A stretch of DNA of 58,703 nucleotides, taken from NCBI RefSeq assembly GCF_021531375.1, contig NZ_JADYTU010000012.1:1-58703 (forward strand). The letters run 5' to 3'. A program made the translations under genes and the position numbers. Below are positions 1 through 58,703 of the stretch, one piece after another (positions within the stretch are counted from its first letter, which is position 1; each line of letters begins with the position of its first letter). The notes beneath the pieces are model-generated. The model did not search any database. It saw only the letters and a list, made by a program, of their open reading frames with translations, and was not told the DNA's origin. The DNA is from Pseudoflavonifractor phocaeensis (GTDB lineage Bacteria > Bacillota > Clostridia > Oscillospirales > Oscillospiraceae).

Positions 1-1675
1 GAGCAGCAGCCACGGGGGCGGCGGCTACGGGGGCCACAGGAGCGGCGGGGCCGTCAGCCTTCTCCACGGACACCTGGAAGGGCTTGCCGTCGATGGTGAC
101 GGTGAAGCTGCCGGTCAGGTCGCCGCCGGGGACGGGCATCTTCAGGTGAGGGGGTTGATAGGTGGCGGCGAAGGGCTGGATGGTACGGGTGGTGTAGCCG
201 GGCACTTCAGGAGCAGGGACGTTGGGATAGTAAACATGGCCCTGCCACGCGGGGACAGGGGACACCTCAGCCTTAGCGGCGGGGGCGGCGGGAGCAGTGT
301 TTTTCACGGGGGCAGCCTCCTTCTTCTTAAACCCGGTGGCACGGTCCTCAAAGAAGGCCATGGCAACCTGGGGGAATGCGATATAGGACAGAACATCTTC
401 GTCACACTTTGCCTTATCGCCCAGTTCCTTCTTGGTCTTCTCGAACTCAGGCGCCAGAGAATCAGCGAAACGGCCCTCGACCACGGGGGTGTCGCCCAAA
501 ATCTTCTTTTGGATCACGGGATCAATGGGGGCGGGCGTACGGCCGTACTCGCCGCGGCAGTAGGCCTTGATCTCCTTGCCGACCACCTTGTAGCGCTCGC
601 CGGCCAGCACGTTCTGGACGGCCTGAGAGCCGACCATCTGGCTGGTGGGGGTGACCAGAGGAGGATAGCCCAGGTCGGCGCGGACCTTGGGCGTCTCGGC
701 CAGAGCCTCGTCCAGCTTGTCGATGGCGTTCATCATCTTCAGCTGGGAGATCAGGTTGGACAGCATGCCGCCCGGGATCTGGTAGTTCAGGCACTGGGTG
801 TCGGTGGCCATGGAGATGGGGTCCAGAGTGCCGTCCTTCAGGAAGTCGGCGCGGACGCCCTTGAAGTAATCGGCCATCTGGATCAGGACCTTATCGTTCA
901 GATCCACCTGATAGCCCAGACCGCGCAGAGCGTAGGCCAGGGTCTCGGTGGCAGGCTGAGCGGTGCCGCCGGACATGGGGGAAATGGCAGTATCCAGCAC
1001 GTCGGCACCGGCCTCCACCGCCTTCAGGCAGGTCATAAAGGCCAGGCCGGTGGTGCAGTGGGTGTGGATGACCAGGGGCAGCTCAGGCACCGCGTCCTTG
1101 ATGGCGGCGGACAGGTCATAGGCCTCCTTGGGACCCATGATACCGGCCATATCCTTGATGCAGATGGACTGAACGCCCATGCTCTTCAGATCCTTGACCA
1201 TCTGGACGTTCTTCTCCAGCGTGTGGACGGGGCTGGTGGTGAAGCAGATGGTGCCGGAAGCGTGGGCGCCCTGCTTGTTGGTCTCGTCAATGGCCACTTC
1301 CAGGTTCCGCACGTCGTTCAGGGCGTCGAAAATACGGATGATATCAATACCGTTTTTCACGGAGTACTCCACAAACTTGCGGACAACATCATCGGGATAG
1401 TGCTTATAGCCCAGGATATTCTGGCCGCGCAGCAGCATCTGGAGCTTGGTGTTGGGCATCTTGGCGCGGATCTTGCGCAGACGCTCCCAGGGATCTTCCT
1501 GCAGATAACGCAGGCAGACGTCGAAGGTGGCGCCGCCCCAGACCTCAGCAGAGTAGAAGCCGGCCTGGTCCATGGTCTCCAGGATAGACTCAAACTTGCT
1601 GTACGGCAGACGGGTAGCGATCAGCGACTGGTTCGCGTCACGCAGCACAGTCTCGGTAAACTGAACTTTTCTCAT
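1..1675 (-). CDS. oadA: Oxaloacetate decarboxylase alpha subunit (carboxyltransferase), 3' end cut by window edge
   Basis: This is the carboxyltransferase subunit of a biotin-dependent, sodium-pumping decarboxylase; it transfers CO2 from oxaloacetate (or a related 2-oxoacid) to biotin. The ATG at 1675 follows a GGAGG at about 1684-1688. The protein opens with the family signature LRDANQSLIATR, then the pyruvate-carboxylase-type TIM barrel including VIHTHCTTGLA and the conserved C-terminal barrel domain (to about residue 460). An Ala/Pro linker is followed by a beta segment (FTVTIDGKPFQVSVEKA) and a second Ala/Pro linker that runs off position 1. The biotin (AMKM) domain expected next is outside the window. 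A lone upstream TATAAT lies at 1702-1707 on the minus strand. The substrate (oxaloacetate versus pyruvate-carboxylase-B-like) is inferred from family. Confidence 0.9.
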   Translation of the reverse strand, partial: MRKVQFTETVLRDANQSLIATRLPYSKFESILETMDQAGFYSAEVWGGATFDVCLRYLQEDPWERLRKIRAKMPNTKLQMLLRGQNILGYKHYPDDVVRKFVEYSVKNGIDIIRIFDALNDVRNLEVAIDETNKQGAHASGTICFTTSPVHTLEKNVQMVKDLKSMGVQSICIKDMAGIMGPKEAYDLSAAIKDAVPELPLVIHTHCTTGLAFMTCLKAVEAGADVLDTAISPMSGGTAQPATETLAYALRGLGYQVDLNDKVLIQMADYFKGVRADFLKDGTLDPISMATDTQCLNYQIPGGMLSNLISQLKMMNAIDKLDEALAETPKVRADLGYPPLVTPTSQMVGSQAVQNVLAGERYKVVGKEIKAYCRGEYGRTPAPIDPVIQKKILGDTPVVEGRFADSLAPEFEKTKKELGDKAKCDEDVLSYIAFPQVAMAFFEDRATGFKKKEAAPVKNTAPAAPAAKAEVSPVPAWQGHVYYPNVPAPEVPGYTTRTIQPFAATYQPPHLKMPVPGGDLTGSFTVTIDGKPFQVSVEKADGPAAPVAPVAAAPVAAA

Positions 1676-1918
1676 GTCAATCGACCTCCGTATTGCTCTA
1701 TATTATAAAGCATGTTTCACAAAAAAGGGTGCGCCCCTTCTGGCAGCGGCATCCACCGGATCGCCGCAAAGGCACTTGTTATCATTTTAGTATATCTTTC
1801 CTCATAAAGCAAGTCCCCTGGTCGGAAGAATCGTTGCTTTTTTCTGCCCTATGTTATCTTTTCTTGCCTGGTTCCCCCGGGTCCCATCCCTCTTTTCCGC
1901 CCGCACCACATCAAAAAT

Positions 1919-2017
1919 GCCGCGACAGAACAACCATGCTCTGCCGCGGCGCCAGTCCGCCGGGAACGTCTCTTTGTCCGGCTGTTTCCAGCACAAAACA
2001 CGAACTATGTTTTGTGC
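1919..2017. other. Intergenic hairpins upstream of oadA
   Basis: The 530-base gap between oadA and the small genes contains no convincing gene. A perfect 10-bp inverted repeat with a 7-base loop lies at 1991-2000 / 2008-2017 (GCACAAAACA ... TGTTTTGTGC). A GC-rich imperfect inverted repeat lies at about 1919-1950. Their role is unknown. Confidence 0.4.
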
Positions 2018-2036
2018 TCCAGTCTGTCATGCACGG

Positions 2037-2063
2037 AAAAAGGGGACCCTGACGGTCCCCTTT
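2037..2063 (-). terminator. Intrinsic terminator of the small-gene locus
   Basis: A 7-bp GC stem (GGGGACC / GGTCCCC) is followed on the minus strand by a run of five T. It lies downstream of the 42-residue gene at 2208-2336. A second hairpin with an 11-bp stem (2126-2136 / 2149-2159) sits between them. Confidence 0.65.
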
Positions 2064-2207
2064 CCACCAATTCTTCAATTCTTCCCTCCGAACCTTCGGT
2101 CCGGCGGGCTTTATCAACAGTTTCACGCCGCAGCGGAACGGCAATATCCCGCTGCGGCGCTCAATCCCCATCCATATCCGCTTCAGACACGGGCCGCGGC
2201 CGCCCCG

Positions 2208-2336
2208 TCACCGGTCACTGCACGGCTCATCCTCGCGGGCATGGGTGTTTTCATAATCAAAGATCAGATCGTCAATATCCACGTCGGGCCGTACCCGGGA
2301 CCAGATATTGTTTACCTCGCGCTTTATCATCGTCAT
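2208..2336 (-). CDS. Small conserved-looking acidic protein, 42 aa, function unknown
   Basis: The 42-codon reading frame begins at an ATG at 2336, preceded by AAGGAG nine bases upstream, a strong Clostridium-type ribosome binding site. The product begins MTMIKREVNNIWSRVRPDVD and ends in a strongly acidic and polar tail (DDLIFDYENTHAREDEPCSDR). I see no membrane segment or known motif. It is the second small frame on a transcript that appears to start at the promoter at 2599-2627 and stop at the terminator at 2037-2063. I do not recognise the family. The case for a gene rests on the ribosome binding site, the promoter and the terminator. Confidence 0.5.
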   Translation of the reverse strand: MTMIKREVNNIWSRVRPDVDIDDLIFDYENTHAREDEPCSDR

Positions 2337-2444
2337 GCTGTTCCACTCCTTTCGATGCTTCCGTTCAAATGGGTATAAAAATACCACCGTCCGCACTGCA
2401 AACGATGGAGGAAAGAATCGTGTTCAGAATTCACCGGCCTGCAC

Positions 2445-2528
2445 TCAGGCCTTTCGTTCACGCACAGTCTGTTCCGATCGCTTGCAGCCAACATAGCCGC
2501 CCTGGGTTACATAATAACCGTACCGCAT
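2445..2528 (-). CDS. Very small protein, 27 aa, unknown
   Basis: An ATG at 2528 is preceded by AAAGAGGTGG about 7 bases upstream. It opens a 27-codon frame (starts MRYGYYVTQGGYVGCKR, ends in charged residues) with a TGA at 2445-2447. It is Tyr/Gly rich at the N-terminus and basic at the C-terminus. It sits about 70 bases into the transcript predicted from the promoter at 2599-2627 and upstream of the 42-aa gene. It could be a genuine microprotein or a leader peptide for the 42-aa gene; a hairpin (GGCCTG / CAGGCC, about 2437-2452) overlaps its stop codon. Confidence 0.4.
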   Translation of the reverse strand: MRYGYYVTQGGYVGCKRSEQTVRERKA

Positions 2529-2598
2529 CCTGTGCCACCTCTTTCCTCAGCAGTTTTAAAATATTTAAGGTAGGACTCTTATCCTTCCTTATTTGATT

Positions 2599-2627
2599 AT
2601 TGTAAACCTAACGTCAGATTTTGTCAA
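2599..2627 (-). promoter_or_regulatory. Sigma-A-type promoter for the small-gene locus
   Basis: On the minus strand TTGACA (2627-2622) is separated by 17 bases from TACAAT (2604-2599). Transcription would start near 2592 and read the 27-aa and 42-aa frames. Confidence 0.65.
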
Positions 2628-2671
2628 GTACTATTTGTTTGTATCATGCAAGTTTTTTATACGAGACGTGC

Positions 2672-2704
2672 AAAACCGGGGACGGAATCCCCATCCCCGG
2701 CTTT
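2672..2704 (-). terminator. Intrinsic terminator of the spore-coat pair
   Basis: Inverted repeat AAAACCGGGGA ... TCCCCGGCTTT; on the minus strand the stem CCGGGGA / TCCCCGG is followed by TTTT. It lies 10 bases beyond the stop of the second coat gene. Confidence 0.7.
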
Positions 2705-2713
2705 GCGTTCCGC

Positions 2714-2971
2714 TCAGTTGGAGGGCTGCTGGTTGGAAAACTTGGTGTAGGCCTGGCTCACCTTGTTCGCCGGAGCCTGCTCCACCTGGTACCAGCCCTT
2801 GGCCTGGGCCAGTTTGAACAGGTCGGTCTGGGTCATGTGACCCTGGTTGAAGATCTTCAGATAGTCGTCCCGCAGGTTGGTGCTGACACACTCAGCGGCA
2901 TAGGCGTCATAGTTGGCGGACATCTTCTTCTCGCTGCAGAGAAAGTCCGTCAGTCGCTCCTGGTCGTTCAT
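2714..2971 (-). CDS. Spore coat protein, CotF-like small helical protein (85 aa)
   Basis: This is a small, helical, Clostridium-type spore coat protein related to the CotF domain. The start is the ATG at 2971, preceded by GAGGAGGG; upstream in-frame codons lack this. The N-terminal segment (LTDFLCSEKKMSANYDAYAAE) resembles the CotF helix in which a small helical domain carries an aromatic/Glu pattern. The C-terminal half has the typical coat motif around AQAKGWYQVEQA. It lies 17 bases downstream of the 61-aa gene and is probably co-transcribed with it. Family assignment is by recognition of the sequence pattern; expression during sporulation is inferred. Confidence 0.75.
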   Translation of the reverse strand: MNDQERLTDFLCSEKKMSANYDAYAAECVSTNLRDDYLKIFNQGHMTQTDLFKLAQAKGWYQVEQAPANKVSQAYTKFSNQQPSN

Positions 2972-2988
2972 TTTGTTTTCCCTCCTCT

Positions 2989-3174
2989 TCAGCGCAGATG
3001 GTTCAGCAGGGTCTTGTAGTTCTGCATGTGCTGGTCGGCACAGCTCTGGAACTTGCTTTTCAGTTCCTGGTCCTGGCACTCCTGGACCGCGGAGAGGTAC
3101 TTACAGTGCAGCACCTTCTCGAAGTCCAGCTGGTCGGACAGGCCGGCCAGTTCCTTGCTGGTCAGATTGGACAT
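2989..3174 (-). CDS. Small spore-coat-associated helical protein (61 aa)
   Basis: The start is the ATG at 3174 behind AAAGGAGGAACG, a very strong ribosome binding site. The 61 residues are almost entirely helical, with a CotF-like repeat (LHCKYLSAVQECQDQELKSK). This gene and the following one look like the two halves of a CotF protein encoded separately, an arrangement common in Clostridia. Function as a coat or coat-morphogenesis component is inferred from family and pairing. Confidence 0.65.
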   Translation of the reverse strand: MSNLTSKELAGLSDQLDFEKVLHCKYLSAVQECQDQELKSKFQSCADQHMQNYKTLLNHLR

Positions 3175-3216
3175 AGACGTTCCTCCTTTATGGCGGGGCA
3201 TCCCCCGTACTGAAGG

Positions 3217-3765
3217 TCAGTTTTGCCCAAAAGACCCGGTCTTATGCGGAACAGTGGGCCGGCCCTCCCGGTCAAAGCTCCAGACCAGATGGGCGCGGCC
3301 CTCCAGACGCTCCAGCCGCGCCAGACAGAACAGGGTCTCCAGCGCCACCGGCCCATCCGTGCGGAAGGGCGCTGCCAGCCGGAAGCCCCCCTGCTCTTTC
3401 CTGCACAGCATGGGTCCCCGGATCTGGCTTCGGAGGACCGGATCCCGGAGCAGCCGCTCAGGGTGCGCCTCACAGTACCAGCGCTCCCCGCCGGCGAAGG
3501 GAAAGGCCAGCGGAGCTTCCGCCCCCGCCACCGGCCAGCACCCTGCCCGCTCCAGATCGCCCTGAGGGATGGTCCGTTTCAGCCGGAGGACGCCCCCCTC
3601 CGGAGCCAGCGTGCCCAGCAGAAAACGGCCGCCCCGCTGTCCCAGCAGCCACGCCTTGTAGAGTCCACGGCCGTCTCCGGGACGGACAGCCTCCAGATGG
3701 ACCCTGGGCCCGTCCCGGCACACGGTCAGCGTCCCGCCGCCCTTCATTTCCAGTTTCTGTTCCAT
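3217..3765 (-). CDS. Hypothetical protein, 182 aa, basic beta-rich
   Basis: I do not recognise this family. The protein begins MEQKLEMKGGGTLTVCRDGP and has a repeated theme of short strands and basic turns (for example GLYKAWLLGQRGGRFLLGTL and LRLKRTIPQGDLERAG). I see no signal peptide or membrane segment. It lies 42 bases upstream of the coat gene pair on the same strand, so it may belong to the same transcription unit. An upstream ribosome binding site (GGAG-rich) is weak. Codon use is GC-rich like the host genes. Confidence 0.65.
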   Translation of the reverse strand: MEQKLEMKGGGTLTVCRDGPRVHLEAVRPGDGRGLYKAWLLGQRGGRFLLGTLAPEGGVLRLKRTIPQGDLERAGCWPVAGAEAPLAFPFAGGERWYCEAHPERLLRDPVLRSQIRGPMLCRKEQGGFRLAAPFRTDGPVALETLFCLARLERLEGRAHLVWSFDREGRPTVPHKTGSFGQN

Positions 3766-3892
3766 CGCTCTCCGCCCCCTCTTCCCCTATTCTATGCCGG
3801 TGGGCGGGGAATTCCACACAGGTTTCACAGGGCGGGCAAACGTTTTCAGCGGCCCGGCAACGTCTCCTGCCATTTTCATGACGGGGGAAATG

Positions 3893-3937
3893 GTTTCTGC
3901 CGTAACGTGATCCATTTTTGCTCAATGCGGCAGAAAC
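3893..3937. repeat. 10-bp perfect inverted repeat, intergenic
   Basis: GTTTCTGCCG (3893-3902) and CGGCAGAAAC (3928-3937) form a hairpin or dyad with a 25-base loop, upstream of the promoter at 3993-4022. A regulatory role is possible; nothing else is seen in 3766-4000. Confidence 0.4.
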
Positions 3938-3992
3938 GGCCATATTCCGGTCCAGTTTGAGATCAGGACTGACGGTTTTATCCTTCGTCAAG

Positions 3993-4022
3993 TTGACGTA
4001 TCCGATACCGGGATGATAGAAT
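3993..4022 (+). promoter_or_regulatory. Promoter for the interrupted signal-anchor gene
   Basis: TTGACG (3993-3998), an 18-base spacer and TAGAAT (4017-4022), directly upstream of the broken gene at 4059. Confidence 0.55.
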
Positions 4023-4058
4023 AATTTCAATGAATCGGGATGGTGAAAAGGTGTGCCC

Positions 4059-4330
4059 ATGAAAAAAGCATAACAGTAATTTTGGGCGCGGCATGCGTGA
4101 TTCTTCTGGCTGTCATGATAATCCAAGTCAGGATCATCTCCCTTGGAAAGGAAGGAAAAACCATCGTTTACACCGTTCCCTTTGATCGTGGGAAGCCGGG
4201 CGCTTCCGCCGCTTCCAATTTGAAACGTGAGTTAGTTCCTCTCTACGGGGATGAGGGCGTCCAAACAGAGCGGCTTCATCGCCAGTGGCAAAGTACAGTT
4301 TACAAGGGACTACACAGGGTAGGTATCTGA
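4059..4330 (+). pseudogene. Signal-anchored small protein, frameshifted and interrupted by the mobile element
   Basis: An ATG at 4059 lies behind AAAAGGTG, but after ATGAAAAAAGC the frame closes at once. One more A in the run at 4062-4067 would give a classical signal anchor (MKKSITVILG, then AACVILLAVMIIQV) and a frame that continues to about 4330. The intact alternative frame begins at 4040 without a ribosome binding site. The frame runs into the left inverted repeat of the mobile element (4296-4315), so its last residues are element DNA. This looks like a host gene damaged twice: a one-base deletion (or a homopolymer sequencing error) and an insertion at its 3' end. Function unknown. Confidence 0.5.
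4296..4315 (+). repeat. Left terminal inverted repeat / attachment half-site
   Basis: CAGTTTACAAGGGACTACAC. It matches the complement of 11890-11909 at 19 of 20 positions. In serine-recombinase elements such inner half-sites are the two arms of attP, here separated by integration. Confidence 0.75.
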
Positions 4331-4348
4331 CGGGAGGGGTGCCGCCAG

Positions 4349-5860
4349 TCAGATTTTCCATGTGATGTTCAAGCTGTCGCTTGTGGCGGCTATGGTGGTG
4401 ATCATCAAATCCACCACACGCCGCTTGTCATCAAAAGATACATTCTCCCAGGTATCGAGGTAGCCGGAAATCTGGCTGACCTGTTCCGGGCTGATGGCCT
4501 CCACAGTCAACTCCGCTATCCTTGCCAGAAGTTCCTGCTTGCGCCCGTCCAGTTCCGCTATCTTCACATTCACATAGGAGAACAGGACATTGTTTGCCCC
4601 CGTCAGACTGTCCACCAGCTTTTCAATCTCGCTGTCTACATGGGCAAGTTCCACTTGCAGGGCGGTGATTTTCGGGTTTGCCTTTGCCGCTTTCTTTTTT
4701 CCTGTCAGCGTCTTGTAGCTTGCCAGCTTCTTTACCATCTGCTGATAAACAACCGCTTCCAGTTCCGAAGTGATGATTTTCCCACAGCCAGGACAGCTTT
4801 TATTGTCCAGCCGTTTCGTGCAGCGGAGATACTGTTTGCCGGAGGGATTGTAGATACTCATAAGAGCATACCCGCAATTCCCGCACTTGATTTTTCCTGC
4901 CAGCCATGTGTGGGTGGCTTTCCGGGCAGACTGGATTTTCATGTTGTTCATCAGCTTCTTGCGGCAGGTCAGCCAGGTGTCGGAGGGGACGATACCCTCA
5001 TGGGGAGCCAGTACCAGCATTTGGTCTTTTAAGTCGTTTTTCTTGCTGGCCTTTACATCTCGCCCTTGATACAGATAGCAGCCGTTCATGCCCGTAAAAT
5101 CGGCAACGTCATTGACAATGACTGTACCTTGACTTTTGAAAAATTCGTACACATCAAGGTCTGCCTGCACATAGACAGGATTGCGTAACATCTGCGCCAG
5201 CGTGGGGCGTATCAGCTCTTTGCCATGGAACAAAATCCCCTGTTCGGCAAAGTACCGGGTAATGTCCCCGTAGGAAGTTGTGGGCTGGGCGTACATCTCA
5301 AACATCAGCCGGATATTGGCCGCTTCCTCCGGGTTTACCACCAGCTTCTTTGTGTTGATACCGTCCATCTTGATAGGCTCCGTATGGAAGCCGTAAGGGG
5401 CTTTCCCGCCCATCTTAAAGCCCCGCTGACTGCGGGAGTAGTAAGCGTCCGTTACCCGCTTCTGTATCGTTTCCCGTTCAAGCTGGGCGAACACGATACA
5501 GATATTCAGCATGGCCCGTCCCATCGGCGTGGAGGTATCAAACTTTTCCGTAGAGGACACAAACTCCACATTGTACTGCTGGAACAGCTCCATCATGTTG
5601 GCAAAGTCCAGAATGGAACGGCTGATACGGTCGAGCTTGTAAACCACGACCTTTGCAATCAAGCCCCGCTTGATGTCCCGCACCAGTTCTTGAAACTTCG
5701 GACGGTCTGTGTTCTTGCCGCTGTACCCTTTGTCTGTGTATTCCTTGCAGTTACCGCCTTTCAACTCGTATTTGCAAAATTCAATCTGGCTTTCAATGGA
5801 AATGCTGTCCTTTTTGTCTACCGATTGTCTTGCATAGATTGCGTCTATCCGATTGTTCAT
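4349..5860 (-). CDS. Large serine recombinase (site-specific integrase of the element), 503 aa
   Basis: This enzyme catalyses integration and excision of the element by serine-mediated strand exchange. The N-terminal resolvase domain holds the nucleophile Ser13 in YARQSVD and the conserved arginines in YKLDRISRS (Arg78, Arg81). A recombinase domain follows (about 165-270, including GKAPYGFH and PTLAQMLRNPVY). Then comes a zinc ribbon near residues 325-365 (CGNCGY ... CPGCG) and a coiled-coil C-terminal part. Length is typical of the TnpX / CTn-type integrases. The start at 5860 follows AAAAGGAGCGACA. Its promoter is TTGATT-17-TATAAT at 5908-5936. It is the leftmost gene of the element. Confidence 0.95.
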   Translation of the reverse strand: MNNRIDAIYARQSVDKKDSISIESQIEFCKYELKGGNCKEYTDKGYSGKNTDRPKFQELVRDIKRGLIAKVVVYKLDRISRSILDFANMMELFQQYNVEFVSSTEKFDTSTPMGRAMLNICIVFAQLERETIQKRVTDAYYSRSQRGFKMGGKAPYGFHTEPIKMDGINTKKLVVNPEEAANIRLMFEMYAQPTTSYGDITRYFAEQGILFHGKELIRPTLAQMLRNPVYVQADLDVYEFFKSQGTVIVNDVADFTGMNGCYLYQGRDVKASKKNDLKDQMLVLAPHEGIVPSDTWLTCRKKLMNNMKIQSARKATHTWLAGKIKCGNCGYALMSIYNPSGKQYLRCTKRLDNKSCPGCGKIITSELEAVVYQQMVKKLASYKTLTGKKKAAKANPKITALQVELAHVDSEIEKLVDSLTGANNVLFSYVNVKIAELDGRKQELLARIAELTVEAISPEQVSQISGYLDTWENVSFDDKRRVVDLMITTIAATSDSLNITWKI

Positions 5861-5889
5861 ATTGTCGCTCCTTTTCTTAAAAAAGAAAC

Positions 5890-5936
5890 GGAGCTGCTGA
5901 CAGTTCTATTATACCGCCAGCAGCCCCGCAAATCAA
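5890..5936 (-). promoter_or_regulatory. Recombinase promoter with flanking inverted repeat
   Basis: On the minus strand TTGATT (5936-5931), 17 bases, TATAAT (5913-5908). An inverted repeat (GGAGCTGCTG at 5890-5899 and CAGCAGCCCC at 5918-5927, one mismatch) brackets the -10 box. It could be an operator for element-encoded control or an RNA hairpin. Confidence 0.55.
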
Positions 5937-5954
5937 TGATGGGTTTGGAAAACC

Positions 5955-6167
5955 TTATGTCCCGGCTTCCTCACTCTCCCGCTTGTCGGCGTACTTGCGG
6001 AACACCTCATAAAGCTGCTGTTCCAGTTCCCGGCGTTTGGCTGCTTCCTGTTCCGGCGTGAACACCGGGGAGAGATTTTCCAGTGTGATTTCCTTTCCCT
6101 GAAAAGTCACGATTTCGATTTCCTTTTTGTATCTGATATTACTTATAAGATCACCTTTCCTTTCCAT
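5955..6167 (-). CDS. Small element protein, 70 aa, unknown
   Basis: This charged helical protein (begins MERKGDLISNIRYKKEIEIV, with a C-terminal stretch of alternating acidic and basic residues) overlaps the relaxase stop by 17 bases and is translated from the same message. Its position between relaxase and recombinase suggests an accessory of mobilization or excision, but no motif is visible. An upstream AAAGGTGATC lies at a usable distance. Confidence 0.65.
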   Translation of the reverse strand: MERKGDLISNIRYKKEIEIVTFQGKEITLENLSPVFTPEQEAAKRRELEQQLYEVFRKYADKRESEEAGT

Positions 6168-7095
6168 GCTGCCGCTGTTGCCGTTTCAGTTCCGCTAAAA
6201 TCTCCGGCGGGATACGGTCAACCAGCCGCCGCATATCGTCCAGTTCGCTTTTTAACTTCGCCCGTTCCATCGTGTCATTCATCTTGCCTTTTTCGCTGGC
6301 CTTTGCCCTGACTTCCAGCTTTTCATTTTCCGCTAACAAGTCATTGATTGTGACCTTGTATTTTTTCAGTTGCCCGGAGAAGTTCTCCATCTGCGGAAAC
6401 CACTTTTTCAGCATGGAGAGGGCTTCCTCTTTCTTCTTTCCGGCGTTCAGCGGGGTAATGCCGGAGAGAACCGCTTCAATGGCCCTCGCCTGTTTGGAGA
6501 GGTTGACCGCCTGTTTGAACAGCCGGGTGGGGATATGCTTCCGGCCCGTCTTGCTGGCGCTTTCCCCACGCTCCAGGTCGGGGTACTGCTCCACCATACA
6601 GGCGTGAAAATCGTCCTGCCACTTCGTCAGATTGGCCCGGTTGCCGATAATTTCTTTGGCGCACAGGCGGTTGTCCTTTGTCAGCGGCACAAAGACCAAG
6701 TGCAGATGGGGCGTTTTTTCATCCATGTGTACCATAGCCGAAACGATGTTCTCCCGGCCCACCCGGTCAATGAGGAAGTCCGCCGCCCTCTGGAAGTAGG
6801 CCGCTATCTCCTTTGGGGACTTGCCCTTGAAAAACTCCGGGCTGGCGGTAATCAGCGTGTCCACAAACCGAGTGCTGTCCTTGCGGGTGCGGCATCTGGC
6901 CTGCTCGATGCGGCTCTGAATGAAATGGTAGTAGCGGCCATCCGGCTTGACGATGTGGAAATTGTACTTGCTCCGGCTGGTGTCAATGTCCGGGTTGCTG
7001 GCGTACTGCTCCTTTTTCCGTTCATGGTGGGCTTCCAGCGGCCCCGCCGGGTGGCCCTTGTGCTTCTCAAATCGCAAAATTGCGTGTTGTGCCAT
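6151..7095 (-). CDS. MobV-type relaxase (Mob/Pre family), 314 aa
   Basis: The relaxase nicks the element's origin of transfer and leads the strand during mobilization. The HUH-like metal site is HMDEKTPHLH, with His123, His130 and His132 and the acidic pair between. The paired His23-His24 lie about where pMV158 MobM carries its His22 nucleophile; this equivalence is an inference from the family. The C-terminal third (about 210-310) is a coiled coil rich in Lys and Glu. Length is typical of compact MobV enzymes on clostridial elements. The start at 7095 is preceded by GGAAAGGAG. It lies downstream of repA and upstream of the 70-aa gene. Confidence 0.92.
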   Translation of the reverse strand: MAQHAILRFEKHKGHPAGPLEAHHERKKEQYASNPDIDTSRSKYNFHIVKPDGRYYHFIQSRIEQARCRTRKDSTRFVDTLITASPEFFKGKSPKEIAAYFQRAADFLIDRVGRENIVSAMVHMDEKTPHLHLVFVPLTKDNRLCAKEIIGNRANLTKWQDDFHACMVEQYPDLERGESASKTGRKHIPTRLFKQAVNLSKQARAIEAVLSGITPLNAGKKKEEALSMLKKWFPQMENFSGQLKKYKVTINDLLAENEKLEVRAKASEKGKMNDTMERAKLKSELDDMRRLVDRIPPEILAELKRQQRQHGKER

Positions 7096-7268
7096 TGAAC
7101 TCCTTTCCCCATTCCATTCCTTTCCGGCGGGTTTTCCCGCCGAAAATATCTCTGATAGGATTGGAATGGAATGAATGTAAATAGATGGTTTTAATCTCTG
7201 TATTTCTATATACCGTCAGATTTCCGTACTTCAAGAGGATTGATTTTCGTACTCGCCAAGTACGGTTT

Positions 7269-7664
7269 TCAGCCCTCCGGCGTACCATAACCGGATTTCT
7301 TGAAGTCGGTGTTTGGAACCGCTTCATAGGATTTCGGGTAAATGCGGTTGGGTTTTCCACAGCCCTGTTTCTGGATTTCCACCAGCCCCGCATACTGCAA
7401 CTCCCGCAGGGTGTTGACCGCTTTCTGCCGCCCGCAGCGGAGCAAAGCGACCACCTCGCAGATGGGGTAGTACAGGTAGACCCGCCCGTACTCGTCCGCC
7501 CAGCCGTTCTTCCGGGACAACTCCGCCCGGCGCAGGACAAAGGCATACAGCACCTTCGCTTCGTTGCTCAAGGGCTGGAATGTGGGTGCTTCAAAAAGGA
7601 AATTGGGGAGCCGGGTGAAACTGAACGCCTTTTCCGGCTGGTGAATATAAATCGTGTTTGTCAT
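7269..7664 (-). CDS. repA: Replication initiator protein A, RepA_N type (131 aa)
   Basis: The protein matches the N-terminal winged-helix domain of RepA_N initiators: it opens with short strands, then the signature around FTRLPNFLFEAPTFQPLSNE, AKVLYAFVLRRAELS, a YLYYP strand and a recognition helix (RCGRQKAVNTLRELQYAGLV). At 131 aa it is only the DNA-binding domain; plasmid RepA proteins are usually longer. On an integrative element it probably supports limited rolling or theta replication after excision, or acts as a DNA-binding accessory. The start is the ATG at 7664. Confidence 0.85.
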   Translation of the reverse strand: MTNTIYIHQPEKAFSFTRLPNFLFEAPTFQPLSNEAKVLYAFVLRRAELSRKNGWADEYGRVYLYYPICEVVALLRCGRQKAVNTLRELQYAGLVEIQKQGCGKPNRIYPKSYEAVPNTDFKKSGYGTPEG

Positions 7665-7775
7665 AGCGTGTTTTGTGGACGGTTAGAGGCCCGTTTTCCG
7701 GGGCGAATGATAAATGATACCAGCCGCCCCGGTTGAGGGCTTGCGGAGCCTTGCAAATCAAGGCTTTTCCCGCTC

Positions 7776-8189
7776 TTAACTGTCCACAGCAGACCTCCTT
7801 TTCCGTTCACTTTCTGTTTTCTGCCGCCTGTGAACTCTGGCGGCGCAGTCCGGGCAGTATTTGCCCCGGTTGGACTTCGGGACGAACACACCGCCGCACT
7901 CCGCACAGCGTTTCAAGTCCCTGTCCCGGTAAATCTCCGCTTCCAGCGTCCTGTCCAGCGGCAAGACCGCCCAGCGGAACCACTTGCAGCAGACGGAGAA
8001 CGAAATCATCTGCGGACAGGCGCAGGTGTCGCCATCGTCCAGCGCAAGGCAGTTTCCGTCCTCGCAGTTGCAGCACTCCCGGCGTATCAGGCCGCTGGCT
8101 CGTCTCTTCTGGGGCGGGGTTATGCGGTAGGGGGAGCCGTCCGGCCTGTGTTCCAGCGGCGGCAGGTGTTGATAGGGTCTTTTGCTCAT
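7776..8189 (-). CDS. Cysteine-rich element protein (137 aa; 'cysteine-rich VLP' type)
   Basis: This family accompanies MobV relaxase and RepA on clostridial integrative elements; its biochemical role is unknown. Twelve or so cysteines fall in two groups: CCNCEDGNCLAL ... CACPQ in the middle and a zinc-ribbon-like CAECGGVFVPKSNRGKYCPDC near residues 97-120. The C-terminus is strongly basic. The start at 8189 is preceded by CGGAGGGACGC. It is the first gene of the leftward element operon (cys-rich, repA, mobV, 70-aa, recombinase). Confidence 0.8.
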   Translation of the reverse strand: MSKRPYQHLPPLEHRPDGSPYRITPPQKRRASGLIRRECCNCEDGNCLALDDGDTCACPQMISFSVCCKWFRWAVLPLDRTLEAEIYRDRDLKRCAECGGVFVPKSNRGKYCPDCAARVHRRQKTESERKRRSAVDS

Positions 8190-8346
8190 GCGTCCCTCCG
8201 TTTTCTTTGGCGTGTTCTGTTTCCAAGGTGCTTGTCCATCGATGAACTATCCCAAGTCTACACCTTTTTGACCGCCTGTGCCGTATATCCAAGAGGTAGG
8301 AAATCAGCCTGAAAAACTCCCTATTTCCACGCTCTCGGATTTGTGA

Positions 8347-8352
8347 TATAAT
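8347..8352 (+). promoter_or_regulatory. -10 box of the AT-rich orphan gene
   Basis: TATAAT at 8347-8352 with a weak -35 (TTTCCA, 8324-8329) 17 bases upstream; transcription would reach the strong ribosome binding site at 8404-8412. Confidence 0.5.
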
Positions 8353-8417
8353 CAAAAAAAGATAAAAGACAAATTCAGGTTTCTGGTCTTCTTGCACAAA
8401 ATAAAGGAGGAGCTATT

Positions 8418-8681
8418 ATGCAAATTGTTTATATTCCAAGCGAATCAATGTCTGTTCAAGGTAAAAAAGATGAAATCTATAAAAGATATGGGAAAGACTG
8501 GAATATTAGAGAACAGGGAGGAGGTAACGGAAATTGGTTGTTGACCAGAAAAAGTGATGTGCTTGTAGATGGAAAAAGTTATCGTACTTTTGTACTTGAA
8601 CACTACGGTAAATCCAAGCTGACAGCGAAGCTTGTTGATAAATTTCGTGAAGATGTAGCAAATGGTAAAATAAAACTGTAA
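8418..8681 (+). CDS. Orphan 87-aa protein, AT-rich, unknown
   Basis: The ATG at 8418 follows AAAGGAGGAGCTATT, one of the strongest ribosome binding sites in the window. The gene is much more AT-rich than its neighbours, has its own promoter, and ends in a dedicated terminator (8690-8726), so it is an independent cassette. The product is basic and likely a small alpha/beta fold (starts MQIVYIPSESMSVQGKKDEI; a WNIREQG segment; ends VANGKIKL). I see no signal peptide or membrane segment and do not recognise the family. Its position in the variable middle of a mobile element, next to an HTH regulator, makes an accessory or defence-like role conceivable but unsupported. Confidence 0.7.
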   Translation: MQIVYIPSESMSVQGKKDEIYKRYGKDWNIREQGGGNGNWLLTRKSDVLVDGKSYRTFVLEHYGKSKLTAKLVDKFREDVANGKIKL

Positions 8682-8689
8682 ATGCCTAT

Positions 8690-8726
8690 GCCGTTATGCT
8701 ATGAGCATAGTACATAGCATAACGGC
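8690..8726 (+). terminator. Intrinsic terminator after the 87-aa gene
   Basis: A perfect 14-bp stem (GCCGTTATGCTATG / CATAGCATAACGGC) with a 9-base loop and a T-rich tail (TTCTCTTTC). Confidence 0.8.
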
Positions 8727-8759
8727 TTCTCTTTCGTTGAGCTAGCAAGGAGGGTGAAT

Positions 8760-9560
8760 ATGTCTTTATCCATACAAGAGCGATTAAAAGACCTACGTGT
8801 GGAGCGTGGCTTGACGCTGGGGCAGCTTGCGGAGCAGACCGGGCTTTCCAAGTCTGCGCTGGGCAGTTACGAAACGGAAGACTTCAAGGACATCAGCCAC
8901 TATGCCCTTATCCGGCTGGCGAAGTTTTACGGTGTGACCGCTGATTATCTGCTGGGGCTGTCTGAAATGAAAAATCACCCAAACGCCGATCTTGCAGACC
9001 TGCGTTTGAGTGATGAAATGATTGACCTGCTGAAAAGCGGGAGGATAGACAATACCCTGCTGTGTGAGCTGGCGGCGCACCCGGATTTCCCCCGGCTGAT
9101 GGCTGACCTTGAAATCTATGTGAACGGAACGGCACTGAAACAGGCGCAGGGTGCAAACGCCATAGTGGACACGATGAGCGCAACTGTTATAAAAAAGCAT
9201 AATCCTGGCATGAGTGATACGCAGTTAAGACAGCTTATCACCGCCCATATTGATGAGGACGAGTTTTGCCGCTATGTGATACAACGGGACATAAACGGGA
9301 TTGCCCTTGCTCTGCGGGAAACACACAAGGACGATTTTTTCAGCGTCCCAGAGGATAACCCGCTAAAAGAAATGCTGGAAACTGCTGGTGAAATCGTCAG
9401 CCAGGACAGCGACACGGAACAAGCGTACTTGGCGTTTATCTGCAAACGGCTCAAGCTGAATTTTAGGAAGCTGTCAGTAGAAGAACGGAAGTGGCTGAAA
9501 AAGATTGCGGAAAAATCCGACTTGCTGAAGAATCCAAAACCGCAGAGAGGACGAAGATAA
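8760..9560 (+). CDS. HTH (Xre-type) transcriptional regulator, 266 aa
   Basis: The N-terminal 60 residues are an Xre/Cro helix-turn-helix (RGLTLGQLAEQTGLSKSALG, followed by the TADYLLG motif). The remaining 200 residues are a helical domain of unknown function seen in longer element regulators. The ATG at 8760 is preferred over the GTG at 8754 because AAGGAGGG is then correctly spaced. It probably controls the element's own recombinase/mobilization genes or the neighbouring efflux gene. The 3' end meets the bidirectional terminator at 9561-9612. Confidence 0.85.
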   Translation: MSLSIQERLKDLRVERGLTLGQLAEQTGLSKSALGSYETEDFKDISHYALIRLAKFYGVTADYLLGLSEMKNHPNADLADLRLSDEMIDLLKSGRIDNTLLCELAAHPDFPRLMADLEIYVNGTALKQAQGANAIVDTMSATVIKKHNPGMSDTQLRQLITAHIDEDEFCRYVIQRDINGIALALRETHKDDFFSVPEDNPLKEMLETAGEIVSQDSDTEQAYLAFICKRLKLNFRKLSVEERKWLKKIAEKSDLLKNPKPQRGRR

Positions 9561-9612
9561 AAAATGCCTGAACGGCGGTTCTGGTTTTTCAGAACCACCA
9601 TCCAGGCATTTT
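9561..9612. terminator. Bidirectional terminator between the regulator and the efflux gene
   Basis: A nested inverted repeat: outer AAAATGCCTG (9561-9570) / CAGGCATTTT (9603-9612) and inner GGTTCTG / CAGAACC. T runs follow in both directions, so it can end both convergent transcripts. Confidence 0.8.
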
Positions 9613-9640
9613 GTTTAGTAATAGAAAAAGGTGCAGTTGA

Positions 9641-10861
9641 TTATTGCGTATTGTCAATCTCTCTCAAACCGGGTAGTAAAAATACGGCAAGCGCAACGAT
9701 GATAATGCCAATTCCGCAAATGACAAACCATTTCTCAACTCCCAGCCGCTCCGCCAGAGGCCCGGAAATGACAAGGCCAAACGGCATGGCGAGGGAAGCG
9801 GCGCTTGTCAGTAGAGAAAAAACTCTCCCCAGATATTCTGGTTTGACCGTTTCTTGAAAAATCGCATTTTGCACACCGTAAAATGGAGCGGAAATTCCCA
9901 TAACAGTACAGCACACAACAAAGACAAGAAATGCGTCTGGCGGCAAAAGCCCGGAGAGCATATTGCTAACGCCCATCAGGAGAACGGAAAGACCGATGGT
10001 GTACCGCCGTTTCTTAAAACCGCCCCAAATGCTCAGAATGACTCCGCCAAGCAGCATACCAACCGCAAAAGCAATTTCAGCGGCAGAGGCATGGGCCGGT
10101 GTTCCTTTGAAGTATGACATACAGATGAGAGGAAAAAGCGTACTGATTGGCATATAAAAGAACATATAAATTACACCAATCCAGAGCAGAGCAAAGAGGC
10201 CCCTGTTTTGCTTTAATACCACATACCCCTCTTTCATATCCTGTAAAAACTGTTGTCTTTTCGTTTCTGGACATAGTTCAGGCGTTGGTATGGACGAAAT
10301 CGCAACAGTCACACAGGCAAGGATTGCACCCACAATATCTAACAATATAATTGCATTAAGAGGCCAAACAGCATATAAAAACGCTGCGGCAGCTGGACTG
10401 ATAATCGCACTTACTGCTTGCATGGTCTGCGTGTAACCAGCGCATTTTGTAAGTTCCTCTTTTGGCACAATCATAGGTGTTGCTGCGCTGAATGCTGGAG
10501 AATGAAAAGCAGTTCCCGCACTTCGGATTAACAGGACAACCATAATAGACCATACGGGCAATTCCATGTAAAACGCCACCAGCGCCAGAATACCGCCAGC
10601 GGCGGCAATTATCAAATCCGCACCAATCATTACGCTTTTACGGCTGTGCCGGTCAACAAAAGCACCTGCAAACGGGCCTAAACAGGCTTGCGGCAAAAAT
10701 CCAATCAGTGTTGCCGCCGTCAATATGATTGCAGAATTAGTTTTCGCAACCAAATAAAAGATAATGGCCATTTGCAAAATACCGCTGCTAATAAAGGATA
10801 TTGCTTGTCCGGCAAGAAGTGTAAAATAAGTTTTTCTCCATGAATTGTTGTTTTGGGTCAT
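9641..10861 (-). CDS. MFS efflux transporter, Mef (macrolide efflux) family, 406 aa
   Basis: This is a twelve-helix major facilitator that resembles Mef(A)-type macrolide exporters throughout, with stretches such as LVDRH/FVDRHSRKSVMIGADLIIAA, VAFYMELPVWSIMVV and VKPEYLGRVFSL. Length (406 aa) is that of Mef proteins. The start is the ATG at 10861 behind AAAAAAGGAGG; longer upstream frames overlap the regulatory leader. It is the likely cargo of the element. It lacks an adjacent Msr-type ABC-F gene, which usually partners mef, so resistance may be weaker or the substrate different. Its leader has a strong promoter, a six-codon leader frame and an intrinsic terminator, pointing to antibiotic-induced attenuation. 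Confidence 0.88.
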   Translation of the reverse strand: MTQNNNSWRKTYFTLLAGQAISFISSGILQMAIIFYLVAKTNSAIILTAATLIGFLPQACLGPFAGAFVDRHSRKSVMIGADLIIAAAGGILALVAFYMELPVWSIMVVLLIRSAGTAFHSPAFSAATPMIVPKEELTKCAGYTQTMQAVSAIISPAAAAFLYAVWPLNAIILLDIVGAILACVTVAISSIPTPELCPETKRQQFLQDMKEGYVVLKQNRGLFALLWIGVIYMFFYMPISTLFPLICMSYFKGTPAHASAAEIAFAVGMLLGGVILSIWGGFKKRRYTIGLSVLLMGVSNMLSGLLPPDAFLVFVVCCTVMGISAPFYGVQNAIFQETVKPEYLGRVFSLLTSAASLAMPFGLVISGPLAERLGVEKWFVICGIGIIIVALAVFLLPGLREIDNTQ

Positions 10862-10907
10862 AATGCGAACCTCCTTTTTTATTGCATTGTTCCTTTGTTT
10901 CTGCAAT

Positions 10908-10947
10908 AAAAAGCAGGCGTTGTCCCACAGAGAGGGCAGACGCCTGC
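10908..10947 (-). terminator. Attenuator terminator in the mef-like leader
   Basis: On the minus strand GCAGGCGT (10947-10940) pairs with ACGCCTGC (10920-10913), followed directly by TTTTT. It sits 50 bases upstream of the efflux start codon and would stop transcription unless antitermination occurs. Confidence 0.75.
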
Positions 10948-11081
10948 ATAACAACAAAGCACGAAAAAACACCACGATACAGTTCAAAGACTGCTCGTGT
11001 CAAACCTACGTGTTCCTTTGCATACGCACGCAAAAAAAGCCCACCATCATGTGGAAAGGTACTTCTACTTTTTATTGCTTA

Positions 11082-11102
11082 TTAGCGTACACAAATTAAC
11101 AC
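11082..11102 (-). CDS. Leader hexapeptide of the mef-like gene (MLICVR)
   Basis: A six-codon frame starting with GTG at 11102 lies 7 bases after AAGGAGG (11116-11110) and ends at TAA (11084-11082). It lies about 28 bases after the predicted transcription start. Short leader peptides with strong ribosome binding sites upstream of a terminator are the standard design of antibiotic-sensing attenuators (known for mef, erm and ABC-F genes). That this peptide is translated and stalls ribosomes is an inference. Confidence 0.45.
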   Translation of the reverse strand: MLICVR

Positions 11103-11136
11103 ACGTAAGCCTCCTTCCAATCTCAAACTGTCGCAC

Positions 11137-11166
11137 AGTATAACACACATCCGATAGACTTGTCAA
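11137..11166 (-). promoter_or_regulatory. Strong promoter of the mef-like transcript
   Basis: On the minus strand TTGACA (11166-11161), 18 bases, TATACT (11142-11137). It gives a leader of about 270 bases before the efflux gene. Confidence 0.75.
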
Positions 11167-11217
11167 CCATTTTTAACCTTGTTTTCCATCTTGTTTTTCC
11201 ATCTCTTACGGGCAGTA

Positions 11218-11296
11218 GCAAAGCCAGGCGAGCCAGTCAACGGTCAAGATGAACGGCGCTTTCAGCGCCGCCGTTGACAGTCTCGCCCGTCTTTGC
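11218..11296. repeat. 79-base compound inverted repeat (candidate origin or transfer site)
   Basis: Nested pairing: GCAAAG (11218-11223) with CTTTGC (11291-11296); GGCGAG (11227-11232) with CTCGCC (11282-11287); GTCAACGG (11236-11243) with CCGTTGAC (11271-11278); and an inner hairpin CGGCGC / GCGCCG (11254-11270). Each step is separated by three unpaired bases on both sides, a strikingly regular cruciform-like structure. Confidence 0.7.
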
Positions 11297-11310
11297 TAAT
11301 GGGTAATCAA

Positions 11311-11341
11311 GGCGGGAAAGCCATTTTAGGGCTTTCCCGCC
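11311..11341. repeat. Perfect 12-bp hairpin
   Basis: GGCGGGAAAGCC (11311-11322) and GGCTTTCCCGCC (11330-11341) with a 7-base loop, 14 bases downstream of the 79-base structure; part of the same non-coding hairpin cluster. Confidence 0.7.
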
Positions 11342-11889
11342 CATTTCAATTTTGGGAGAAGAAAGGCCCCAAAATGAACGAGTGCGGCCAAACACTTTTA
11401 GGGATTGGCCACCTTGTCCACCCATCCAGCGGGGCGGCGGGGAACGGTCAAGGCCGGGCGTCAGCCCATTCATTTCAGCCTTGACGGTTTCCTGCCGTCC
11501 TGCTACTTTTCCCGGAGTGTGGCCACACATCTGGTCACGGTGTCCAGAGCTTTGGGACTTTTTGTCCCATAGGCCGGGGGCGGAGGACGAGGGACGGGGG
11601 CTTTCATAATACGCCCTGTCTGCTGCTGAAATCAGCCCTTTGTTTCCGGCTTACCAGCCCCAAACAAAGCCCTGCTTTCCTGCCGCGTCAAATGCCCTTG
11701 CCCTCCCCGGCGGCAACGGTATTTTCAGGGCAACGCCGACAGAGCGTATAACACACTACACTTTGCTCCGCAAAGTCGTGTGCCAAATGGGGCGCTGCCC
11801 CCTTTGGAAACCCCCGCAACAAACAGGTGCTATGCACCCAGCCGGGAGCATAGCGCCGTTTGTTGTCAGCAGCCCGTTTCACGGTCTGC
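11342..11889. other. Non-coding hairpin-rich right end of the element
   Basis: I see no gene here. Hairpins include CTTTGC / GCAAAG at 11761-11775, CCAAA-GGGGC / GCCCC-TTTGG at 11783-11807, and a long one at 11817-11865 (CAACAAAC ... GTTTGTTG with GCTATGC / GCATAGC inside). Such clusters are typical of plasmid and element origins of replication or transfer. Confidence 0.55.
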
Positions 11890-11909
11890 GTGTAGTTCCT
11901 TGTAAACTG
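11890..11909 (-). repeat. Right terminal inverted repeat / attachment half-site
   Basis: The complement reads CAGTTTACAAGGAACTACAC, one mismatch from the left repeat at 4296-4315. It marks the right end of the mobile element. Confidence 0.75.
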
Positions 11910-12098
11910 ACCTAAGCAGTAAGCAAAAACCTCAGCTTGCCGAGTTTCCATAGAAGCAGGGCCGCCTTTGTTTAATTTGAGGACGCACGGAATTGGGCTG
12001 CACTTCTCTGCGAAAATGACGACCGTTTGATAAAACAGGTTTCAATCAACATAAATCGAAAAAGGTATGATCTTCATCGCAAAAAGGTGGAAGTAAAC

Positions 12099-12290
12099 AT
12101 GAGGGACATCGTAAAAGAATTTCAAAAGGAATCTCATTCCCTGTGTGGGATTCTTTGGCTTATGACAGCCGTGCTCGGCTTGACCAGTCTAATGCCGTTT
12201 TTCGAAACGTGGTTGACCGCAATGAACGTTGTTGCATTTTTTCTTTCCCTGTCGTGGTCCATCTGGGCCAGCACCGCTCCAAAGGAATAA
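12099..12290 (+). CDS. Small two-helix membrane protein, 63 aa, unknown
   Basis: The ATG at 12099 follows AAAGGTGGAAG at normal spacing. The protein has a charged N-terminus (MRDIVKEFQKES) and two hydrophobic helices (about 17-33 and 40-58) joined by a short loop, ending in a polar tail. It lies between the element's right end and the leuA T-box and is followed by a short hairpin with five T (12299-12320). I do not recognise it. Base composition is less GC-rich than the host genes, so it may be a remnant of a neighbouring mobile region. Confidence 0.55.
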   Translation: MRDIVKEFQKESHSLCGILWLMTAVLGLTSLMPFFETWLTAMNVVAFFLSLSWSIWASTAPKE

Positions 12291-12298
12291 GCATTTAC

Positions 12299-12320
12299 CG
12301 CTCTCCCTGGAGGGCGTTTT
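12299..12320 (+). terminator. Short intrinsic terminator after the 63-aa gene
   Basis: GCTCTCC / GGAGGGC stem (one G-T pair) followed by GTTTTT. Confidence 0.5.
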
Positions 12321-12413
12321 TCCATTGCCGATTTTGCAATTCCTCCTTGTCACGCCGCGGGATGTACGCATGGCCGACTCGTCCTCGCCGTGGCGATCCC
12401 GTAAAATTCCCCC

Positions 12414-12442
12414 TTGACAAACCCACCCCCTTCGGCTAAAAT
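12414..12442 (+). promoter_or_regulatory. Consensus promoter of the leuA T-box transcript
   Basis: TTGACA (12414-12419), 17 bases, TAAAAT (12437-12442). Confidence 0.8.
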
Positions 12443-12451
12443 CTACAACAA

Positions 12452-12720
12452 ACAAATGCGATGAAGGGAATAAAGACGGCGGAACGTCCCCCTCAGAGAG
12501 CCGGTGGTTGGTGCGAACCGGCGCGTGACTCCGCTGTGTATAACTGGTCCCTGAGCAGCCTGTTTGAACCTCTTTCAGTAGAACAGGACGTCTGGCCCCG
12601 TTACCGGCCGAGGCCTTGTTGGAGGCTTTGAGGGCCGTGCCGGAAACGGGCGGCTGAACCAGGGTGGTACCGCGTGATGATTTTCTCGCCCCTGACTTTT
12701 CCGAGTCAGGGGCGTTTTTC
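12452..12720 (+). ncRNA. T-box leader, leucine type
   Basis: The distal stem I segment (AGAGAGCCGGTGGTTGGTGC) and the T-box sequence AGGGTGGTACCGCG (12661-12674) are unmistakable. The bulge TGGT matches a tRNA with discriminator A, as expected for tRNA-Leu. By alignment of the spacing in the B. subtilis glyQS leader (specifier, ACC, then seven bases to GAGC) the specifier is CTG at 12544-12546, a Leu codon. The intrinsic terminator is CGCCCCTGACT / AGTCAGGGGCG (12687-12714) plus TTTTT. Uncharged tRNA-Leu would favour the antiterminator and switch on leuA. The specifier call is a manual alignment. Confidence 0.92.
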
Positions 12721-12800
12721 TATCCCCTGCTCCGACCCGCCCGCCGCCAACCACGGCGGAGCAAACAAAGGCAGTTTGCCTGAATGAGGAGGACTTTACT

Positions 12801-14489
12801 ATGAATCCCGGTTACAAAAAGTACATTCCCTTCCAGCCCCAGAAGATCGTGGGCCGCACCTGGCCCGACAAGGTCATCTCCAAGGCCCCCATCTGGTGTT
12901 CCGTGGACCTGCGGGACGGCAACCAGGCTCTGGTGGACCCCATGAACCTTCAGGAAAAGCTGGAATACTTCCACACCCTTGTGGACATCGGCATCAAGGA
13001 GATCGAGATCGGCTTCCCTTCCGCCAGCGAGACCGAGTACGAGATCTGCCGTGAGCTGATTGAGGGAGGGCATATCCCCGACGACGTGACCATCCAGGTG
13101 CTGGTCCAGGCCCGGGAGCACCTCATCAAAAAGACCTTTGAGGCCATCCGCGGCGCCAAGAACGTGATCCTCCACTTCTACAACTCCACCTCCACCCTCC
13201 AGCGGAAGGTGGTCTTCCACATGGACACCGACGGCATCACCAAAATCGCCACCGATGCCGCCGACCTGATCTATGAGATGTCCCGTCCCCTCATTGAGGA
13301 GGGCATGAATCTCCGCTTTGAGTACTCCCCCGAGTCCTTTATGGGCACCGAGATGGACTACGCTGTGGAGATCTGCCAGGCGGTGCTGGAGCACCTCCAC
13401 GCCACCCCGGAGAACAAGGTCATCCTGAACCTGCCCACCACCGTGGAGAACTGCATGCCCAACCAGTTCGCCGACATGTTGGAGTACTTCTGCAAGAAGA
13501 TCCCCGGCCGGCGGAACGCCATCATCTCCCTCCACCCCCACAACGACCGGGGCTGCGGCGTGGCCACCGCCGAAATGGGCCTGCTGGCCGGCGCCGACCG
13601 GGTGGAGGCCACCCTCTTCGGCAACGGCGAGCGCACCGGCAACGTGGACATCGTCACCCTGGCCATGAACATGTACACCCAGGGCGTGGACCCCGAGCTG
13701 GACTTCTCCAACATCAACAAGGTCAAGGAGATGTTTGAGCGCTGCACCAAGATGCCCGTGGGCGACCGGCAGCCTTACGCCGGCAAGCTGGTCTTTACCG
13801 CCTTCTCCGGCAGCCACCAGGACGCCATCAACAAGGGCACCCAGTACATGAAGGAGTCCAACTCCGACTTCTGGGAGATCCCCTATCTGCCCATTGACCC
13901 CGCCGACGTGGGCCGGGAGTACGAGCCCATCATCCGCATTAACTCCCAGTCCGGCAAGGGCGGCGCCGCCTACATCATGGAGCACAACTTCGGCTTCGAC
14001 CTGCCCAAGGCCATGCATCCCGAGTTCGGCGCCATTATCCAGCATGAGACTGACAAGGTGGGCAAGGAGATCTCCCCCGAGCGCATTAACGAGCTGTTCC
14101 ACCAGGAGTACATCGAGGCCAAGGAGCCCTACAAGCTGCTCAAGCACGCCTTCCAGGAGAGTGTGGACAGCGAGGGCCACTCCCACGTTACCTTCTGGGG
14201 CACGCTCCAGCACACCGACACCATCTTCAAGGTCTCCGGCGAAGGCAACGGCCCCATCGACGCCTTCTTCAACGCCATCAAGGACGAGAAGATGGCCCGC
14301 TTCACCTTCCTGGACTACGCCTCCCACGCCATCACCGACGGCTCCGATTCCCAGGGCGCGGCCTACATCCTGCTCCAGGATCAGCGGGACGGCAAGAAAT
14401 ACTGGGGCGTCGGCCTGTCCCACAACATCAACCTGGCCCCCCTGCGCGCCATCCTGTCCGCCATCAACCGGGCAAAGCGCAGCCACTGA
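12801..14489 (+). CDS. leuA: 2-isopropylmalate synthase, long type (562 aa)
   Basis: This enzyme condenses acetyl-CoA with 2-oxoisovalerate, the committed step of leucine synthesis. The catalytic barrel shows DLRDGNQALVDPM near residue 35 and the metal-binding HPHNDRGCG near residue 249. The C-terminal regulatory domain (about 440-560) binds leucine in the family. It belongs to the long IPMS class common in actinobacteria, fungi and some Clostridia. The ATG at 12801 follows GAGGAGGA. It is a single-gene unit under the T-box, with a terminator at 14506-14542; no other leu genes are adjacent. Confidence 0.95.
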   Translation: MNPGYKKYIPFQPQKIVGRTWPDKVISKAPIWCSVDLRDGNQALVDPMNLQEKLEYFHTLVDIGIKEIEIGFPSASETEYEICRELIEGGHIPDDVTIQVLVQAREHLIKKTFEAIRGAKNVILHFYNSTSTLQRKVVFHMDTDGITKIATDAADLIYEMSRPLIEEGMNLRFEYSPESFMGTEMDYAVEICQAVLEHLHATPENKVILNLPTTVENCMPNQFADMLEYFCKKIPGRRNAIISLHPHNDRGCGVATAEMGLLAGADRVEATLFGNGERTGNVDIVTLAMNMYTQGVDPELDFSNINKVKEMFERCTKMPVGDRQPYAGKLVFTAFSGSHQDAINKGTQYMKESNSDFWEIPYLPIDPADVGREYEPIIRINSQSGKGGAAYIMEHNFGFDLPKAMHPEFGAIIQHETDKVGKEISPERINELFHQEYIEAKEPYKLLKHAFQESVDSEGHSHVTFWGTLQHTDTIFKVSGEGNGPIDAFFNAIKDEKMARFTFLDYASHAITDGSDSQGAAYILLQDQRDGKKYWGVGLSHNINLAPLRAILSAINRAKRSH

Positions 14490-14505
14490 ATCCGGGCCTA
14501 ACTTC

Positions 14506-14542
14506 AAAATCTCCGGTCTTTCTCTTAAGGCCGGAGATTTTT
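14506..14542 (+). terminator. Terminator of leuA
   Basis: AAAATCTCCGG / CCGGAGATTTTT with a 14-base loop. Confidence 0.85.
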
Positions 14543-14659
14543 ATGACTATTTTTCTCTTAATAAATGCATTAGTCCTATCTTACTGATGCAAAAGCAGGT
14601 CCTATCCCGCATTTTACGTCCGCTGTGCTACTTATTACCTGTCTTACGTCCTTTTTTAA

Positions 14660-14687
14660 TTGACTTTTATCTTGTTTAGAGTATACT
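14660..14687 (+). promoter_or_regulatory. Promoter of phosphoketolase gene
   Basis: TTGACT (14660-14665), 16 bases, TATACT (14682-14687). Confidence 0.6.
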
Positions 14688-14709
14688 TATTTTATATGTT
14701 CGTGTCTTC

Positions 14710-14725
14710 CCTGGTTCGAACCAGG
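14710..14725. promoter_or_regulatory. Perfect 16-bp palindrome, candidate operator
   Basis: CCTGGTTCGAACCAGG lies between the promoter and the ribosome binding site of the phosphoketolase gene, about 17 bases past the expected transcription start. Its symmetry suits a dimeric repressor; the regulator is not identified. Confidence 0.5.
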
Positions 14726-14752
14726 TCCATCCTAACCCAAGGAGGCAGTCCC

Positions 14753-17191
14753 ATGCCCAAGATCTCCGATCCCGCCCCCAAGGCCGCGGCCAAGGCCCCG
14801 GCGCGCATGTCGAAAAAGGACCCTCTCACCAAGGAACAGCTCCACGCCGTCGACGCCTGGTGGCGTGCCGCCAACTACCTGTCCGCCTGCCAGCTCTATC
14901 TGCTGGACAACCCCCTGCTTCGGGAGCCTCTTCAGCTCTCCCACATCAAGCAGAACATCGTGGGCCACTGGGGCACCTGTCCGGGACAGAACTTTATCTA
15001 CACCCACCTGAACCGGGCCATCGTCAAATATGATCTGGATATGATCTACATCTGCGGCCCCGGCCACGGCGGCAACGCCATCGTTGCCCAAGACTATCTG
15101 GACGGCTCTTACAGCGAGGTGTACCCCAACATCAGCCAGGACACCTCCGGCATGAAGCGGCTGTTCCGCCAGTTCTCCTTCCCCGGCGGCATCCCCTGCC
15201 ACACCGGTCCGGAGACCCCCGGCTCCATCAATGAGGGTGGGGAACTGGGCTACTCCCTGGCCCACGCCTTCGGCGCCGTCATGGACAACCCCAGCCTCAT
15301 CGCCGCCTGCGTGGTGGGCGACGGCGAGGCGGAGACCGCGCCCCTGGCCGCCGCCTGGCACTCCAACAAATTCCTCAATCCCATCACCGACGGAGCTGTG
15401 CTGCCCATCCTCAATCTGAACGGCTTCAAGGTGTCCAACCCCACTGTTTTTTCCCGCATCTCCCATGAGGAGCTAGAGATGTTCTTCAAGGGCTGTGGCT
15501 GGGAGCCCCGTTTCGTGGAAGGCAGCGAGCCCAAGATCATGCACCAGAAAATGGCCGCCGCCCTGGACTGGGCGGTCCGGGAGATCCAGCGCATCCAGGA
15601 GTACGCCCGCACCTCCGGCGACGCTGCCCGGCCCCGCTGGCCCATGATCGTGCTTCGCTCCCCCAAGGGCTGGACCGGTCCCAAAGAGGTGGACGGCAAC
15701 CAGGTGGAGGGCAGCTGGCGCTCCCACACCGCCCCCATCCCCGTCCGGGACGGCAAGCCCGGCCGGGTCCAGGAGCTGGAGCGCTGGCTTCGCAGCTATC
15801 GGCCCGAGGAGCTTTTCGACGAGCACGGCGCGCCGGTCCCCCTGCTCCAGGAGATAGCCCCCAAGGGCGTTCAGCGCATGGGCGCCAATCCCCACGCCAA
15901 CGGCGGTCAGCTCCTCCGGGACCTGCGCACCCCCGACTTTCAGGAATACGCTCTGGCCGTCCCCCAGCCCGGCGCTGTGGAGGCCGAGGACATGGCCGCT
16001 CTGGGCGGCTATGTCCGTGATCTGATGGAGCAGAATCTGAAGGCCCGGAACTTCCGCATTTTCTCCCCCGACGAGGCGGCCTCCAACCGCCTGTCCCAGG
16101 TCTTTGAGGTCACGGGCCGCCGCTGGTCCGATGACATCGACCAGCGCGCCGACTCCTGCCTCTCCCATGACGGCCGGGTCATGGACGCCGCTTTGTCCGA
16201 GCACCTGTGCCAGGGCTGGCTGGAGGGCTACCTCCTTACCGGCCGGCACGGCTTCTTCAACAGCTATGAGGCCTTCATCCGCACCGTGGACTCCATGGTG
16301 TCCCAGCACGCCAAATGGCTGAAGGTGTGCAGCCAGCTCCCCTGGCGGCCCTCCATCGCCTCGCTGAACTATGTACTGGCCTCCAACGTGTGGCAGCAGG
16401 ACCACAACGGCTTTACCCACCAGGACCCGGGCTTCCTGGACCATGTGGCCAACAAGAAGGCCGATGTGGTCCGCCTCTACCTGCCCCCCGACGCCAACTG
16501 TCTGCTCAGCTGCTTCGACCACTGCATCAAGAGCCGCAACTACATCAACGTCATCATCGCCTCCAAGCTGCCCCGGCCCCAGTGGCTCAGCATGGACCAG
16601 GCCATCAAGCACTGCACCCACGGCATCGGCATCTGGCAGTGGGCCTCCAACGACCAGGGCCACGAGCCCGACGCGGTGCTGGCCTGCTGCGGCGACACCC
16701 CCACCCTGGAGACTCTGGCCGCCGTCACGATCCTGCGCCACTACCTGCCCGATCTGAAGATCCGGGTCATCAACGTGGTGGACCTGATGAAGCTCCAGCC
16801 CCACACCGAGCACCCCCACGGCCTCACCGACGAGGACTATGACGCCCTGTTCACCACCGGCGCCCCCATCATCTTCGCCTTCCACGGCTACCCCACCCTG
16901 GTCCACGAGCTGACCTACCGCCGGCACAACAAGAAGCTCCACGTCCGGGGCTACAAGGAGGAGGGTACCATCACCACCCCCTTCGACATGCGGGTACGCA
17001 ATGACATTGACCGCTTCCACCTGGTCATGGACACGGTGAAGCGGCTGCCCCAGCTGGGCAACAGCGCCTCCTACCTCATCCAGGAAATGAAGGACAAGCT
17101 GGTGGAGCACCGGCAGTACATCACCACCCACGGCCAGGACCTGCCCGAGGTCCGGGAGTGGAAATGGAATGACGGCAAAGGGATCTACTGA
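14753..17191 (+). CDS. xfp: Phosphoketolase (xylulose-5-phosphate / fructose-6-phosphate), 812 aa
   Basis: This thiamine-diphosphate enzyme cleaves xylulose-5-P or fructose-6-P with phosphate to acetyl phosphate and a smaller sugar phosphate, giving ATP through acetate kinase. The sequence shows the family landmarks [41 protein letters not shown] and the diphosphate-binding [14 protein letters not shown] in the N-terminal half; the C-terminal domain has [13 protein letters not shown]. The ATG at 14753 follows AAGGAGG; the longer upstream frame includes promoter DNA. An N-terminal Ala/Lys-rich extension of about 25 residues precedes the conserved domain. It is monocistronic. Confidence 0.95.
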
Positions 17192-17265
17192 GGTGCGTTT
17201 TGTCCCCAAACGCGACCACTCTTTCCTTGCTTAAAGTCGCAATTCTATGTGTATGAAGCGTGTTG

Positions 17266-17981
17266 TAAATTTTAGTCTATAGTCTTTCTTATACGATAGC
17301 TTGGTGCAAGGCGATGGCTTGTCAAGCCTGCGGCGCGGTACTTTCCAGAGAAGGAAAGTACCCAAAGTTCTCCGGGGCTTCGGCCCCGGACCCCGTGGGG
17401 ATCCATCAAAGAATATGCAAAATACTGTTCGGCGCGGGCAAAAGACAGGATACTTTTCTGAACTCCGCCCGCTGCCGCTCCAATCTATGAAATTGGTCCC
17501 CGCATCCTTTGATTTGATCGCGCCTCTGAGTTAACAATCGCGGGGTGCCCCTGCAAGGATTGCGAGCCTGCCGTTCTGCACCAAGCCTCTGCTGATCCGA
17601 GGTACCATCGGGCGGCCCCAGCGGGCTAGGTGGGTAAGAAGCAACTGCTGGCAGTCTTTGCCGCCACCGTGGCGGGCTATATCGCTTATCCCCCGTAAAA
17701 TCTTCTCCATTTTGCGAAGCAAATGGCGGTGTGAGCGCTCTCATATTTTGCTGGCTGCGATCAGCGCAAGGCCGCCTGCTCTCCCAATGGGGGTCCGGGG
17801 GCGGCGCGGATAGCGCAATAAAATTGCGCGTGGCCGCCCCCGGCGATTCTCAAGGTGAATTGCCCCGCAGGGGCAAGAGAAGGCGGCCTGGGCCGTTGGT
17901 TTCTTTCTGATCGTTCAGAAAGAAACCCGCTCCGCAGAGCGGAATCCTTTTCAAAACACTCCAACGATAAACTAAAATTTA
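17266..17981. repeat. Long dispersed repeat, copy A (716 bp) with terminal inverted repeats
   Basis: The ends are TAAATTTTAGTCTAT (17266-17280) and ATAAACTAAAATTTA (17967-17981), inverted copies of each other. The interior is near-identical over most of its length to 27314-27996, in the same orientation. It contains several stable hairpins: 17337-17362 (10-bp stem), a GC hairpin around CCGGGG-CTTCGG-CCCCGG, an AGCGCAAT / ATTGCGCG stem and a GGTTTCTTTCTGA / TCAGAAAGAAACC stem near the right end. Frames inside it are not conserved between the two copies. It fills most of the 994-base gap between xfp and the ECF gene. It looks like a non-autonomous, non-coding mobile repeat. Confidence 0.85.
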
Positions 17982-18010
17982 GCCTGCTGGCTGAGGCGAT
18001 CAAAAAGCCA

Positions 18011-18039
18011 TTGACCGCCCCTGCCGTCCATGTTATAAT
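18011..18039 (+). promoter_or_regulatory. Promoter of the ECF leader transcript
   Basis: TTGACC (18011-18016), 17 bases, TATAAT (18034-18039). Confidence 0.8.
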
Positions 18040-18045
18040 GTATTT

Positions 18046-18160
18046 AACCGCTGGAATGAATCCGGCACCAGGTTTCCAGGCACCCATACGATCGAAGTAC
18101 AATACCGCGAAGGTATATTCCGTCCAGAAGGACGGAGTCTGCCCTTGCGGTATTTTTTCG
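18046..18160 (+). ncRNA. Structured leader with intrinsic terminator upstream of ECF S component
   Basis: The untranslated leader is about 140 bases. It ends in AATACCGC (18101-18108) pairing with GCGGTATT (18147-18154), followed by TTTTTT; inside it AAGG / CCTT and TCCGTCC / GGACGGA (18119-18136, AGAA loop) continue the stem. An upstream TGGAA ... TTCCA pairing (about 18052-18078) could compete. This is the layout of a transcription-terminating riboswitch or attenuator, but I cannot match it to a named class. Confidence 0.6.
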
Positions 18161-18185
18161 AACACATTTACAAGGAGAGGATTCC

Positions 18186-18725
18186 ATGTCAAAACAGAAT
18201 GATACCACCAAAAACATGGTGCTGGCCGCCCTGATGCTGGCCCTGGCCTACATCCTGCCCAACTTTACCGGCAACATCCCCCAATTCGGCTCCATGCTGC
18301 TGCCCATGCACCTGCCGGTCCTTCTGTGCGGCTTCCTGTGCGGCGGGCCCTGGGGCGCCGCCGTGGGCTTCATCGCCCCGCTGATGCGCTCCGCTATTCT
18401 GGGAATGCCCCCGCCCTTCCCCACCGCTGTCTCCATGGCCTTTGAACTGGCCGCCTACGGCTTTATGTCCGGCTTCCTGTACCGCCGCTTGCCCAAAACT
18501 CTGGGCGGCATCTACGCCTCTCTTATCGGCGCCATGCTCTGCGGCCGGGTAGTCTGGGGCGCGGTCATGTCCGTCCTCCTGCTGAAGGGCCAGGGCTTTA
18601 CCTTCGCCGCCTTTGTAGCCGGTGCCTTCACCAACGCCATCCCCGGCATTATCCTCCAGCTGGTGGCCATCCCCGTCATCGTCCTGGCCCTCCAGAAGGC
18701 CAAGCTGGTCTCTCAGGCGGCGTAA
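18186..18725 (+). CDS. ECF transporter S component (substrate-binding membrane subunit), 179 aa
   Basis: The six-helix S component captures a vitamin or precursor and works with a shared EcfA/A'/T module encoded elsewhere. The segment around LPMHLPVLLCGFLCGGPWGA and PLMRSAILGMPPPFPTAVSM is characteristic of S components; the pattern resembles PanT-like (pantothenate-type) members, but the substrate is not certain. Length is typical (170-190 aa). The ATG at 18186 follows AAGGAGAGG. The gene follows the terminator-containing leader and precedes the kinase-like gene by three bases, so the ligand may be phosphorylated by that protein. Confidence 0.85.
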   Translation: MSKQNDTTKNMVLAALMLALAYILPNFTGNIPQFGSMLLPMHLPVLLCGFLCGGPWGAAVGFIAPLMRSAILGMPPPFPTAVSMAFELAAYGFMSGFLYRRLPKTLGGIYASLIGAMLCGRVVWGAVMSVLLLKGQGFTFAAFVAGAFTNAIPGIILQLVAIPVIVLALQKAKLVSQAA

Positions 18726-18728
18726 GTT

Positions 18729-19769
18729 ATGGGAACTCTGGCGGAGCTCCTGAAGGAGCATTATGACAACCATCCGGGCATGGAGGTCCGGGACGCCGTG
18801 AAATTTCTCTACCAGAGCCACATGGGGCCGGGCCATCTGGTCGATGACGAGGGGGCGGCTCTGGCCCGTCTGAAGGCGGAGTGGGACCAGGTGGAGGCGG
18901 ATCCCGCCCTCCCCTTGGCCGAGCCTCTGGGGAACGGCCTGTTTCGGTTGAATCTCGTGGCTTGTAAAGCAAAAAGCCTATCCCCCAACACCCTCAACCG
19001 TCTCTTTGTGCTGACCGCCCGGGAGACGTTCCCCGACCGATCCGGTCTGGAAAGCGGCCTTGATTTGGTGTACACACTTCCCTTTCCCCGGGACGCGGCG
19101 GACGCCTTTCTGGCCCAATACCGGTCCCAGGGCTGCCCGGCAGTGAGCCACAGCGAGGCCTACCGGCGGGCCTTCCGCCCCGCCTACCGGGTGGTGTCAG
19201 AATCTTATGTCAATCTGATTCCCATTCTGTCCGCCATTGACCGTGGGATGGCAGAGCAGCCCCGGCTCCGGGTAGCCATCGACGGCCCCTGTGCCTCGGG
19301 AAAGTCCACTCTGGGGGCGGCTCTGGCAAAGATCTACCGCTGTCCCCTGGTCCACATGGACGACTTCTTCCTCCGTCCTGAACAGCGGACGGCAGAGCGG
19401 CTGGCTCAGCCCGGCGGAAATGTGGACTATGAGCGCTTTGATTGTGAGGTCCTCTCCCCTCTGTGCCGGGGAGAGACGGCCCGCTACCGGCCCTGGCAGT
19501 GCCACACCGGAAACTTCGGCCCGGAGATTCGCCTGGGGCCAGCGCCCCTGACGGTGGTAGAGGGCAGTTACGCCCTGCGCTCCGATCTGCGGGACCGCTA
19601 TCATCTCCGGATCTGGGTGGAGGCCCCCTGGGAGGTTCGGCTTCAGCGGCTGGCCCAGCGGGGCGGCCCCGGGTGCCTGGCCCGCTTTGAGCAGCAGTGG
19701 ATCCCCATGGAGGACCGCTACTTCCGGGCCTGCCGGGTGAAGGAGTGCTGTCAGTTGATTTATCCGTAA
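18729..19769 (+). CDS. Two-domain protein with C-terminal uridine-kinase-like P-loop domain (346 aa)
   Basis: The C-terminal half (from about residue 178) is a P-loop kinase of the uridine kinase / phosphoribulokinase type: Walker A in AIDGPCASGKSTLG, the VHMDDFF motif and a later EGSYAL. The N-terminal 170 residues form a separate helical domain (LLKEHYDNHPGMEVRDAVKF, then HMGPGHLV) that I know only as an unnamed clostridial domain. Translational coupling to the ECF S component suggests that the imported compound is its substrate, so nucleoside or vitamin salvage is plausible. The terminator at 19773-19799 ends the unit. Confidence 0.8.
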   Translation: MGTLAELLKEHYDNHPGMEVRDAVKFLYQSHMGPGHLVDDEGAALARLKAEWDQVEADPALPLAEPLGNGLFRLNLVACKAKSLSPNTLNRLFVLTARETFPDRSGLESGLDLVYTLPFPRDAADAFLAQYRSQGCPAVSHSEAYRRAFRPAYRVVSESYVNLIPILSAIDRGMAEQPRLRVAIDGPCASGKSTLGAALAKIYRCPLVHMDDFFLRPEQRTAERLAQPGGNVDYERFDCEVLSPLCRGETARYRPWQCHTGNFGPEIRLGPAPLTVVEGSYALRSDLRDRYHLRIWVEAPWEVRLQRLAQRGGPGCLARFEQQWIPMEDRYFRACRVKECCQLIYP

Positions 19770-19772
19770 AAC

Positions 19773-19799
19773 AAGGCCCCCGGCTGTGCCGGGGGCCTT
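19773..19799. terminator. Bidirectional terminator
   Basis: AAGGCCCCCGGC / GCCGGGGGCCTT with a 3-base loop between convergent genes. Confidence 0.8.
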
Positions 19800-19845
19800 G
19801 CTTATTCGCATTTACATTGGAATCGTCCGACGGACGGCAATAGGT

Positions 19846-21165
19846 TCACCAGGGAAGCCAGCTGCCCGCCTCCCGGGCGGCCATCACATCCAGGGCTCCG
19901 TCCAGCAGTTCCGCCGCTTCGCCCCGGGTCAGAGAGTCGGACAGCGCCGCGGAGCTGACGCCGCCCGACGGGAGGATACCGGAGGCCGTCAGATTGGCGG
20001 CGGCCTGGGCGGCCCAATGGGACTCGCCGCCGGAGAAGAATACCTCAGCGGGCACGTCGGCGATGTTCAGCAGCCGGTCCAGCATCACCGTGGCCTCGCC
20101 GCAGGTGACGGGCTGGTCCGCGCCAAAGACGGGCGCGCCGCTGTCATCCCGGGAGCCTTGGATGGTCCCCGCCTTCAGCGCGGCGGAGACGGAGCCCTTG
20201 GCCCAGGTGGGGATGGCGCTGTCGTCGGCGAAGCCGGTGAGGGTGACCCCCTCCATGGGCTCCAGTCCGGACACCGCCATGGCCATGGTCAGGAACTGGG
20301 CCCGGCTCACCGGCTCGTCCGGTTCAAAGAAGTAGCGGCCGTCCATATACTGGCCCACATAGATCCCCTCTTCCGCCAGGCGGATGGCGGCCTTATGGGC
20401 GCTGTGACCCTCCAGATCGGCGTAGGTCACCTTGGTATCCGGCTTTTCGATCCGGACGGTGACCTTGGCCTCGGAGGAGATGTTGCCGGCAGGGTCCACC
20501 GCCACATAGGTGAAGGAGTCGCTGCCCGTCTTGTTCTCGTAGGGGGTGTAAACAAACTGGCTGGAGCCGTCCTCGGCCACGGTGACGGCGCCCCGGGCGG
20601 GATTGGAGGTCAGCTCGAAGGTGAGGAGATCGCCTTCCCCGTCTACGGCGTCAAAATAGCCGGTGATGGCAATATTCTTGTAGGTGGACAGGTCCATGTT
20701 CCGGGCGATGGGGGCCTGATTCTCCTCGGTGAGCAGGTACAGGGTGACGGTGGTGGTCTTACTGTCCTGGCCGGAGGAGAAGGAGGGTGTGAAGGTAAAG
20801 GTGGTGGTGGTGACGGTGGGCTTCTGGGACGACTGGAACCGGAGCCCGCCCAGTGCGGTGCTGTCCACCACCGAGCCCACCTCCAGGGGCTGGCCGCCGA
20901 TGACCAGCGTACCGGCCCCGGGATCGGGCAGCGTGTTGATGGTGATACTGTTCAGGGTGGCCTTGTTGTCGGTGTTGACCACAAAATCTTCCGCCTCAAA
21001 GGGGATGATGGCGCCCACCAGTCCGTTTTTGGAGAAGTCGCTCACATAGGGGACGTCCGGATTCCTGTTCCAGAAAAAGGCGGAGGCGGGGGAGATCAGG
21101 GTGCAGGCCAAAGCCAGGACCAGCAACGGAGCCAGCCCCCGGCGTAAGGAGAGAGAACGTTTCAT
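19846..21165 (-). CDS. Secreted SLH-domain protein with cadherin-like domain (439 aa)
   Basis: A signal peptide (MKRSLSLRRGLAPLLVLALA, cleavage near residue 29 after ASA) is followed by a region of unknown fold (30-150), a cadherin/Ig-like beta domain (about 150-245, with VDGEGDLLTFEL and SDSFTYVAVDPAGN) and three S-layer homology modules (about 250-430; the first contains YFFEPDEPVSRAQF). SLH modules anchor proteins to pyruvylated wall polymers, so this is a cell-surface protein. The beta domain resembles adhesion modules, so it may bind a surface or sugar. It is transcribed alone. Confidence 0.9.
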   Translation of the reverse strand: MKRSLSLRRGLAPLLVLALACTLISPASAFFWNRNPDVPYVSDFSKNGLVGAIIPFEAEDFVVNTDNKATLNSITINTLPDPGAGTLVIGGQPLEVGSVVDSTALGGLRFQSSQKPTVTTTTFTFTPSFSSGQDSKTTTVTLYLLTEENQAPIARNMDLSTYKNIAITGYFDAVDGEGDLLTFELTSNPARGAVTVAEDGSSQFVYTPYENKTGSDSFTYVAVDPAGNISSEAKVTVRIEKPDTKVTYADLEGHSAHKAAIRLAEEGIYVGQYMDGRYFFEPDEPVSRAQFLTMAMAVSGLEPMEGVTLTGFADDSAIPTWAKGSVSAALKAGTIQGSRDDSGAPVFGADQPVTCGEATVMLDRLLNIADVPAEVFFSGGESHWAAQAAANLTASGILPSGGVSSAALSDSLTRGEAAELLDGALDVMAAREAGSWLPW

Positions 21166-21242
21166 GGGATACCTCCATTCATTGAGTAATGTACCCCTAG
21201 TGTTCTTTCTTTCCCCCTAAATTATGCGGCGCCCGGTCCGGT

Positions 21243-21725
21243 TCAGAAGCGCAGCCGCATCTGGTACCAGACAGCCCCGCCGTGGACGGAACGGGAGACC
21301 CCCTCGCTGACAAAGCCCAGTCTGGCGTAGTAATCCAGCAGAGCCGCCTTACAGGTCAGCACCAGTCCTTCCCTGCCCTGAGCCCTGGCGTCATGGACGA
21401 CCCGGCGGAGCAGCTCCATGGCATAGCCCTGACGGCGTGCCTCCGGGATGGTGTTGACCCCGAAGATCATCTGCCAGGCCCCGTCCTCCCGGTGGAGGGA
21501 TGCGTCCTGATACATCTCGTCCCGCAGGTCCGCCTCGTCGGTGACCATACCGTTGACAAAGCTGACCAGCCGCCCCCGGTCATAGAGGAGCCAGAAGTGG
21601 TCCGGATAGACGGCCAGACGTGCCCGGAATTCCTCCCGGGTGGCCGCTTCGGCGGGCGGGAAACAGGCCGCCTCCACCTGGGTCAGTGCTTCCAGATCGG
21701 CGGTGGTAGCGGTACGGATCATCAC
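21243..21725 (-). CDS. GNAT family N-acetyltransferase (160 aa)
   Basis: A single GNAT fold: the acetyl-CoA binding loop reads EARRQGYAMELLRR (motif R-x-x-G-x-A) and a later YARLGFVSEGVSR is the usual final strand/helix. It lies 12 bases after cysK in the same direction and is probably co-transcribed. The substrate cannot be predicted; association with cysteine synthesis may be incidental. Confidence 0.85.
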   Translation of the reverse strand: MMIRTATTADLEALTQVEAACFPPAEAATREEFRARLAVYPDHFWLLYDRGRLVSFVNGMVTDEADLRDEMYQDASLHREDGAWQMIFGVNTIPEARRQGYAMELLRRVVHDARAQGREGLVLTCKAALLDYYARLGFVSEGVSRSVHGGAVWYQMRLRF

Positions 21726-21737
21726 GGCTGCCCCTCC

Positions 21738-22679
21738 TTACCGCTGGAACATGGGCGAGGACAAGTACCGGTCCCCGGAATCGGGGAGAAGGACCACGAT
21801 GGTCTTGCCCCGGTTCTCCGGCTCACGGGCCAGCTGCTCCGCCGCCCACAGGGCGGCTCCCGAGGACACGCCGGCCAGGACGCCCTCCGTCAGGACCAGC
21901 TGGCGGCCGGCCTCAAAGGCGTTCTCGTCCTTGACCCGGATCACCTGGTCATAGATGGAGCGGTCCAGGGTCTGGGGAATGAAGTTGGCTCCTATGCCCT
22001 GAATCTGGTGGGGGCCCGCCTGGCCTCCAGAGAGGAGGGGCGAGGCGTCGGGCTCCACCGCCACCACCCGGACCTTGGGATTTTGCTCCTTGAGGTAGCG
22101 GCCGGTGCCTGACAGGGTGCCGCCGGTGCCCACGGTGGCCACAAAGATGTCCACAGCCCCGTCGGTGTCCCGCCAGATTTCAGGTCCGGTGGTGCGGTAG
22201 TGGGCCTCCGGGTTGGCGGGGTTGTCAAACTGGCCGGGGATAAAGCTGTCGGGGATGGAGGCGGCCAGTTCCCGAGCCTTGTCCACCGCCCCCTGCATCC
22301 CCTGGGCGCCGGGGGTCAGCACCAGCTGGGCCCCGTAGGCCGCCAGCATGGCGCGGCGTTCGGCGCTCATGGTGTCGGGCATGGTGAGGATGACCTTGTA
22401 GCCCCGGGCGGCGGCCACACAGGCCAAGCCGATGCCGGTGTTGCCCGAGGTGGGCTCGATGATGGTGGCGCCGGGCTTCAGCAGTCCCCTGGCCTCCGCG
22501 TCGGCGATCAGAGACAGGCCCACCCGGTCCTTTGCCGAGCCGGCGGGATTTAGGTACTCCAGCTTAGCCAGCACAGTCGCTGTAAAGTTATGCGCCTTCC
22601 CATATCGGTCCAGCCGGAGCAAGGGGGTATTTCCGATCAGTTCTTCTATACTGGTGCAAAAACAGGCCATACGATCCAT
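21738..22679 (-). CDS. cysK: Cysteine synthase A (O-acetylserine sulfhydrylase), 313 aa
   Basis: This PLP enzyme makes cysteine from O-acetylserine and sulfide. The internal-lysine motif is PAGSAKDR, and the substrate loop EPTSGNTGIGLA and the PLP phosphate-binding GTGGTLSGTGRYLKEQ are all present. Length is typical for the CysK/CysM group. The ATG at 22679 follows AAAGGACG; an alternative ATG lies three codons in. No serine acetyltransferase gene is adjacent. Confidence 0.95.
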   Translation of the reverse strand: MDRMACFCTSIEELIGNTPLLRLDRYGKAHNFTATVLAKLEYLNPAGSAKDRVGLSLIADAEARGLLKPGATIIEPTSGNTGIGLACVAAARGYKVILTMPDTMSAERRAMLAAYGAQLVLTPGAQGMQGAVDKARELAASIPDSFIPGQFDNPANPEAHYRTTGPEIWRDTDGAVDIFVATVGTGGTLSGTGRYLKEQNPKVRVVAVEPDASPLLSGGQAGPHQIQGIGANFIPQTLDRSIYDQVIRVKDENAFEAGRQLVLTEGVLAGVSSGAALWAAEQLAREPENRGKTIVVLLPDSGDRYLSSPMFQR

Positions 22680-22752
22680 CGTCCTTTCGAAAAATTCTTT
22701 TCGGGAATCAATGGACCTATCATATCCCCCAGGGACCCTTCTGTCAATCCGA

Positions 22753-22781
22753 TTGCAAAAAGGGCAGGAACGGGGTATAAT
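22753..22781 (+). promoter_or_regulatory. Promoter of the patatin-like gene
   Basis: TTGCAA (22753-22758), 17 bases, TATAAT (22776-22781). Confidence 0.65.
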
Positions 22782-22820
22782 ATAAAAATCTCAAAATCTT
22801 GAGTCAATGAGGGCGAATCT

Positions 22821-23672
22821 ATGAAAACAGGAATTGTTCTGGAGGGCGGGGCCCTCCGCGCGATCTTTTCCAGCGGCGTGTGCGACGGCCTGCTGGAGGG
22901 TAACATCATGCCCGACTACCTGATCGGCGTCTCGGCGGGCATTGCCTACGGGGTGAGTTATCTCTCCCGCCAGCCCAGGCGAAATCTGGAGGTGGTCACC
23001 ACCTACGCCTCTGACCACCGCTACATGGGGATGAACAATCTGGCGGACAAGAGCAACCGCAGCTATTTTGGACTGAAGTTTGCCTATGATACCATTCCCA
23101 ATGAGCTGATCCCCTTTGATTACGACGCCTTCGCCGCCTACCCCGGCCAGGTGGAGGCGGTGGTCACCAACCTGAACACCGGGAAGGCGGACTATATGGA
23201 AGTGCCCCGGCTGGACCGGAATTCCCAGCTCCTCCAGGCCACCTGCGCCATGCCCCTGATGTTCCCCATCTACCACCTGAACGGTCAGCCCTATCTGGAC
23301 GGGGGCATCGCCGACTCCATTCCCTGGCGGCGGGCCATGGACCAAGGCTGTGACCGGGTGATGGTGGTCATGACCCACCCCAGGGATTATGTGCGGAAGC
23401 AGGAGAGGCTGATGCCCCTGATCCGCAAGACCTACCGGGAGTACCCCAACTTTGTGGCCGCCATGGAGGACCGGGCCCAGCGCTATAACGAGGACCGGGA
23501 GCAGATCTTTGATCTGGAGCGCCAGGGCAAGCTGCTTGTCATCGCTCCGGATTCCACCATGGGGGTGTCCCGCACCGAGCGGAACCCGGAGAAACTGCGC
23601 CTGCTGTGGGCCAAGGGCTATCAGGCTGCCATGGACCGGATGGAGGAGATCCGGGCCTTTTTCAGCCGCTGA
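22821..23672 (+). CDS. Patatin-like phospholipase family protein (283 aa)
   Basis: The patatin hydrolase fold is shown by the oxyanion segment LEGGALRAIFSSGV near residue 8, the nucleophile elbow GVSAG (Ser39 region) and the catalytic Asp in DGGIADSIP (about residue 157). These catalyse lipid acyl-ester hydrolysis with a Ser-Asp dyad. No signal peptide, so cytoplasmic or membrane-peripheral. The ATG at 22821 follows GGGCGAATCT, a weak ribosome binding site. Confidence 0.9.
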   Translation: MKTGIVLEGGALRAIFSSGVCDGLLEGNIMPDYLIGVSAGIAYGVSYLSRQPRRNLEVVTTYASDHRYMGMNNLADKSNRSYFGLKFAYDTIPNELIPFDYDAFAAYPGQVEAVVTNLNTGKADYMEVPRLDRNSQLLQATCAMPLMFPIYHLNGQPYLDGGIADSIPWRRAMDQGCDRVMVVMTHPRDYVRKQERLMPLIRKTYREYPNFVAAMEDRAQRYNEDREQIFDLERQGKLLVIAPDSTMGVSRTERNPEKLRLLWAKGYQAAMDRMEEIRAFFSR

Positions 23673-23916
23673 CCGTCTCTTCCTTTTCCTCCTCGTCTGT
23701 CTGCCGGGACTCCGGGAGACACAGGGACCGGCAGTCCCGGAACAAATTGGGCTGGAGGACGAAGAGGGCCAGTGTGTCCCCCACAATGGTAAAAAAGGCG
23801 GCCATCTTCCCGATGGCGGCCTCGTCCTGGTCCTGGGCCAGCAGCACGGACAGGGCCACCGCCAGCACCAACAGCTCCCGGCTGTCACGGTCAAATAAGG
23901 AACACAAGAATACCAC
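23662..23916 (-). CDS. Small hypothetical membrane protein (84 aa)
   Basis: One or two hydrophobic segments (ELLVLAVALSVLLAQ and FFTIVGDTLALFVL) flanked by charged residues, with an acidic tail (QTDEEEKEET). The frame overlaps the 3' end of the patatin-like gene by 11 bases, and the GTG start has only a GGGGG stretch upstream. A shadow frame cannot be excluded. Confidence 0.4.
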   Translation of the reverse strand: MVFLCSLFDRDSRELLVLAVALSVLLAQDQDEAAIGKMAAFFTIVGDTLALFVLQPNLFRDCRSLCLPESRQTDEEEKEETVSG

Positions 23917-24033
23917 CCCCGGGTCATCTTATGCGGAGATCCGGCGGGTGGTTTTTCCGCGCCTCCTTTGCCCTTTTCAAACGAAGCCCTGTGTGGTAGG
24001 ATAAAAGCATCCGGATCAAAGTGAGGAATTTTT

Positions 24034-24447
24034 ATGAAAATCGTTGTTGTGGACGGCCAGGGTGGCCGTCTGGGAAAGCTGCTGGTGGAGGGCATCAAGA
24101 CCCGTCTGCCCCAGGCCCAGGTCTATGCGCTTGGGACCAACAGCATCGCCACCGCCACCATGCTCAAGGCGGGTGCTGATTTCGGCGCCACGGGAGAAAA
24201 CCCGGTGATCCGGGGCGTGATGGACGCCGACGCGGTGCTGGGCCCGGTAGGCATCGTGGTTGCCCACGCCATTCTGGGCGAGGTGACCCCCGCCATGGCC
24301 GAGGCGGTGGGCGGCTGCCGGGCCAGGAAATTCCTGGTGCCCATGAACAGCTGCGGGGTGGTAGTAGCTGGTGTAAAGGATCAGCCCCTGCCGGTCTATG
24401 TGTCCCAGGCTGTGGAGCAGATGGCGGAAGCCTTGGAGAAGGAGTGA
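24034..24447 (+). CDS. DUF3842 family protein (137 aa)
   Basis: This conserved Clostridia protein has a Rossmann-like N-terminus (MKIVVVDGQGGRLGK) and a glycine-rich core (NSIATATMLKAGADFGATGE). The family function is unknown; a nucleotide- or metal-related role is suggested by the GxGGxxG motif. The ATG at 24034 follows AGTGAGGAA. It precedes the aldo/keto reductase by 3 bases and is co-transcribed with it. Confidence 0.85.
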   Translation: MKIVVVDGQGGRLGKLLVEGIKTRLPQAQVYALGTNSIATATMLKAGADFGATGENPVIRGVMDADAVLGPVGIVVAHAILGEVTPAMAEAVGGCRARKFLVPMNSCGVVVAGVKDQPLPVYVSQAVEQMAEALEKE

Positions 24448-24450
24448 GCC

Positions 24451-25584
24451 ATGGAATATCGCAGTATAGAACGGACAGGGGCCCGGCCCTCCCTGCTGGG
24501 CTACGGATGTATGCGCTTCCCGTTGGACCGGGAGACCGGGAGCATTGACCAGGCGCGGGCGGAGGCCCTGATCCGCCGGGCCATGGAGGCGGGGATCACC
24601 TACTATGACACCGCCTGGCCTTACCACAACGGGGAGAGCGAGCCCTTCTTGGGCCGGGTCCTGTCCCAGTATCCCCGGGACCGCTATTATCTGGCCACCA
24701 AGCTGCCCTGCTGGGAGATCACCAGCCGGGAGCAGGCGGCGGAGCTGTTCGAACGGCAGTTGGAGCGGCTGCAGACGGACCATGTGGACTTCTATCTCCT
24801 TCACAGTCTGAGCCGCAGGACCTGGAAGCGGATGCTGGAGCTGGACATTCTCTCCCTTCTGGAGGAGTATCAGCGCCAGGGTAGGCTGCGCCGGCTGGGC
24901 TTCTCCTTTCATGACGAATATGAAGCCTTTGCGAAGATTCTGAACCACCGGGACTGGGATTTCTGCCAGATCCAGCTGAACTACATGGACACCCACCACC
25001 AGGCGGGACTTCAGGGGCTGGAGTTGGCCCGGAGCAAAGGCGTGCCGGTGGTCGTGATGGAACCGGTGAAGGGCGGTTCTCTGGCCCAGCTACCGGAGGA
25101 AGTCACGGCGTCCCTGCGGGCCCTGGACCCGGAGGCTTCCGCCGCCTCCTGGGCCATGCGCTGGGTGGCCAGCCAGCCGGGCGTGGCGGTGGTCCTCAGC
25201 GGCATGTCCACCCCGGAGCAGTTGGAGGACAACCTGAGTACCTTTTCCCATTTCCGCCCCCTGGATGTGGAAGAAAACCAGGCGGTGGAAGAGACCGCCC
25301 GGCTGCTCCGCAGCCGCCTGAGAAACGGCTGCACTGGCTGCCGGTATTGCCTCCCCTGCCCTAAGGGCGTGGATATTCCTAAAAACTTTCAAATTTGGAA
25401 CAACATGGCCATGTACGGCAACCTCCGTCTGACCAAGCGGGCTTGGCGGGAGCTGGAGCCCGGGGCCAGAGGGGACCAGTGCGTCTCCTGCGGCCGCTGC
25501 GAAGAACTGTGCCCCCAGCACATTCCCATCCGGGAGCACCTGGCCCGCCTTACCGGAGAGGTGGAGGGATTTTTGACCCCATAG
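24451..25584 (+). CDS. Aldo/keto reductase with C-terminal ferredoxin-type cluster domain (377 aa)
   Basis: The N-terminal 300 residues are an aldo/keto reductase barrel (catalytic Tyr in the DTAWPYHNG segment; KLPCWEI and DFYLLHSL). The C-terminal 60 residues carry two four-cysteine motifs, CTGCRYCLPCP and CVSCGRCEELCP, as in ferredoxin domains holding [4Fe-4S] clusters. Such fusions are common in anaerobes, where the clusters link a carbonyl reduction to ferredoxin; the substrate is unknown. It is translationally close to the DUF3842 gene. Confidence 0.9.
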   Translation: MEYRSIERTGARPSLLGYGCMRFPLDRETGSIDQARAEALIRRAMEAGITYYDTAWPYHNGESEPFLGRVLSQYPRDRYYLATKLPCWEITSREQAAELFERQLERLQTDHVDFYLLHSLSRRTWKRMLELDILSLLEEYQRQGRLRRLGFSFHDEYEAFAKILNHRDWDFCQIQLNYMDTHHQAGLQGLELARSKGVPVVVMEPVKGGSLAQLPEEVTASLRALDPEASAASWAMRWVASQPGVAVVLSGMSTPEQLEDNLSTFSHFRPLDVEENQAVEETARLLRSRLRNGCTGCRYCLPCPKGVDIPKNFQIWNNMAMYGNLRLTKRAWRELEPGARGDQCVSCGRCEELCPQHIPIREHLARLTGEVEGFLTP

Positions 25585-25633
25585 CCTGCTGTCCAGGCGC
25601 TTCGGAGCCCGGCCGCCGCCATTGCATAAAAAA

Positions 25634-25664
25634 CAGCGCCCCTGAACGATGTTCAGGGGCGCTG
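25634..25664 (-). terminator. Terminator of the rsmD-coaD-coiled-coil operon
   Basis: Perfect 14-bp stem CAGCGCCCCTGAAC / GTTCAGGGGCGCTG with a 3-base loop, followed on the minus strand by TTTTTT. Confidence 0.85.
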
Positions 25665-25688
25665 CCGTATCTCATACCTTACTGCCGT

Positions 25689-26216
25689 TTAGTCCTCGTC
25701 GGCGGCCGCGTCATAGATGGGACGGGAGCCGGTGGTCCCGGCGGCGGGGGCGGAGGCCACCCCGGCGGCGGCACGGAACCGGGCCCGGGACTGCTTGATC
25801 TCGTCATAGGCCTCGGCCACAGCCTCCTCGGTGCGGCGCAGGGCGTCCTCGCAGTACTCGTTGGCGGAACGCTTCAGCTCCCGGCTGCGCTCCTCCGCCT
25901 GCTGCATCATCTCGTTGGCCCGCTGCTTGGCCTGGAGGGTGATGGTGTCCTCCGCCAGCAGCTGCCGGGCCTTATCCTCCGCGGCCTTGCGGATCGACTC
26001 GGCCTCCCGCTTGGCGGAGGCCACCAGTTCGGCCCGGTTGGCCATCATCTTTCTCGCCTCGCTCAGCTCCATGGGGAACTGGCTGCGTATATCGTCGATC
26101 AGATCCAGCGCGCGGTCCCGCTCAATGATGCACTTATCATTGGAGAAGGGGGCGTTCTTCGCCTCGTCGATCATTTCAAAGAGCATGTCCAGCAGCTCTT
26201 CCACACCGCTTGCCAT
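25689..26216 (-). CDS. Coiled-coil protein (175 aa), DivIVA/ATP-synthase-b-like helix
   Basis: An almost continuous coiled coil from about residue 40 to 140 with heptad-like Ala/Glu/Lys repeats (AKREAESIRKAAEDKARQLL and ELKRSANEYCEDALRR). A short Ala/Gly/Pro tail follows. The N-terminal 35 residues (EELLDMLFEMIDEAKNAPFS) are a conserved helix. Such proteins accompany coaD in Clostridia; they look like DivIVA-type polar scaffold or stator-like proteins, but no function is shown. It starts 3 bases after coaD stops. Confidence 0.75.
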   Translation of the reverse strand: MASGVEELLDMLFEMIDEAKNAPFSNDKCIIERDRALDLIDDIRSQFPMELSEARKMMANRAELVASAKREAESIRKAAEDKARQLLAEDTITLQAKQRANEMMQQAEERSRELKRSANEYCEDALRRTEEAVAEAYDEIKQSRARFRAAAGVASAPAAGTTGSRPIYDAAADED

Positions 26217-26219
26217 TGA

Positions 26220-26717
26220 TTACCCTTCCTTTCCCTGCAGTTCTCCCATGCGGCGATTGACGTCGTCTACGATCTCCCGGGGCACAAAGTCCGCCAGGTC
26301 AGCCCCGTAGCGCGCCATCTCCTTGACGATGGTGGAACTGAGATATGTATATTTTTCGCTGGAGGCCAGGAACATGGTCTCCAACCGGGGGTTCAGCTTG
26401 CGGTTGATGACCGCCATCTGGACCTCCTGCTCGAAATCGGACACCGCCCGCAGTCCCTTGACCACCACATGGGCCCGGCGCCGCTTGGCATAGGCCGCCA
26501 GCAGCTCGTCGGAGAAGTCCACTTCCACATTATGGAACCGCTCGGTGGAGCGGCGCAGCAGCTCCACCCGCTCCTCCGGGGTAAACATCCCCTGCTTTTT
26601 GGAGTTGACCATCACACAGACGATCAGCTTGTCAAAGCAGGCGGCGGCCCGCTTGATGATGTTCAAATGGCCCAGGGTCACCGGGTCAAAGCTGCCGGGA
26701 TAGATGGCAATGCTCAT
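26220..26717 (-). CDS. coaD: Phosphopantetheine adenylyltransferase (165 aa)
   Basis: This catalyses the penultimate step of coenzyme A synthesis. The nucleotidylyltransferase signature YPGSFDPVTLGHLNII (T/HxGH-type) is at the N-terminus and the second motif (YTYLSSTIVKEMAR) near residue 125. Length matches the family. It overlaps rsmD by 4 bases (ATGA), so the genes are coupled. Confidence 0.97.
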   Translation of the reverse strand: MSIAIYPGSFDPVTLGHLNIIKRAAACFDKLIVCVMVNSKKQGMFTPEERVELLRRSTERFHNVEVDFSDELLAAYAKRRRAHVVVKGLRAVSDFEQEVQMAVINRKLNPRLETMFLASSEKYTYLSSTIVKEMARYGADLADFVPREIVDDVNRRMGELQGKEG

Positions 26718-27271
26718 GTTCTCTCACTCCCAGCCCGGCGGCAGATCGTCAGCTTGATCTTTCCGTACCGGTACTCTCTCCCCTGTTCATAGGGGAGGGC
26801 CAGCGGGGGAAGTTCCCGGTCCGCGGCACTTTCGCAAACCATTATACCATGTTCCCCAAGAATGTCAAACCTTGTGATGGCTTCGATGCTCTTCTCCAGC
26901 AGATCCGAATGGTAGGGAGGGTCCAGGAAGATCACGTCAAATTTCTCATGGCAGGAGGCCAGAAAGGACAGCGCATCCCCCTGGACCACGCGGGCGTGCT
27001 CGGAAAAACCGCAGGCCTTCACGTTGTCCCGGATCAGGGCCACAGCCTCCCGGCGCTGGTCCACAAAGGTACAGCGCTCTGCCCCCCGGGACAGAGCCTC
27101 AATGCCCAGCTGGCCGGTACCGCCGAACAGGTCCAGCACCCGCCGTCCCTCGATCTCAAATTGGATGATATTAAAGATGGACTCCTTCACCTTGTCGGTG
27201 GTAGGGCGGGTATCCATCCCCTGGAGTTCCTTTAACCGACGGCCCCGAGCCGTTCCGGAAATCACGCGCAT
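26714..27271 (-). CDS. rsmD: 16S rRNA (guanine966-N2)-methyltransferase RsmD (185 aa)
   Basis: This methylates G966 of 16S rRNA during small-subunit assembly. It has the S-adenosylmethionine motif (VLDLFGGTGQLGIEALSRGA) and the N-methyltransferase catalytic motif FLDPPYH. The conserved N-terminus MRVISGTARGRRLKE is intact. The rsmD-coaD pair is a usual gene neighbourhood in Firmicutes. The long repeat copy B begins 43 bases upstream. Confidence 0.95.
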   Translation of the reverse strand: MRVISGTARGRRLKELQGMDTRPTTDKVKESIFNIIQFEIEGRRVLDLFGGTGQLGIEALSRGAERCTFVDQRREAVALIRDNVKACGFSEHARVVQGDALSFLASCHEKFDVIFLDPPYHSDLLEKSIEAITRFDILGEHGIMVCESAADRELPPLALPYEQGREYRYGKIKLTICRRAGSERT

Positions 27272-27313
27272 GGTCCTTGATCCTCTCTTTTCATAAGTTT
27301 TAAAAGTTGATGG

Positions 27314-27996
27314 TAAATTTTAGTTTATCTGAGGATTTCGCCAGCGGGCGGACGGGAGTTAGGACGAAGGAGTATTTCGCCCCCGGGCGAGGTACTTTTG
27401 TAGAGATACAAAAGTACCCAAAAAATCTCCGGGGCTTCGGCCCCGGTCCCCATGGGGAGCCATCAAAGAATATGCAGAATACTGTTCGGCGCGGGCAAAA
27501 GCCAGGATACCTCTCACACCCCCGCCCGCTGCCGCTCTGCAACAGTGAAATTGGTGCCTGCTTCTCCCGACTAAAAGCGCGCCTCTGGGTTAACAATCTC
27601 GGGGCGCTTCGCCCATACCTGCCAGCCTTCTCGTTTATGCCAGACTATTTCAAGAACGGGGCACACTCGGGCGGCCCCGGCAGGCCAGGTGGGTAAGAAG
27701 CAACTGTTGACAGTCTTTGCCGCCATCGAGGCGGGCTGTATTGCTTATCCCCCCGTAAAATCTTCTCCATTTTGCGAAGCAAAAGGCGGTGTGAGCGCTC
27801 TCATATTTTGCTGGCTGCGATCAGCGAAAGGCCGCAGAACTCTTATAATGGGGGTCCGGGGGCGGCGCGGATAGCGCAATGAAATTGCGCGTGGCCGCCC
27901 CCGGCGATTCTTTGGTTTCTTTCTGATCGTTCAGAAAGAAACTCGCTCCGCAGAGCGGAATCCTTTCAAAACACTCCAACGGTAAACTAAAATTTA
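27314..27996. repeat. Long dispersed repeat, copy B (683 bp) with terminal inverted repeats
   Basis: This second copy of the repeat at 17266-17981 lies in the same orientation between rsmD and uvrC. The ends are TAAATTTTAGTTTATC and GGTAAACTAAAATTTA, so the terminal inverted repeat is again present. Large blocks are near-identical to copy A (for example around CAAAGAATATGCA and CCGTAAAATCTTCTCC). The first hairpin (27391-27418) differs from that of copy A by compensatory changes. The final TTTA supplies the TAA stop codon of uvrC. No conserved reading frame. Confidence 0.85.
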
Positions 27997-29814
27997 CGGT
28001 TCTGAATGAAAATACTGATACACCGCCTGGGCTGTATTTTGGGGCACGACCTCCCGAAGCTGCTCCAGAGAGGCGGCCCGGATGGCCTTGACGCTTTTGA
28101 AATGCTTCAGCAGCTGTGTGCGGCGGACCTCCCCCACTCCAGGTATTTGGTCCAGAACAGAGGTTTTTACATGTCCCGCCTGGAGCTGGCGGTGGTACTC
28201 GATGGCAAAGCGGTGCGTCTCCTCCTGGATCTGGCCAATGAGGGCAAAGACCGCCGGGATGGCCTGGATGCCAATCTCCCGGCCGTCGGGATGGACCAGC
28301 GCCCTGGTCCGGTGCCGGTCGTCCTTCACCATGCCGTAGGCCGGGATACTCAGATTCATGGATTCCAGCACCCGGGCGGCCACCTTCACATGCTCATGGC
28401 CGCCGTCGATCAGGAGCAGATCGGGTTTGTCGGAAAATTTCTCGTCTCCGTCCAGATACCGGCGGAACCGGCGGGTCAGGACCTGCTCCATGGAAGCGTA
28501 GTCGTCTGGGCCCGTCATGTCCTTCAGCTTGAACCGGCGGTAGTCCCGCTTCAGCGGTTTTCCGTCCACATAGACCACCATGGAGGCCACGATGTCGCTG
28601 GCCCCCTGGTTGGAGATATCGTAGGATTCCATGCGGCGGGGCGGCTGCTCCAGCCCCAGCATCCGGCCCAGAGCCTCCAGCAGCTTATTCTGCCGCTCCT
28701 CCCGGGTGGTGGCCCGCTCCACCTCCTCCCGGGCATTCTGGTTGGCCAGCTTGATCAGGTCCATCTTGGCCCCCCGCTGGGGCGTGACCAGCTCCACCCG
28801 GCTCCCCACCTGCTCAGACAGCATCCGGGTCAGGGGCACCTGGTCAGGCAGCTCGCAGGGCAGCAGGATCTGCTTGGGCAGCCGGGTCCGGCCCACATAG
28901 TATTCCCGCATCAGGAAGGACAACACCGCTTCCTCGTCCTCCTCCACCGGGGACTCAAAGAGGTCAAAGTCCTTGGCGGCCAGTTCCCCCTCCATATAGT
29001 GGAGGACCACAAAGCAGCTCTTGGCCGTCCCCCGGAAAAACCCGGTCACGTCGGTGTCGGCCAGGGACCCGGCGATGACTTTCTGCCGCTTGCCCAGCAG
29101 CTCGATAGCCCGCAAGCGGTCCCGAAGCTCCGCGGCTCGCTCGAAGCGCAGCTCCTCCGCTGCCTGCTCCATCTCGGCGGTCAGGTCGGACTGGACCTCC
29201 TTGAAGCGGCCTTCCAGCAGAGAGACTGCCTGGAGCATGGCCTGGTCGTGCTGCTCCTTCATCTCGTCGCTGCGGCAGTAGCCGTCGCACTTGCCCATGT
29301 GGAAGTTGAGGCAGGGCCGCTCCTTGCCGATGTCCCGGGGGAACTTCTTGTTGCAGGAGGGCAGCCGCAGTGCGGTCCGAAGGGCGTCGATGATGGCCTG
29401 GGTGTTGTGGCGGCTGGCGTAGGGGCCGAAGTACCGTGCCCCGTCCTCCGCGGCCTTGCTGGCCAGAGAGAATTTAGGGTATGGCTCGTTGGACAGGCGG
29501 ATATAGGGGTAACCCTTTCCGTCCTTCAGCAGGATATTATACCGGGGCTGGTGGCGCTTGATGAGAGAACACTCCAGCACCAGCGCCTCAAACTCGCTGT
29601 CGGCGATGATGACGTCGAAATGGTCGATCTGGGACACCATGGCCCGCGTCTTCTCCGTGTGGCTGGCCGAGTCCTGGAAGTACTGGGACACCCGGTTTTT
29701 CAGCGCCTTGGCCTTGCCCACGTAGATCACCGTATTTTTGGCGTCCTGCATGATATAGACCCCCGGCTTCAGGGGCAGGCTGTGTGCCTTTTCCTTCAGT
29801 TCGTCAAAGGTCAC
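27994..29814 (-). CDS. uvrC: Excinuclease ABC subunit C (606 aa)
   Basis: This makes the dual incision of nucleotide-excision repair with UvrAB. The N-terminal GIY-YIG nuclease domain (PGVYIMQDAKNTVIYVGKAK), a UVR motif (about 205-235), the RNase-H-like endonuclease domain and the C-terminal HhH domain (QIPGVGEVRRTQLLKHF) are present. The GTG at 29814 is preferred, being preceded by AAGGAGAGG, over a TTG further upstream. Its stop codon TAA (27996-27994) coincides with the end of repeat copy B, so the last residues may have been changed by that insertion. Confidence 0.95.
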   Translation of the reverse strand: MTFDELKEKAHSLPLKPGVYIMQDAKNTVIYVGKAKALKNRVSQYFQDSASHTEKTRAMVSQIDHFDVIIADSEFEALVLECSLIKRHQPRYNILLKDGKGYPYIRLSNEPYPKFSLASKAAEDGARYFGPYASRHNTQAIIDALRTALRLPSCNKKFPRDIGKERPCLNFHMGKCDGYCRSDEMKEQHDQAMLQAVSLLEGRFKEVQSDLTAEMEQAAEELRFERAAELRDRLRAIELLGKRQKVIAGSLADTDVTGFFRGTAKSCFVVLHYMEGELAAKDFDLFESPVEEDEEAVLSFLMREYYVGRTRLPKQILLPCELPDQVPLTRMLSEQVGSRVELVTPQRGAKMDLIKLANQNAREEVERATTREERQNKLLEALGRMLGLEQPPRRMESYDISNQGASDIVASMVVYVDGKPLKRDYRRFKLKDMTGPDDYASMEQVLTRRFRRYLDGDEKFSDKPDLLLIDGGHEHVKVAARVLESMNLSIPAYGMVKDDRHRTRALVHPDGREIGIQAIPAVFALIGQIQEETHRFAIEYHRQLQAGHVKTSVLDQIPGVGEVRRTQLLKHFKSVKAIRAASLEQLREVVPQNTAQAVYQYFHSEP

Positions 29815-29853
29815 GGGACCTCTCCTTCCTCCCGGTTCCGGGGGTAACGTCAA

Positions 29854-29880
29854 AAAAGGCGCCGCGTTGCGGCGCCTTTT
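29854..29880 (-). terminator. Terminator of the HPr gene
   Basis: AAAAGGCGCCGC / GCGGCGCCTTTT with a 3-base loop; T-rich on the minus strand. Confidence 0.8.
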
Positions 29881-29892
29881 GCTGGTAATCGC

Positions 29893-30156
29893 TTACTCGG
29901 AAAAATCAGAAGAAATCATCTTGTACAGGGCCTCGACCGCTTCCTTCTCATCAGGACCATCCGCGATCAGCTTAATAGGAGTGCCCTTTACAATCCCCAG
30001 GGACAGCACGCCCAGCAGACTCTTGGCGTTGACCTTGCGCTCTTCCTTTTCGACCCAGATGGAGCTCTTGAACTCGTTGGCCTTCTGGATGAAGAAGGTA
30101 GCGGGTCTGGCATGCAGACCGACCTGGTTGTTCACGACTGCTTCCTGACTATACAT
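29893..30156 (-). CDS. ptsH: HPr phosphocarrier protein (87 aa)
   Basis: HPr carries phosphate between EI and the sugar permeases and, when phosphorylated on Ser46, acts with CcpA in catabolite repression. His15 (NNQVGLHARPAT) and Ser46 (KVNAKSLLGV) are both present in their exact positions, so this is HPr rather than Crh. The start at 30156 is preceded by GGAGGTACAGCTT. The promoter is at 30194-30223. No EI gene is adjacent. Confidence 0.95.
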   Translation of the reverse strand: MYSQEAVVNNQVGLHARPATFFIQKANEFKSSIWVEKEERKVNAKSLLGVLSLGIVKGTPIKLIADGPDEKEAVEALYKMISSDFSE

Positions 30157-30193
30157 AAGCTGTACCTCCGCCTCGTCGTTTTGGTGTGACATT

Positions 30194-30223
30194 AGCATAC
30201 CAGATTTAACCCGTCTCCGTCAA
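30194..30223 (-). promoter_or_regulatory. Promoter of ptsH
   Basis: TTGACG (30223-30218), 18 bases, TATGCT (30199-30194) on the minus strand. Confidence 0.6.
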
Positions 30224-30384
30224 TGATATTTTTCACAAATATTACCCTGGTTTTAACCAAAAATTACCGGGCGAATTTCGAATTTTTTATATTTTATTGA
30301 AAAGCCCCGGCCTTTTTCGACGCCAGTTCCATTTTCAGGGACTTTTTCGGCACAAAGGCGATAAAGCAAAGTCGCTATTTTTCT

Positions 30385-30410
30385 CCGGCAAAAATCGGTT
30401 TTGATGCCGG
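30385..30410 (-). terminator. Probable terminator of mutS2
   Basis: CCGGCA / TGCCGG stem with an AT-rich loop; GAGAAAAATAG follows, so it is weak. Confidence 0.4.
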
Positions 30411-30416
30411 AACCTG

Positions 30417-32786
30417 TCACCGCAGCTCCGCCACGGTGACGCCATCCTCGCCCTCACCGTAGCGGCCGGGCCGGAAGGACTTTACATACCGGCTGCGCCT
30501 GCAGTAGTCCCGGACCGCCTTGCGGACGGCGCCGGTGCCCTTGCCGTGGATGATGGTCACCGTCTCCAGCTTGCCCATCATGGCGGTATCCAGAAACCCT
30601 TCCAGCACGGCGATGGCCTCGTCCGTCATCATGCCCCGCAGGTCGATCTGGCTGGGGGCGGCGGCGGTACGCAGGGTGTGCTGGGCCTGGGTGATGATGC
30701 GCCGGGCCTCCTTCTGGGCCTTGCCGGCTCCCTCCACCACCCGGACCTCCTCCTGCTTGGCGGTGATCTTCAGGATACCGGCCTGGAGCTGGAGCACCCC
30801 GTCCTTGTTCACCGACAGGACGGTAGCCTTCGTCCCCATGGAGACCAGCTCCACCGTATCTCCGGCCACGGCAGGCCGGGTGGGCGGAGGCGCCTCCACC
30901 TCCTGGGCGGGACCGCCGATGTTCCGCTCCGCCTCGTTGAGCAGCCGCCGGGACTCCGCCCGGCTGTCGTTGACCTGCTGCCAGTCCAGCTTGTCCTGGC
31001 GCTTCTTCATGTCCTTCAGCTCGGCGATGGCCAGGTCGCTGGCCGCCCGGGCCTCCTGGATGATGGCCCGGGCCTCGGCCTGGGCCTTCTCCACCACCTT
31101 GGACCGCTCCTCCTCCAGCTTTTTCCGGTACTCCCGGGCCTTGGAGGCAGACTGTTCCATCTCCAGCTTCAGCCGCTTGGCCTCGGCCCGCTCCTTCTCC
31201 ATCTCCTGGCGCTGCTGGTCCAGGCGGGTCAGCACATCCTCAAAGCGGACGTTCTCCGCGTCCAGCCGGGCGGCGGCCTTGTCGATGATATACTCGGGCA
31301 GACCCAGCCGGCGGGAAATGGCGAAGGCGTTGGACTTGCCGGGAATGCCCAGCACCAGCCGGTAGGTGGGGGCCAGGGTGTCCACGTTGAACTCGCAGGA
31401 GGCGTTCTCCACCCCCGGCGTGGTCATGGCGTACACCTTTAATTCCGCATAGTGGGTGGTGGCGGCCACTCGGGCACCCAGACCCCGGGCCGACTCGATG
31501 ATGGCGGCGGCCAGGGCGGCACCCTCCACCGGATCGGTGCCCGCCCCCAGCTCGTCGAAAAGGATCAGGGTGTCCTGGTCGGCCTCCTCCAGAATGCCCA
31601 CGATGTTGGTCATATGGGAGGAGAAGGTGGACAGGGACTGGGCGATGGACTGCTCGTCGCCGATGTCGGCCAGCACCCGTTCAAATACCCGGACGGTGGA
31701 ATCGTCCTTGGCGGGGATATGGAGGCCGCACTGGGCCATGAGGGTGATCAGACCCATGGTCTTCAGCGTCACCGTCTTGCCGCCGGTGTTGGGGCCGGTG
31801 ATGACCAGGGTGTCGAACCGCTCCCCCAGCTCCAGATCGTTGGCCACCGCCTTCTTCCGGTCCAGCAGCGGGTGCCGCGCCCCCCGCAGGTGTAAATACT
31901 TGTCAGACAGTCTGGGTTCCGTACATTCCAGCTTCAGAGACAGCTTGGCCCGGGCAAAAACCTCGTCCAGCCACACCAGCAGCCGGTAGTCCTCCAAAAT
32001 GTCCTCCTTGTGGGCCGCGCAGTCGGCGGACATCTGGGCCAGGATGCGCTCGATTTCCTTCTTCTCCTTGGCCAGCAGTTCCCGCAGCTCGTTATTGGCC
32101 TTGACCACCCCCATAGGCTCGATGAAGAAGGTAGAGCCCGAGGAGGACACATCGTGGACCAGGCCGGGGATATCGTTTTTATGCTCCGACTTCACCGGCA
32201 CCACATAGCGGTCAGAGCGGATGGTGATGATGGACTCCTGGAGGTACTTGGACTGGTTGGAGGAGATGATTTTTTGCAGGATGTCCCGAACCTTGGCCTC
32301 GGTGGCCCGCATATGGCGGCGGATGGAGGCCAGTTCGCCGCTGGCGGAGTCGGCGATCTCATCCTCCCCCAGGATGGAGCTGGTGATCGTCTCCTCCAGG
32401 AACTTATTGGGGGTCAGAGCCCGGAAGAGATGGGAGATGGCGTTTTTCTCCTCCCCCGCCCCGTATTCCCCGGCGGTGCGGGCCGCACGCAGGACGGCGG
32501 CGATGTCCAGCAGCTCCCGGGTATTCAGGCTGCCCCCCATGTCCGCCCGCTGGAGGCTGGCCGCCACCGGACGGATGCCGGAAAAGCCGGGGGTTCCCCG
32601 GAGAATCAGCATTTTGACGGCGGCAGAGGTCTCCTTCTGGGCCCGCTCCACATCGTCCAGGTCGGTCATGGGCCGCAGGGCCAGACACCGCTCCCGGCCC
32701 TCGTCGGTGACGGCGCAGTCGGCAAGCCGCTCCAGCACCCGGGGCAGCTCCAGGATCTGAATGGATTTTTCAAACAATTCGCTCAT
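30417..32786 (-). CDS. mutS2: Endonuclease MutS2 (789 aa)
   Basis: MutS2 limits homologous recombination and in some bacteria rescues collided ribosomes. The MutS-type ATPase has Walker A GPNTGGKT and the signature DELGAGTDPVEGAALA. A long coiled coil follows (about 500-620). The C-terminal Smr nuclease domain is shown by QIDLRGMMTDEAIAVLEGFL and VTIIHGKGTGAVRKAV. The start is the ATG at 32786 after AGGAGT; the longer upstream frame is a read-through. Length matches the family. Confidence 0.95.
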   Translation of the reverse strand: MSELFEKSIQILELPRVLERLADCAVTDEGRERCLALRPMTDLDDVERAQKETSAAVKMLILRGTPGFSGIRPVAASLQRADMGGSLNTRELLDIAAVLRAARTAGEYGAGEEKNAISHLFRALTPNKFLEETITSSILGEDEIADSASGELASIRRHMRATEAKVRDILQKIISSNQSKYLQESIITIRSDRYVVPVKSEHKNDIPGLVHDVSSSGSTFFIEPMGVVKANNELRELLAKEKKEIERILAQMSADCAAHKEDILEDYRLLVWLDEVFARAKLSLKLECTEPRLSDKYLHLRGARHPLLDRKKAVANDLELGERFDTLVITGPNTGGKTVTLKTMGLITLMAQCGLHIPAKDDSTVRVFERVLADIGDEQSIAQSLSTFSSHMTNIVGILEEADQDTLILFDELGAGTDPVEGAALAAAIIESARGLGARVAATTHYAELKVYAMTTPGVENASCEFNVDTLAPTYRLVLGIPGKSNAFAISRRLGLPEYIIDKAAARLDAENVRFEDVLTRLDQQRQEMEKERAEAKRLKLEMEQSASKAREYRKKLEEERSKVVEKAQAEARAIIQEARAASDLAIAELKDMKKRQDKLDWQQVNDSRAESRRLLNEAERNIGGPAQEVEAPPPTRPAVAGDTVELVSMGTKATVLSVNKDGVLQLQAGILKITAKQEEVRVVEGAGKAQKEARRIITQAQHTLRTAAAPSQIDLRGMMTDEAIAVLEGFLDTAMMGKLETVTIIHGKGTGAVRKAVRDYCRRSRYVKSFRPGRYGEGEDGVTVAELR

Positions 32787-32982
32787 GGCAAAAACTCCTA
32801 TTGAGGAAATCGGTCTTAGTATGCCCCTATTGTCGCACAAAGCGCCCACTTTGGCAAGAGGCGGAGCTGGTACGTTACCTCTTACGCATTACGCGCAATG
32901 CACACCCTGCGCCGAGATTTTCCCCCAGCCAAGGATACGTCCGTCCTCCTGCGTTCTCTTCGCGCTTTTTTCCATTGTGTCC

Positions 32983-34365
32983 TCACAGCCGGGCGGACAG
33001 CGGCGCGCCGTCCTCCACCCTGCCCAGCGGGCGGTATACGGTGAAATACATAGTGAGGAAACAGGCCAGACCGCCCACCAGCTGGGACACCGACTCGGCC
33101 ACAAAGACGCCTGTGGTGCCCATCCAAATGGGCAGGATCACCGTCAGGGGCGCGTTGATGACGGCCTTTCGCAGCAGGGAGAAAAACACCGCTTGCTTGG
33201 ACCGGCCCAGGCCCACAAAGACCGCCTGTCCCGCCGACTGGAGGGACATGGGGATAAACAGGGCGAAGTAGATCCGCAGGGCAGGGATACCCGCTGCGAT
33301 GACCTCGGGCTCGTCGTTGAAGATCCGGATCAGCAGTCCGGGACAGGCCATAGCCACCGCCCAGAATATCCCGGCATAGGCTACCGTCAGCCCGCAGCTG
33401 AACCGGATGGACTCCCGGACCCGGCTGTACTTTCCCGCCCCGTAGTTGTACCCGGCAACCGGCTGGGAGCCGTTGGCCAAGCCGTGAACGGGCATGAAGA
33501 ACACCTCACGCAGGGAGTTGATAATGGTCATGATCCCCACATACAGGTCGCCGCCGTAGCTTTGGAGGGTGGCGTTGCATACCACCTGGACCAGGCTGTT
33601 GGTCATGTTCATGCAGAAGCCGGACAGGCCAAGCGCCACGATGCGCCGCGTTCTCCTGCCGTCCAACCGCAGACAGGACCGCCGCAGCCTCAGGATGGCC
33701 CTGCGTCCGGTGAGAAACCGCAGTACCCAGAGGGCCGAGATCCCCTGAGCCACGACGGTGGCCAGAGCCGCCCCCTTGACTCCCATGTGCAGCACAAAAA
33801 TCAAGACGGGGTCCAGAATGATGTTGATAACCGCCCCAATGACCACCGTCATCATGCCGGTGGATCCAAAGCCCTGGCTGCTGATGAAGGGGTTCATGCC
33901 AAGACTGACCATCACAAAGAGGGTGCCGCACAGGTAGATGGTCATGTAGTCGTCGGCATAGGGAAAGGTGGCGTCACTGGCGCCGAAGAGATAGAGAATG
34001 GGCCGCTTCAGGACCATGAAGAAGGCGGTAGCTGTCAGGCCTAGGGCGATTAAGAGCGTAAAGGAGTTTCCCATGATATACTCCGCCTCTTCCTCATCTC
34101 CCTGCCCCCGGCAGATGGAGCACAGCGGAGCGCCGCCGGTGCCGCACAGGTTGGCCAGTCCCATGATGATAGACACAATGGGGATGGTGATGCCAAGGCC
34201 GGTGAGCGCCAGGTGGCCGCTCCCGGGCAGCCGGCCCAGATAGATGCGGTCCACCACGCTGTACAGCACGTTGACCAGCTGGGCCGCCGTCATGGGCAGA
34301 GCCAGAGACAGTATATTCCCGGAAATGCTCCCTTGTGAAAAGTCATTTTTCATCTGAGCCAACAT
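32983..34365 (-). CDS. MATE family efflux transporter (460 aa)
   Basis: This multi-pass transporter exports drugs or metabolites with a Na+ or H+ gradient. It opens with the NorM-like segment LALPMTAAQLVNVLYSVVDRIYLG and has twelve predicted helices and the internal duplication of MATE proteins (second half with NSLREVFFMPVHGLANGSQPV). The start at 34365 is preceded by GAGGAGGTGGGA. It sits between mutS2 and the aromatic operon, without functional link. Confidence 0.9.
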   Translation of the reverse strand: MLAQMKNDFSQGSISGNILSLALPMTAAQLVNVLYSVVDRIYLGRLPGSGHLALTGLGITIPIVSIIMGLANLCGTGGAPLCSICRGQGDEEEAEYIMGNSFTLLIALGLTATAFFMVLKRPILYLFGASDATFPYADDYMTIYLCGTLFVMVSLGMNPFISSQGFGSTGMMTVVIGAVINIILDPVLIFVLHMGVKGAALATVVAQGISALWVLRFLTGRRAILRLRRSCLRLDGRRTRRIVALGLSGFCMNMTNSLVQVVCNATLQSYGGDLYVGIMTIINSLREVFFMPVHGLANGSQPVAGYNYGAGKYSRVRESIRFSCGLTVAYAGIFWAVAMACPGLLIRIFNDEPEVIAAGIPALRIYFALFIPMSLQSAGQAVFVGLGRSKQAVFFSLLRKAVINAPLTVILPIWMGTTGVFVAESVSQLVGGLACFLTMYFTVYRPLGRVEDGAPLSARL

Positions 34366-34441
34366 TCCCACCTCCTCACGCAAAGGATACCTGCATGATT
34401 GTAACACATCTTGCGCCGGGATAACAGCTTTGCGGGCAAAG

Positions 34442-34472
34442 AAAAGGGACCGAACATTCTTCCGGTCCCTTT
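34442..34472 (-). terminator. Terminator of the aromatic operon
   Basis: AAAAGGGACCG / CGGTCCCTTT with a ten-base loop, followed on the minus strand by CCCTTTTC. Confidence 0.75.
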
Positions 34473-34476
34473 GGGG

Positions 34477-34908
34477 TCATCCATATTTCTCCGCCAGATA
34501 CCCAATGGCCTCCACATAACCCTGAAAGCCCTTGCCCATAACGGTCTTTTCACATGCCATACCGGCGTAGGAGATCTGGCGGAACTGCTCCCGGGTGCTC
34601 ACATCGGAGAGATGGACCTCCACGGCCGGCAGGCCCACCGCCTTCAGGGCGTCCAGAATGGCCACACTGGTGTGGGTGTAGGCCGCCGGGTTGATCACGA
34701 TGGCATCCATGGTACCGTAGGCCGCCTGGATCCGGTCCACGATGTCCCCCTCATGGTTGGATTGATAGAGCTCTACCTGGACGTTCAGCTCCCGGCAGGT
34801 CTCCCGGATCAGCGACACCAGGGCCTGGTAGTCCTGTTTCCCATAGATATCCGGCTCCCGGATGCCCAGCATATTCAAATTCGGACCATTGATCACCAAC
34901 AGCTTCAT
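34477..34908 (-). CDS. aroQ: 3-dehydroquinate dehydratase, type II (143 aa)
   Basis: This dehydrates 3-dehydroquinate in the shikimate pathway. Motifs: INGPNLNMLGIREPDIYG at the N-terminus (with the catalytic Tyr) and INPAAYTHTSVAI and EVHLSDVSTREQFR in the core. Length is typical. The ATG overlaps the aroEK stop (ATGA at 34905-34908), so the genes are translationally coupled. Last gene of the aro operon. Confidence 0.96.
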   Translation of the reverse strand: MKLLVINGPNLNMLGIREPDIYGKQDYQALVSLIRETCRELNVQVELYQSNHEGDIVDRIQAAYGTMDAIVINPAAYTHTSVAILDALKAVGLPAVEVHLSDVSTREQFRQISYAGMACEKTVMGKGFQGYVEAIGYLAEKYG

Positions 34909-36137
34909 TGCTCCAGCCTCCTTATGATCTCCGTCACAGTGTCGTCCAGACTGACGTTGTCCACCGCCCAGTCCGCCGCCTGCTGGTACAGGGGAAGGCG
35001 GCGGCGGTAAAGCTCCTCCAGGCTGTTGGCCTGGGAGATGGGCCGTCCCTCTATGGGGAGCTGGTCCAGCGGCCTGCGCAGGAAAATGACGGTGGAATTT
35101 TGCCGCATGGGGTCCAGATTCTCTGGCCGGGTGACCGCGCCGCCGCCGGTGGCGATGACCAGTCCGGACTCCCGTCCCACCCGGCACAGGATCTCATGCT
35201 CCAGGCGCCGGAAGGCCTCCTCTCCCTCCCGGGCAAAGAGCTCCGGAATGGTGCAGCCCGCCGCTTCCTCCACCAGGGCATCGGTGTCCACCAGCTTCCG
35301 GCCCAGGCGGTTGGCCAGGGCCTGGCCCACTGTGGTTTTACCGCAGCCCGGCATACCGATCAGCAGCAGATTGCGGGTGTCCCGCTCCATTTCCCGGGTA
35401 ATGTCCGCCACCCTCTCATCGGGGATGGGACGGCCCAGAAAGAGCTCCGCCGCCGCCTTGGCCTGGGCCACCAGCATCCCAAGGCCGTTGGCCCACAGCA
35501 GCCCCCGCTTCTCCCCGTCCAGCAGGAACTGGGTCTTGGCCGGGTTGTAGATCAGGTCAAAGACACCCTCCAGCGACGGAAACAGGGACAGGTCCACCGG
35601 GGACGTTCCCGTGTTGGGATACATGCCCACCGGGGTGGCGTTGACGATGATCCGGGCGTCGGCGTGGCGGTCCAGATTGGTATAGTTGTCCGGGCCGCTC
35701 CTGGAGATGGCCACGCTCTCCCCCACGCCCAGGTCCTTGAGCACGGTATGCACGGTGAGGGAGGCTCCGCCGGTACCCAGCACCAGAGCCTTCTTCCCCG
35801 CCACCTCCGCTCCGGCAGAGCGGAGCAGGTAGGCAAAGCCGTCGTAGTCGGTGTTGTGGCCCAGGAGGGTCCCGTCCGGACGGCGGAGGATGGTATTCAC
35901 GCTGCCGATCCGCCTGGCCTGGGGAGTCAGCTCGTCGCAGTAGGGGATCACCGCTTTTTTATAGGGAATGGTCACATTCAGCCCGCCAAACTGCCCCGAC
36001 CGGAGGAAGGGGCCCAGCTCCTCCGGCACCAGCTCGATCAGGCGGTATTCGTAGCCGGCCAGCTTGCCGTGGATGGCGGGGGAAAAGCTGTGGCCCAGCT
36101 TCTCCCCGATGAGGCCGTAATATCTCCGCTCCGCCAT
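34905..36137 (-). CDS. Shikimate dehydrogenase - shikimate kinase fusion (410 aa)
   Basis: Two consecutive shikimate-pathway steps in one chain. Residues 1-250 are AroE (KLGHSFSPAIH, the NVTIPYKK motif with catalytic Lys, and the NADP-binding LVLGTGGASLT). Residues about 255-410 are AroK: Walker A LIGMPGCGKTTVG, the shikimate-binding DTDALVEE and the GGGAV motif. Separate aroE and aroK are the norm, so the fusion is distinctive for this lineage. It is 2 bases downstream of pheA. The start MAERRYYG at 36137 is preceded by a weak GGTAC. Confidence 0.93.
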   Translation of the reverse strand: MAERRYYGLIGEKLGHSFSPAIHGKLAGYEYRLIELVPEELGPFLRSGQFGGLNVTIPYKKAVIPYCDELTPQARRIGSVNTILRRPDGTLLGHNTDYDGFAYLLRSAGAEVAGKKALVLGTGGASLTVHTVLKDLGVGESVAISRSGPDNYTNLDRHADARIIVNATPVGMYPNTGTSPVDLSLFPSLEGVFDLIYNPAKTQFLLDGEKRGLLWANGLGMLVAQAKAAAELFLGRPIPDERVADITREMERDTRNLLLIGMPGCGKTTVGQALANRLGRKLVDTDALVEEAAGCTIPELFAREGEEAFRRLEHEILCRVGRESGLVIATGGGAVTRPENLDPMRQNSTVIFLRRPLDQLPIEGRPISQANSLEELYRRRLPLYQQAADWAVDNVSLDDTVTEIIRRLEQ

Positions 36138-36139
36138 GG

Positions 36140-37291
36140 TCAGCAGATGACCTCGTTATAGGTACCCAGATACCGCAGCTGCTCGCTTTCCGCCTCCAGG
36201 TCCCGGAACAGCCGCTCCACCTCGGGCGCATAGACCGAGGCCTCGATGTCAAAGTAGAACATGAACTCGAACTCCCGGCCGGGCAGGGGGCGGCTCTCCA
36301 GCTTCTGGAGGTTGATGTTCAGAGCGTAGAACTTGGCCAGCACGTTGTACAGGGAGCCGGGCTTGTGGGGCAGGATCATCATCAGGGAGGTGCGGTCGGC
36401 TCCAGGGTAGATCTCCGGGCGCTTGGAGATGCAGATAAAGCGGGTGTAGTTGTTGTCCTGGTCCTGGACGTTCTCCTGGAGGATCTTCAGACCGTACAGC
36501 TCGGCGCAGAACCGGGAGGACAGAGCGGCCACGTCGGTGCGTTCGGACTCGGCCACCATCTTGGAGGCCATGGCGGTGTTCTCCACGACAGTGACCTTCA
36601 CACCCTTCAGGCCGGCCAGATAGTCGGCGCACTGGTTGATGGCCTGCTCATGGGAGAAGACCTCCTTGATATCCTCCAGCCGGGTGCCGTGCTTGGTCAG
36701 CAGGTTGTGGCAGATCTTCAGCCGGGCAGAGCGGACGATGGAGAAGTTGTGGCTGAGCATCAGATCGTACACCGCCTTGACAGAGCCGGCAGTGCTGTTC
36801 TCGATGGGCAGGATGCCGTATTGGCACATGCCGCTCTCCACCGCTTTGAACACATGGTCAAAGGTCTGGAAGTACATGATGGTGGGGGACTTGAACAGCC
36901 GGTCACAGGCAATCTGGGAATAGGCCCCCTCCACACCCTGACAGGCCACGGTGGGCCGCTGGGGGAAGAGATTGGGCGTGGCGCTTATGGCCTCCCGGAT
37001 GCCGTTGTAGACCTTGGAGCCCAGGCCGATCTTGCCGTTCTGATAGGAGCGGCTGGCGGACAGGATGGTCCGGTACATGGACTGGGCATAGTCGGCCAGT
37101 TCTTCTCCCGCCTGGTCGGCGATCTTGCCCAGAAGCGCCCGCTCCCGGCCGGCATCCAGCACAGGGAGCCCCTTCTCTTTTTTATACTCCGCCACCTGAC
37201 TGGCGGCCTCCATCCGGGCCTTGAACAGTTCCACCATCTGCTGGTCGATCTCATCGATCTGACCGCGAAGCTCTTCCAGATTTTTGCTCAT
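36140..37291 (-). CDS. pheA: Chorismate mutase - prephenate dehydratase (383 aa)
   Basis: Residues 1-90 form an AroQ-type chorismate mutase (ELRGQIDEIDQQMVELFKAR). Residues about 105-290 are the prephenate dehydratase domain (VACQGVEGAYSQIA; NNYTRFICI). The C-terminal ACT domain (HKPGSLYNVLAKF, ESRPLPG) senses phenylalanine. Together they convert chorismate to phenylpyruvate. It lies in the same operon as the shikimate genes. Confidence 0.95.
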   Translation of the reverse strand: MSKNLEELRGQIDEIDQQMVELFKARMEAASQVAEYKKEKGLPVLDAGRERALLGKIADQAGEELADYAQSMYRTILSASRSYQNGKIGLGSKVYNGIREAISATPNLFPQRPTVACQGVEGAYSQIACDRLFKSPTIMYFQTFDHVFKAVESGMCQYGILPIENSTAGSVKAVYDLMLSHNFSIVRSARLKICHNLLTKHGTRLEDIKEVFSHEQAINQCADYLAGLKGVKVTVVENTAMASKMVAESERTDVAALSSRFCAELYGLKILQENVQDQDNNYTRFICISKRPEIYPGADRTSLMMILPHKPGSLYNVLAKFYALNINLQKLESRPLPGREFEFMFYFDIEASVYAPEVERLFRDLEAESEQLRYLGTYNEVIC

Positions 37292-37321
37292 GAGTCTTAC
37301 CTCCTAGACATGATTCACTTT

Positions 37322-38425
37322 TTAAATTTGATCGTTCAGTCGGGCGGGACTGTCCAGCAGGACGTCCAGCAGGACCAATGCGGCGGCGGCCTCTACCACC
37401 GGCACCGCCCGGGGGACGATGCAGGGGTCGTGGCGGCCCTCCACCGACAGCTTCTCCGGCTCCAGCCGGGACAGCGACACGCTGTCCTGTTCCCGGGCAA
37501 TGGAGGGAGTGGGCTTAAAGGCACAGCGGAACACCAGGGGCATCCCATTGGTAATCCCGCCCAGGATACCGCCGGCGTGGTTGGTCAGGGTCGTGATCCG
37601 GCCATCCCGCAGCTGGTAGGGGTCGTTATGCTCCGAACCCTTCATCCGCGCCGCTCCAAAGCCGGCGCCGAATTCCACGCCCTTCACCGCCGGGATCCCA
37701 AAGAGGGCGGCGGCCAGACGGCTTTCCATCCCGCCGAACATGGGGTCGCCCAGTCCGGCGGGCAGACCGGCGGCGATGCACTCCACCACGCCCCCCACGG
37801 AGTCCCGTTGTTCCCGGGCCTCCAGGATGGCCTTGCGCATCCGCTCCCCCGCTTTTTCCTCCAAAACCGGGAAAGGCGCTCTTCTCACTCTGTCAAGGAC
37901 TTCTCCTTGCTCTCCCATGGGATCAAAGGGCCGGTCGGCTATCTCTGCCACGCTCAGGATGTGGGCGGCCACCTGGATGCCCCGGCGGGCCAGGATCTGC
38001 AGGGCGATCCCACCGGCCACACACAGAGGGGCTGTGAGACGGCCGGAGAAATGGCCTCCCCCCCTCACATCCTGAAACCCGCCGTACCGCACCTGGGCGG
38101 TGTAGTCGGCGTGGCCGGGCCGGGGCACGTCCTTCAGCCGGTCATAGTCCCGGGACCGGGTGTTGGTATTCTCAATGACCGCGGCCAGCGGCGCGCCGCA
38201 GGTGACGCCATCCACCAGACCGCAGAGGATCCGGGGCTTATCCGCCTCCTTCCGGGGAGTGGAGGTATCACTGCGTCCGGGAGCACGGCGCTGCAGAAAG
38301 CGGTCCAGCTCCTCCAGGTCCACCTGCTCGCCGGCGGGCAGGCCGTCCACGGAAACGCCGATAGCCTCCGAGTGGGACTGGCCAAAAATGGAGACATGAA
38401 GATTTTTACCCAGATACGAGGACAT
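37322..38425 (-). CDS. aroC: Chorismate synthase (367 aa)
   Basis: This FMN-dependent enzyme forms chorismate. Conserved segments: FGQSHSEAIGVSVDGLPAG near the N-terminus, RPGHADYTAQVRYG, and the DPCIVPRAVPVVEA motif near the C-terminus. The ATG at 38425 is preceded by GGGAGG and overlaps aroA by 20 bases. Length matches the family. Confidence 0.96.
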   Translation of the reverse strand: MSSYLGKNLHVSIFGQSHSEAIGVSVDGLPAGEQVDLEELDRFLQRRAPGRSDTSTPRKEADKPRILCGLVDGVTCGAPLAAVIENTNTRSRDYDRLKDVPRPGHADYTAQVRYGGFQDVRGGGHFSGRLTAPLCVAGGIALQILARRGIQVAAHILSVAEIADRPFDPMGEQGEVLDRVRRAPFPVLEEKAGERMRKAILEAREQRDSVGGVVECIAAGLPAGLGDPMFGGMESRLAAALFGIPAVKGVEFGAGFGAARMKGSEHNDPYQLRDGRITTLTNHAGGILGGITNGMPLVFRCAFKPTPSIAREQDSVSLSRLEPEKLSVEGRHDPCIVPRAVPVVEAAAALVLLDVLLDSPARLNDQI

Positions 38426-39659
38426 CAATGTCGCCTCCCAGCATACGGTAATGCTCCCAAAAGTTGGGATAGGATTTTTTCACACAGTCGGCCCCCAGCA
38501 GGGTGACCGGCTTTTCGCACCGGGTGGCGGCGACCGCCGCCATCATGGCGATCCGGTGGTCGTTGCAGCAGTCGATGGCGGTGCCGCCCTCCAGACGCTC
38601 CAGGCCGTGGATGGTCAGGCCGTCCCGCTGCTCCTCCACCCTGGCGCCCAGGGCATTGAGAGCGGCGGTGACGGTGGCCAGGCGGTCGCTCTCCTTGACC
38701 CGGAGCCGGGCGGCGTTGACGATCCGGGTGGTACCGCTCCGCACGGCCGCCATGGCGGCCAGAGGGGGAACCAGATCGGGGCACTGGGACACGTCGATGT
38801 CCACGTCTCCGGGCTCGGCCAGCCGGGCGCTGTACGCCGCTGCCACCCGGTCCCCCTGGGTGGAGTTTTCATTCAGCCCTTCTGCCTTCACCGGGTTCCC
38901 CAGAACACGGGCCGCATACCAGAAGCCCGCCTGGGACCAGTCGGCCTCCACCGTCCGGTCAAAGGGCGTATACGCAAATGGCGTAATAGAAAAGGCGTTT
39001 CGTTTTTCCCACGGCTCTGCCGCAGCCATCCCCGCTCCCATCAGCGCGTCGGCGGTCATCAGGATATAGTCCCAGCTTTCAATCTCCGTGGTTGGGATGA
39101 CGGTGGAGGGACCGCCCAGTAGCGGAAGGGCAAACAGCAGCCCGGTAAAAAACTGGCTGGACACGTTGCCCGGGAGACGGAACTCCCCCGGCTCGAGCCG
39201 GCCCCGAAGGGTGAGAACGCCATCCTTCTGCTCATAGAAAATGCCCTTCTCCTCAAACATATCAAAGTAGGGCTTCTGGGGCCGCTCCATCAGCCGTCCC
39301 CGGCCGGTGAACACGCCGCCTCCGGCCACGGCCAAGGCGATGGGGATCAGGAACCGGAGGGTGGAGCCGGACTCCCCGCAGTCGAAGCGGGGCAGCTCTT
39401 CTCCCGTGGGACCGTGGGGAGTCATGCCCCCGATCCCGGTGACCCGGATGTCCCCCTCCCCCAACCGCTCCCAGGAGGCCCCCAGGACCTCCATACAGCG
39501 AAGGGTGGCCTCCACGTCCTGAGAGAACGCCACATTTCGGATGGTACTGGTCCCCCGGGCCAGGGCGGCGCAGATGATGAGCCGGTGGGCCTGGCTCTTG
39601 CTGGGGGGCGGCGTCACGGTCCCGCGGAGGAGCCGGGGACGGATGACCACGGCGCTCAC
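38406..39659 (-). CDS. aroA: 3-phosphoshikimate 1-carboxyvinyltransferase (417 aa)
   Basis: EPSP synthase. The phosphoenolpyruvate/shikimate-3-P binding residues appear in PPSKSQAHRLI, in CGESGSTLRFLIPIA and in LPGNVSSQFFTGL, as well as RLRVKESDRL. Length is slightly short of the usual 430. It overlaps aroB by 4 bases and aroC by 20. Glyphosate class is not judged here. Confidence 0.96.
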   Translation of the reverse strand: MSAVVIRPRLLRGTVTPPPSKSQAHRLIICAALARGTSTIRNVAFSQDVEATLRCMEVLGASWERLGEGDIRVTGIGGMTPHGPTGEELPRFDCGESGSTLRFLIPIALAVAGGGVFTGRGRLMERPQKPYFDMFEEKGIFYEQKDGVLTLRGRLEPGEFRLPGNVSSQFFTGLLFALPLLGGPSTVIPTTEIESWDYILMTADALMGAGMAAAEPWEKRNAFSITPFAYTPFDRTVEADWSQAGFWYAARVLGNPVKAEGLNENSTQGDRVAAAYSARLAEPGDVDIDVSQCPDLVPPLAAMAAVRSGTTRIVNAARLRVKESDRLATVTAALNALGARVEEQRDGLTIHGLERLEGGTAIDCCNDHRIAMMAAVAATRCEKPVTLLGADCVKKSYPNFWEHYRMLGGDIDVLVSG

Positions 39660-40714
39660 AGTTCCATCCCCAGGTCCAGCACCTGGGCCAGCTCGCTGTA
39701 GTCGGTCTTATGGAGGATACAGCTGCCCAGGCGGTCAGGCTGGATCAGGGTGATGGCGTCGCCCCGGCGCTTCTTGTCCGCCCGGGCCGCCTCCAGCAGG
39801 TCCTCCTTCTTCATGGAACAGGTCTTGGGCAGATGGTACTTGTCCAGCAGGTTCTCCAGCACCGTCCGGCACTCCGCCGGACAGCGGCCCATCCGCACAC
39901 AGGCCCGGGTCATGATGGCCATGCCCATGGCCACACCCTCTCCGTGATAGATGGAATAGCCGCCGCAGCGTTCAATGGCGTGACCGATGGTGTGGCCGAA
40001 GTTCAGCACCTGGCGCAGGGCGTTGTCCCGCTCGTCTGCGGCCACCACGTCCCGCTTGATGGTCAGGCAGTAGGCGATGACCCACTCAATGTCGGCGCCG
40101 GCGGGATGGCTGGACAAAAAGTCCAGCAGCTCCTGGCTTCGGATCATGCCGTACTTGATGATCTCCGCCCAGCCCTCCGCCTCCACGGCGGGAGATAGGG
40201 TCTTCAGCGCGTCGGTGTCACACAGCACCAAATGGGGCTGGGTGAAGGTGCCCACCAAGTTCTTCCCCTCGGGCAGGTCCACGGCGGTCTTGCCTCCCAC
40301 CGAGGAATCCACCATGGACAGCAGCGAGGTGGGCAGTTGGACACAGGACACCCCCCGCAGGTACAAGGCGGCGGCCAGTCCCGCCATATCCCCGGTAACG
40401 CCGCCGCCCAAGGCGAAGACCGCGTCGGAACGGGTCAGCCCCTTCCGGGCCAGGAAGGTGAGCAGCTCCACCAGCGTCTGGGGATTCTTGGAGGCCTCTC
40501 CCGCCGGGAAGACGAAATGGTCCACCCGGAAGCCGGCCCGCTCCAGACTGGCCTGGACCGTCTGGCCGTAGAGGGGCCACACATTGCTGTCGGACACGAT
40601 GACCGCATCCCGGCCCCGGATCAGCGGGGCGGACAACTCGCCCGCCTGAGCCAAAAGCCCGGCGCCGATCTTCACCTCATAGGTCCGTGAGGCCTTTACT
40701 GTGATAGATTTCAT
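39656..40714 (-). CDS. aroB: 3-dehydroquinate synthase (352 aa)
   Basis: This NAD- and metal-dependent enzyme converts DAHP to 3-dehydroquinate. The signatures GGGVTGDMAGLAAALYLRG, PTSLLSMVDSSVGGKTAVD and NFGHTIGHAIE are present. Second gene of the aro operon; it starts 33 bases after aroF ends. Confidence 0.96.
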   Translation of the reverse strand: MKSITVKASRTYEVKIGAGLLAQAGELSAPLIRGRDAVIVSDSNVWPLYGQTVQASLERAGFRVDHFVFPAGEASKNPQTLVELLTFLARKGLTRSDAVFALGGGVTGDMAGLAAALYLRGVSCVQLPTSLLSMVDSSVGGKTAVDLPEGKNLVGTFTQPHLVLCDTDALKTLSPAVEAEGWAEIIKYGMIRSQELLDFLSSHPAGADIEWVIAYCLTIKRDVVAADERDNALRQVLNFGHTIGHAIERCGGYSIYHGEGVAMGMAIMTRACVRMGRCPAECRTVLENLLDKYHLPKTCSMKKEDLLEAARADKKRRGDAITLIQPDRLGSCILHKTDYSELAQVLDLGMEL

Positions 40715-40747
40715 GGTCGAAGCACCTTCCTTTTTCCACCAGGCTGG

Positions 40748-41773
40748 TCAGCCGTTGCACTCCAGGGCGGCGGCCCGGACAGCCCGGACGGCCTTGGCCA
40801 CGTCCTCGAACTGCTCGGGACGGAGGGACTGGGCGCCGTCGCATTTGGCGTGGGGCGGATCGTTGTGGACCTCGATGATGAGGCCGTCGGCCCCGCAGGC
40901 GGCGGCGGCCATGGCCATGGGCTTGACATACCGGGCCACGCCGGTAGCGTGGCTGGGGTCCACGATGACGGGCAGGTGGGTCAGCTCGTGGAGGACGGGG
41001 ACGGCGGACAGGTCCAGAGTATTCCGGGTGGCCGTCTCAAAGGTGCGGACGCCCCGCTCGCAGAGGATAATGTTCTCGTTGCCGCCGGACATGACATACT
41101 CGGCGCTCATCAGCAGCTCCTTGATGGTGTTGGCCAGGCCCCGCTTGATGAGAATGGGCTTGTTGGTGCGGCCCAGCTCCTTCAACAGTTCGAAATTCTG
41201 CATGTTTCGCGCACCCACCTGGATCACATCCACATCCTCGAACAGGGGCAGATGGTTGGCGTTCATGATCTCGGTGACAATGGGCAGGCCGGTCTCCCGC
41301 TTGGCCTCCAGCAGCAGCTCAATGCCGTCGGCCTTCAGACCCTGGAAGTCATAGGGGGAGGTGCGGGGCTTGAAGGCGCCGCCCCGGAGCATGGTGGCTC
41401 CGGCGGCCTTGACGCTCTTGGCCACGGAGATGATCTGCTCCTCGCTCTCCACCGAACAGGGACCCGCAATGAGGGCGAAGTTTCCGTGCCCCACCTTCAG
41501 CTTCTGCTCGCCCACCTCGATCACGGAATCCAGGGGATGGAACTTCCGGTTGGCGCTCTTGTAAGGCTCGGACACATGCTTGACGCCCTGGACGATATCC
41601 AGTCCGGTGATCAGATCGTCGTCCAGCTTGGTGGTGTCGCCGATGACGCCGATGATGGTGGTGTAATCTCCGTTGGAGACATGGGTACGCAGGTTCTGCG
41701 ACTCGATCCAGTGGATCAGATCCTGGACACGCTCTTCTTTGGCATCTTGCTTGACAATGATAATCATTTTCAT
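40748..41773 (-). CDS. aroF: 3-deoxy-7-phosphoheptulonate synthase, type I-beta with N-terminal regulatory domain (341 aa)
   Basis: First enzyme of the shikimate pathway, joining phosphoenolpyruvate and erythrose-4-P. An N-terminal ferredoxin-like domain (residues 1-70, MKMIIIVKQDAKEERVQDLI) is the allosteric part in this class. The catalytic part shows IAGPCSVES, AFKPRTSPYDFQG and VDPSHATGV. The ATG at 41773 follows AAAGGAACG. It is the first gene behind the attenuator at 41813-42048, as expected for a pathway-entry step. Confidence 0.96.
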   Translation of the reverse strand: MKMIIIVKQDAKEERVQDLIHWIESQNLRTHVSNGDYTTIIGVIGDTTKLDDDLITGLDIVQGVKHVSEPYKSANRKFHPLDSVIEVGEQKLKVGHGNFALIAGPCSVESEEQIISVAKSVKAAGATMLRGGAFKPRTSPYDFQGLKADGIELLLEAKRETGLPIVTEIMNANHLPLFEDVDVIQVGARNMQNFELLKELGRTNKPILIKRGLANTIKELLMSAEYVMSGGNENIILCERGVRTFETATRNTLDLSAVPVLHELTHLPVIVDPSHATGVARYVKPMAMAAAACGADGLIIEVHNDPPHAKCDGAQSLRPEQFEDVAKAVRAVRAAALECNG

Positions 41774-41812
41774 CGTTCCTTTCTCACTCCGCTGTCTTCC
41801 CAAACCCAACAA

Positions 41813-41848
41813 AAAAGCCTGCGGTGAAGTGTTTTCACCGCAGGCTTT
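41813..41848 (-). terminator. Attenuator terminator of the aromatic operon
   Basis: On the minus strand AAAGCCTGCGGTGAA / TTCACCGCAGGCTTTTTT; a 13-bp stem with a run of six T. It lies between the leader peptide stop (41867) and the aroF start (41773), as in classical attenuators. Confidence 0.85.
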
Positions 41849-41866
41849 GAAATGATCCCTTTTTCC

Positions 41867-41980
41867 TTATGCAAAGGTGGTCACGCCATGATTTGCAGCA
41901 AAAAGCACTTTTACCTTGTCAGCACTAAAGCTAAAAAAGTAAAAGTAGCAATAAAAGAAAGCCGCAAACAGGTTCTTCAT
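41867..41980 (-). CDS. Phe/Tyr-rich leader peptide of the aromatic operon (37 aa)
   Basis: The ATG at 41980 is preceded by AAGGAG 10 bases upstream, and the frame ends at 41867. The peptide begins MKNLFAAFFYCYFYFFSFS: ten of the fourteen residues 5-18 are Phe or Tyr. Stalling of the ribosome at these codons when Phe/Tyr-tRNA is scarce would block the downstream terminator. It follows the promoter at 42020-42048 and is followed by the terminator at 41813-41848. A ribosome-mediated attenuator is the simplest explanation. Confidence 0.85.
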   Translation of the reverse strand: MKNLFAAFFYCYFYFFSFSADKVKVLFAANHGVTTFA

Positions 41981-42019
41981 CGGTATGGGACTCCTTCGCG
42001 CTTCAAAAATTCTAGGGAA

Positions 42020-42048
42020 ATCATAGCACCACATTTTTTTCATGTCAA
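42020..42048 (-). promoter_or_regulatory. Promoter of the aromatic operon
   Basis: TTGACA (42048-42043), 17 bases, TATGAT (42025-42020) on the minus strand; transcription starts about 33 bases before the leader peptide. Confidence 0.85.
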
Positions 42049-42158
42049 CTACTTTTTTCATGAATTTATTTCGGATGGGACGGTAATTTCTTGCCGCTTT
42101 CCGTTCCCGTTCCACCGGGGCCAGTCCGGGATACCGACGGGCTTCGGACCAAAAACCG

Positions 42159-42183
42159 CCCCCCGTTCCAAAGGAACGGGGGG
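42159..42183 (-). terminator. Terminator of galKT
   Basis: CCCCCCGTTCC / GGAACGGGGGG with a 3-base loop, then TTTTT on the minus strand. Confidence 0.8.
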
Positions 42184-42196
42184 ACGGACACGAGGA

Positions 42197-43687
42197 TCAG
42201 ATGGTATTCAGGAACCGCAGGAAAGCCTTTTTGCCCTCTGCGTTCCGCTTGTAGACGCCGGCGTGCTCCAGCACCTTGGCAAAGACCAGGCCGGTCTCCT
42301 TCTGGACGACGTCCAGAGCGTTGTCCCGGGTAATGTCATACTTGCTCCGGAAGGCCTCCGCCCAATCGGCATGCTTTTCCGTCAGCTCACTGGCCCGCAG
42401 ATCGGCCCCGGTGACCAAAGCGTCGGCCACAGCGGCCAGTTCCTCCTTCAGCCGGGCCGGGAGGACGGCCAGCCCCATGACCTCGATGAGTCCGATGTTC
42501 TCCTTCTTGATGTGGTGGAGCTCAGCATGGGGGTGGTACAGGCCAAGGGGGTGCTCCTCGGTGGTCAGGTTGTTCCGCAGGACCAGATCCAGTTCAAACT
42601 TTCCGTCCCGCATCCGGGCAATGGGGGTGATGGTGTTGTGGGGGGTACCGTCGGTCTCGGCATAGACGACGGCCTCCTCGTCGGTATAGCCCCGCCAGGC
42701 GGTGAGAATACGGTCGGCCAGCTCCACCAGCTGGTCCGGGTCCGCCCCGGCGATACGCACCACCGACATGGGCCATTTGACGATGCCGGCCTCCACGTCC
42801 TCGAAGCCCCGGAAGGTGAAGGGGGTCTCGATGGGGGTCCGCTCCATGGCAAAGGTGTAGCGTCCGCCCTGGAAGTGGTCGTGGGCCAAGATAGAGCCGC
42901 CCACGATGGGCAGGTCGGCATTGGAGCCCACAAAGTAGTGGGGGAACTGGCGCACAAAGTCCAGCAGCTTGCCGAAGCAGGCCCGGTCGATCTTCATGGG
43001 GGTATGGACGCTGTTCAGGCAGATGCAGTGCTCGTTGTAATACACATAAGGGGAGTACTGCAAAAACCAGGGGGAGCCGTTGATGGTGATGGGGACGACC
43101 CGGTGGTTCTGCCGGGCAGGGTGGTTCACCCGGCCGGCGTAGCCCTCATTCTCGGCGCATAGCTGGCACCGGGGATAATTGGAGGCGGGCAGGTTCCGGG
43201 CGGCGGCAATGGCCTTGGGGTCCTTCTCCGGCTTGGACAGGTTGATGGTGATATCCAGCTCCCCGTACTCCGTCTCCGTCTTCCACTGCATATCCTTGGC
43301 GATCCGGTCCCGGCGGATATAGTTGGTGTCCTGGCTGAACTGGTAGTACCAGTCGGTGGCCTTTTGGGGGTCCTCCCGGTACAGGGTCTGGAACTTTTCA
43401 ATGACCTGGGCAGGACGGGGGGTCAGGCGGCCCATGAGCTCGGTGTCGAACAGGTCCCGGTAGACCACGGAATCCTCGGCCAGCACGCCCCGGGCGTGGG
43501 CGTCGTCCAGCAGCTCCTCCAGAACGGGAGCCAGTTCAATGTCCCCCCAGTCCTGGCCGGGGTCGGTATAGCCGTCCAGCTTCAGTACGTCCAGAATGGT
43601 ATTGACGGCCCAGGCATACTCGCTTTCCTGGATCAGGCCGGTCCGCAGAGCATAGGCGGCCAGCTTGGAAATGGCAGCGTCGATCAT
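42197..43687 (-). CDS. galT: UDP-glucose--hexose-1-phosphate uridylyltransferase (496 aa)
   Basis: Leloir pathway enzyme exchanging UMP between UDP-glucose and galactose-1-P. It belongs to the long Firmicutes type of GalT (about 490 aa); segments YYNEHCICLNSVHTPMK, GGSILAHDHFQGG and the C-terminal AVLPARLKEELA are typical. It follows galK by 90 bases; a hairpin around GGGCCGTTGGCCC lies in the gap. No galE is present here. Confidence 0.94.
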   Translation of the reverse strand: MIDAAISKLAAYALRTGLIQESEYAWAVNTILDVLKLDGYTDPGQDWGDIELAPVLEELLDDAHARGVLAEDSVVYRDLFDTELMGRLTPRPAQVIEKFQTLYREDPQKATDWYYQFSQDTNYIRRDRIAKDMQWKTETEYGELDITINLSKPEKDPKAIAAARNLPASNYPRCQLCAENEGYAGRVNHPARQNHRVVPITINGSPWFLQYSPYVYYNEHCICLNSVHTPMKIDRACFGKLLDFVRQFPHYFVGSNADLPIVGGSILAHDHFQGGRYTFAMERTPIETPFTFRGFEDVEAGIVKWPMSVVRIAGADPDQLVELADRILTAWRGYTDEEAVVYAETDGTPHNTITPIARMRDGKFELDLVLRNNLTTEEHPLGLYHPHAELHHIKKENIGLIEVMGLAVLPARLKEELAAVADALVTGADLRASELTEKHADWAEAFRSKYDITRDNALDVVQKETGLVFAKVLEHAGVYKRNAEGKKAFLRFLNTI

Positions 43688-43777
43688 AGTAATTCACCTC
43701 ATGAGATGGGCCGTTGGCCCGGATCATTCCGGGACTTGTCTGATGACCGGTCCCGGGCGCAGGGATGGGCGCCGATG

Positions 43778-45079
43778 TCAGGGGATGACCACACAGCCGC
43801 CCTGGGGACGGATGTGGAGGATGTGGCACTTGCCGGGGCCCAGCAGAGCCTCCATGCCCGCCTTGAAGGCGGTCAGCTTCTCGTTGGGAACAAAGGCCTG
43901 GATGGTGCCGGCGAAGCCGCCGCCGTGGACCCGGATGGCTCCGGTGCCGTCCAGCAGCTCCCGTCCCACCGCCAAGGCCATGGGAATGGCCTGCTGCCGG
44001 GGATCTGCAACGGACCAGACGTTCTGCAGATGGAGGGCGGAGGAGAGCCCGGAGGCGTTGACCAGGGCCAGGAACCTGTCAAAGTCTCCCGCCTCCAGCG
44101 CCTGGGCCTCCTGGACCGCCCGGCGGTCGTCGTCGTAGTAGTGGATGGCCCGGAGGACCGCCCGGTCGCCGCACCGCACCCGCAGCGAGGGAAGGTTGGC
44201 CCGGAATTCCTCCTCCGGCACGTCACGCAGGTGCGTCTTTCCAAGGTGGGCAGCCACCGCCCCCATTTCCCGGGGAATGTCGGCGTAGTCGTCGGTAAGG
44301 TCGGCGTGGCAGGAGCCGGTGTCCACGATGCACAGGGCATGGCCGGCTGCGGAGAAATCAAAGTTAACCTTCTTCACCACCGGAGCAGCGGGGTCGGCAA
44401 AGTCGATGGCCACGGCCCCGCCCACGGAGGAGCCCATCTGATCCATCAGGCCGCAGGGCTTGCCGAAAAAGACGTTCTCGGCGTACTGGCCGATCTTGGC
44501 GATTTGAACAGGGTCCAGCGCTCCCCCGCAGCAGAACCGGTTCAGAATGTTGCCCACCAACACCTCGTAGGCGGCGGAGGAGGACAGGCCGGAGCCGGAC
44601 AGGACGGTGGAGGTCATATAGGCGTCAAAGCCGGTCACAGGGTAACCCAGCTCCTGGACTTTGGCAGCCACTCCGCGCACCAGGGCGGCGGAGGTGTTGA
44701 CCTCTCCCTCCTGAGGGAAGAGGCGGTCCAGGTCAACCTTGAGCGCGGGATAGCCCTCGGAGAAGATACGGATCACCCGCAGGCCATTGGCCGCCGCGCA
44801 GGCCAGCATGTCCAGATCTACGCTGCCGCACAGCACATGGCCGTGCTGGTGGTCGGTATGGTTGCCGCCGATCTCAGTGCGGCCGGGGCCGCTGAACAGG
44901 GCAACTTGAACGTTGTCATCGGGAGCAAAACAGGTCTGAAAGCGCTCCACAACATGGATCGCCCGTTCCCGGGCACTGTCCAGGCTGCTCTGAGCGCCGT
45001 CCAGGGCATACAGTCCGGCCAGGGTCCGGTCATGTTCTCCGGCCCGCAGGGCCTGTAACAGCATTTCACAGGAGCTCAT
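43778..45079 (-). CDS. galK: Galactokinase (433 aa)
   Basis: This GHMP kinase phosphorylates galactose. The substrate motif GGNHTDHQHGHVL and the ATP loop VLSGSGLSSSAAYEV are clear, and the third motif GGGFAGTIQAF is at the C-terminus. Length is longer than the E. coli enzyme but matches clostridial GalK. The start at 45079 is preceded by GAGGTGACACG. First gene of galK-galT, under the promoter/operator at 45113-45141. Confidence 0.94.
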   Translation of the reverse strand: MSSCEMLLQALRAGEHDRTLAGLYALDGAQSSLDSARERAIHVVERFQTCFAPDDNVQVALFSGPGRTEIGGNHTDHQHGHVLCGSVDLDMLACAAANGLRVIRIFSEGYPALKVDLDRLFPQEGEVNTSAALVRGVAAKVQELGYPVTGFDAYMTSTVLSGSGLSSSAAYEVLVGNILNRFCCGGALDPVQIAKIGQYAENVFFGKPCGLMDQMGSSVGGAVAIDFADPAAPVVKKVNFDFSAAGHALCIVDTGSCHADLTDDYADIPREMGAVAAHLGKTHLRDVPEEEFRANLPSLRVRCGDRAVLRAIHYYDDDRRAVQEAQALEAGDFDRFLALVNASGLSSALHLQNVWSVADPRQQAIPMALAVGRELLDGTGAIRVHGGGFAGTIQAFVPNEKLTAFKAGMEALLGPGKCHILHIRPQGGCVVIP

Positions 45080-45112
45080 ATCGTGTCACCTCATGTATGT
45101 TTCTTGTGGTCA

Positions 45113-45141
45113 AGTATATTTAATTTTTAGTAAAAATTCAA
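45113..45141 (-). promoter_or_regulatory. galK promoter
   Basis: TTGAAT (45141-45136), 17 bases, TATACT (45118-45113) on the minus strand. The candidate operator at 45122-45138 fills the spacer. Confidence 0.75.
45122..45138. promoter_or_regulatory. Candidate GalR-type operator at galK
   Basis: AATTTTTAGTAAAAATT, a near-perfect dyad between -35 and -10. Its core TTTAGTAA-AATT recurs, inverted, at 46260-46275 in front of the regulator gene. Confidence 0.6.
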
Positions 45142-45208
45142 TCCCAATTTTCAGGAACGGAAAACTTTGTCGCAGTGCATAGAATCCGCCCATCCGTTCT
45201 GTCCATTT

Positions 45209-46246
45209 TTACCCCTCATGCACCGGCCCGCTGCTCTTCCGGACCGCCAGGGAGGGCGGCACCACCACCTTCAAGGGCAGCGTCCGCACCGGCTCTCTGC
45301 CCGGAAGGGCGGCCCGCTCCGCCAGCAGCCGCAGCGCGGTCCGTGCCATCTCCTCCACATGAGTGGACACGGAGGTCAGCGGAGGGTCCACCAGTGCGGA
45401 CCGGGGCGTATCATTGAAGGAGACCACCGACAGGTCCCCGGGCACCGACAGCCCCCCTTCGCTGAGAGCCCGGAGGACTCCGATAGCGCTCTCCTCATTG
45501 GCACAGAGAAAGGCGGTGGGCCGGGGCGCACCCGAGGCCAGGAACCCTTCCACCGCCCGGGCGGCGGCCTCAGTCTCCATGGGGCAGTCCAGCATCAGAG
45601 CCCGGTCCAGCAGTCCCCGTTCCGCCATGAGCCGCAGGAAAAACTGGCGGCGCACCTCGGGCGCCCGCTGCCGCCGGTCATCCAGCTTATAAGCCGGCCC
45701 CACAAAGCCGATCCGCCGGTGACCCAGTGCTGTCAGATGCTCCAGCGCCAGAGAGATACCCAGCTCATAGCCCAGGACCACGGAGTCAAAGCGGCTCTCG
45801 AAGGGAGAGGAATCCAGAAAGACCACGTTTCCGCTCAGTCCTGCCAGAGACTCCACCTGACCGGGCGTGAACAGACCGATGGCCACGATGCCGTCCAGAC
45901 GCTCTCCCTCAGGCGCAAAAAAGCCTTCGCCGCGGCTCTCCAGGGGCAGACAGGTATACTTCCGGTCCAGACAACCCTGGCGGACAAAACCGCTGAGATA
46001 CAGATAATAGGGGTCCTCCAACTGCTGGGCCGGGGTGAGCATCTCCGCCACCCCTACCCGGAGCAGCCCCTTGGGCGTCCGCCCCCTGCGGCTGCGGGTC
46101 GCCGAATAGTTCAGCCGCCCCGCCTCCTCCAGCACCTTCCGCCGGGCCTCCGGCGTCACCGAGAGGGAGGGGTCCCCGTTGAGGATCCGGGAAATGGTGG
46201 CCGGGGAATAGCCGGTGCGGTCAGCCAGCTCCTTCAAAGTCGCCAT
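45209..46246 (-). CDS. LacI-family transcriptional regulator, GalR-like (345 aa)
   Basis: The N-terminal HTH (ATLKELADRTGYSPATISRILNG) and hinge helix precede a sugar-binding periplasmic-binding-like domain (ligand and dimer parts 60-340). Neighbouring galKT and mgl genes suggest galactose or a galactoside as the effector. Its own promoter carries a copy of the candidate operator found at galK, so autoregulation is likely. Family is certain, ligand inferred. Confidence 0.9.
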   Translation of the reverse strand: MATLKELADRTGYSPATISRILNGDPSLSVTPEARRKVLEEAGRLNYSATRSRRGRTPKGLLRVGVAEMLTPAQQLEDPYYLYLSGFVRQGCLDRKYTCLPLESRGEGFFAPEGERLDGIVAIGLFTPGQVESLAGLSGNVVFLDSSPFESRFDSVVLGYELGISLALEHLTALGHRRIGFVGPAYKLDDRRQRAPEVRRQFFLRLMAERGLLDRALMLDCPMETEAAARAVEGFLASGAPRPTAFLCANEESAIGVLRALSEGGLSVPGDLSVVSFNDTPRSALVDPPLTSVSTHVEEMARTALRLLAERAALPGREPVRTLPLKVVVPPSLAVRKSSGPVHEG

Positions 46247-46259
46247 GGTGTTGCCTCCG

Positions 46260-46275
46260 TAATTATTACTAAATA
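46260..46275. promoter_or_regulatory. Candidate autoregulatory operator of the LacI-family gene
   Basis: TAATTATTACTAAATA; its complement contains TTTAGTAATAATT, matching the galK operator at 12 of 13 positions. It sits just after the predicted transcription start of the regulator. Confidence 0.55.
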
Positions 46276-46283
46276 TGAACGGT

Positions 46284-46312
46284 ACAATATATGCCAGCTA
46301 CCCTTTTGTCAA
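46284..46312 (-). promoter_or_regulatory. Promoter of the LacI-family regulator
   Basis: TTGACA (46312-46307), 17 bases, TATTGT (46289-46284). Confidence 0.7.
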
Positions 46313-46391
46313 GGGACGCGGAAGCTTCTCCATCGCTTTTTCATGTCCGCGCCGCAAACCGCGCCGCGAAAATGGTCCGGCATGTCCTGCC

Positions 46392-47459
46392 TCAGCGCTT
46401 CCGAACATCCTCCCAGTTTTCCAGCGTTACCCGCTGGTAGGGCAGCCAGATATAGTGGTCCTCCACGATGTCCATGGTATCCGCCGGGTCCCGGCCCGCG
46501 GTCAGCTCCAGCACCAGATCCAGCATGGCCCGGGCGATGCCCTGGGCGTCGTTGAGAACGGTGCCTGACAGCTCCCCGGTCTTCACCGCCTCCAGCGCCG
46601 GGGCCGTCGCGTCCACACCCACCACCATGGGAAGCTCCAGCCCCGCCTCGTGGAACGCGTCGATGGCCCCCAGAGCCATGTCGTCGTTATTGGCAAAAAC
46701 CACTTCGATTTGACCGGCAAATTCCGTCAGCCACTGGGCCGTTTTGGCGGCCGCCTGGCCCCGGTTCCAGTTGGCGGTGTCGCTGGCCAGCTTCTCCACT
46801 TCCACTCCGGCGTCTGTCAGTGCCTTGACAGAATACTCCGTGCGCAGCAGGGTGTCCTGGTGCCCCGGCTCACCTTCCAACATCACATACTGGAGCACAC
46901 CGTCTCCGTTTCGGTCCAGCTTCTCCTGGTCCTCTGTCCAGGCGTCCAGAACGATCTGTCCCTGGATGGTCCCTCCCTCCTGGGCGCTGGCTCCCACATA
47001 GTAGATCCGCTCCCAGCGCTGAATGTCCTCTGCCACCGGCTGCCGGTTGAAGAAGATCAAGGGCACCCCCGCCTCTTCCGCCTTGTCCACGATGACGGCT
47101 GCCGCCGTCCGGTCCACGACGTTGACGCAAAGTACGTCGCAGCCCTTGGCCAGAAAACGGTCTACCTGCTCCAGCTGGGTGGTCTGGTTGCTCCGGCCAT
47201 CCGCGGTGAACAGGTTGATCTTCAGGTCTTTTTCACTCTCCGCCTCCTGGACCATCCGTTCCAGGTCCTGGACAATGGTGGAAATAAAGGTGTCGTCCTG
47301 CGTGTAGAGGGCCACACCCACCCGGAGGGCGCTGTTTTTTCTGTCCTCTCCGGCGCGGCAGCCCGTCAAAGCCGCCAGCAGCAGGACTGCCAGCAGCAAT
47401 GAGGCGGCTCTGCCCTTAAGGCGCCACCGGGAACAGCAGTTTTTGATTGTCCGGATCAT
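46392..47459 (-). CDS. Galactose-type sugar-binding lipoprotein (355 aa)
   Basis: Signal peptide with lipobox (LLLAALTGC, Cys34) and a type I periplasmic-binding fold like MglB (VGVALYTQDDTFISTIVQDL at the first strand; ANNDDMALGAIDAFHEAG near the C-terminus). The start at 47459 is preceded by GGGGGAGG. It overlaps the gene upstream by 44 bases and sits beside a sensor kinase rather than beside transport genes, so it is probably the sugar sensor of a three-component system. MglB at 54735 is its likely transport counterpart. Confidence 0.88.
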   Translation of the reverse strand: MIRTIKNCCSRWRLKGRAASLLLAVLLLAALTGCRAGEDRKNSALRVGVALYTQDDTFISTIVQDLERMVQEAESEKDLKINLFTADGRSNQTTQLEQVDRFLAKGCDVLCVNVVDRTAAAVIVDKAEEAGVPLIFFNRQPVAEDIQRWERIYYVGASAQEGGTIQGQIVLDAWTEDQEKLDRNGDGVLQYVMLEGEPGHQDTLLRTEYSVKALTDAGVEVEKLASDTANWNRGQAAAKTAQWLTEFAGQIEVVFANNDDMALGAIDAFHEAGLELPMVVGVDATAPALEAVKTGELSGTVLNDAQGIARAMLDLVLELTAGRDPADTMDIVEDHYIWLPYQRVTLENWEDVRKR

Positions 47460-48372
47460 AGATATCCTCCCCCCGCACCACAGAAAATGGCAGCGGTTCC
47501 ATTTCAACGCGCTCCTTCCGTGCCGTGCGGACGGCGCTCTCCACCGCGAGATAGCCGGCGGCATAATCGCTCCAGGCCGCTGCGGCGGTCACGGTTCCAC
47601 GCTCCAGCCAGGCCGCCACGTCGGTGGTCACGCTCACCCCGTACAGGGGCTGCTTCAAGTCCTGTTCCTCCTTGGCCCGGGCGGCTCCCTGGGTGGCCGC
47701 AGGCTCAAAGGCCATGATCCAGCCCGTTTCGGACTCCCGGACCAAGCCGTCCAACACCGCCATCATGCCCTCCGCCCGCGCTTGCCGGCACTGGACAGGT
47801 ACACCGGCCTGCTCCAAGACCTCCTTGGCCGCATCCAGCCGGGCCAGCACGCCCTCGCTCTCCGGGGCTGTGTTCAGCAGCAGCACCGCGCCGCCTGTCC
47901 AGTCCTCCAGCAGCGCCCGGGCCAGCGCCTGCCCCAGGGCCCGGTTGTCCGGGGCCACGGTCAGCGCCGTCCCCTCAACTTGGGACTCCAGGCAGATCAC
48001 CGGACACTGTCCGGTCAGGTCCCGCAGATTTTGGGACAGCTCCTCCGGGGCGGCGGGGACCACCACCAGTGCGTCCGCGCCTCTCTCACACTCCCGGCGC
48101 AGCAGGTCCATCTGCTCCTGGCTGTCATTGGAGGTAGTCAGCACCAAAAAGCGCAATTCGGCCAGCAGCTCCCCCGCCGCCTGCTCCATGCCCAGACGGG
48201 CGTTGCTCCACAGGGAGCTGTCCGACTCCCGTACCACCACAGACAGCTCCAGAGGTGGGTCCGCGGCCTGACGGTCGGACAGCTGCGGCAGGATCAGGGT
48301 CAGGATCACCGCACCACCCAGAGCGACCAGGATGGCCAGTTGGATCCATGCGTTCCTACTCGTGTGTTTCAT
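47416..48372 (-). CDS. Membrane-anchored substrate-binding protein (318 aa)
   Basis: One N-terminal membrane segment (about 10-30, WIQLAILVALGGAVILTLIL) without a lipobox, followed by a periplasmic-binding-protein fold (strands VVRESDSSLWSNARLGMEQ and VCLESQ/VICLESQVEGTALTV). It starts within the sensor kinase stop (48369-48372, ATGA), so it is translated with it. This arrangement (sensor kinase, response regulator, anchored binding protein) is typical of the LytS/YesM-type sugar-sensing systems of Clostridia. Confidence 0.8.
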   Translation of the reverse strand: MKHTSRNAWIQLAILVALGGAVILTLILPQLSDRQAADPPLELSVVVRESDSSLWSNARLGMEQAAGELLAELRFLVLTTSNDSQEQMDLLRRECERGADALVVVPAAPEELSQNLRDLTGQCPVICLESQVEGTALTVAPDNRALGQALARALLEDWTGGAVLLLNTAPESEGVLARLDAAKEVLEQAGVPVQCRQARAEGMMAVLDGLVRESETGWIMAFEPAATQGAARAKEEQDLKQPLYGVSVTTDVAAWLERGTVTAAAAWSDYAAGYLAVESAVRTARKERVEMEPLPFSVVRGEDIYDPDNQKLLFPVAP

Positions 48373-50186
48373 CCCATGACCTCCCTCTCGTAGAGGGCCA
48401 GCCCCGTCTCGTCCAGGGCGGGCAGGCGGATCTGGACTGTGGTCCCCTCGTCCGGCTCGCTGAGGATGGTCAAGCCGTACTGGGCGCCGAAGGTCAGCTG
48501 GATCCGTCGGTGGACGTTACGGACTCCGATACCGGAGCCGGTGGTCCGGACGTCAGGCCGGTCCTCATCCAGCAGGGAGGCCGCCACCTCGGGCCGCATC
48601 CCCATGCCGTTGTCCGCCACTTCAATGAGCAGCGTCTCCCCCTCCCGCCTGGCGGTGACGGTGATGAGGCCATCGTCCTCCGCCGCGGCCATGCCGTGGT
48701 AGATGGCGTTTTCCAGGATGGGCTGCACGATCAGTTTCAAGGTGTACAGCCCCTCTGTCCCCGGCTCAGCGGAGATCTGGGTGGTAAACTTGTTCTTGAA
48801 GCGGATCTGCTGGATGGTCATATAGTGGCGGGCGTGCTCCAGCTCGTCGGCCAGGGGGATGATGCGCTTGCCCCGGCTCAGAGAGATCCGGAACAGCCGG
48901 GCCAGAGAGGTGACCATTTGGATGGCCTCGTCATACCGCCCCGCCTCGGTCATCCAGATCACCGAATCCAGGGTGTTATAGAGGAAATGGGGATTGATCT
49001 GGGACTGGAGGACCTCCAGCTCCGAGCGGCGCTTCTGCCCCTCCTGCTGGATGATGTCGTCCATCAGATGGTGCAGGGTGGAGACCATGGAGCGGATGGA
49101 GTGGCCCAGGCGCTGGATCTCATAGCAGCCCCCCTCCTCGATCTCCACGTTCTCCGTCCCCGCCTCCAGCTCCTTGACCGCCTGCTCCAGCCGGCGGATG
49201 GGATCGGAGATGTGGGCTGAGATCCGGAAGTTGAGAAAGGCCATCAGAAATACGGAAAACAGCAGCAGTGCCAAGCCAAACAGGAAGGTCTGCCGGGAGG
49301 TGGCCCCCAGCTCCTCGGCAGGCACCACGCCCACCAGCTTCCATCCGGTATAGCCCACCGTCTTCACCGTGACCTGGCGCATCTGCCCCTGAAACTTCTC
49401 CCGGCACGTCCCGTCCCGGTAGCCCGCGGCCTGCAGGTTGTTCTCCTCCAGCAGTCCGGCATAGATCAGCTGCTGACGGGGGTGGTAGATCAGCTCCCCG
49501 TCGCTGTCGATCAAATAGAGATAACCCCCATTGGCCAGTTCCACTCCTTGGCATACCTGCTCGATCCCGGAAAAGCTCATATCCACCAGGAGCACTCCAC
49601 TCTCCGTGACGCCGTCCCGGGTGAGCTGGACATAGCGGCTGAGGGAAACCACCCAGCGGTAGCGGTAATCCGGGTCGTCAAAGATGTTTTGAATATGGGG
49701 CGTGGAAAAGTGGAGATTTTCCATCTTCGCCATGGCCGACTGGAACCAGCCGCTGGTCTGGGGTGCGGCGGAGGTCTTCAGCCCGGCCAGAGGCACCGCG
49801 GATACCGAGCCGCCCTGTTTGTCAAACACGGCGATGGACACCAGGGAATCCCGGTTCTCCTCATAGAGCAGTTCCATTCCGTCGATAAAGGTTCCCTCCG
49901 CCAGATCGGTATTCTTGATGACCCGGTAGTACATGGTATCGGAGATCCGCATCATGCGGTGAAGATAGCGCTCCAGGTTCAGGTTCACCTGGGCCAGAAC
50001 ACGCAGGCTGTTGTCCTCCGCCAAAGTTTCCGCCGTGGTGTAAAAGCGCAGATAGAGACTCAGTCCCATGAACACCATCCCCACCACCGCCACGGCAGTA
50101 AAGGAGAGGGAGATCACCATTTGAATGCTCATCTTCCGGTAGCGGTCCGCTACTTTGCCCACGAACCCTTTAAAAAAAGCCCGCAT
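48369..50186 (-). CDS. Sensor histidine kinase, YesM type (605 aa)
   Basis: Membrane segment at about 25-45, extracellular sensor (cache-like) to about 300, second segment near 300, HAMP region, then the His_kinase domain with the phospho-acceptor region NPHFLYNTLDSVIWM and the ATPase motif VADNGMGMRPEV. The protein phosphorylates the response regulator at 50268. Together with the binding protein downstream it would sense sugar outside the cell. Confidence 0.92.
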   Translation of the reverse strand: MRAFFKGFVGKVADRYRKMSIQMVISLSFTAVAVVGMVFMGLSLYLRFYTTAETLAEDNSLRVLAQVNLNLERYLHRMMRISDTMYYRVIKNTDLAEGTFIDGMELLYEENRDSLVSIAVFDKQGGSVSAVPLAGLKTSAAPQTSGWFQSAMAKMENLHFSTPHIQNIFDDPDYRYRWVVSLSRYVQLTRDGVTESGVLLVDMSFSGIEQVCQGVELANGGYLYLIDSDGELIYHPRQQLIYAGLLEENNLQAAGYRDGTCREKFQGQMRQVTVKTVGYTGWKLVGVVPAEELGATSRQTFLFGLALLLFSVFLMAFLNFRISAHISDPIRRLEQAVKELEAGTENVEIEEGGCYEIQRLGHSIRSMVSTLHHLMDDIIQQEGQKRRSELEVLQSQINPHFLYNTLDSVIWMTEAGRYDEAIQMVTSLARLFRISLSRGKRIIPLADELEHARHYMTIQQIRFKNKFTTQISAEPGTEGLYTLKLIVQPILENAIYHGMAAAEDDGLITVTARREGETLLIEVADNGMGMRPEVAASLLDEDRPDVRTTGSGIGVRNVHRRIQLTFGAQYGLTILSEPDEGTTVQIRLPALDETGLALYEREVMG

Positions 50187-50267
50187 TCCCGTCCCTCCCT
50201 TCCGAAGATCGTTTCTCCGCCCTCCTTTCGGAAAGGCAGAAAACGGCTATAGCCGTCTCCAGGGCCC

Positions 50268-51881
50268 TTACTGCCCCTTCCCCGCCCGGAACTTGGACGG
50301 GGTCATGCCAAAGTGGCGTTTGAACACATAACTGAAGTAATTGGGATCGGTATATCCCGTCTTTTCCGCGATCAGGTAGGTCTTTTCCCCGGTGCTCTGG
50401 AGCAAGTGGGCCGCCTGACTCATTCGCACCTCGGTCACATAGGCGGTAAAACTCATCCCCGTCTCCCGCTTGAACAGGGTGGAGAAATAGGTAGGTGAAA
50501 GGTGGAGATGGGAACAGAGGGCTTCCACACTCAGCTCGCTGTTCCGGTAATTCTCGTTGATATAGCTCTTGGCCTCCTCCACCGTTTTCCAGGCGGAATC
50601 CGTCCGCTGGCGGCCCAGCACGTCCCGCAGCTTCAGACAGCCGCTGACCAGCCACTGCTCCAGTTCCTCCAGAGATCCGAAGTCAGTGATGGACACCGCG
50701 CCGGTAAAGCCTGCGCCGAACACCTCCGTCAGCTCCGCCCCGCTGGAACGGGCCAGCTTGATGAGGCAGGTCACCATCTCCAGAAAAAACAGGTGGCACT
50801 GGGACAGTGACAGGCGCGCCTCCCGGACCCGGGCCATCAGACTCCGGACCACCTGCTTCACCTGCTCTTCACTGCCCAGCTTCACCGCCGTGGCCAGAGC
50901 CCGCTGGTCCTCCTCCTCAAAGGAGAGGCGGGCGGTGCAGTCTGGCTCCAGGTCGCCGATGTAGATGACCCGGTCTCCTCCCATGAGCACCCGGTAATCC
51001 AGGGCAGAGCGCGCCCCCTCCACCGAGGCGTGCAGGCCCTCCGGCCCGTCGCAGGGCAGACCGATCCCCACTGTCAGCGTCATCCCCAGATAGCTGTGTG
51101 ACAGGGCGCACAGGCGCTCCAGCTCCTCCAGCAGGGGGTAGATCCGGTCCCGCCCCGGCAGGTGGGCCAGCAGTGCGACAGAGTCGTTGTACAGGATCAC
51201 CCGCAGGCTGCAGTCCTTCCATTCGAAGTTTTCTTGGAAGAAAGCCCGGACCGACAGCAGCAGCAGTTCGTCCCGCTCCGCCTCCTCGTCCCCTCTGGGG
51301 GCGTCCACCAGGACCAGGGCCGCCACCCAGATCCCCTGGGGCAGTCCGATCTCATACCGGGCCGCCCGGTCCTGGACCTGGTCCGGCCGAATCCGTCCGT
51401 CCAACAGCCGGGTATAAAACATCTCCCGCAGGATGGGAAGGCTCTCCTCATACCGGCGCCGGAGGGTCTCCATATCCCGGCGCTCCAGCCGCTGCTGGTC
51501 CAACTGGGCCTTCAGCCTGTTCAGCACCTCATTGAGCTCCGGTGCGTTAATGGGCTTCAGGATATACTCAAAGACATTCATGCCGATGGCCTGCCGGGCA
51601 TACTCAAAGTCGTCAAAGCCAGAAAAGACCACCAGCTTGGCCGCGGGGATGGCCTGCTTCAGCCGCCGACACAGCTCCAGACCGTCCATAAAGGGCATCT
51701 TGATGTCGGTCAGCACCACATCGGGTCTGAGCTGTTCCGCCAATTCCAGGGCCTCCGCCCCGTTCTCCGCCTCCCCTACCAGGACAAAGCCCAGGCCGGC
51801 CCAGTCGATCTTTCGGCTGATGCCCACACGGATCTCTTCCTCGTCATCGGCCAGCAGCACGCGGTAGGGCTCCAATGCCAT
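50268..51881 (-). CDS. Response regulator with AraC-type output, YesN type (537 aa)
   Basis: Receiver domain (residues 1-120; phospho-acceptor Asp in VVLTDIKMPFMDGLEL), central domain of about 270 residues and a C-terminal AraC HTH (SVEALCSHLHLSPTYFSTLF and EKTGYTDPNYFSYVFKRHFG). It is the first gene of the kinase unit and probably activates mglBAC and/or itself in response to galactose. An AGTATA (-10, 51905-51910) lies upstream. Confidence 0.92.
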   Translation of the reverse strand: MALEPYRVLLADDEEEIRVGISRKIDWAGLGFVLVGEAENGAEALELAEQLRPDVVLTDIKMPFMDGLELCRRLKQAIPAAKLVVFSGFDDFEYARQAIGMNVFEYILKPINAPELNEVLNRLKAQLDQQRLERRDMETLRRRYEESLPILREMFYTRLLDGRIRPDQVQDRAARYEIGLPQGIWVAALVLVDAPRGDEEAERDELLLLSVRAFFQENFEWKDCSLRVILYNDSVALLAHLPGRDRIYPLLEELERLCALSHSYLGMTLTVGIGLPCDGPEGLHASVEGARSALDYRVLMGGDRVIYIGDLEPDCTARLSFEEEDQRALATAVKLGSEEQVKQVVRSLMARVREARLSLSQCHLFFLEMVTCLIKLARSSGAELTEVFGAGFTGAVSITDFGSLEELEQWLVSGCLKLRDVLGRQRTDSAWKTVEEAKSYINENYRNSELSVEALCSHLHLSPTYFSTLFKRETGMSFTAYVTEVRMSQAAHLLQSTGEKTYLIAEKTGYTDPNYFSYVFKRHFGMTPSKFRAGKGQ

Positions 51882-51931
51882 CTCCTCCTTCCCAAGTCAG
51901 GATCAGTATAACACAGTCTTCACAAATTGAA

Positions 51932-51972
51932 AACAGGGCGTCCGCCCGCCTCCCGGCGGACGGACGCCCCAA
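51932..51972 (-). terminator. Terminator of mglBAC
   Basis: GGGCGTCCG-C-CCGCC / GGCGG-A-CGGACGCCC with a four-base loop; TTTT on the minus strand. Confidence 0.8.
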
Positions 51973-52000
51973 AATACCATTTGCGTTCGTGGGTCCCTGT

Positions 52001-53056
52001 TTACTTTTTGACCAGATACTTCCGCATATCAAGAGCGCAGGCAAAGAGAATGATGCCGCCCTTAATGAGGTACTGCAGGTTCTGGTCCATGCCCACCAGA
52101 GGCAGAGCCACAAAGATCAGGCGGAGCATCAGCACGCCGATGACGATACCGCTGATCTTACCAATGCCGCCTACGAAGGACACGCCGCCGATGACGCAGG
52201 CGGCGATGGCGTCCAGCTCGTAGTTGACGCCGGTGTTGGCGGTGTTGGAGGCGATACGGGCGGACTCCACGAAGCCGGCCCAGCCATACATGGCGCCGGC
52301 CAGGGCAAAGACCATGATGGTGGTCTTGAGCACATTGACGCCGGAGACCCGGGCGGCCTCCTCGTTGGCGCCCAGGGCGAACATGTTCTTGCCGAAGGTG
52401 GTCTTATTCCAGATGAACCACATCAGAGCGGTGAGAAGCAGGGCGTAAATGACGTAGTTGGGAATGTTGGGACCGCCCAGCTTCTGGATAATGGAGCCGG
52501 CTACGAAATCACGGTAGCCCTGGTCCAGGGAGGAGATGGCCATGCCCTTGTTGTTGCCCTGCTGGACATAGAGCAGCAGAGTGGTATACAGAATGAGCTG
52601 AGTAGCCAGGGTGACGATGAAGGGGTGGAGCTTGAACTTGGCCACGAAGAAGCCATTGAAGCAGCCGATGAGAGCGCCCAGACCCACGGAAATCAGGATG
52701 ACCACGGGGATGGGCAGGGTGCCGATATTGGGCCACATCTTATTGGCGGCATCGCTGGCCTGGAGCAGAGAGGCAGAGACGCAGGCGGTGATGCCCACGG
52801 CGCGGCCGGCGCTCAGGTCGGTACCGGTGAGGACGATACAGCCGCCGATACCCAGAGCCACGGGCAGGTAGGCCGCCGTCAGGGACAGCAGGTTCACCAG
52901 GGACCGGGGGCTCAGGAAGGAAGGCTGGGTGACGGCCACATAGGCGGCCACCAGCAGCATGATGATGATCAGCGCGTTGTTCAGCAGGACGTTGCCCACC
53001 TGCTTGGCGTCCAGTCTTTTGGACTTGGCGGCAAGGGCCTTGGATTCATTACTCAT
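52001..53056 (-). CDS. mglC: Galactose ABC transporter permease (351 aa)
   Basis: The membrane permease of the Mgl system, with about ten helices (LNNALIIIMLLVAAYVAV; LLLTALMWFIWNKTTFGKN). Family segments GGVSFVGGIGKISGIVIGVL are typical of MglC/RbsC. Third gene of mglBAC. Confidence 0.95.
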   Translation of the reverse strand: MSNESKALAAKSKRLDAKQVGNVLLNNALIIIMLLVAAYVAVTQPSFLSPRSLVNLLSLTAAYLPVALGIGGCIVLTGTDLSAGRAVGITACVSASLLQASDAANKMWPNIGTLPIPVVILISVGLGALIGCFNGFFVAKFKLHPFIVTLATQLILYTTLLLYVQQGNNKGMAISSLDQGYRDFVAGSIIQKLGGPNIPNYVIYALLLTALMWFIWNKTTFGKNMFALGANEEAARVSGVNVLKTTIMVFALAGAMYGWAGFVESARIASNTANTGVNYELDAIAACVIGGVSFVGGIGKISGIVIGVLMLRLIFVALPLVGMDQNLQYLIKGGIILFACALDMRKYLVKK

Positions 53057-53071
53057 GGAAGTTCCTCCTCT

Positions 53072-54571
53072 TTACACATACTTGGCCGCCAGGGTGAGGA
53101 TCTCCTCCTGGCTGGTATTTTTGGCGTCTACCTCGCCGGCCAGCTGGCCGCCGGACATGACCAGAATCCGGTCACACACACCCAGCAGCTCGGGCATTTC
53201 GGAGGAGACCATGATCACGCCCTTGCCCTCCTTGGCCAGGTCGTTGATGAGCTGATAGATCTCGTACTTGGCGCCCACGTCGATGCCGCGGGTAGGCTCG
53301 TCCAGCAGCAGGACCTCCGGCTTGGTGAGCAGCCAGCGGCCGATGATGACCTTCTGCTGGTTGCCGCCGGACAGGGAGCGGATCTGGGTCTTCTGGCTGG
53401 GGGTCTTAATGTGCATGGCCTGGATCGCCCAGTCGGTGTCCTCTTTCATCTTCTTGTCGTTGAGGCAAATGCCGCCCATCAGGCAATTTTTCAGGTTGGA
53501 GATCACCGTGTTCTCCCGGATGTCCCGGATGCCGAAGATGCCGGTGGCCCGGCGCTCCTCCGTCAGAAGTGCGAAGCCGTTCTTGATGGACTCCTGGGGG
53601 GTGCGGTTCTGGATCTCTCTCCCGTGGAGGGTGATGGTGCCGCCGCCCCGGGTCATGACGCCGAACAGATTCTCCAGCACCTCAGTACGGCCGGAGCCGT
53701 CCAGTCCCGCGATGCCCAGTACCTCGCCCTTGCGCAGCTGGAAGGTGACTTCCTTCAGTCGGGTGTACTTGCCGTTCATGTGCTGGACGTCCAGGATGAC
53801 GTCTCCGGGCTCGTTGGTCTTCTCCGGGAAGCGGTTGGTCAGTTCCCGGCCCACCATCAGCTTGATGATCTCCTCCATGGTCAGATCCTTGGCCGCCTTG
53901 GTGGCCACCCACTGGCCGTCCCGCATGATGGTCACGTCGTCACTGATCCGGAGGATCTCCTCCATTTTATGGGATATGTAGATGATACCGCAGCCTTTGG
54001 CCTTCAGCATATTGATGATGCGGAACAGGTGCTCCACCTCCGCCTCGGTAAGGGAGGAGGTGGGCTCGTCAAAGACCACGATCTTGGCGTCGTAGCTGAC
54101 GGCCTTGGCGATCTCCACCATCTGCCGCTGGGAGACGGGCAAGGTGGACATGATGGCCTTGGGGTTGACATTGACCTCCAGAGTGTCGAAGATCTCCCTG
54201 GTCTTCTGATCCATGATCCGCTCGCTGACCATAAAGCCGCCCACCTTGGGATAGCGGCCCAGCCACAGGTTGTCCTTGACCGTGCGGGTCAGGGCCTGGT
54301 TCAGCTCCTGGTGCACCATGGCCACACCGTTTTCCAGGGCCTCCTTGGAGCTTTTGAAATTGATCTCTTTGCCGTCCAGCGTGATGGTGCCGCCATCCTT
54401 GTTATAGATGCCGAAGAGGCACTTCATCAAAGTGGACTTGCCCGCGCCGTTTTCTCCCATCAGGGCGTGGACGGTGCCGGCCCGGACGGTGAGGTTCACG
54501 TTGTCCAGGGCCTTCACGCCGGGGAATTCCTTGCTGATGCTGCGCATTTCCAGCAGAGCCGGCTGTTCCAT
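53072..54571 (-). CDS. mglA: Galactose/methylgalactoside ABC transporter ATP-binding protein (499 aa)
   Basis: Two ATP-binding cassettes in one chain. The first has Walker [10 protein letters not shown] and signature LPVSQRQ-type; the second has the degenerate [10 protein letters not shown] and LSGGNQQKV signature, as in sugar importers of this type. The start at 54571 follows GAGGAGGAAG; the longer frame upstream lacks support. A hairpin precedes it (54654-54686). Confidence 0.95.
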
Positions 54572-54653
54572 ATACTTCCTCCTCTCGCTTGGTGAAACCA
54601 CCGCTTTCATACTGCCCGGCGGGCAAAACAAAAGCGGAGGTTTCACACAGGGA

Positions 54654-54686
54654 CAAGCGGGGCTGCCATAAGGGCAGCCCCGCTTG
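54654..54686 (-). other. Intercistronic stem-loop between mglB and mglA
   Basis: A perfect 14-bp stem (CAAGCGGGGCTGCC / GGCAGCCCCGCTTG) with a five-base loop and no T tract on the minus strand. Likely stabilizes the mglB message or partly terminates transcription, so that the binding protein is made in excess. Confidence 0.7.
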
Positions 54687-54734
54687 ACTGTTGTTTCGTA
54701 TGTCAGGGGGCCTTTTCAGCTTTGTCTGTCAGGC

Positions 54735-55874
54735 TTAGTCCTGAGTGTTGGCGTCATACATGGCGTAAGGCACACGGATCTTGGCCACGTCGGCGTCCAC
54801 GGTGAAGCTGTCGGTGTTGGCCATCAGCTCAGCGCCGTCCTTCACGTTCTGGACCAGAGTCATGATGGTGGTAGCCATACCCACGGCGTCCTGCTTGATG
54901 GAACCGGTCATGTTGCCGGCCTTGATCAGAGCCTTGGCGGAGTCAGTGGCGTCCACGCCGAAGACGGGGATGATGGTGGTGCCTTCCCCGTTGTTGTAGC
55001 CCACGTTCTGGAGCGCGGAGATGGCGCCCTCGGCCATACCGTCGTTGTTGCAGATGATCACCTCGACCATGTTGCCGTTATCCTCGTTGTAGGAACCCAG
55101 CAGGGAGACCATGTAGTCGTTGGCGGCCTGAGCGGACCACTTGCCGGCGGTATCCACCAGGTACTTGGTGGAGGCGGAGGCGTCGTAGTAAGACAGAGCG
55201 GGCTTGCCGGCGGCAGTCAGGATGGCATCGGCGTCCTCAACGCCAAACTGGGTGCGGGCCTCGGCCTCGGCGTTGCCCTCCTGGCCCTTGAACATGACGT
55301 AGGAGATGGTGCCGTCGCCGTTCAGGTCCACGGTGTCATAGTTCTCCAGCAGGTAGTTGCCGATCATCTCGCCCTGCATATGGCCGGCGTCGGGGGCGTT
55401 GGTGCCCACGAAAGCGCACTTGTCATAGCTGTTGATAACGTCGTTGTCGGCGACCTCACGGTTGAAGAAGATAACGGGGATGCCGGCAGCCTTGGCGGCG
55501 TCCACGATATCCTTGGCGGGGTCGGAGGTGGCGGTCTCAACGATGTTGACGATCAGCAGGTTAGTGCCGCCGGTGATGGCGGTGTTGACCTGCTCGGTCT
55601 GGGAGGGCTGGCTGCCGGCGGCGTCATAGTTGGTGAACTTCACGCCCATGGCGTTCAGCTGCTCGTCCATGCTGGCACGGACGCTGGAGATGTACACGTC
55701 GGAGAAGTCATAGTAGAACACGCCGACGTTCAGCTCCTCGGCCTGGACGGCGGAGCCGCTGGACTGGGAGCCTGCGTTGCTGCCGGAGGCGGCGGGCTGC
55801 TTGTTGCCGCCGCAGCCGGCAAACAGGCCGATCATCATAACGGCCGCCAGAGCAAGAGCAAGTTTCTTCTTCAT
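54735..55874 (-). CDS. mglB: Galactose-binding lipoprotein (379 aa)
   Basis: Substrate-binding protein of the Mgl transporter. Lipobox LFAGC (Cys21) after a signal peptide, then a Gly/Ser-rich linker, then the type I binding-protein fold (VGVFYYDFSDVYISSVRASM, GDGTISYVMFKGQEGNAEAE with calcium-site-like DLNGDG, and ICNNDGMAEGAISAL). The start at 55874 follows TAGGAGGAACG. It is the first gene of mglBAC and is followed by an intercistronic stem-loop. Confidence 0.95.
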   Translation of the reverse strand: MKKKLALALAAVMMIGLFAGCGGNKQPAASGSNAGSQSSGSAVQAEELNVGVFYYDFSDVYISSVRASMDEQLNAMGVKFTNYDAAGSQPSQTEQVNTAITGGTNLLIVNIVETATSDPAKDIVDAAKAAGIPVIFFNREVADNDVINSYDKCAFVGTNAPDAGHMQGEMIGNYLLENYDTVDLNGDGTISYVMFKGQEGNAEAEARTQFGVEDADAILTAAGKPALSYYDASASTKYLVDTAGKWSAQAANDYMVSLLGSYNEDNGNMVEVIICNNDGMAEGAISALQNVGYNNGEGTTIIPVFGVDATDSAKALIKAGNMTGSIKQDAVGMATTIMTLVQNVKDGAELMANTDSFTVDADVAKIRVPYAMYDANTQD

Positions 55875-55916
55875 TATCGTTCCTCCTAGTAAAATTGAAT
55901 GGTTTCCTTTGCTTCT

Positions 55917-55932
55917 CCAGGACATGGCCTGG
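55917..55932. promoter_or_regulatory. Candidate operator upstream of mglB
   Basis: CCAGGACATGGCCTGG, a dyad with one mismatch per arm, about 45 bases before the mglB start. It may bind a regulator; the downstream RNA could also fold here. Confidence 0.35.
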
Positions 55933-56043
55933 TAAATATTATTTTAGCCGCTGGGATGCAAAAAAACGATAGAAAAATCTTCGAACTACCCGGAAAAAAC
56001 TATGCTCTTTCCATGGGGCGGATATTTTTTCAGATCCCACTGC

Positions 56044-56895
56044 TCACCGGAACCGGCGTGCGTAGCCGCACCGGCGGCAAAGCTCCTCCACCGCCCTTCG
56101 GCGGGAAAATCCATCGTAAATTTCCCTGGCCCGGGGGCCGTTCAAAATCTCCTCCAAGGTCTGGCGGTACAGGTTCCCCAGTGGAATGTCCCCCTCGTGG
56201 TCCAGACAGCAGGGCACCACCGTCCCGTCCAACAGAACGCCCACCTGGTCCCGCAGGCCCATGCAGAAGCCTTCCTCCCCCCCATCCGGAGCGCTGAGGT
56301 CCGGCCAATCGAACCGCTCCCCCCACTCCAGATAGATTCGGTCAGCCAGAGTAGTCCCACGGGGGTTGACCTGCCAGGGCTGAGGAAACTCCCGAGCCAG
56401 ACGTTCTAGGATGGCCGAATTCTGCCCGTTGGCGCCCCGGGTATCCTCCCCGTCCAGGTTCCATAGGCGCAGGACGCACCGCTTCCCAGCTCCGGCCGCC
56501 GCCCGTGCAAAGGAGACGCACTGGTCCAAATAGTCCTCCAGACAGCCCCCCTCGTTGCCCTCGAAGGAGTGGACGGAGATGCTGACTCTCCGGACCGCGA
56601 GGCTGGCGCAGAGCAGTTCCCGCCGCCGGGACAACAAGGTTCCGTTGGTGGTGATCATCACTTGAAAGCCCAGCTGCCCCGCGCAGTCCAGAATCTCTCC
56701 CAGCTGGGGGTGGAGCAGAGGCTCTCCCATCAGGTGGAGGTAGAGGTATTCCGTATAGGGACGAATTTTCTCTGCCAGGGTCCAGAACTGCTCCGGCGTC
56801 AGGAAGCCCTGGGTTCGCTTTGTCCCCGCACAGAAGGAGCAACTCAGGTTACATCGGTTGGTGATCTCCAGATAGACTTTTTTCAGCTGCTTCAA
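56044..56895 (-). CDS. Radical SAM protein, SPASM-like C-terminal part (283 aa)
   Basis: The N-terminal radical-SAM cluster motif is CNLSCSFC, in the TIM-like fold (TNGTLLSRRRELL). The C-terminal part has additional cysteines (CCLDHEGDIPLGNLY and CRRCGYARR), like SPASM domains that hold auxiliary iron-sulfur clusters. The TTG at 56895 is preferred because GGGAGGG precedes it; a longer frame reaches into the tRNA terminator. The substrate is unknown (peptide or small-molecule modification). Confidence 0.8.
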   Translation of the reverse strand: MKQLKKVYLEITNRCNLSCSFCAGTKRTQGFLTPEQFWTLAEKIRPYTEYLYLHLMGEPLLHPQLGEILDCAGQLGFQVMITTNGTLLSRRRELLCASLAVRRVSISVHSFEGNEGGCLEDYLDQCVSFARAAAGAGKRCVLRLWNLDGEDTRGANGQNSAILERLAREFPQPWQVNPRGTTLADRIYLEWGERFDWPDLSAPDGGEEGFCMGLRDQVGVLLDGTVVPCCLDHEGDIPLGNLYRQTLEEILNGPRAREIYDGFSRRRAVEELCRRCGYARRFR

Positions 56896-56937
56896 AGGGT
56901 TCGCCCTCCCTGCTCCAAAACCACGGATCTCAGAACA

Positions 56938-56978
56938 TAAAAAAACGTCGCCGCGAACGATCAACGTTCACGGCGACG
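56938..56978 (-). terminator. Terminator of tRNA-Arg
   Basis: ACGTCGCCG-TGAACG / CGTTC-GCGGCGACGT, a 15-bp stem with a G-T pair, followed by TTTTTT on the minus strand. Confidence 0.8.
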
Positions 56979-57056
56979 TGGTACGGCTGAAGGGATTCGA
57001 ACCCCCGACCTACTGGTTCGTAGCCAGTCACTCTATCCAACTGAGCTACAGCCGCA
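56979..57056 (-). tRNA. tRNA-Arg (anticodon ACG), CCA encoded
   Basis: The minus-strand sequence folds into a cloverleaf: acceptor GCGGCTG / CAGCCGT (first pair G-T), D arm TAGCTCAGTTGGATAGAGT, anticodon stem ACTGG-CTACGAA-CCAGT with anticodon ACG (Arg; the A is converted to inosine by TadA), T arm GTTCGAATC, discriminator A and an encoded CCA (56981-56979). Confidence 0.95.
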
Positions 57057-57190
57057 TACCGAAAAGAGGTATTTCTCTTAACAGCTTGGTTAGTATAGCA
57101 TGGCCTCAAGAAAAAAGCAAGAGGAATTTTCAAATTTTTTGAATTTTTTTGGAGCGGGCCTGAACTCTATCATTTTCCTGCTTTTGAACG

Positions 57191-57229
57191 AAAAATACGG
57201 TGTGCCGGCACAAGCAGGCACACCGTATT
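57191..57229 (-). terminator. Terminator of the decarboxylase beta gene
   Basis: AATACGGTGTGCC / GGCACACCGTATT stem; CCGTATTTTTCG on the minus strand. Confidence 0.8.
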
Positions 57230-57248
57230 CTTGAACCATAAGTATGGA

Positions 57249-58400
57249 TCAGCCGCCAAAGACCTTGATCATGAAGCCGGCAGCCACAGCGGAACCGATA
57301 ACACCGGCCACGTTGGGACCCATGGCGTGCATGAGCAGGAAGTTGGAGGGGTTCTCCTTCTGACCAACGGTCTGGGCCACACGGGCAGCCATAGGCACGG
57401 CGGAAACGCCGGCGGAGCCAATCAGAGGATTGATCTTGCCCTTGCTCAGAACATACATCAGGTCGCCCAGCAGCAGACCGCCGGCAGTGGACAGGCAGAA
57501 AGCCAGCAGGCCCAGGCCGATGATGGAGATGGTCTCAAAGGTCAGGAACTTGTCGTAGGTGGCCTTAAAGCCAACGGACAGACCCAGGGGGATGGTCACG
57601 ATGTTGATCAGAGCGTTCTGGGCAGTGTCGGACAGACGCTCGGTGACGCCGCTCTCACGGAACAGGTTGCCCAGCATGAGCATACCGATCAGAGGAGCAG
57701 TATCGGGGATCAGCAGGATGACGAAGATGGTCACGGCGATGGGGAAGATGATCTTCTCGGTCTTGGAGACCACACGCAGCTGGCTCATCTTGACCTTGCG
57801 GGCTTCCTTGGTGGTCAGGGCCTTCATGATAGGAGGCTGGATCATGGGAATCAGGGCCATATACGAGTACGCCGCGATAGCAATAGCCGGCATCAGGTCG
57901 CTGGCCAGCTTGGAGGCGGTCAGGATGGCGGTGGGGCCGTCGGCGCCGCCGATAACGCCGATAGCGGCAGCCTCAGCGGGGCTGAAGCCCAGCACCAGGG
58001 CCAGCAGGAAAGCGGTGAAAATACCCAGCTGAGCGGCAGCGCCCAGCAGCAGGGACATGGGGTTGGCCAGCAGAGGACCAAAGTCGGTCATAGCGCCGAT
58101 GCCCATGAAAATGATGGACGGATAAATGGCATACTGGACGCCCTGATACAGCACCCACATGAAGCCGACGGAGTGAGACGCGGCATCAGGAGCATTGAAC
58201 AGGCCGGTCAGAGGCAGGTTGGCCAGCAGCATACCAAAAGCGATGGGGACCAGCAGCAACGGCTCGAACTTCTTACCGATGCCCATGTACAGCAGGACGC
58301 AGGCGATAACGATCATGACGACCTGACGCCAGTCACTGGGAAGAGCGGCAAAGCCGGAACCTCCGAAAATCTGAGACAATACTTCAATGAAGAAATTCAT
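57249..58400 (-). CDS. oadB: Sodium ion-translocating decarboxylase beta subunit (383 aa)
   Basis: The membrane subunit decarboxylates carboxybiotin and pumps Na+. Conserved family segments: [20 protein letters not shown] (the conserved Asp in the ion path), [20 protein letters not shown] and [16 protein letters not shown]. About nine to eleven helices. The gene lies 15 bases after the biotin carrier and ends at its own terminator. Substrate class (oxaloacetate, methylmalonyl-CoA or glutaconyl-CoA) follows the alpha subunit and is not fixed here. Confidence 0.93.
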
Positions 58401-58415
58401 ACTTTACCCCTCCTC

Positions 58416-58703
58416 TCAACCGATGGTGACCAGCAGGTCATCGGTGTTTACAGTGCTGCCCACGGTGGCGGCAACAGACTTCACGGTGCCGTCCACGGGA
58501 GCGGAGACCTCGATCTCCATCTTCATGGCCTCCAGAACCACCAGCACGTCGCCGGCCTTCACAGCCTGGCCGGGCTTGCACTCCACCTTAAAGACATTGC
58601 CGGGCATGGGGCTGTTCACGGCAGTCTCGCCGGCAGCAGGAGCGGCCTTCTTGGCAGCGGGAGCGGCGGCAGGCTTCTTCTTGCCCTCAAGAGCACCCAC
58701 GAT
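58416..58703 (-). CDS. Biotin carboxyl carrier domain of the decarboxylase (C-terminal part; cut by window edge)
   Basis: The visible 95 residues begin in a Lys/Ala/Pro-rich linker and end in a complete biotin-carrier fold: VNSPMPGNVFKVECKPGQAV, the biotinylation site VVLEAMKMEIEV and the C-terminal VNTDDLLVTIG. The frame is open through the window edge, so no start is seen. Either a separate carrier subunit (as in methylmalonyl-CoA decarboxylase) or the C-terminus of an alpha subunit. It is 15 bases upstream of oadB. Confidence 0.85.
   Translation of the reverse strand: MVGALEGKKKPAAAPAAKKAAPAAGETAVNSPMPGNVFKVECKPGQAVKAGDVLVVLEAMKMEIEVSAPVDGTVKSVAATVGSTVNTDDLLVTIG

Follow-up and report, generated by a model that had tools for sequence, protein, structure and literature searches.

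The window analysed here, a stretch of 58,703 nucleotides from the 2.28 Mb genome (G000) of the gut bacterium Pseudoflavonifractor phocaeensis, carries two long repeats in common orientation, the second of which ends on the stop codon of uvrC, and the locus raises the question of what these repeats are and how they came to lie at gene ends. Copy 1 (17266..17981, 716 bp) is located between a phosphoketolase gene with XFP domains, which ends at 17191, and an ECF-transporter S-component gene (18186-18725). It is bounded by terminal inverted repeats at 17266..17279 (TAAATTTTAGTCTA, plus strand) and 17968..17981 (TAAATTTTAGTTTA, minus strand), and contains a left hairpin at 17337..17362 (GGTACTTT..AAAGTACC) and a right hairpin at 17899..17926 (GTTTCTTTC..GAAAGAAAC), the module around which is found again in other genomes of the same genus. 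Copy 2 (27314..27996, 683 bp) lies between a Cons_hypoth95 methyltransferase gene (26714-27271, minus strand) and uvrC (27994..29853, minus strand). Its terminal inverted repeats read TAAATTTTAGTTTA at both 27314..27327 (plus strand) and 27983..27996 (minus strand), its left and right hairpins are found at 27391..27418 (GGTACTTTTGTAGAGATACAAAAGTACC) and 27915..27942 (GTTTCTTTCTGATCGTTCAGAAAGAAAC), and its core block (27730..27799) is similar in the long copies of G000 and of the sister species G020. The first-pass annotation placed both copies, their orientation and their terminal repeats correctly, and held both to be intergenic, which is true except at 27994-27996, where the final three bases of copy 2 form the minus-strand TAA stop codon of uvrC. 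The repeat pair is likewise real, but its description as near-identical over long blocks overstated an identity of 79% over 650 bases (E 1.4e-158), and the common inverted end spans 14 bases instead of the 15-16 initially assigned, because copy 2, followed inward from its right end, has TAAATTTTAGTTTACCG.

The two copies belong to a family. Elements were located in G000 through the end TAAATTTTAGTTTA, with up to 2 mismatches allowed, yielding 40 complete elements together with 26 that contig ends cut short. The complete elements fall into two size classes, 31 short (145-307 bp) and nine long (675-854 bp). With at most 1 mismatch, the 2.28 Mb contain 50 forward and 58 reverse matches to the 14-base end, versus 1 + 1 for a reversed control pattern, which is more than chance. 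The family end is a near-invariant, AT-rich inverted repeat of 13-15 bp, (T)AAATTTTAGTTTA(T). Among 106 ends, position 2 is an A in 105 and deviates in one, the outermost T deviates in 10, and the base just outside is a purine in 102; the conservation of the ends is partly a matter of construction, since they were selected by consensus match (up to 2 mismatches), but this does not affect the outside base. The flank pattern is palindromic, purine-TA-pyrimidine, with TA at almost every terminus. As first proposed, no conserved reading frame is present, the longest frames on either strand measuring 93-196 codons across the nine complete and one partial long copies of G000. The family thus shows several traits of a MITE: terminal inverted repeats, no conserved frame in its long copies, a length below about 1 kb, and 40 complete copies of 145-854 bp. 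An origin of only two copies by a single local duplication is ruled out, because many copies are dispersed and copy 2 resembles some on other contigs (90% identity with C24 and C28, 89% with C25) more than it resembles copy 1.

Seventy-six frames enter elements from a flank, and 37 of them stop exactly at the first TAA of the element. Of these 37 frames, 29 were sent to Pfam and 23 of them showed a domain, compared with none of the 39 frames that stop elsewhere, all of which were sent; at least 23 Pfam-supported genes, uvrC in the window included, therefore use the element TAA as their stop codon. Frames stopping elsewhere are somewhat shorter (mean 606 vs 753 nt; 16/39 vs 25/37 reach 636 nt) and hence have a lower chance of a Pfam match, though hardly low enough to bring 23/29 down to zero, and the other six of the 29 frames count as putative genes, since Pfam detects only known ones. 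Pfam was used in place of a coding-potential model for the strand choice of flanking genes, which did not discriminate. The 23 genes all end at the element in one of three phases. Gene names used in addition to the Pfam domain names are MurG, MnmG, Era, FabH and ispG. MurB is not truncated, since 26 of 29 relatives have the same final residue, and G020 has no element at the MurB stop. Judging by conserved protein C-termini, such sites probably held a stop codon already before insertion.

Comparison with G020 reveals that sites are common to the sister species, and that contents differ at most of the shared sites compared. Eleven of 20 tested G020 elements occupy the same site as in G000 (one edge, that of L172, was settled by a separate comparison); of the other nine, two lie in the same region without equal distances, one is a case where G020 is empty at the G000 site, and six have no counterpart. 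At five of seven compared shared sites, the elements of the two species share only matches of 30 bp or less, the ends among these, and the G000 elements there match another G000 element at 94.7-99.5%, over the full length except for L098 (103 of 145 bp). The remaining two sites (copy 2/L173 and L115/L177) each retain an internal stretch at 83-86%, about 111 bases long in the first and 76 in the second. A second strain, seen in a viral_contigs record, has a short element of the same type as at L102 in that position, with a flank 98.9% identical. At the site of copy 1 (17266), G020 holds a palindrome piece of its own type, matching six G020 elements over 24-35 bp at 83-92% (3 of 50 shuffled gaps also matched), and by eye an end-like AATTTTCGTTT; G020 thus probably carries a decayed element at this site. 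Divergence in the next relative, G041, is too high for the junction to be placed.

The exact 15-mer end is present in 6 of 400 genomes of the taxonomic family, G000 and G020 included, and four of them lie outside the genus: G449 has a 139-bp element with one end diverged, a contig of G279 matches G000 at 93.9% identity over 7.2 kb (99% over 2.3 kb), and the stretches covered in G258 and G084 contain no partner end in element layout (up to 3 mismatches). No autonomous copy was found in the stretches covered of these four. Phages and plasmids gave no match to copy 2. Exact-pattern searches of genome_contigs, which may leave out records near the genome of the window, returned 29 stretches for the hairpin module, in six MAG records (uncultured bacterium, Clostridium (chicken), Oscillospiraceae), and none for the short-element end, whereas viral_contigs returned none and one, respectively. 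A literature search on this family, on REP or MITE repeats in these bacteria and on stop codons found nothing on the family, with thin coverage of subscription papers.

Hairpin pairing is strongly conserved: both variable stem pairs are retained in 42 of 43 distinct hairpins (wider pattern), against a mean of 8.0 and a maximum of 16 in 2000 shuffles. GTAGGG is present in 31/31 short elements and absent from seven of the nine complete long copies, including the two in the window. GTAG palindromes, a feature of BIMEs and REPINs, are found among the short elements but not in the window copies. G000 encodes one RAYT-like transposase (Y1_Tnp, 28.7 bits against a cut-off of 23; NCBIfam REP_Tyr_transpos, 65.7 bits, 4e-18, below the curated cut-off of 80). 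GTAG palindromes lie in frame within its gene, and a palindrome from inside it has five exact copies among the 40 complete elements.

Several known systems share part of this profile. BOX elements are modular and structured. In Streptococcus pneumoniae, 36 genes are reported to have their stop codon within such an element, with no strong sign of truncation (PMC3049150), and the present family is likewise dispersed and supplies stop codons; it is set apart by its near-perfect AT-rich inverted ends, its two size classes and the GTAG-type palindromes of its short class. REPs also supply stop codons (PMC3733652), and the family resembles REP/BIME/REPIN systems in this and in its GTAGGG motif, its GTAG palindromes and the single RAYT-like gene of the genome, but differs in its outer 14-bp inverted ends and in the long copies without GTAGGG. 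RAYT genes are described as flanked by GTAG palindromes (PMC2817692), whereas those of G000 lie within the transposase reading frame. TIRtrons (TIRYT) are tyrosine transposase genes flanked by long TIRs, with TIR repeat families unrelated to GTAG repeats (PMC3733652). G000 similarly combines a TIR repeat family with a tyrosine transposase, but no transposase gene was seen between family ends, and TAAATTTTAG was not found in the 831 bases around the RAYT-like gene.

The reading that we consider probable, if by no means certain, is that the window repeats are long members of an old, modular, palindrome-rich, non-autonomous MITE/BIME-like family that spread into gene 3' ends in an ancestor of G000 and G020, and whose interiors have been turning over. 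This model draws on general notions of MITE, BIME and RAYT action. Transposition would have brought the elements to the stop codon of a gene or to its immediate 3' end, positions at which insertion may be harmless because the element restores a TAA, and the family would since have mostly stayed in place. Interiors would turn over in each lineage through recombination or a putative gene conversion between copies, or through the swap of whole interiors between fixed ends. The single RAYT-like Y1 transposase probably acts, or once acted, on the REP/BIME-like palindromes of the short interiors, and the AT-rich ends might be placed by either a TIR-recognising transposase or a TIR-flanked kind of tyrosine transposase, both putative. 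The effect on the cell is most likely near neutral, that of selfish DNA tolerated at gene 3' ends. Several points count against this model. Two of the seven compared sites retain internal stretches, so not every interior has been replaced; one inversion junction in G020, adjacent to two G000 sites, has no element; plain TA insertion at a purine-TA-pyrimidine flank would mean that the site formerly read as a Tyr codon, at odds with a stop already in place; seven of nine long copies lack GTAGGG and hence a link to the RAYT-like gene; and no enzyme was tied to the element ends in this analysis: no pair of family ends surrounds a transposase among the copies listed in G000, 26 of which are cut by contig ends, and in part of G020. 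A bolder version, which we hold to be doubtful, is that the AT-rich ends act as fixed sockets at stop codons, kept across species divergence, into which hairpin cassettes would be exchanged without an integrase, by the Y1/RAYT transposase or by recombination, the TAA of the socket protecting the host gene at each swap.

The first-pass annotation noted instead a fit with a TA target-site duplication of the mariner/IS630 kind. The corresponding MITE of the IS630/Tc1-mariner type, with ends bound by a DDE transposase encoded elsewhere and with insertion at a TA that is duplicated, is unlikely. DDE_3, which we take to be the marker domain of IS630, was found in none of the five genomes searched (the control rings in 3 of 14), and no G000 element seen is big enough for a transposase gene, the pieces at contig ends resembling known interiors. 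The TA at nearly all termini and the palindromic flank fit such an element, but the 10 deviating Ts against a single deviating A are odd for a duplicated TA. Flanks show no repeat beyond TA, and the empty sites compared are strongly diverged. Furthermore, the conserved C-termini imply an earlier stop codon. TA-type MITEs are certainly known: Correia/NEMIS and RUP are presented as dispersed non-coding elements with short inverted ends and terminal TA (PMC2229807). The present family has all of these traits, but differs from them in lacking an IS630-type domain in five genomes and in interiors that diverge at most compared shared sites. Neither the IS630/mariner origin nor the TA target-site duplication is thus supported, and what stands is a structured, non-coding repeat that is dispersed and was probably mobile at one time, none of the copies seen encoding an enzyme.

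It is distinctly unlikely that sequence-specific targeting of stop codons or gene 3' ends led the element to the same sites independently in both species. The 23 Pfam-supported genes ending exactly at an element in one of three phases, the unlike contents of most compared shared sites and the empty MurB stop of G020, which makes some sites lineage-specific, speak for such targeting. Eleven shared sites of 20 among some two thousand genes (estimated from genome size) would nonetheless demand extreme specificity, and the flanks show only a short consensus; at the L115/L177 site, the alignment of the flanks stops no more than 5 bp short of the edge on either side in both species, and the probable decayed copy at 17266 in G020 fits an old insertion. 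Lastly, a dispersed functional RNA or 3'-UTR structure, in which the long core would be an RNA gene or the elements would stabilise or terminate transcripts, is improbable: strong folding (z -5.7 on one strand and -4.6 on the other, each against 20 shuffles), paired stems, location at gene ends and 19 terminator-like sites in the region against a shuffle mean of 9.4, several within the two copies, are in its favour, but both strands fold, as palindromes must, no Rfam threshold was reached inside any element (the one match, a T-box, lies outside), interiors are unlike between species at most compared shared sites, and short elements face their stop-fused genes in one orientation nine times and in the other eight, the other six of the 23 being other types.

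If the model of an old, modular family settled at gene ends is correct, dozens of repeats would serve as gene punctuation in one bacterial lineage, with the end of the repeat as the stop codon. Two species that share a site and its ends but differ in the interior would then provide a natural record of how small bacterial repeats persist and change their content, and RAYT-like genes with matching in-frame palindromes would make it possible to test directly which hairpin each enzyme recognises.

Re-reading of the sequence confirmed the two window copies where the first-pass annotation had placed them, at 17266-17981 and 27314-27996. They share 79% identity across 650 bases, and copy 2 is nearer to copies on other contigs (90%) than to copy 1. 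In the source assembly (66 contigs, 2.28 Mb, the window being contig 3; hereafter G000), the AT-rich end TAAATTTTAGTYTA is matched at 50 places in forward and 58 in reverse orientation when one mismatch is allowed, against 1 and 1 for a control pattern. From the matches listed, at least 40 complete elements were tabulated, comprising 31 short ones (145-307 bp) and nine long ones (675-854 bp), together with at least 26 partial elements, each broken off by a contig end, two of which may sometimes be halves of one element. Alignment reveals several interior types with little in common except their ends, and six elements (L083, L084, L089, L090, L108, and L134) appear by eye to be mixed, with joined modules. 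Short elements of 240-270 bp (n = 17) show a median identity of 95.3% over 136 pairs, and long elements an identity of 82.9% over 36 pairs. Among 106 ends (two per complete element and one per partial element, picked by consensus match with at most two mismatches), at least 104 agree at each of positions 2-11, 96 have T at position 1, and 102 have a purine just outside. By the symmetry of the ends, the putative insertion site reads as purine-TA-pyrimidine around the element.

There are 76 open frames (minimum 240 nt) that enter an element from its flank, and 37 of them stop at offset 0, that is, at the element's own TAA. A Pfam domain was detected in 23 of the 29 offset-0 frames tested (the other eight of the 37 were short and were left out), and in none of the 39 frames stopping at other offsets, all of which were searched; mean frame length is 606 nt at other offsets versus 753 nt at offset 0. 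It is very unlikely that 23 of 23 domain-bearing frames would share one phase by chance under random phase. The domains include UvrC, AsnA, MurB_C, Glyco_tran_28_C, GIDA, ACP_syn_III_C, MMR_HSR1 with KH_2, alanine racemase, SpoU methylase, and CRS1_YhbY; we take Glyco_tran_28_C to denote MurG, GIDA MnmG, MMR_HSR1 with KH_2 Era, and ACP_syn_III_C FabH. UvrC tail length varies among the 30 loci compared. MurB is fused to an element in G000; among 29 relatives, its final residue is the same in 26 and comes later in three, and the sister species (G020) has TGA at that place without an element. The gene at the site of element L098 ends in DVL in G000, G020, and the next relative (G041); G041 has TTA TAA there without an element, the G020 TAA is that of the element, and the G000 TAA lies in an end fragment 23 bp ahead of the full element. 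From these two comparisons, gene ends therefore seem not to have moved, the element having apparently taken over the supply of the stop codon.

Of 20 G020 elements whose flanks were checked against those of 66 G000 records, 11 share a G000 site on at least one side (L164, L167, L168, two in L169, L171, L172, L173, L174, L177, and L178), L172 being counted after a separate check of its edge. Two more fall within a corresponding region but with distances that do not agree, six have no counterpart, and in one comparison G020 is empty where G000 has an element. Flank identity at common sites, which include the uvrC site of window copy 2, is 71-92%. The L169 element at 6802 joins two G000 loci, and therefore implies a rearrangement. 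At the copy 1 site, G020 probably holds a decayed element, and none is recognisable in G041. A 20-kb stretch of G000 holds three elements (L097, L098, and L099), and G020 has an element at L098; the AT-rich end is absent from all three sites in G041, and from the L098 site in two further genomes (G050 and G076). Between L097 and L099, G000 and G020 differ by an inversion (L267 6713-17231 versus G020:C11), both of whose breakpoints fall at the places of these elements; in G020 the junction of their left flanks carries an element and that of their right flanks does not. Breakpoints at inverted element copies on both sides are the pattern expected from recombination between them.

Element contents were compared by BLAST at the seven of 11 common sites where both elements are complete. 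The longest matches at five of these do not exceed 30 bp, the ends among them; L173 and window copy 2 keep about 111 bases, and L177 and L115 about 76, at 83-86% identity. The G000 elements at those five sites match another G000 element at 94.7-99.5%, that of L098 covering 103 of 145 bp. Old sites with homogeneous interiors suggest that recombination or exchange within each lineage has homogenised the interiors.

DDE_3, which we take to be the marker domain of IS630, was detected in none of five genomes searched. Y1_Tnp has matches in five of seven genomes, four of them above the cut-off and that of G008, a further genome, below it; the single G000 match is at C66:13300. The proteins from G000 and G020 show a resemblance to NCBIfam REP_Tyr_transpos that scores under its cut-off. 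The RAYT-like genes (L341:1285-1788 in G000, L342:1291-1776 in G020, and L343, minus strand, in G008) each contain within the reading frame a pair of GTAG palindromes, different in each of the three species but at similar protein positions: GTAGGGCGGGGGCTTGCCCCCGCC with an inverted near-copy in G000, GTAGGGCAAGGGCTCTGCCCTTGCC as an inverted pair with a mismatch in one member in G020, and an inverted pair of GTAGGGGCGGATATCATCCGCCC in G008. REPs are described as lying at the flanks of RAYT genes (PMC2817692), whereas these palindromes are in frame. The G000 RAYT palindrome has five exact copies among the 40 elements, and that of G020 is present in G020 elements. GTAGGG occurs in all 31 short and two of nine long G000 elements, and is absent from both window copies.

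Long copies carry one hairpin near each end. Copy 2 folds with z of -5.7 (plus) and -4.6 (minus) against 20 shuffles per strand, and as a query it has hits in 23 of 64 genomes from the genus, its own included; among the matches listed outside G000 and G020 (up to eight candidates scored per genome), most are the right-hand hairpin module. Across all sequence gathered, both variable pairs are intact in 42 of 43 distinct, strand-collapsed hairpins, against a mean of 8.0 and a maximum of 16 in 2000 shuffles of the arms; the search pattern leaves no freedom at the remaining stem bases, and the sequences, being related, are not independent. In G012, another genome, the right-hand module forms inverted pairs in four of eight stretches, without the AT-rich end. 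On its single contig, 10 of 11 listed module matches (from eight scored out of 28 candidates; two of the matches are a single place read on both strands) fall no more than 80 kb from the ends, near 0 and near 2.9 Mb, a clustering that may be due to sampling.

Within the family but outside this genus, a 139-bp element (L261:4855-4993, G449:C118) is bounded by AT-rich ends, one of them intact and the other diverged, that enclose two inverted GTAG palindromes; its flanks are purine/pyrimidine. A contig from a genome of another genus (L268 1-7233, G279:C149) is 93.9% identical to G000 contig 22 over 7.2 kb and 99% over 2.3 kb, with the same element within, reflecting either bin contamination or recent transfer. 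A contig listed as viral (L349:7134-8386, IMGVR_UViG_3300010270_000219), which has the element next to a flank that is 98.9% identical to G000 contig 26, is probably host DNA of another strain. In the window, a leader at 18101-18158 (AATACCGCGAAGGTAT...CCAGAAGG.CGG...GCGGTATTTTTT) ahead of an ECF-transporter S-component gene is conserved in G000, G020, and G041; it has no Rfam match at E ≤1, and is possibly a riboswitch not yet listed.

Element placement at stop codons, sites common to both species, and differing contents at such sites are the features that the comparisons demonstrate. Precedents are known in which repeats provide stop codons: BOX elements do so for 36 genes (PMC3049150), and REPs supply TAG (PMC3733652).
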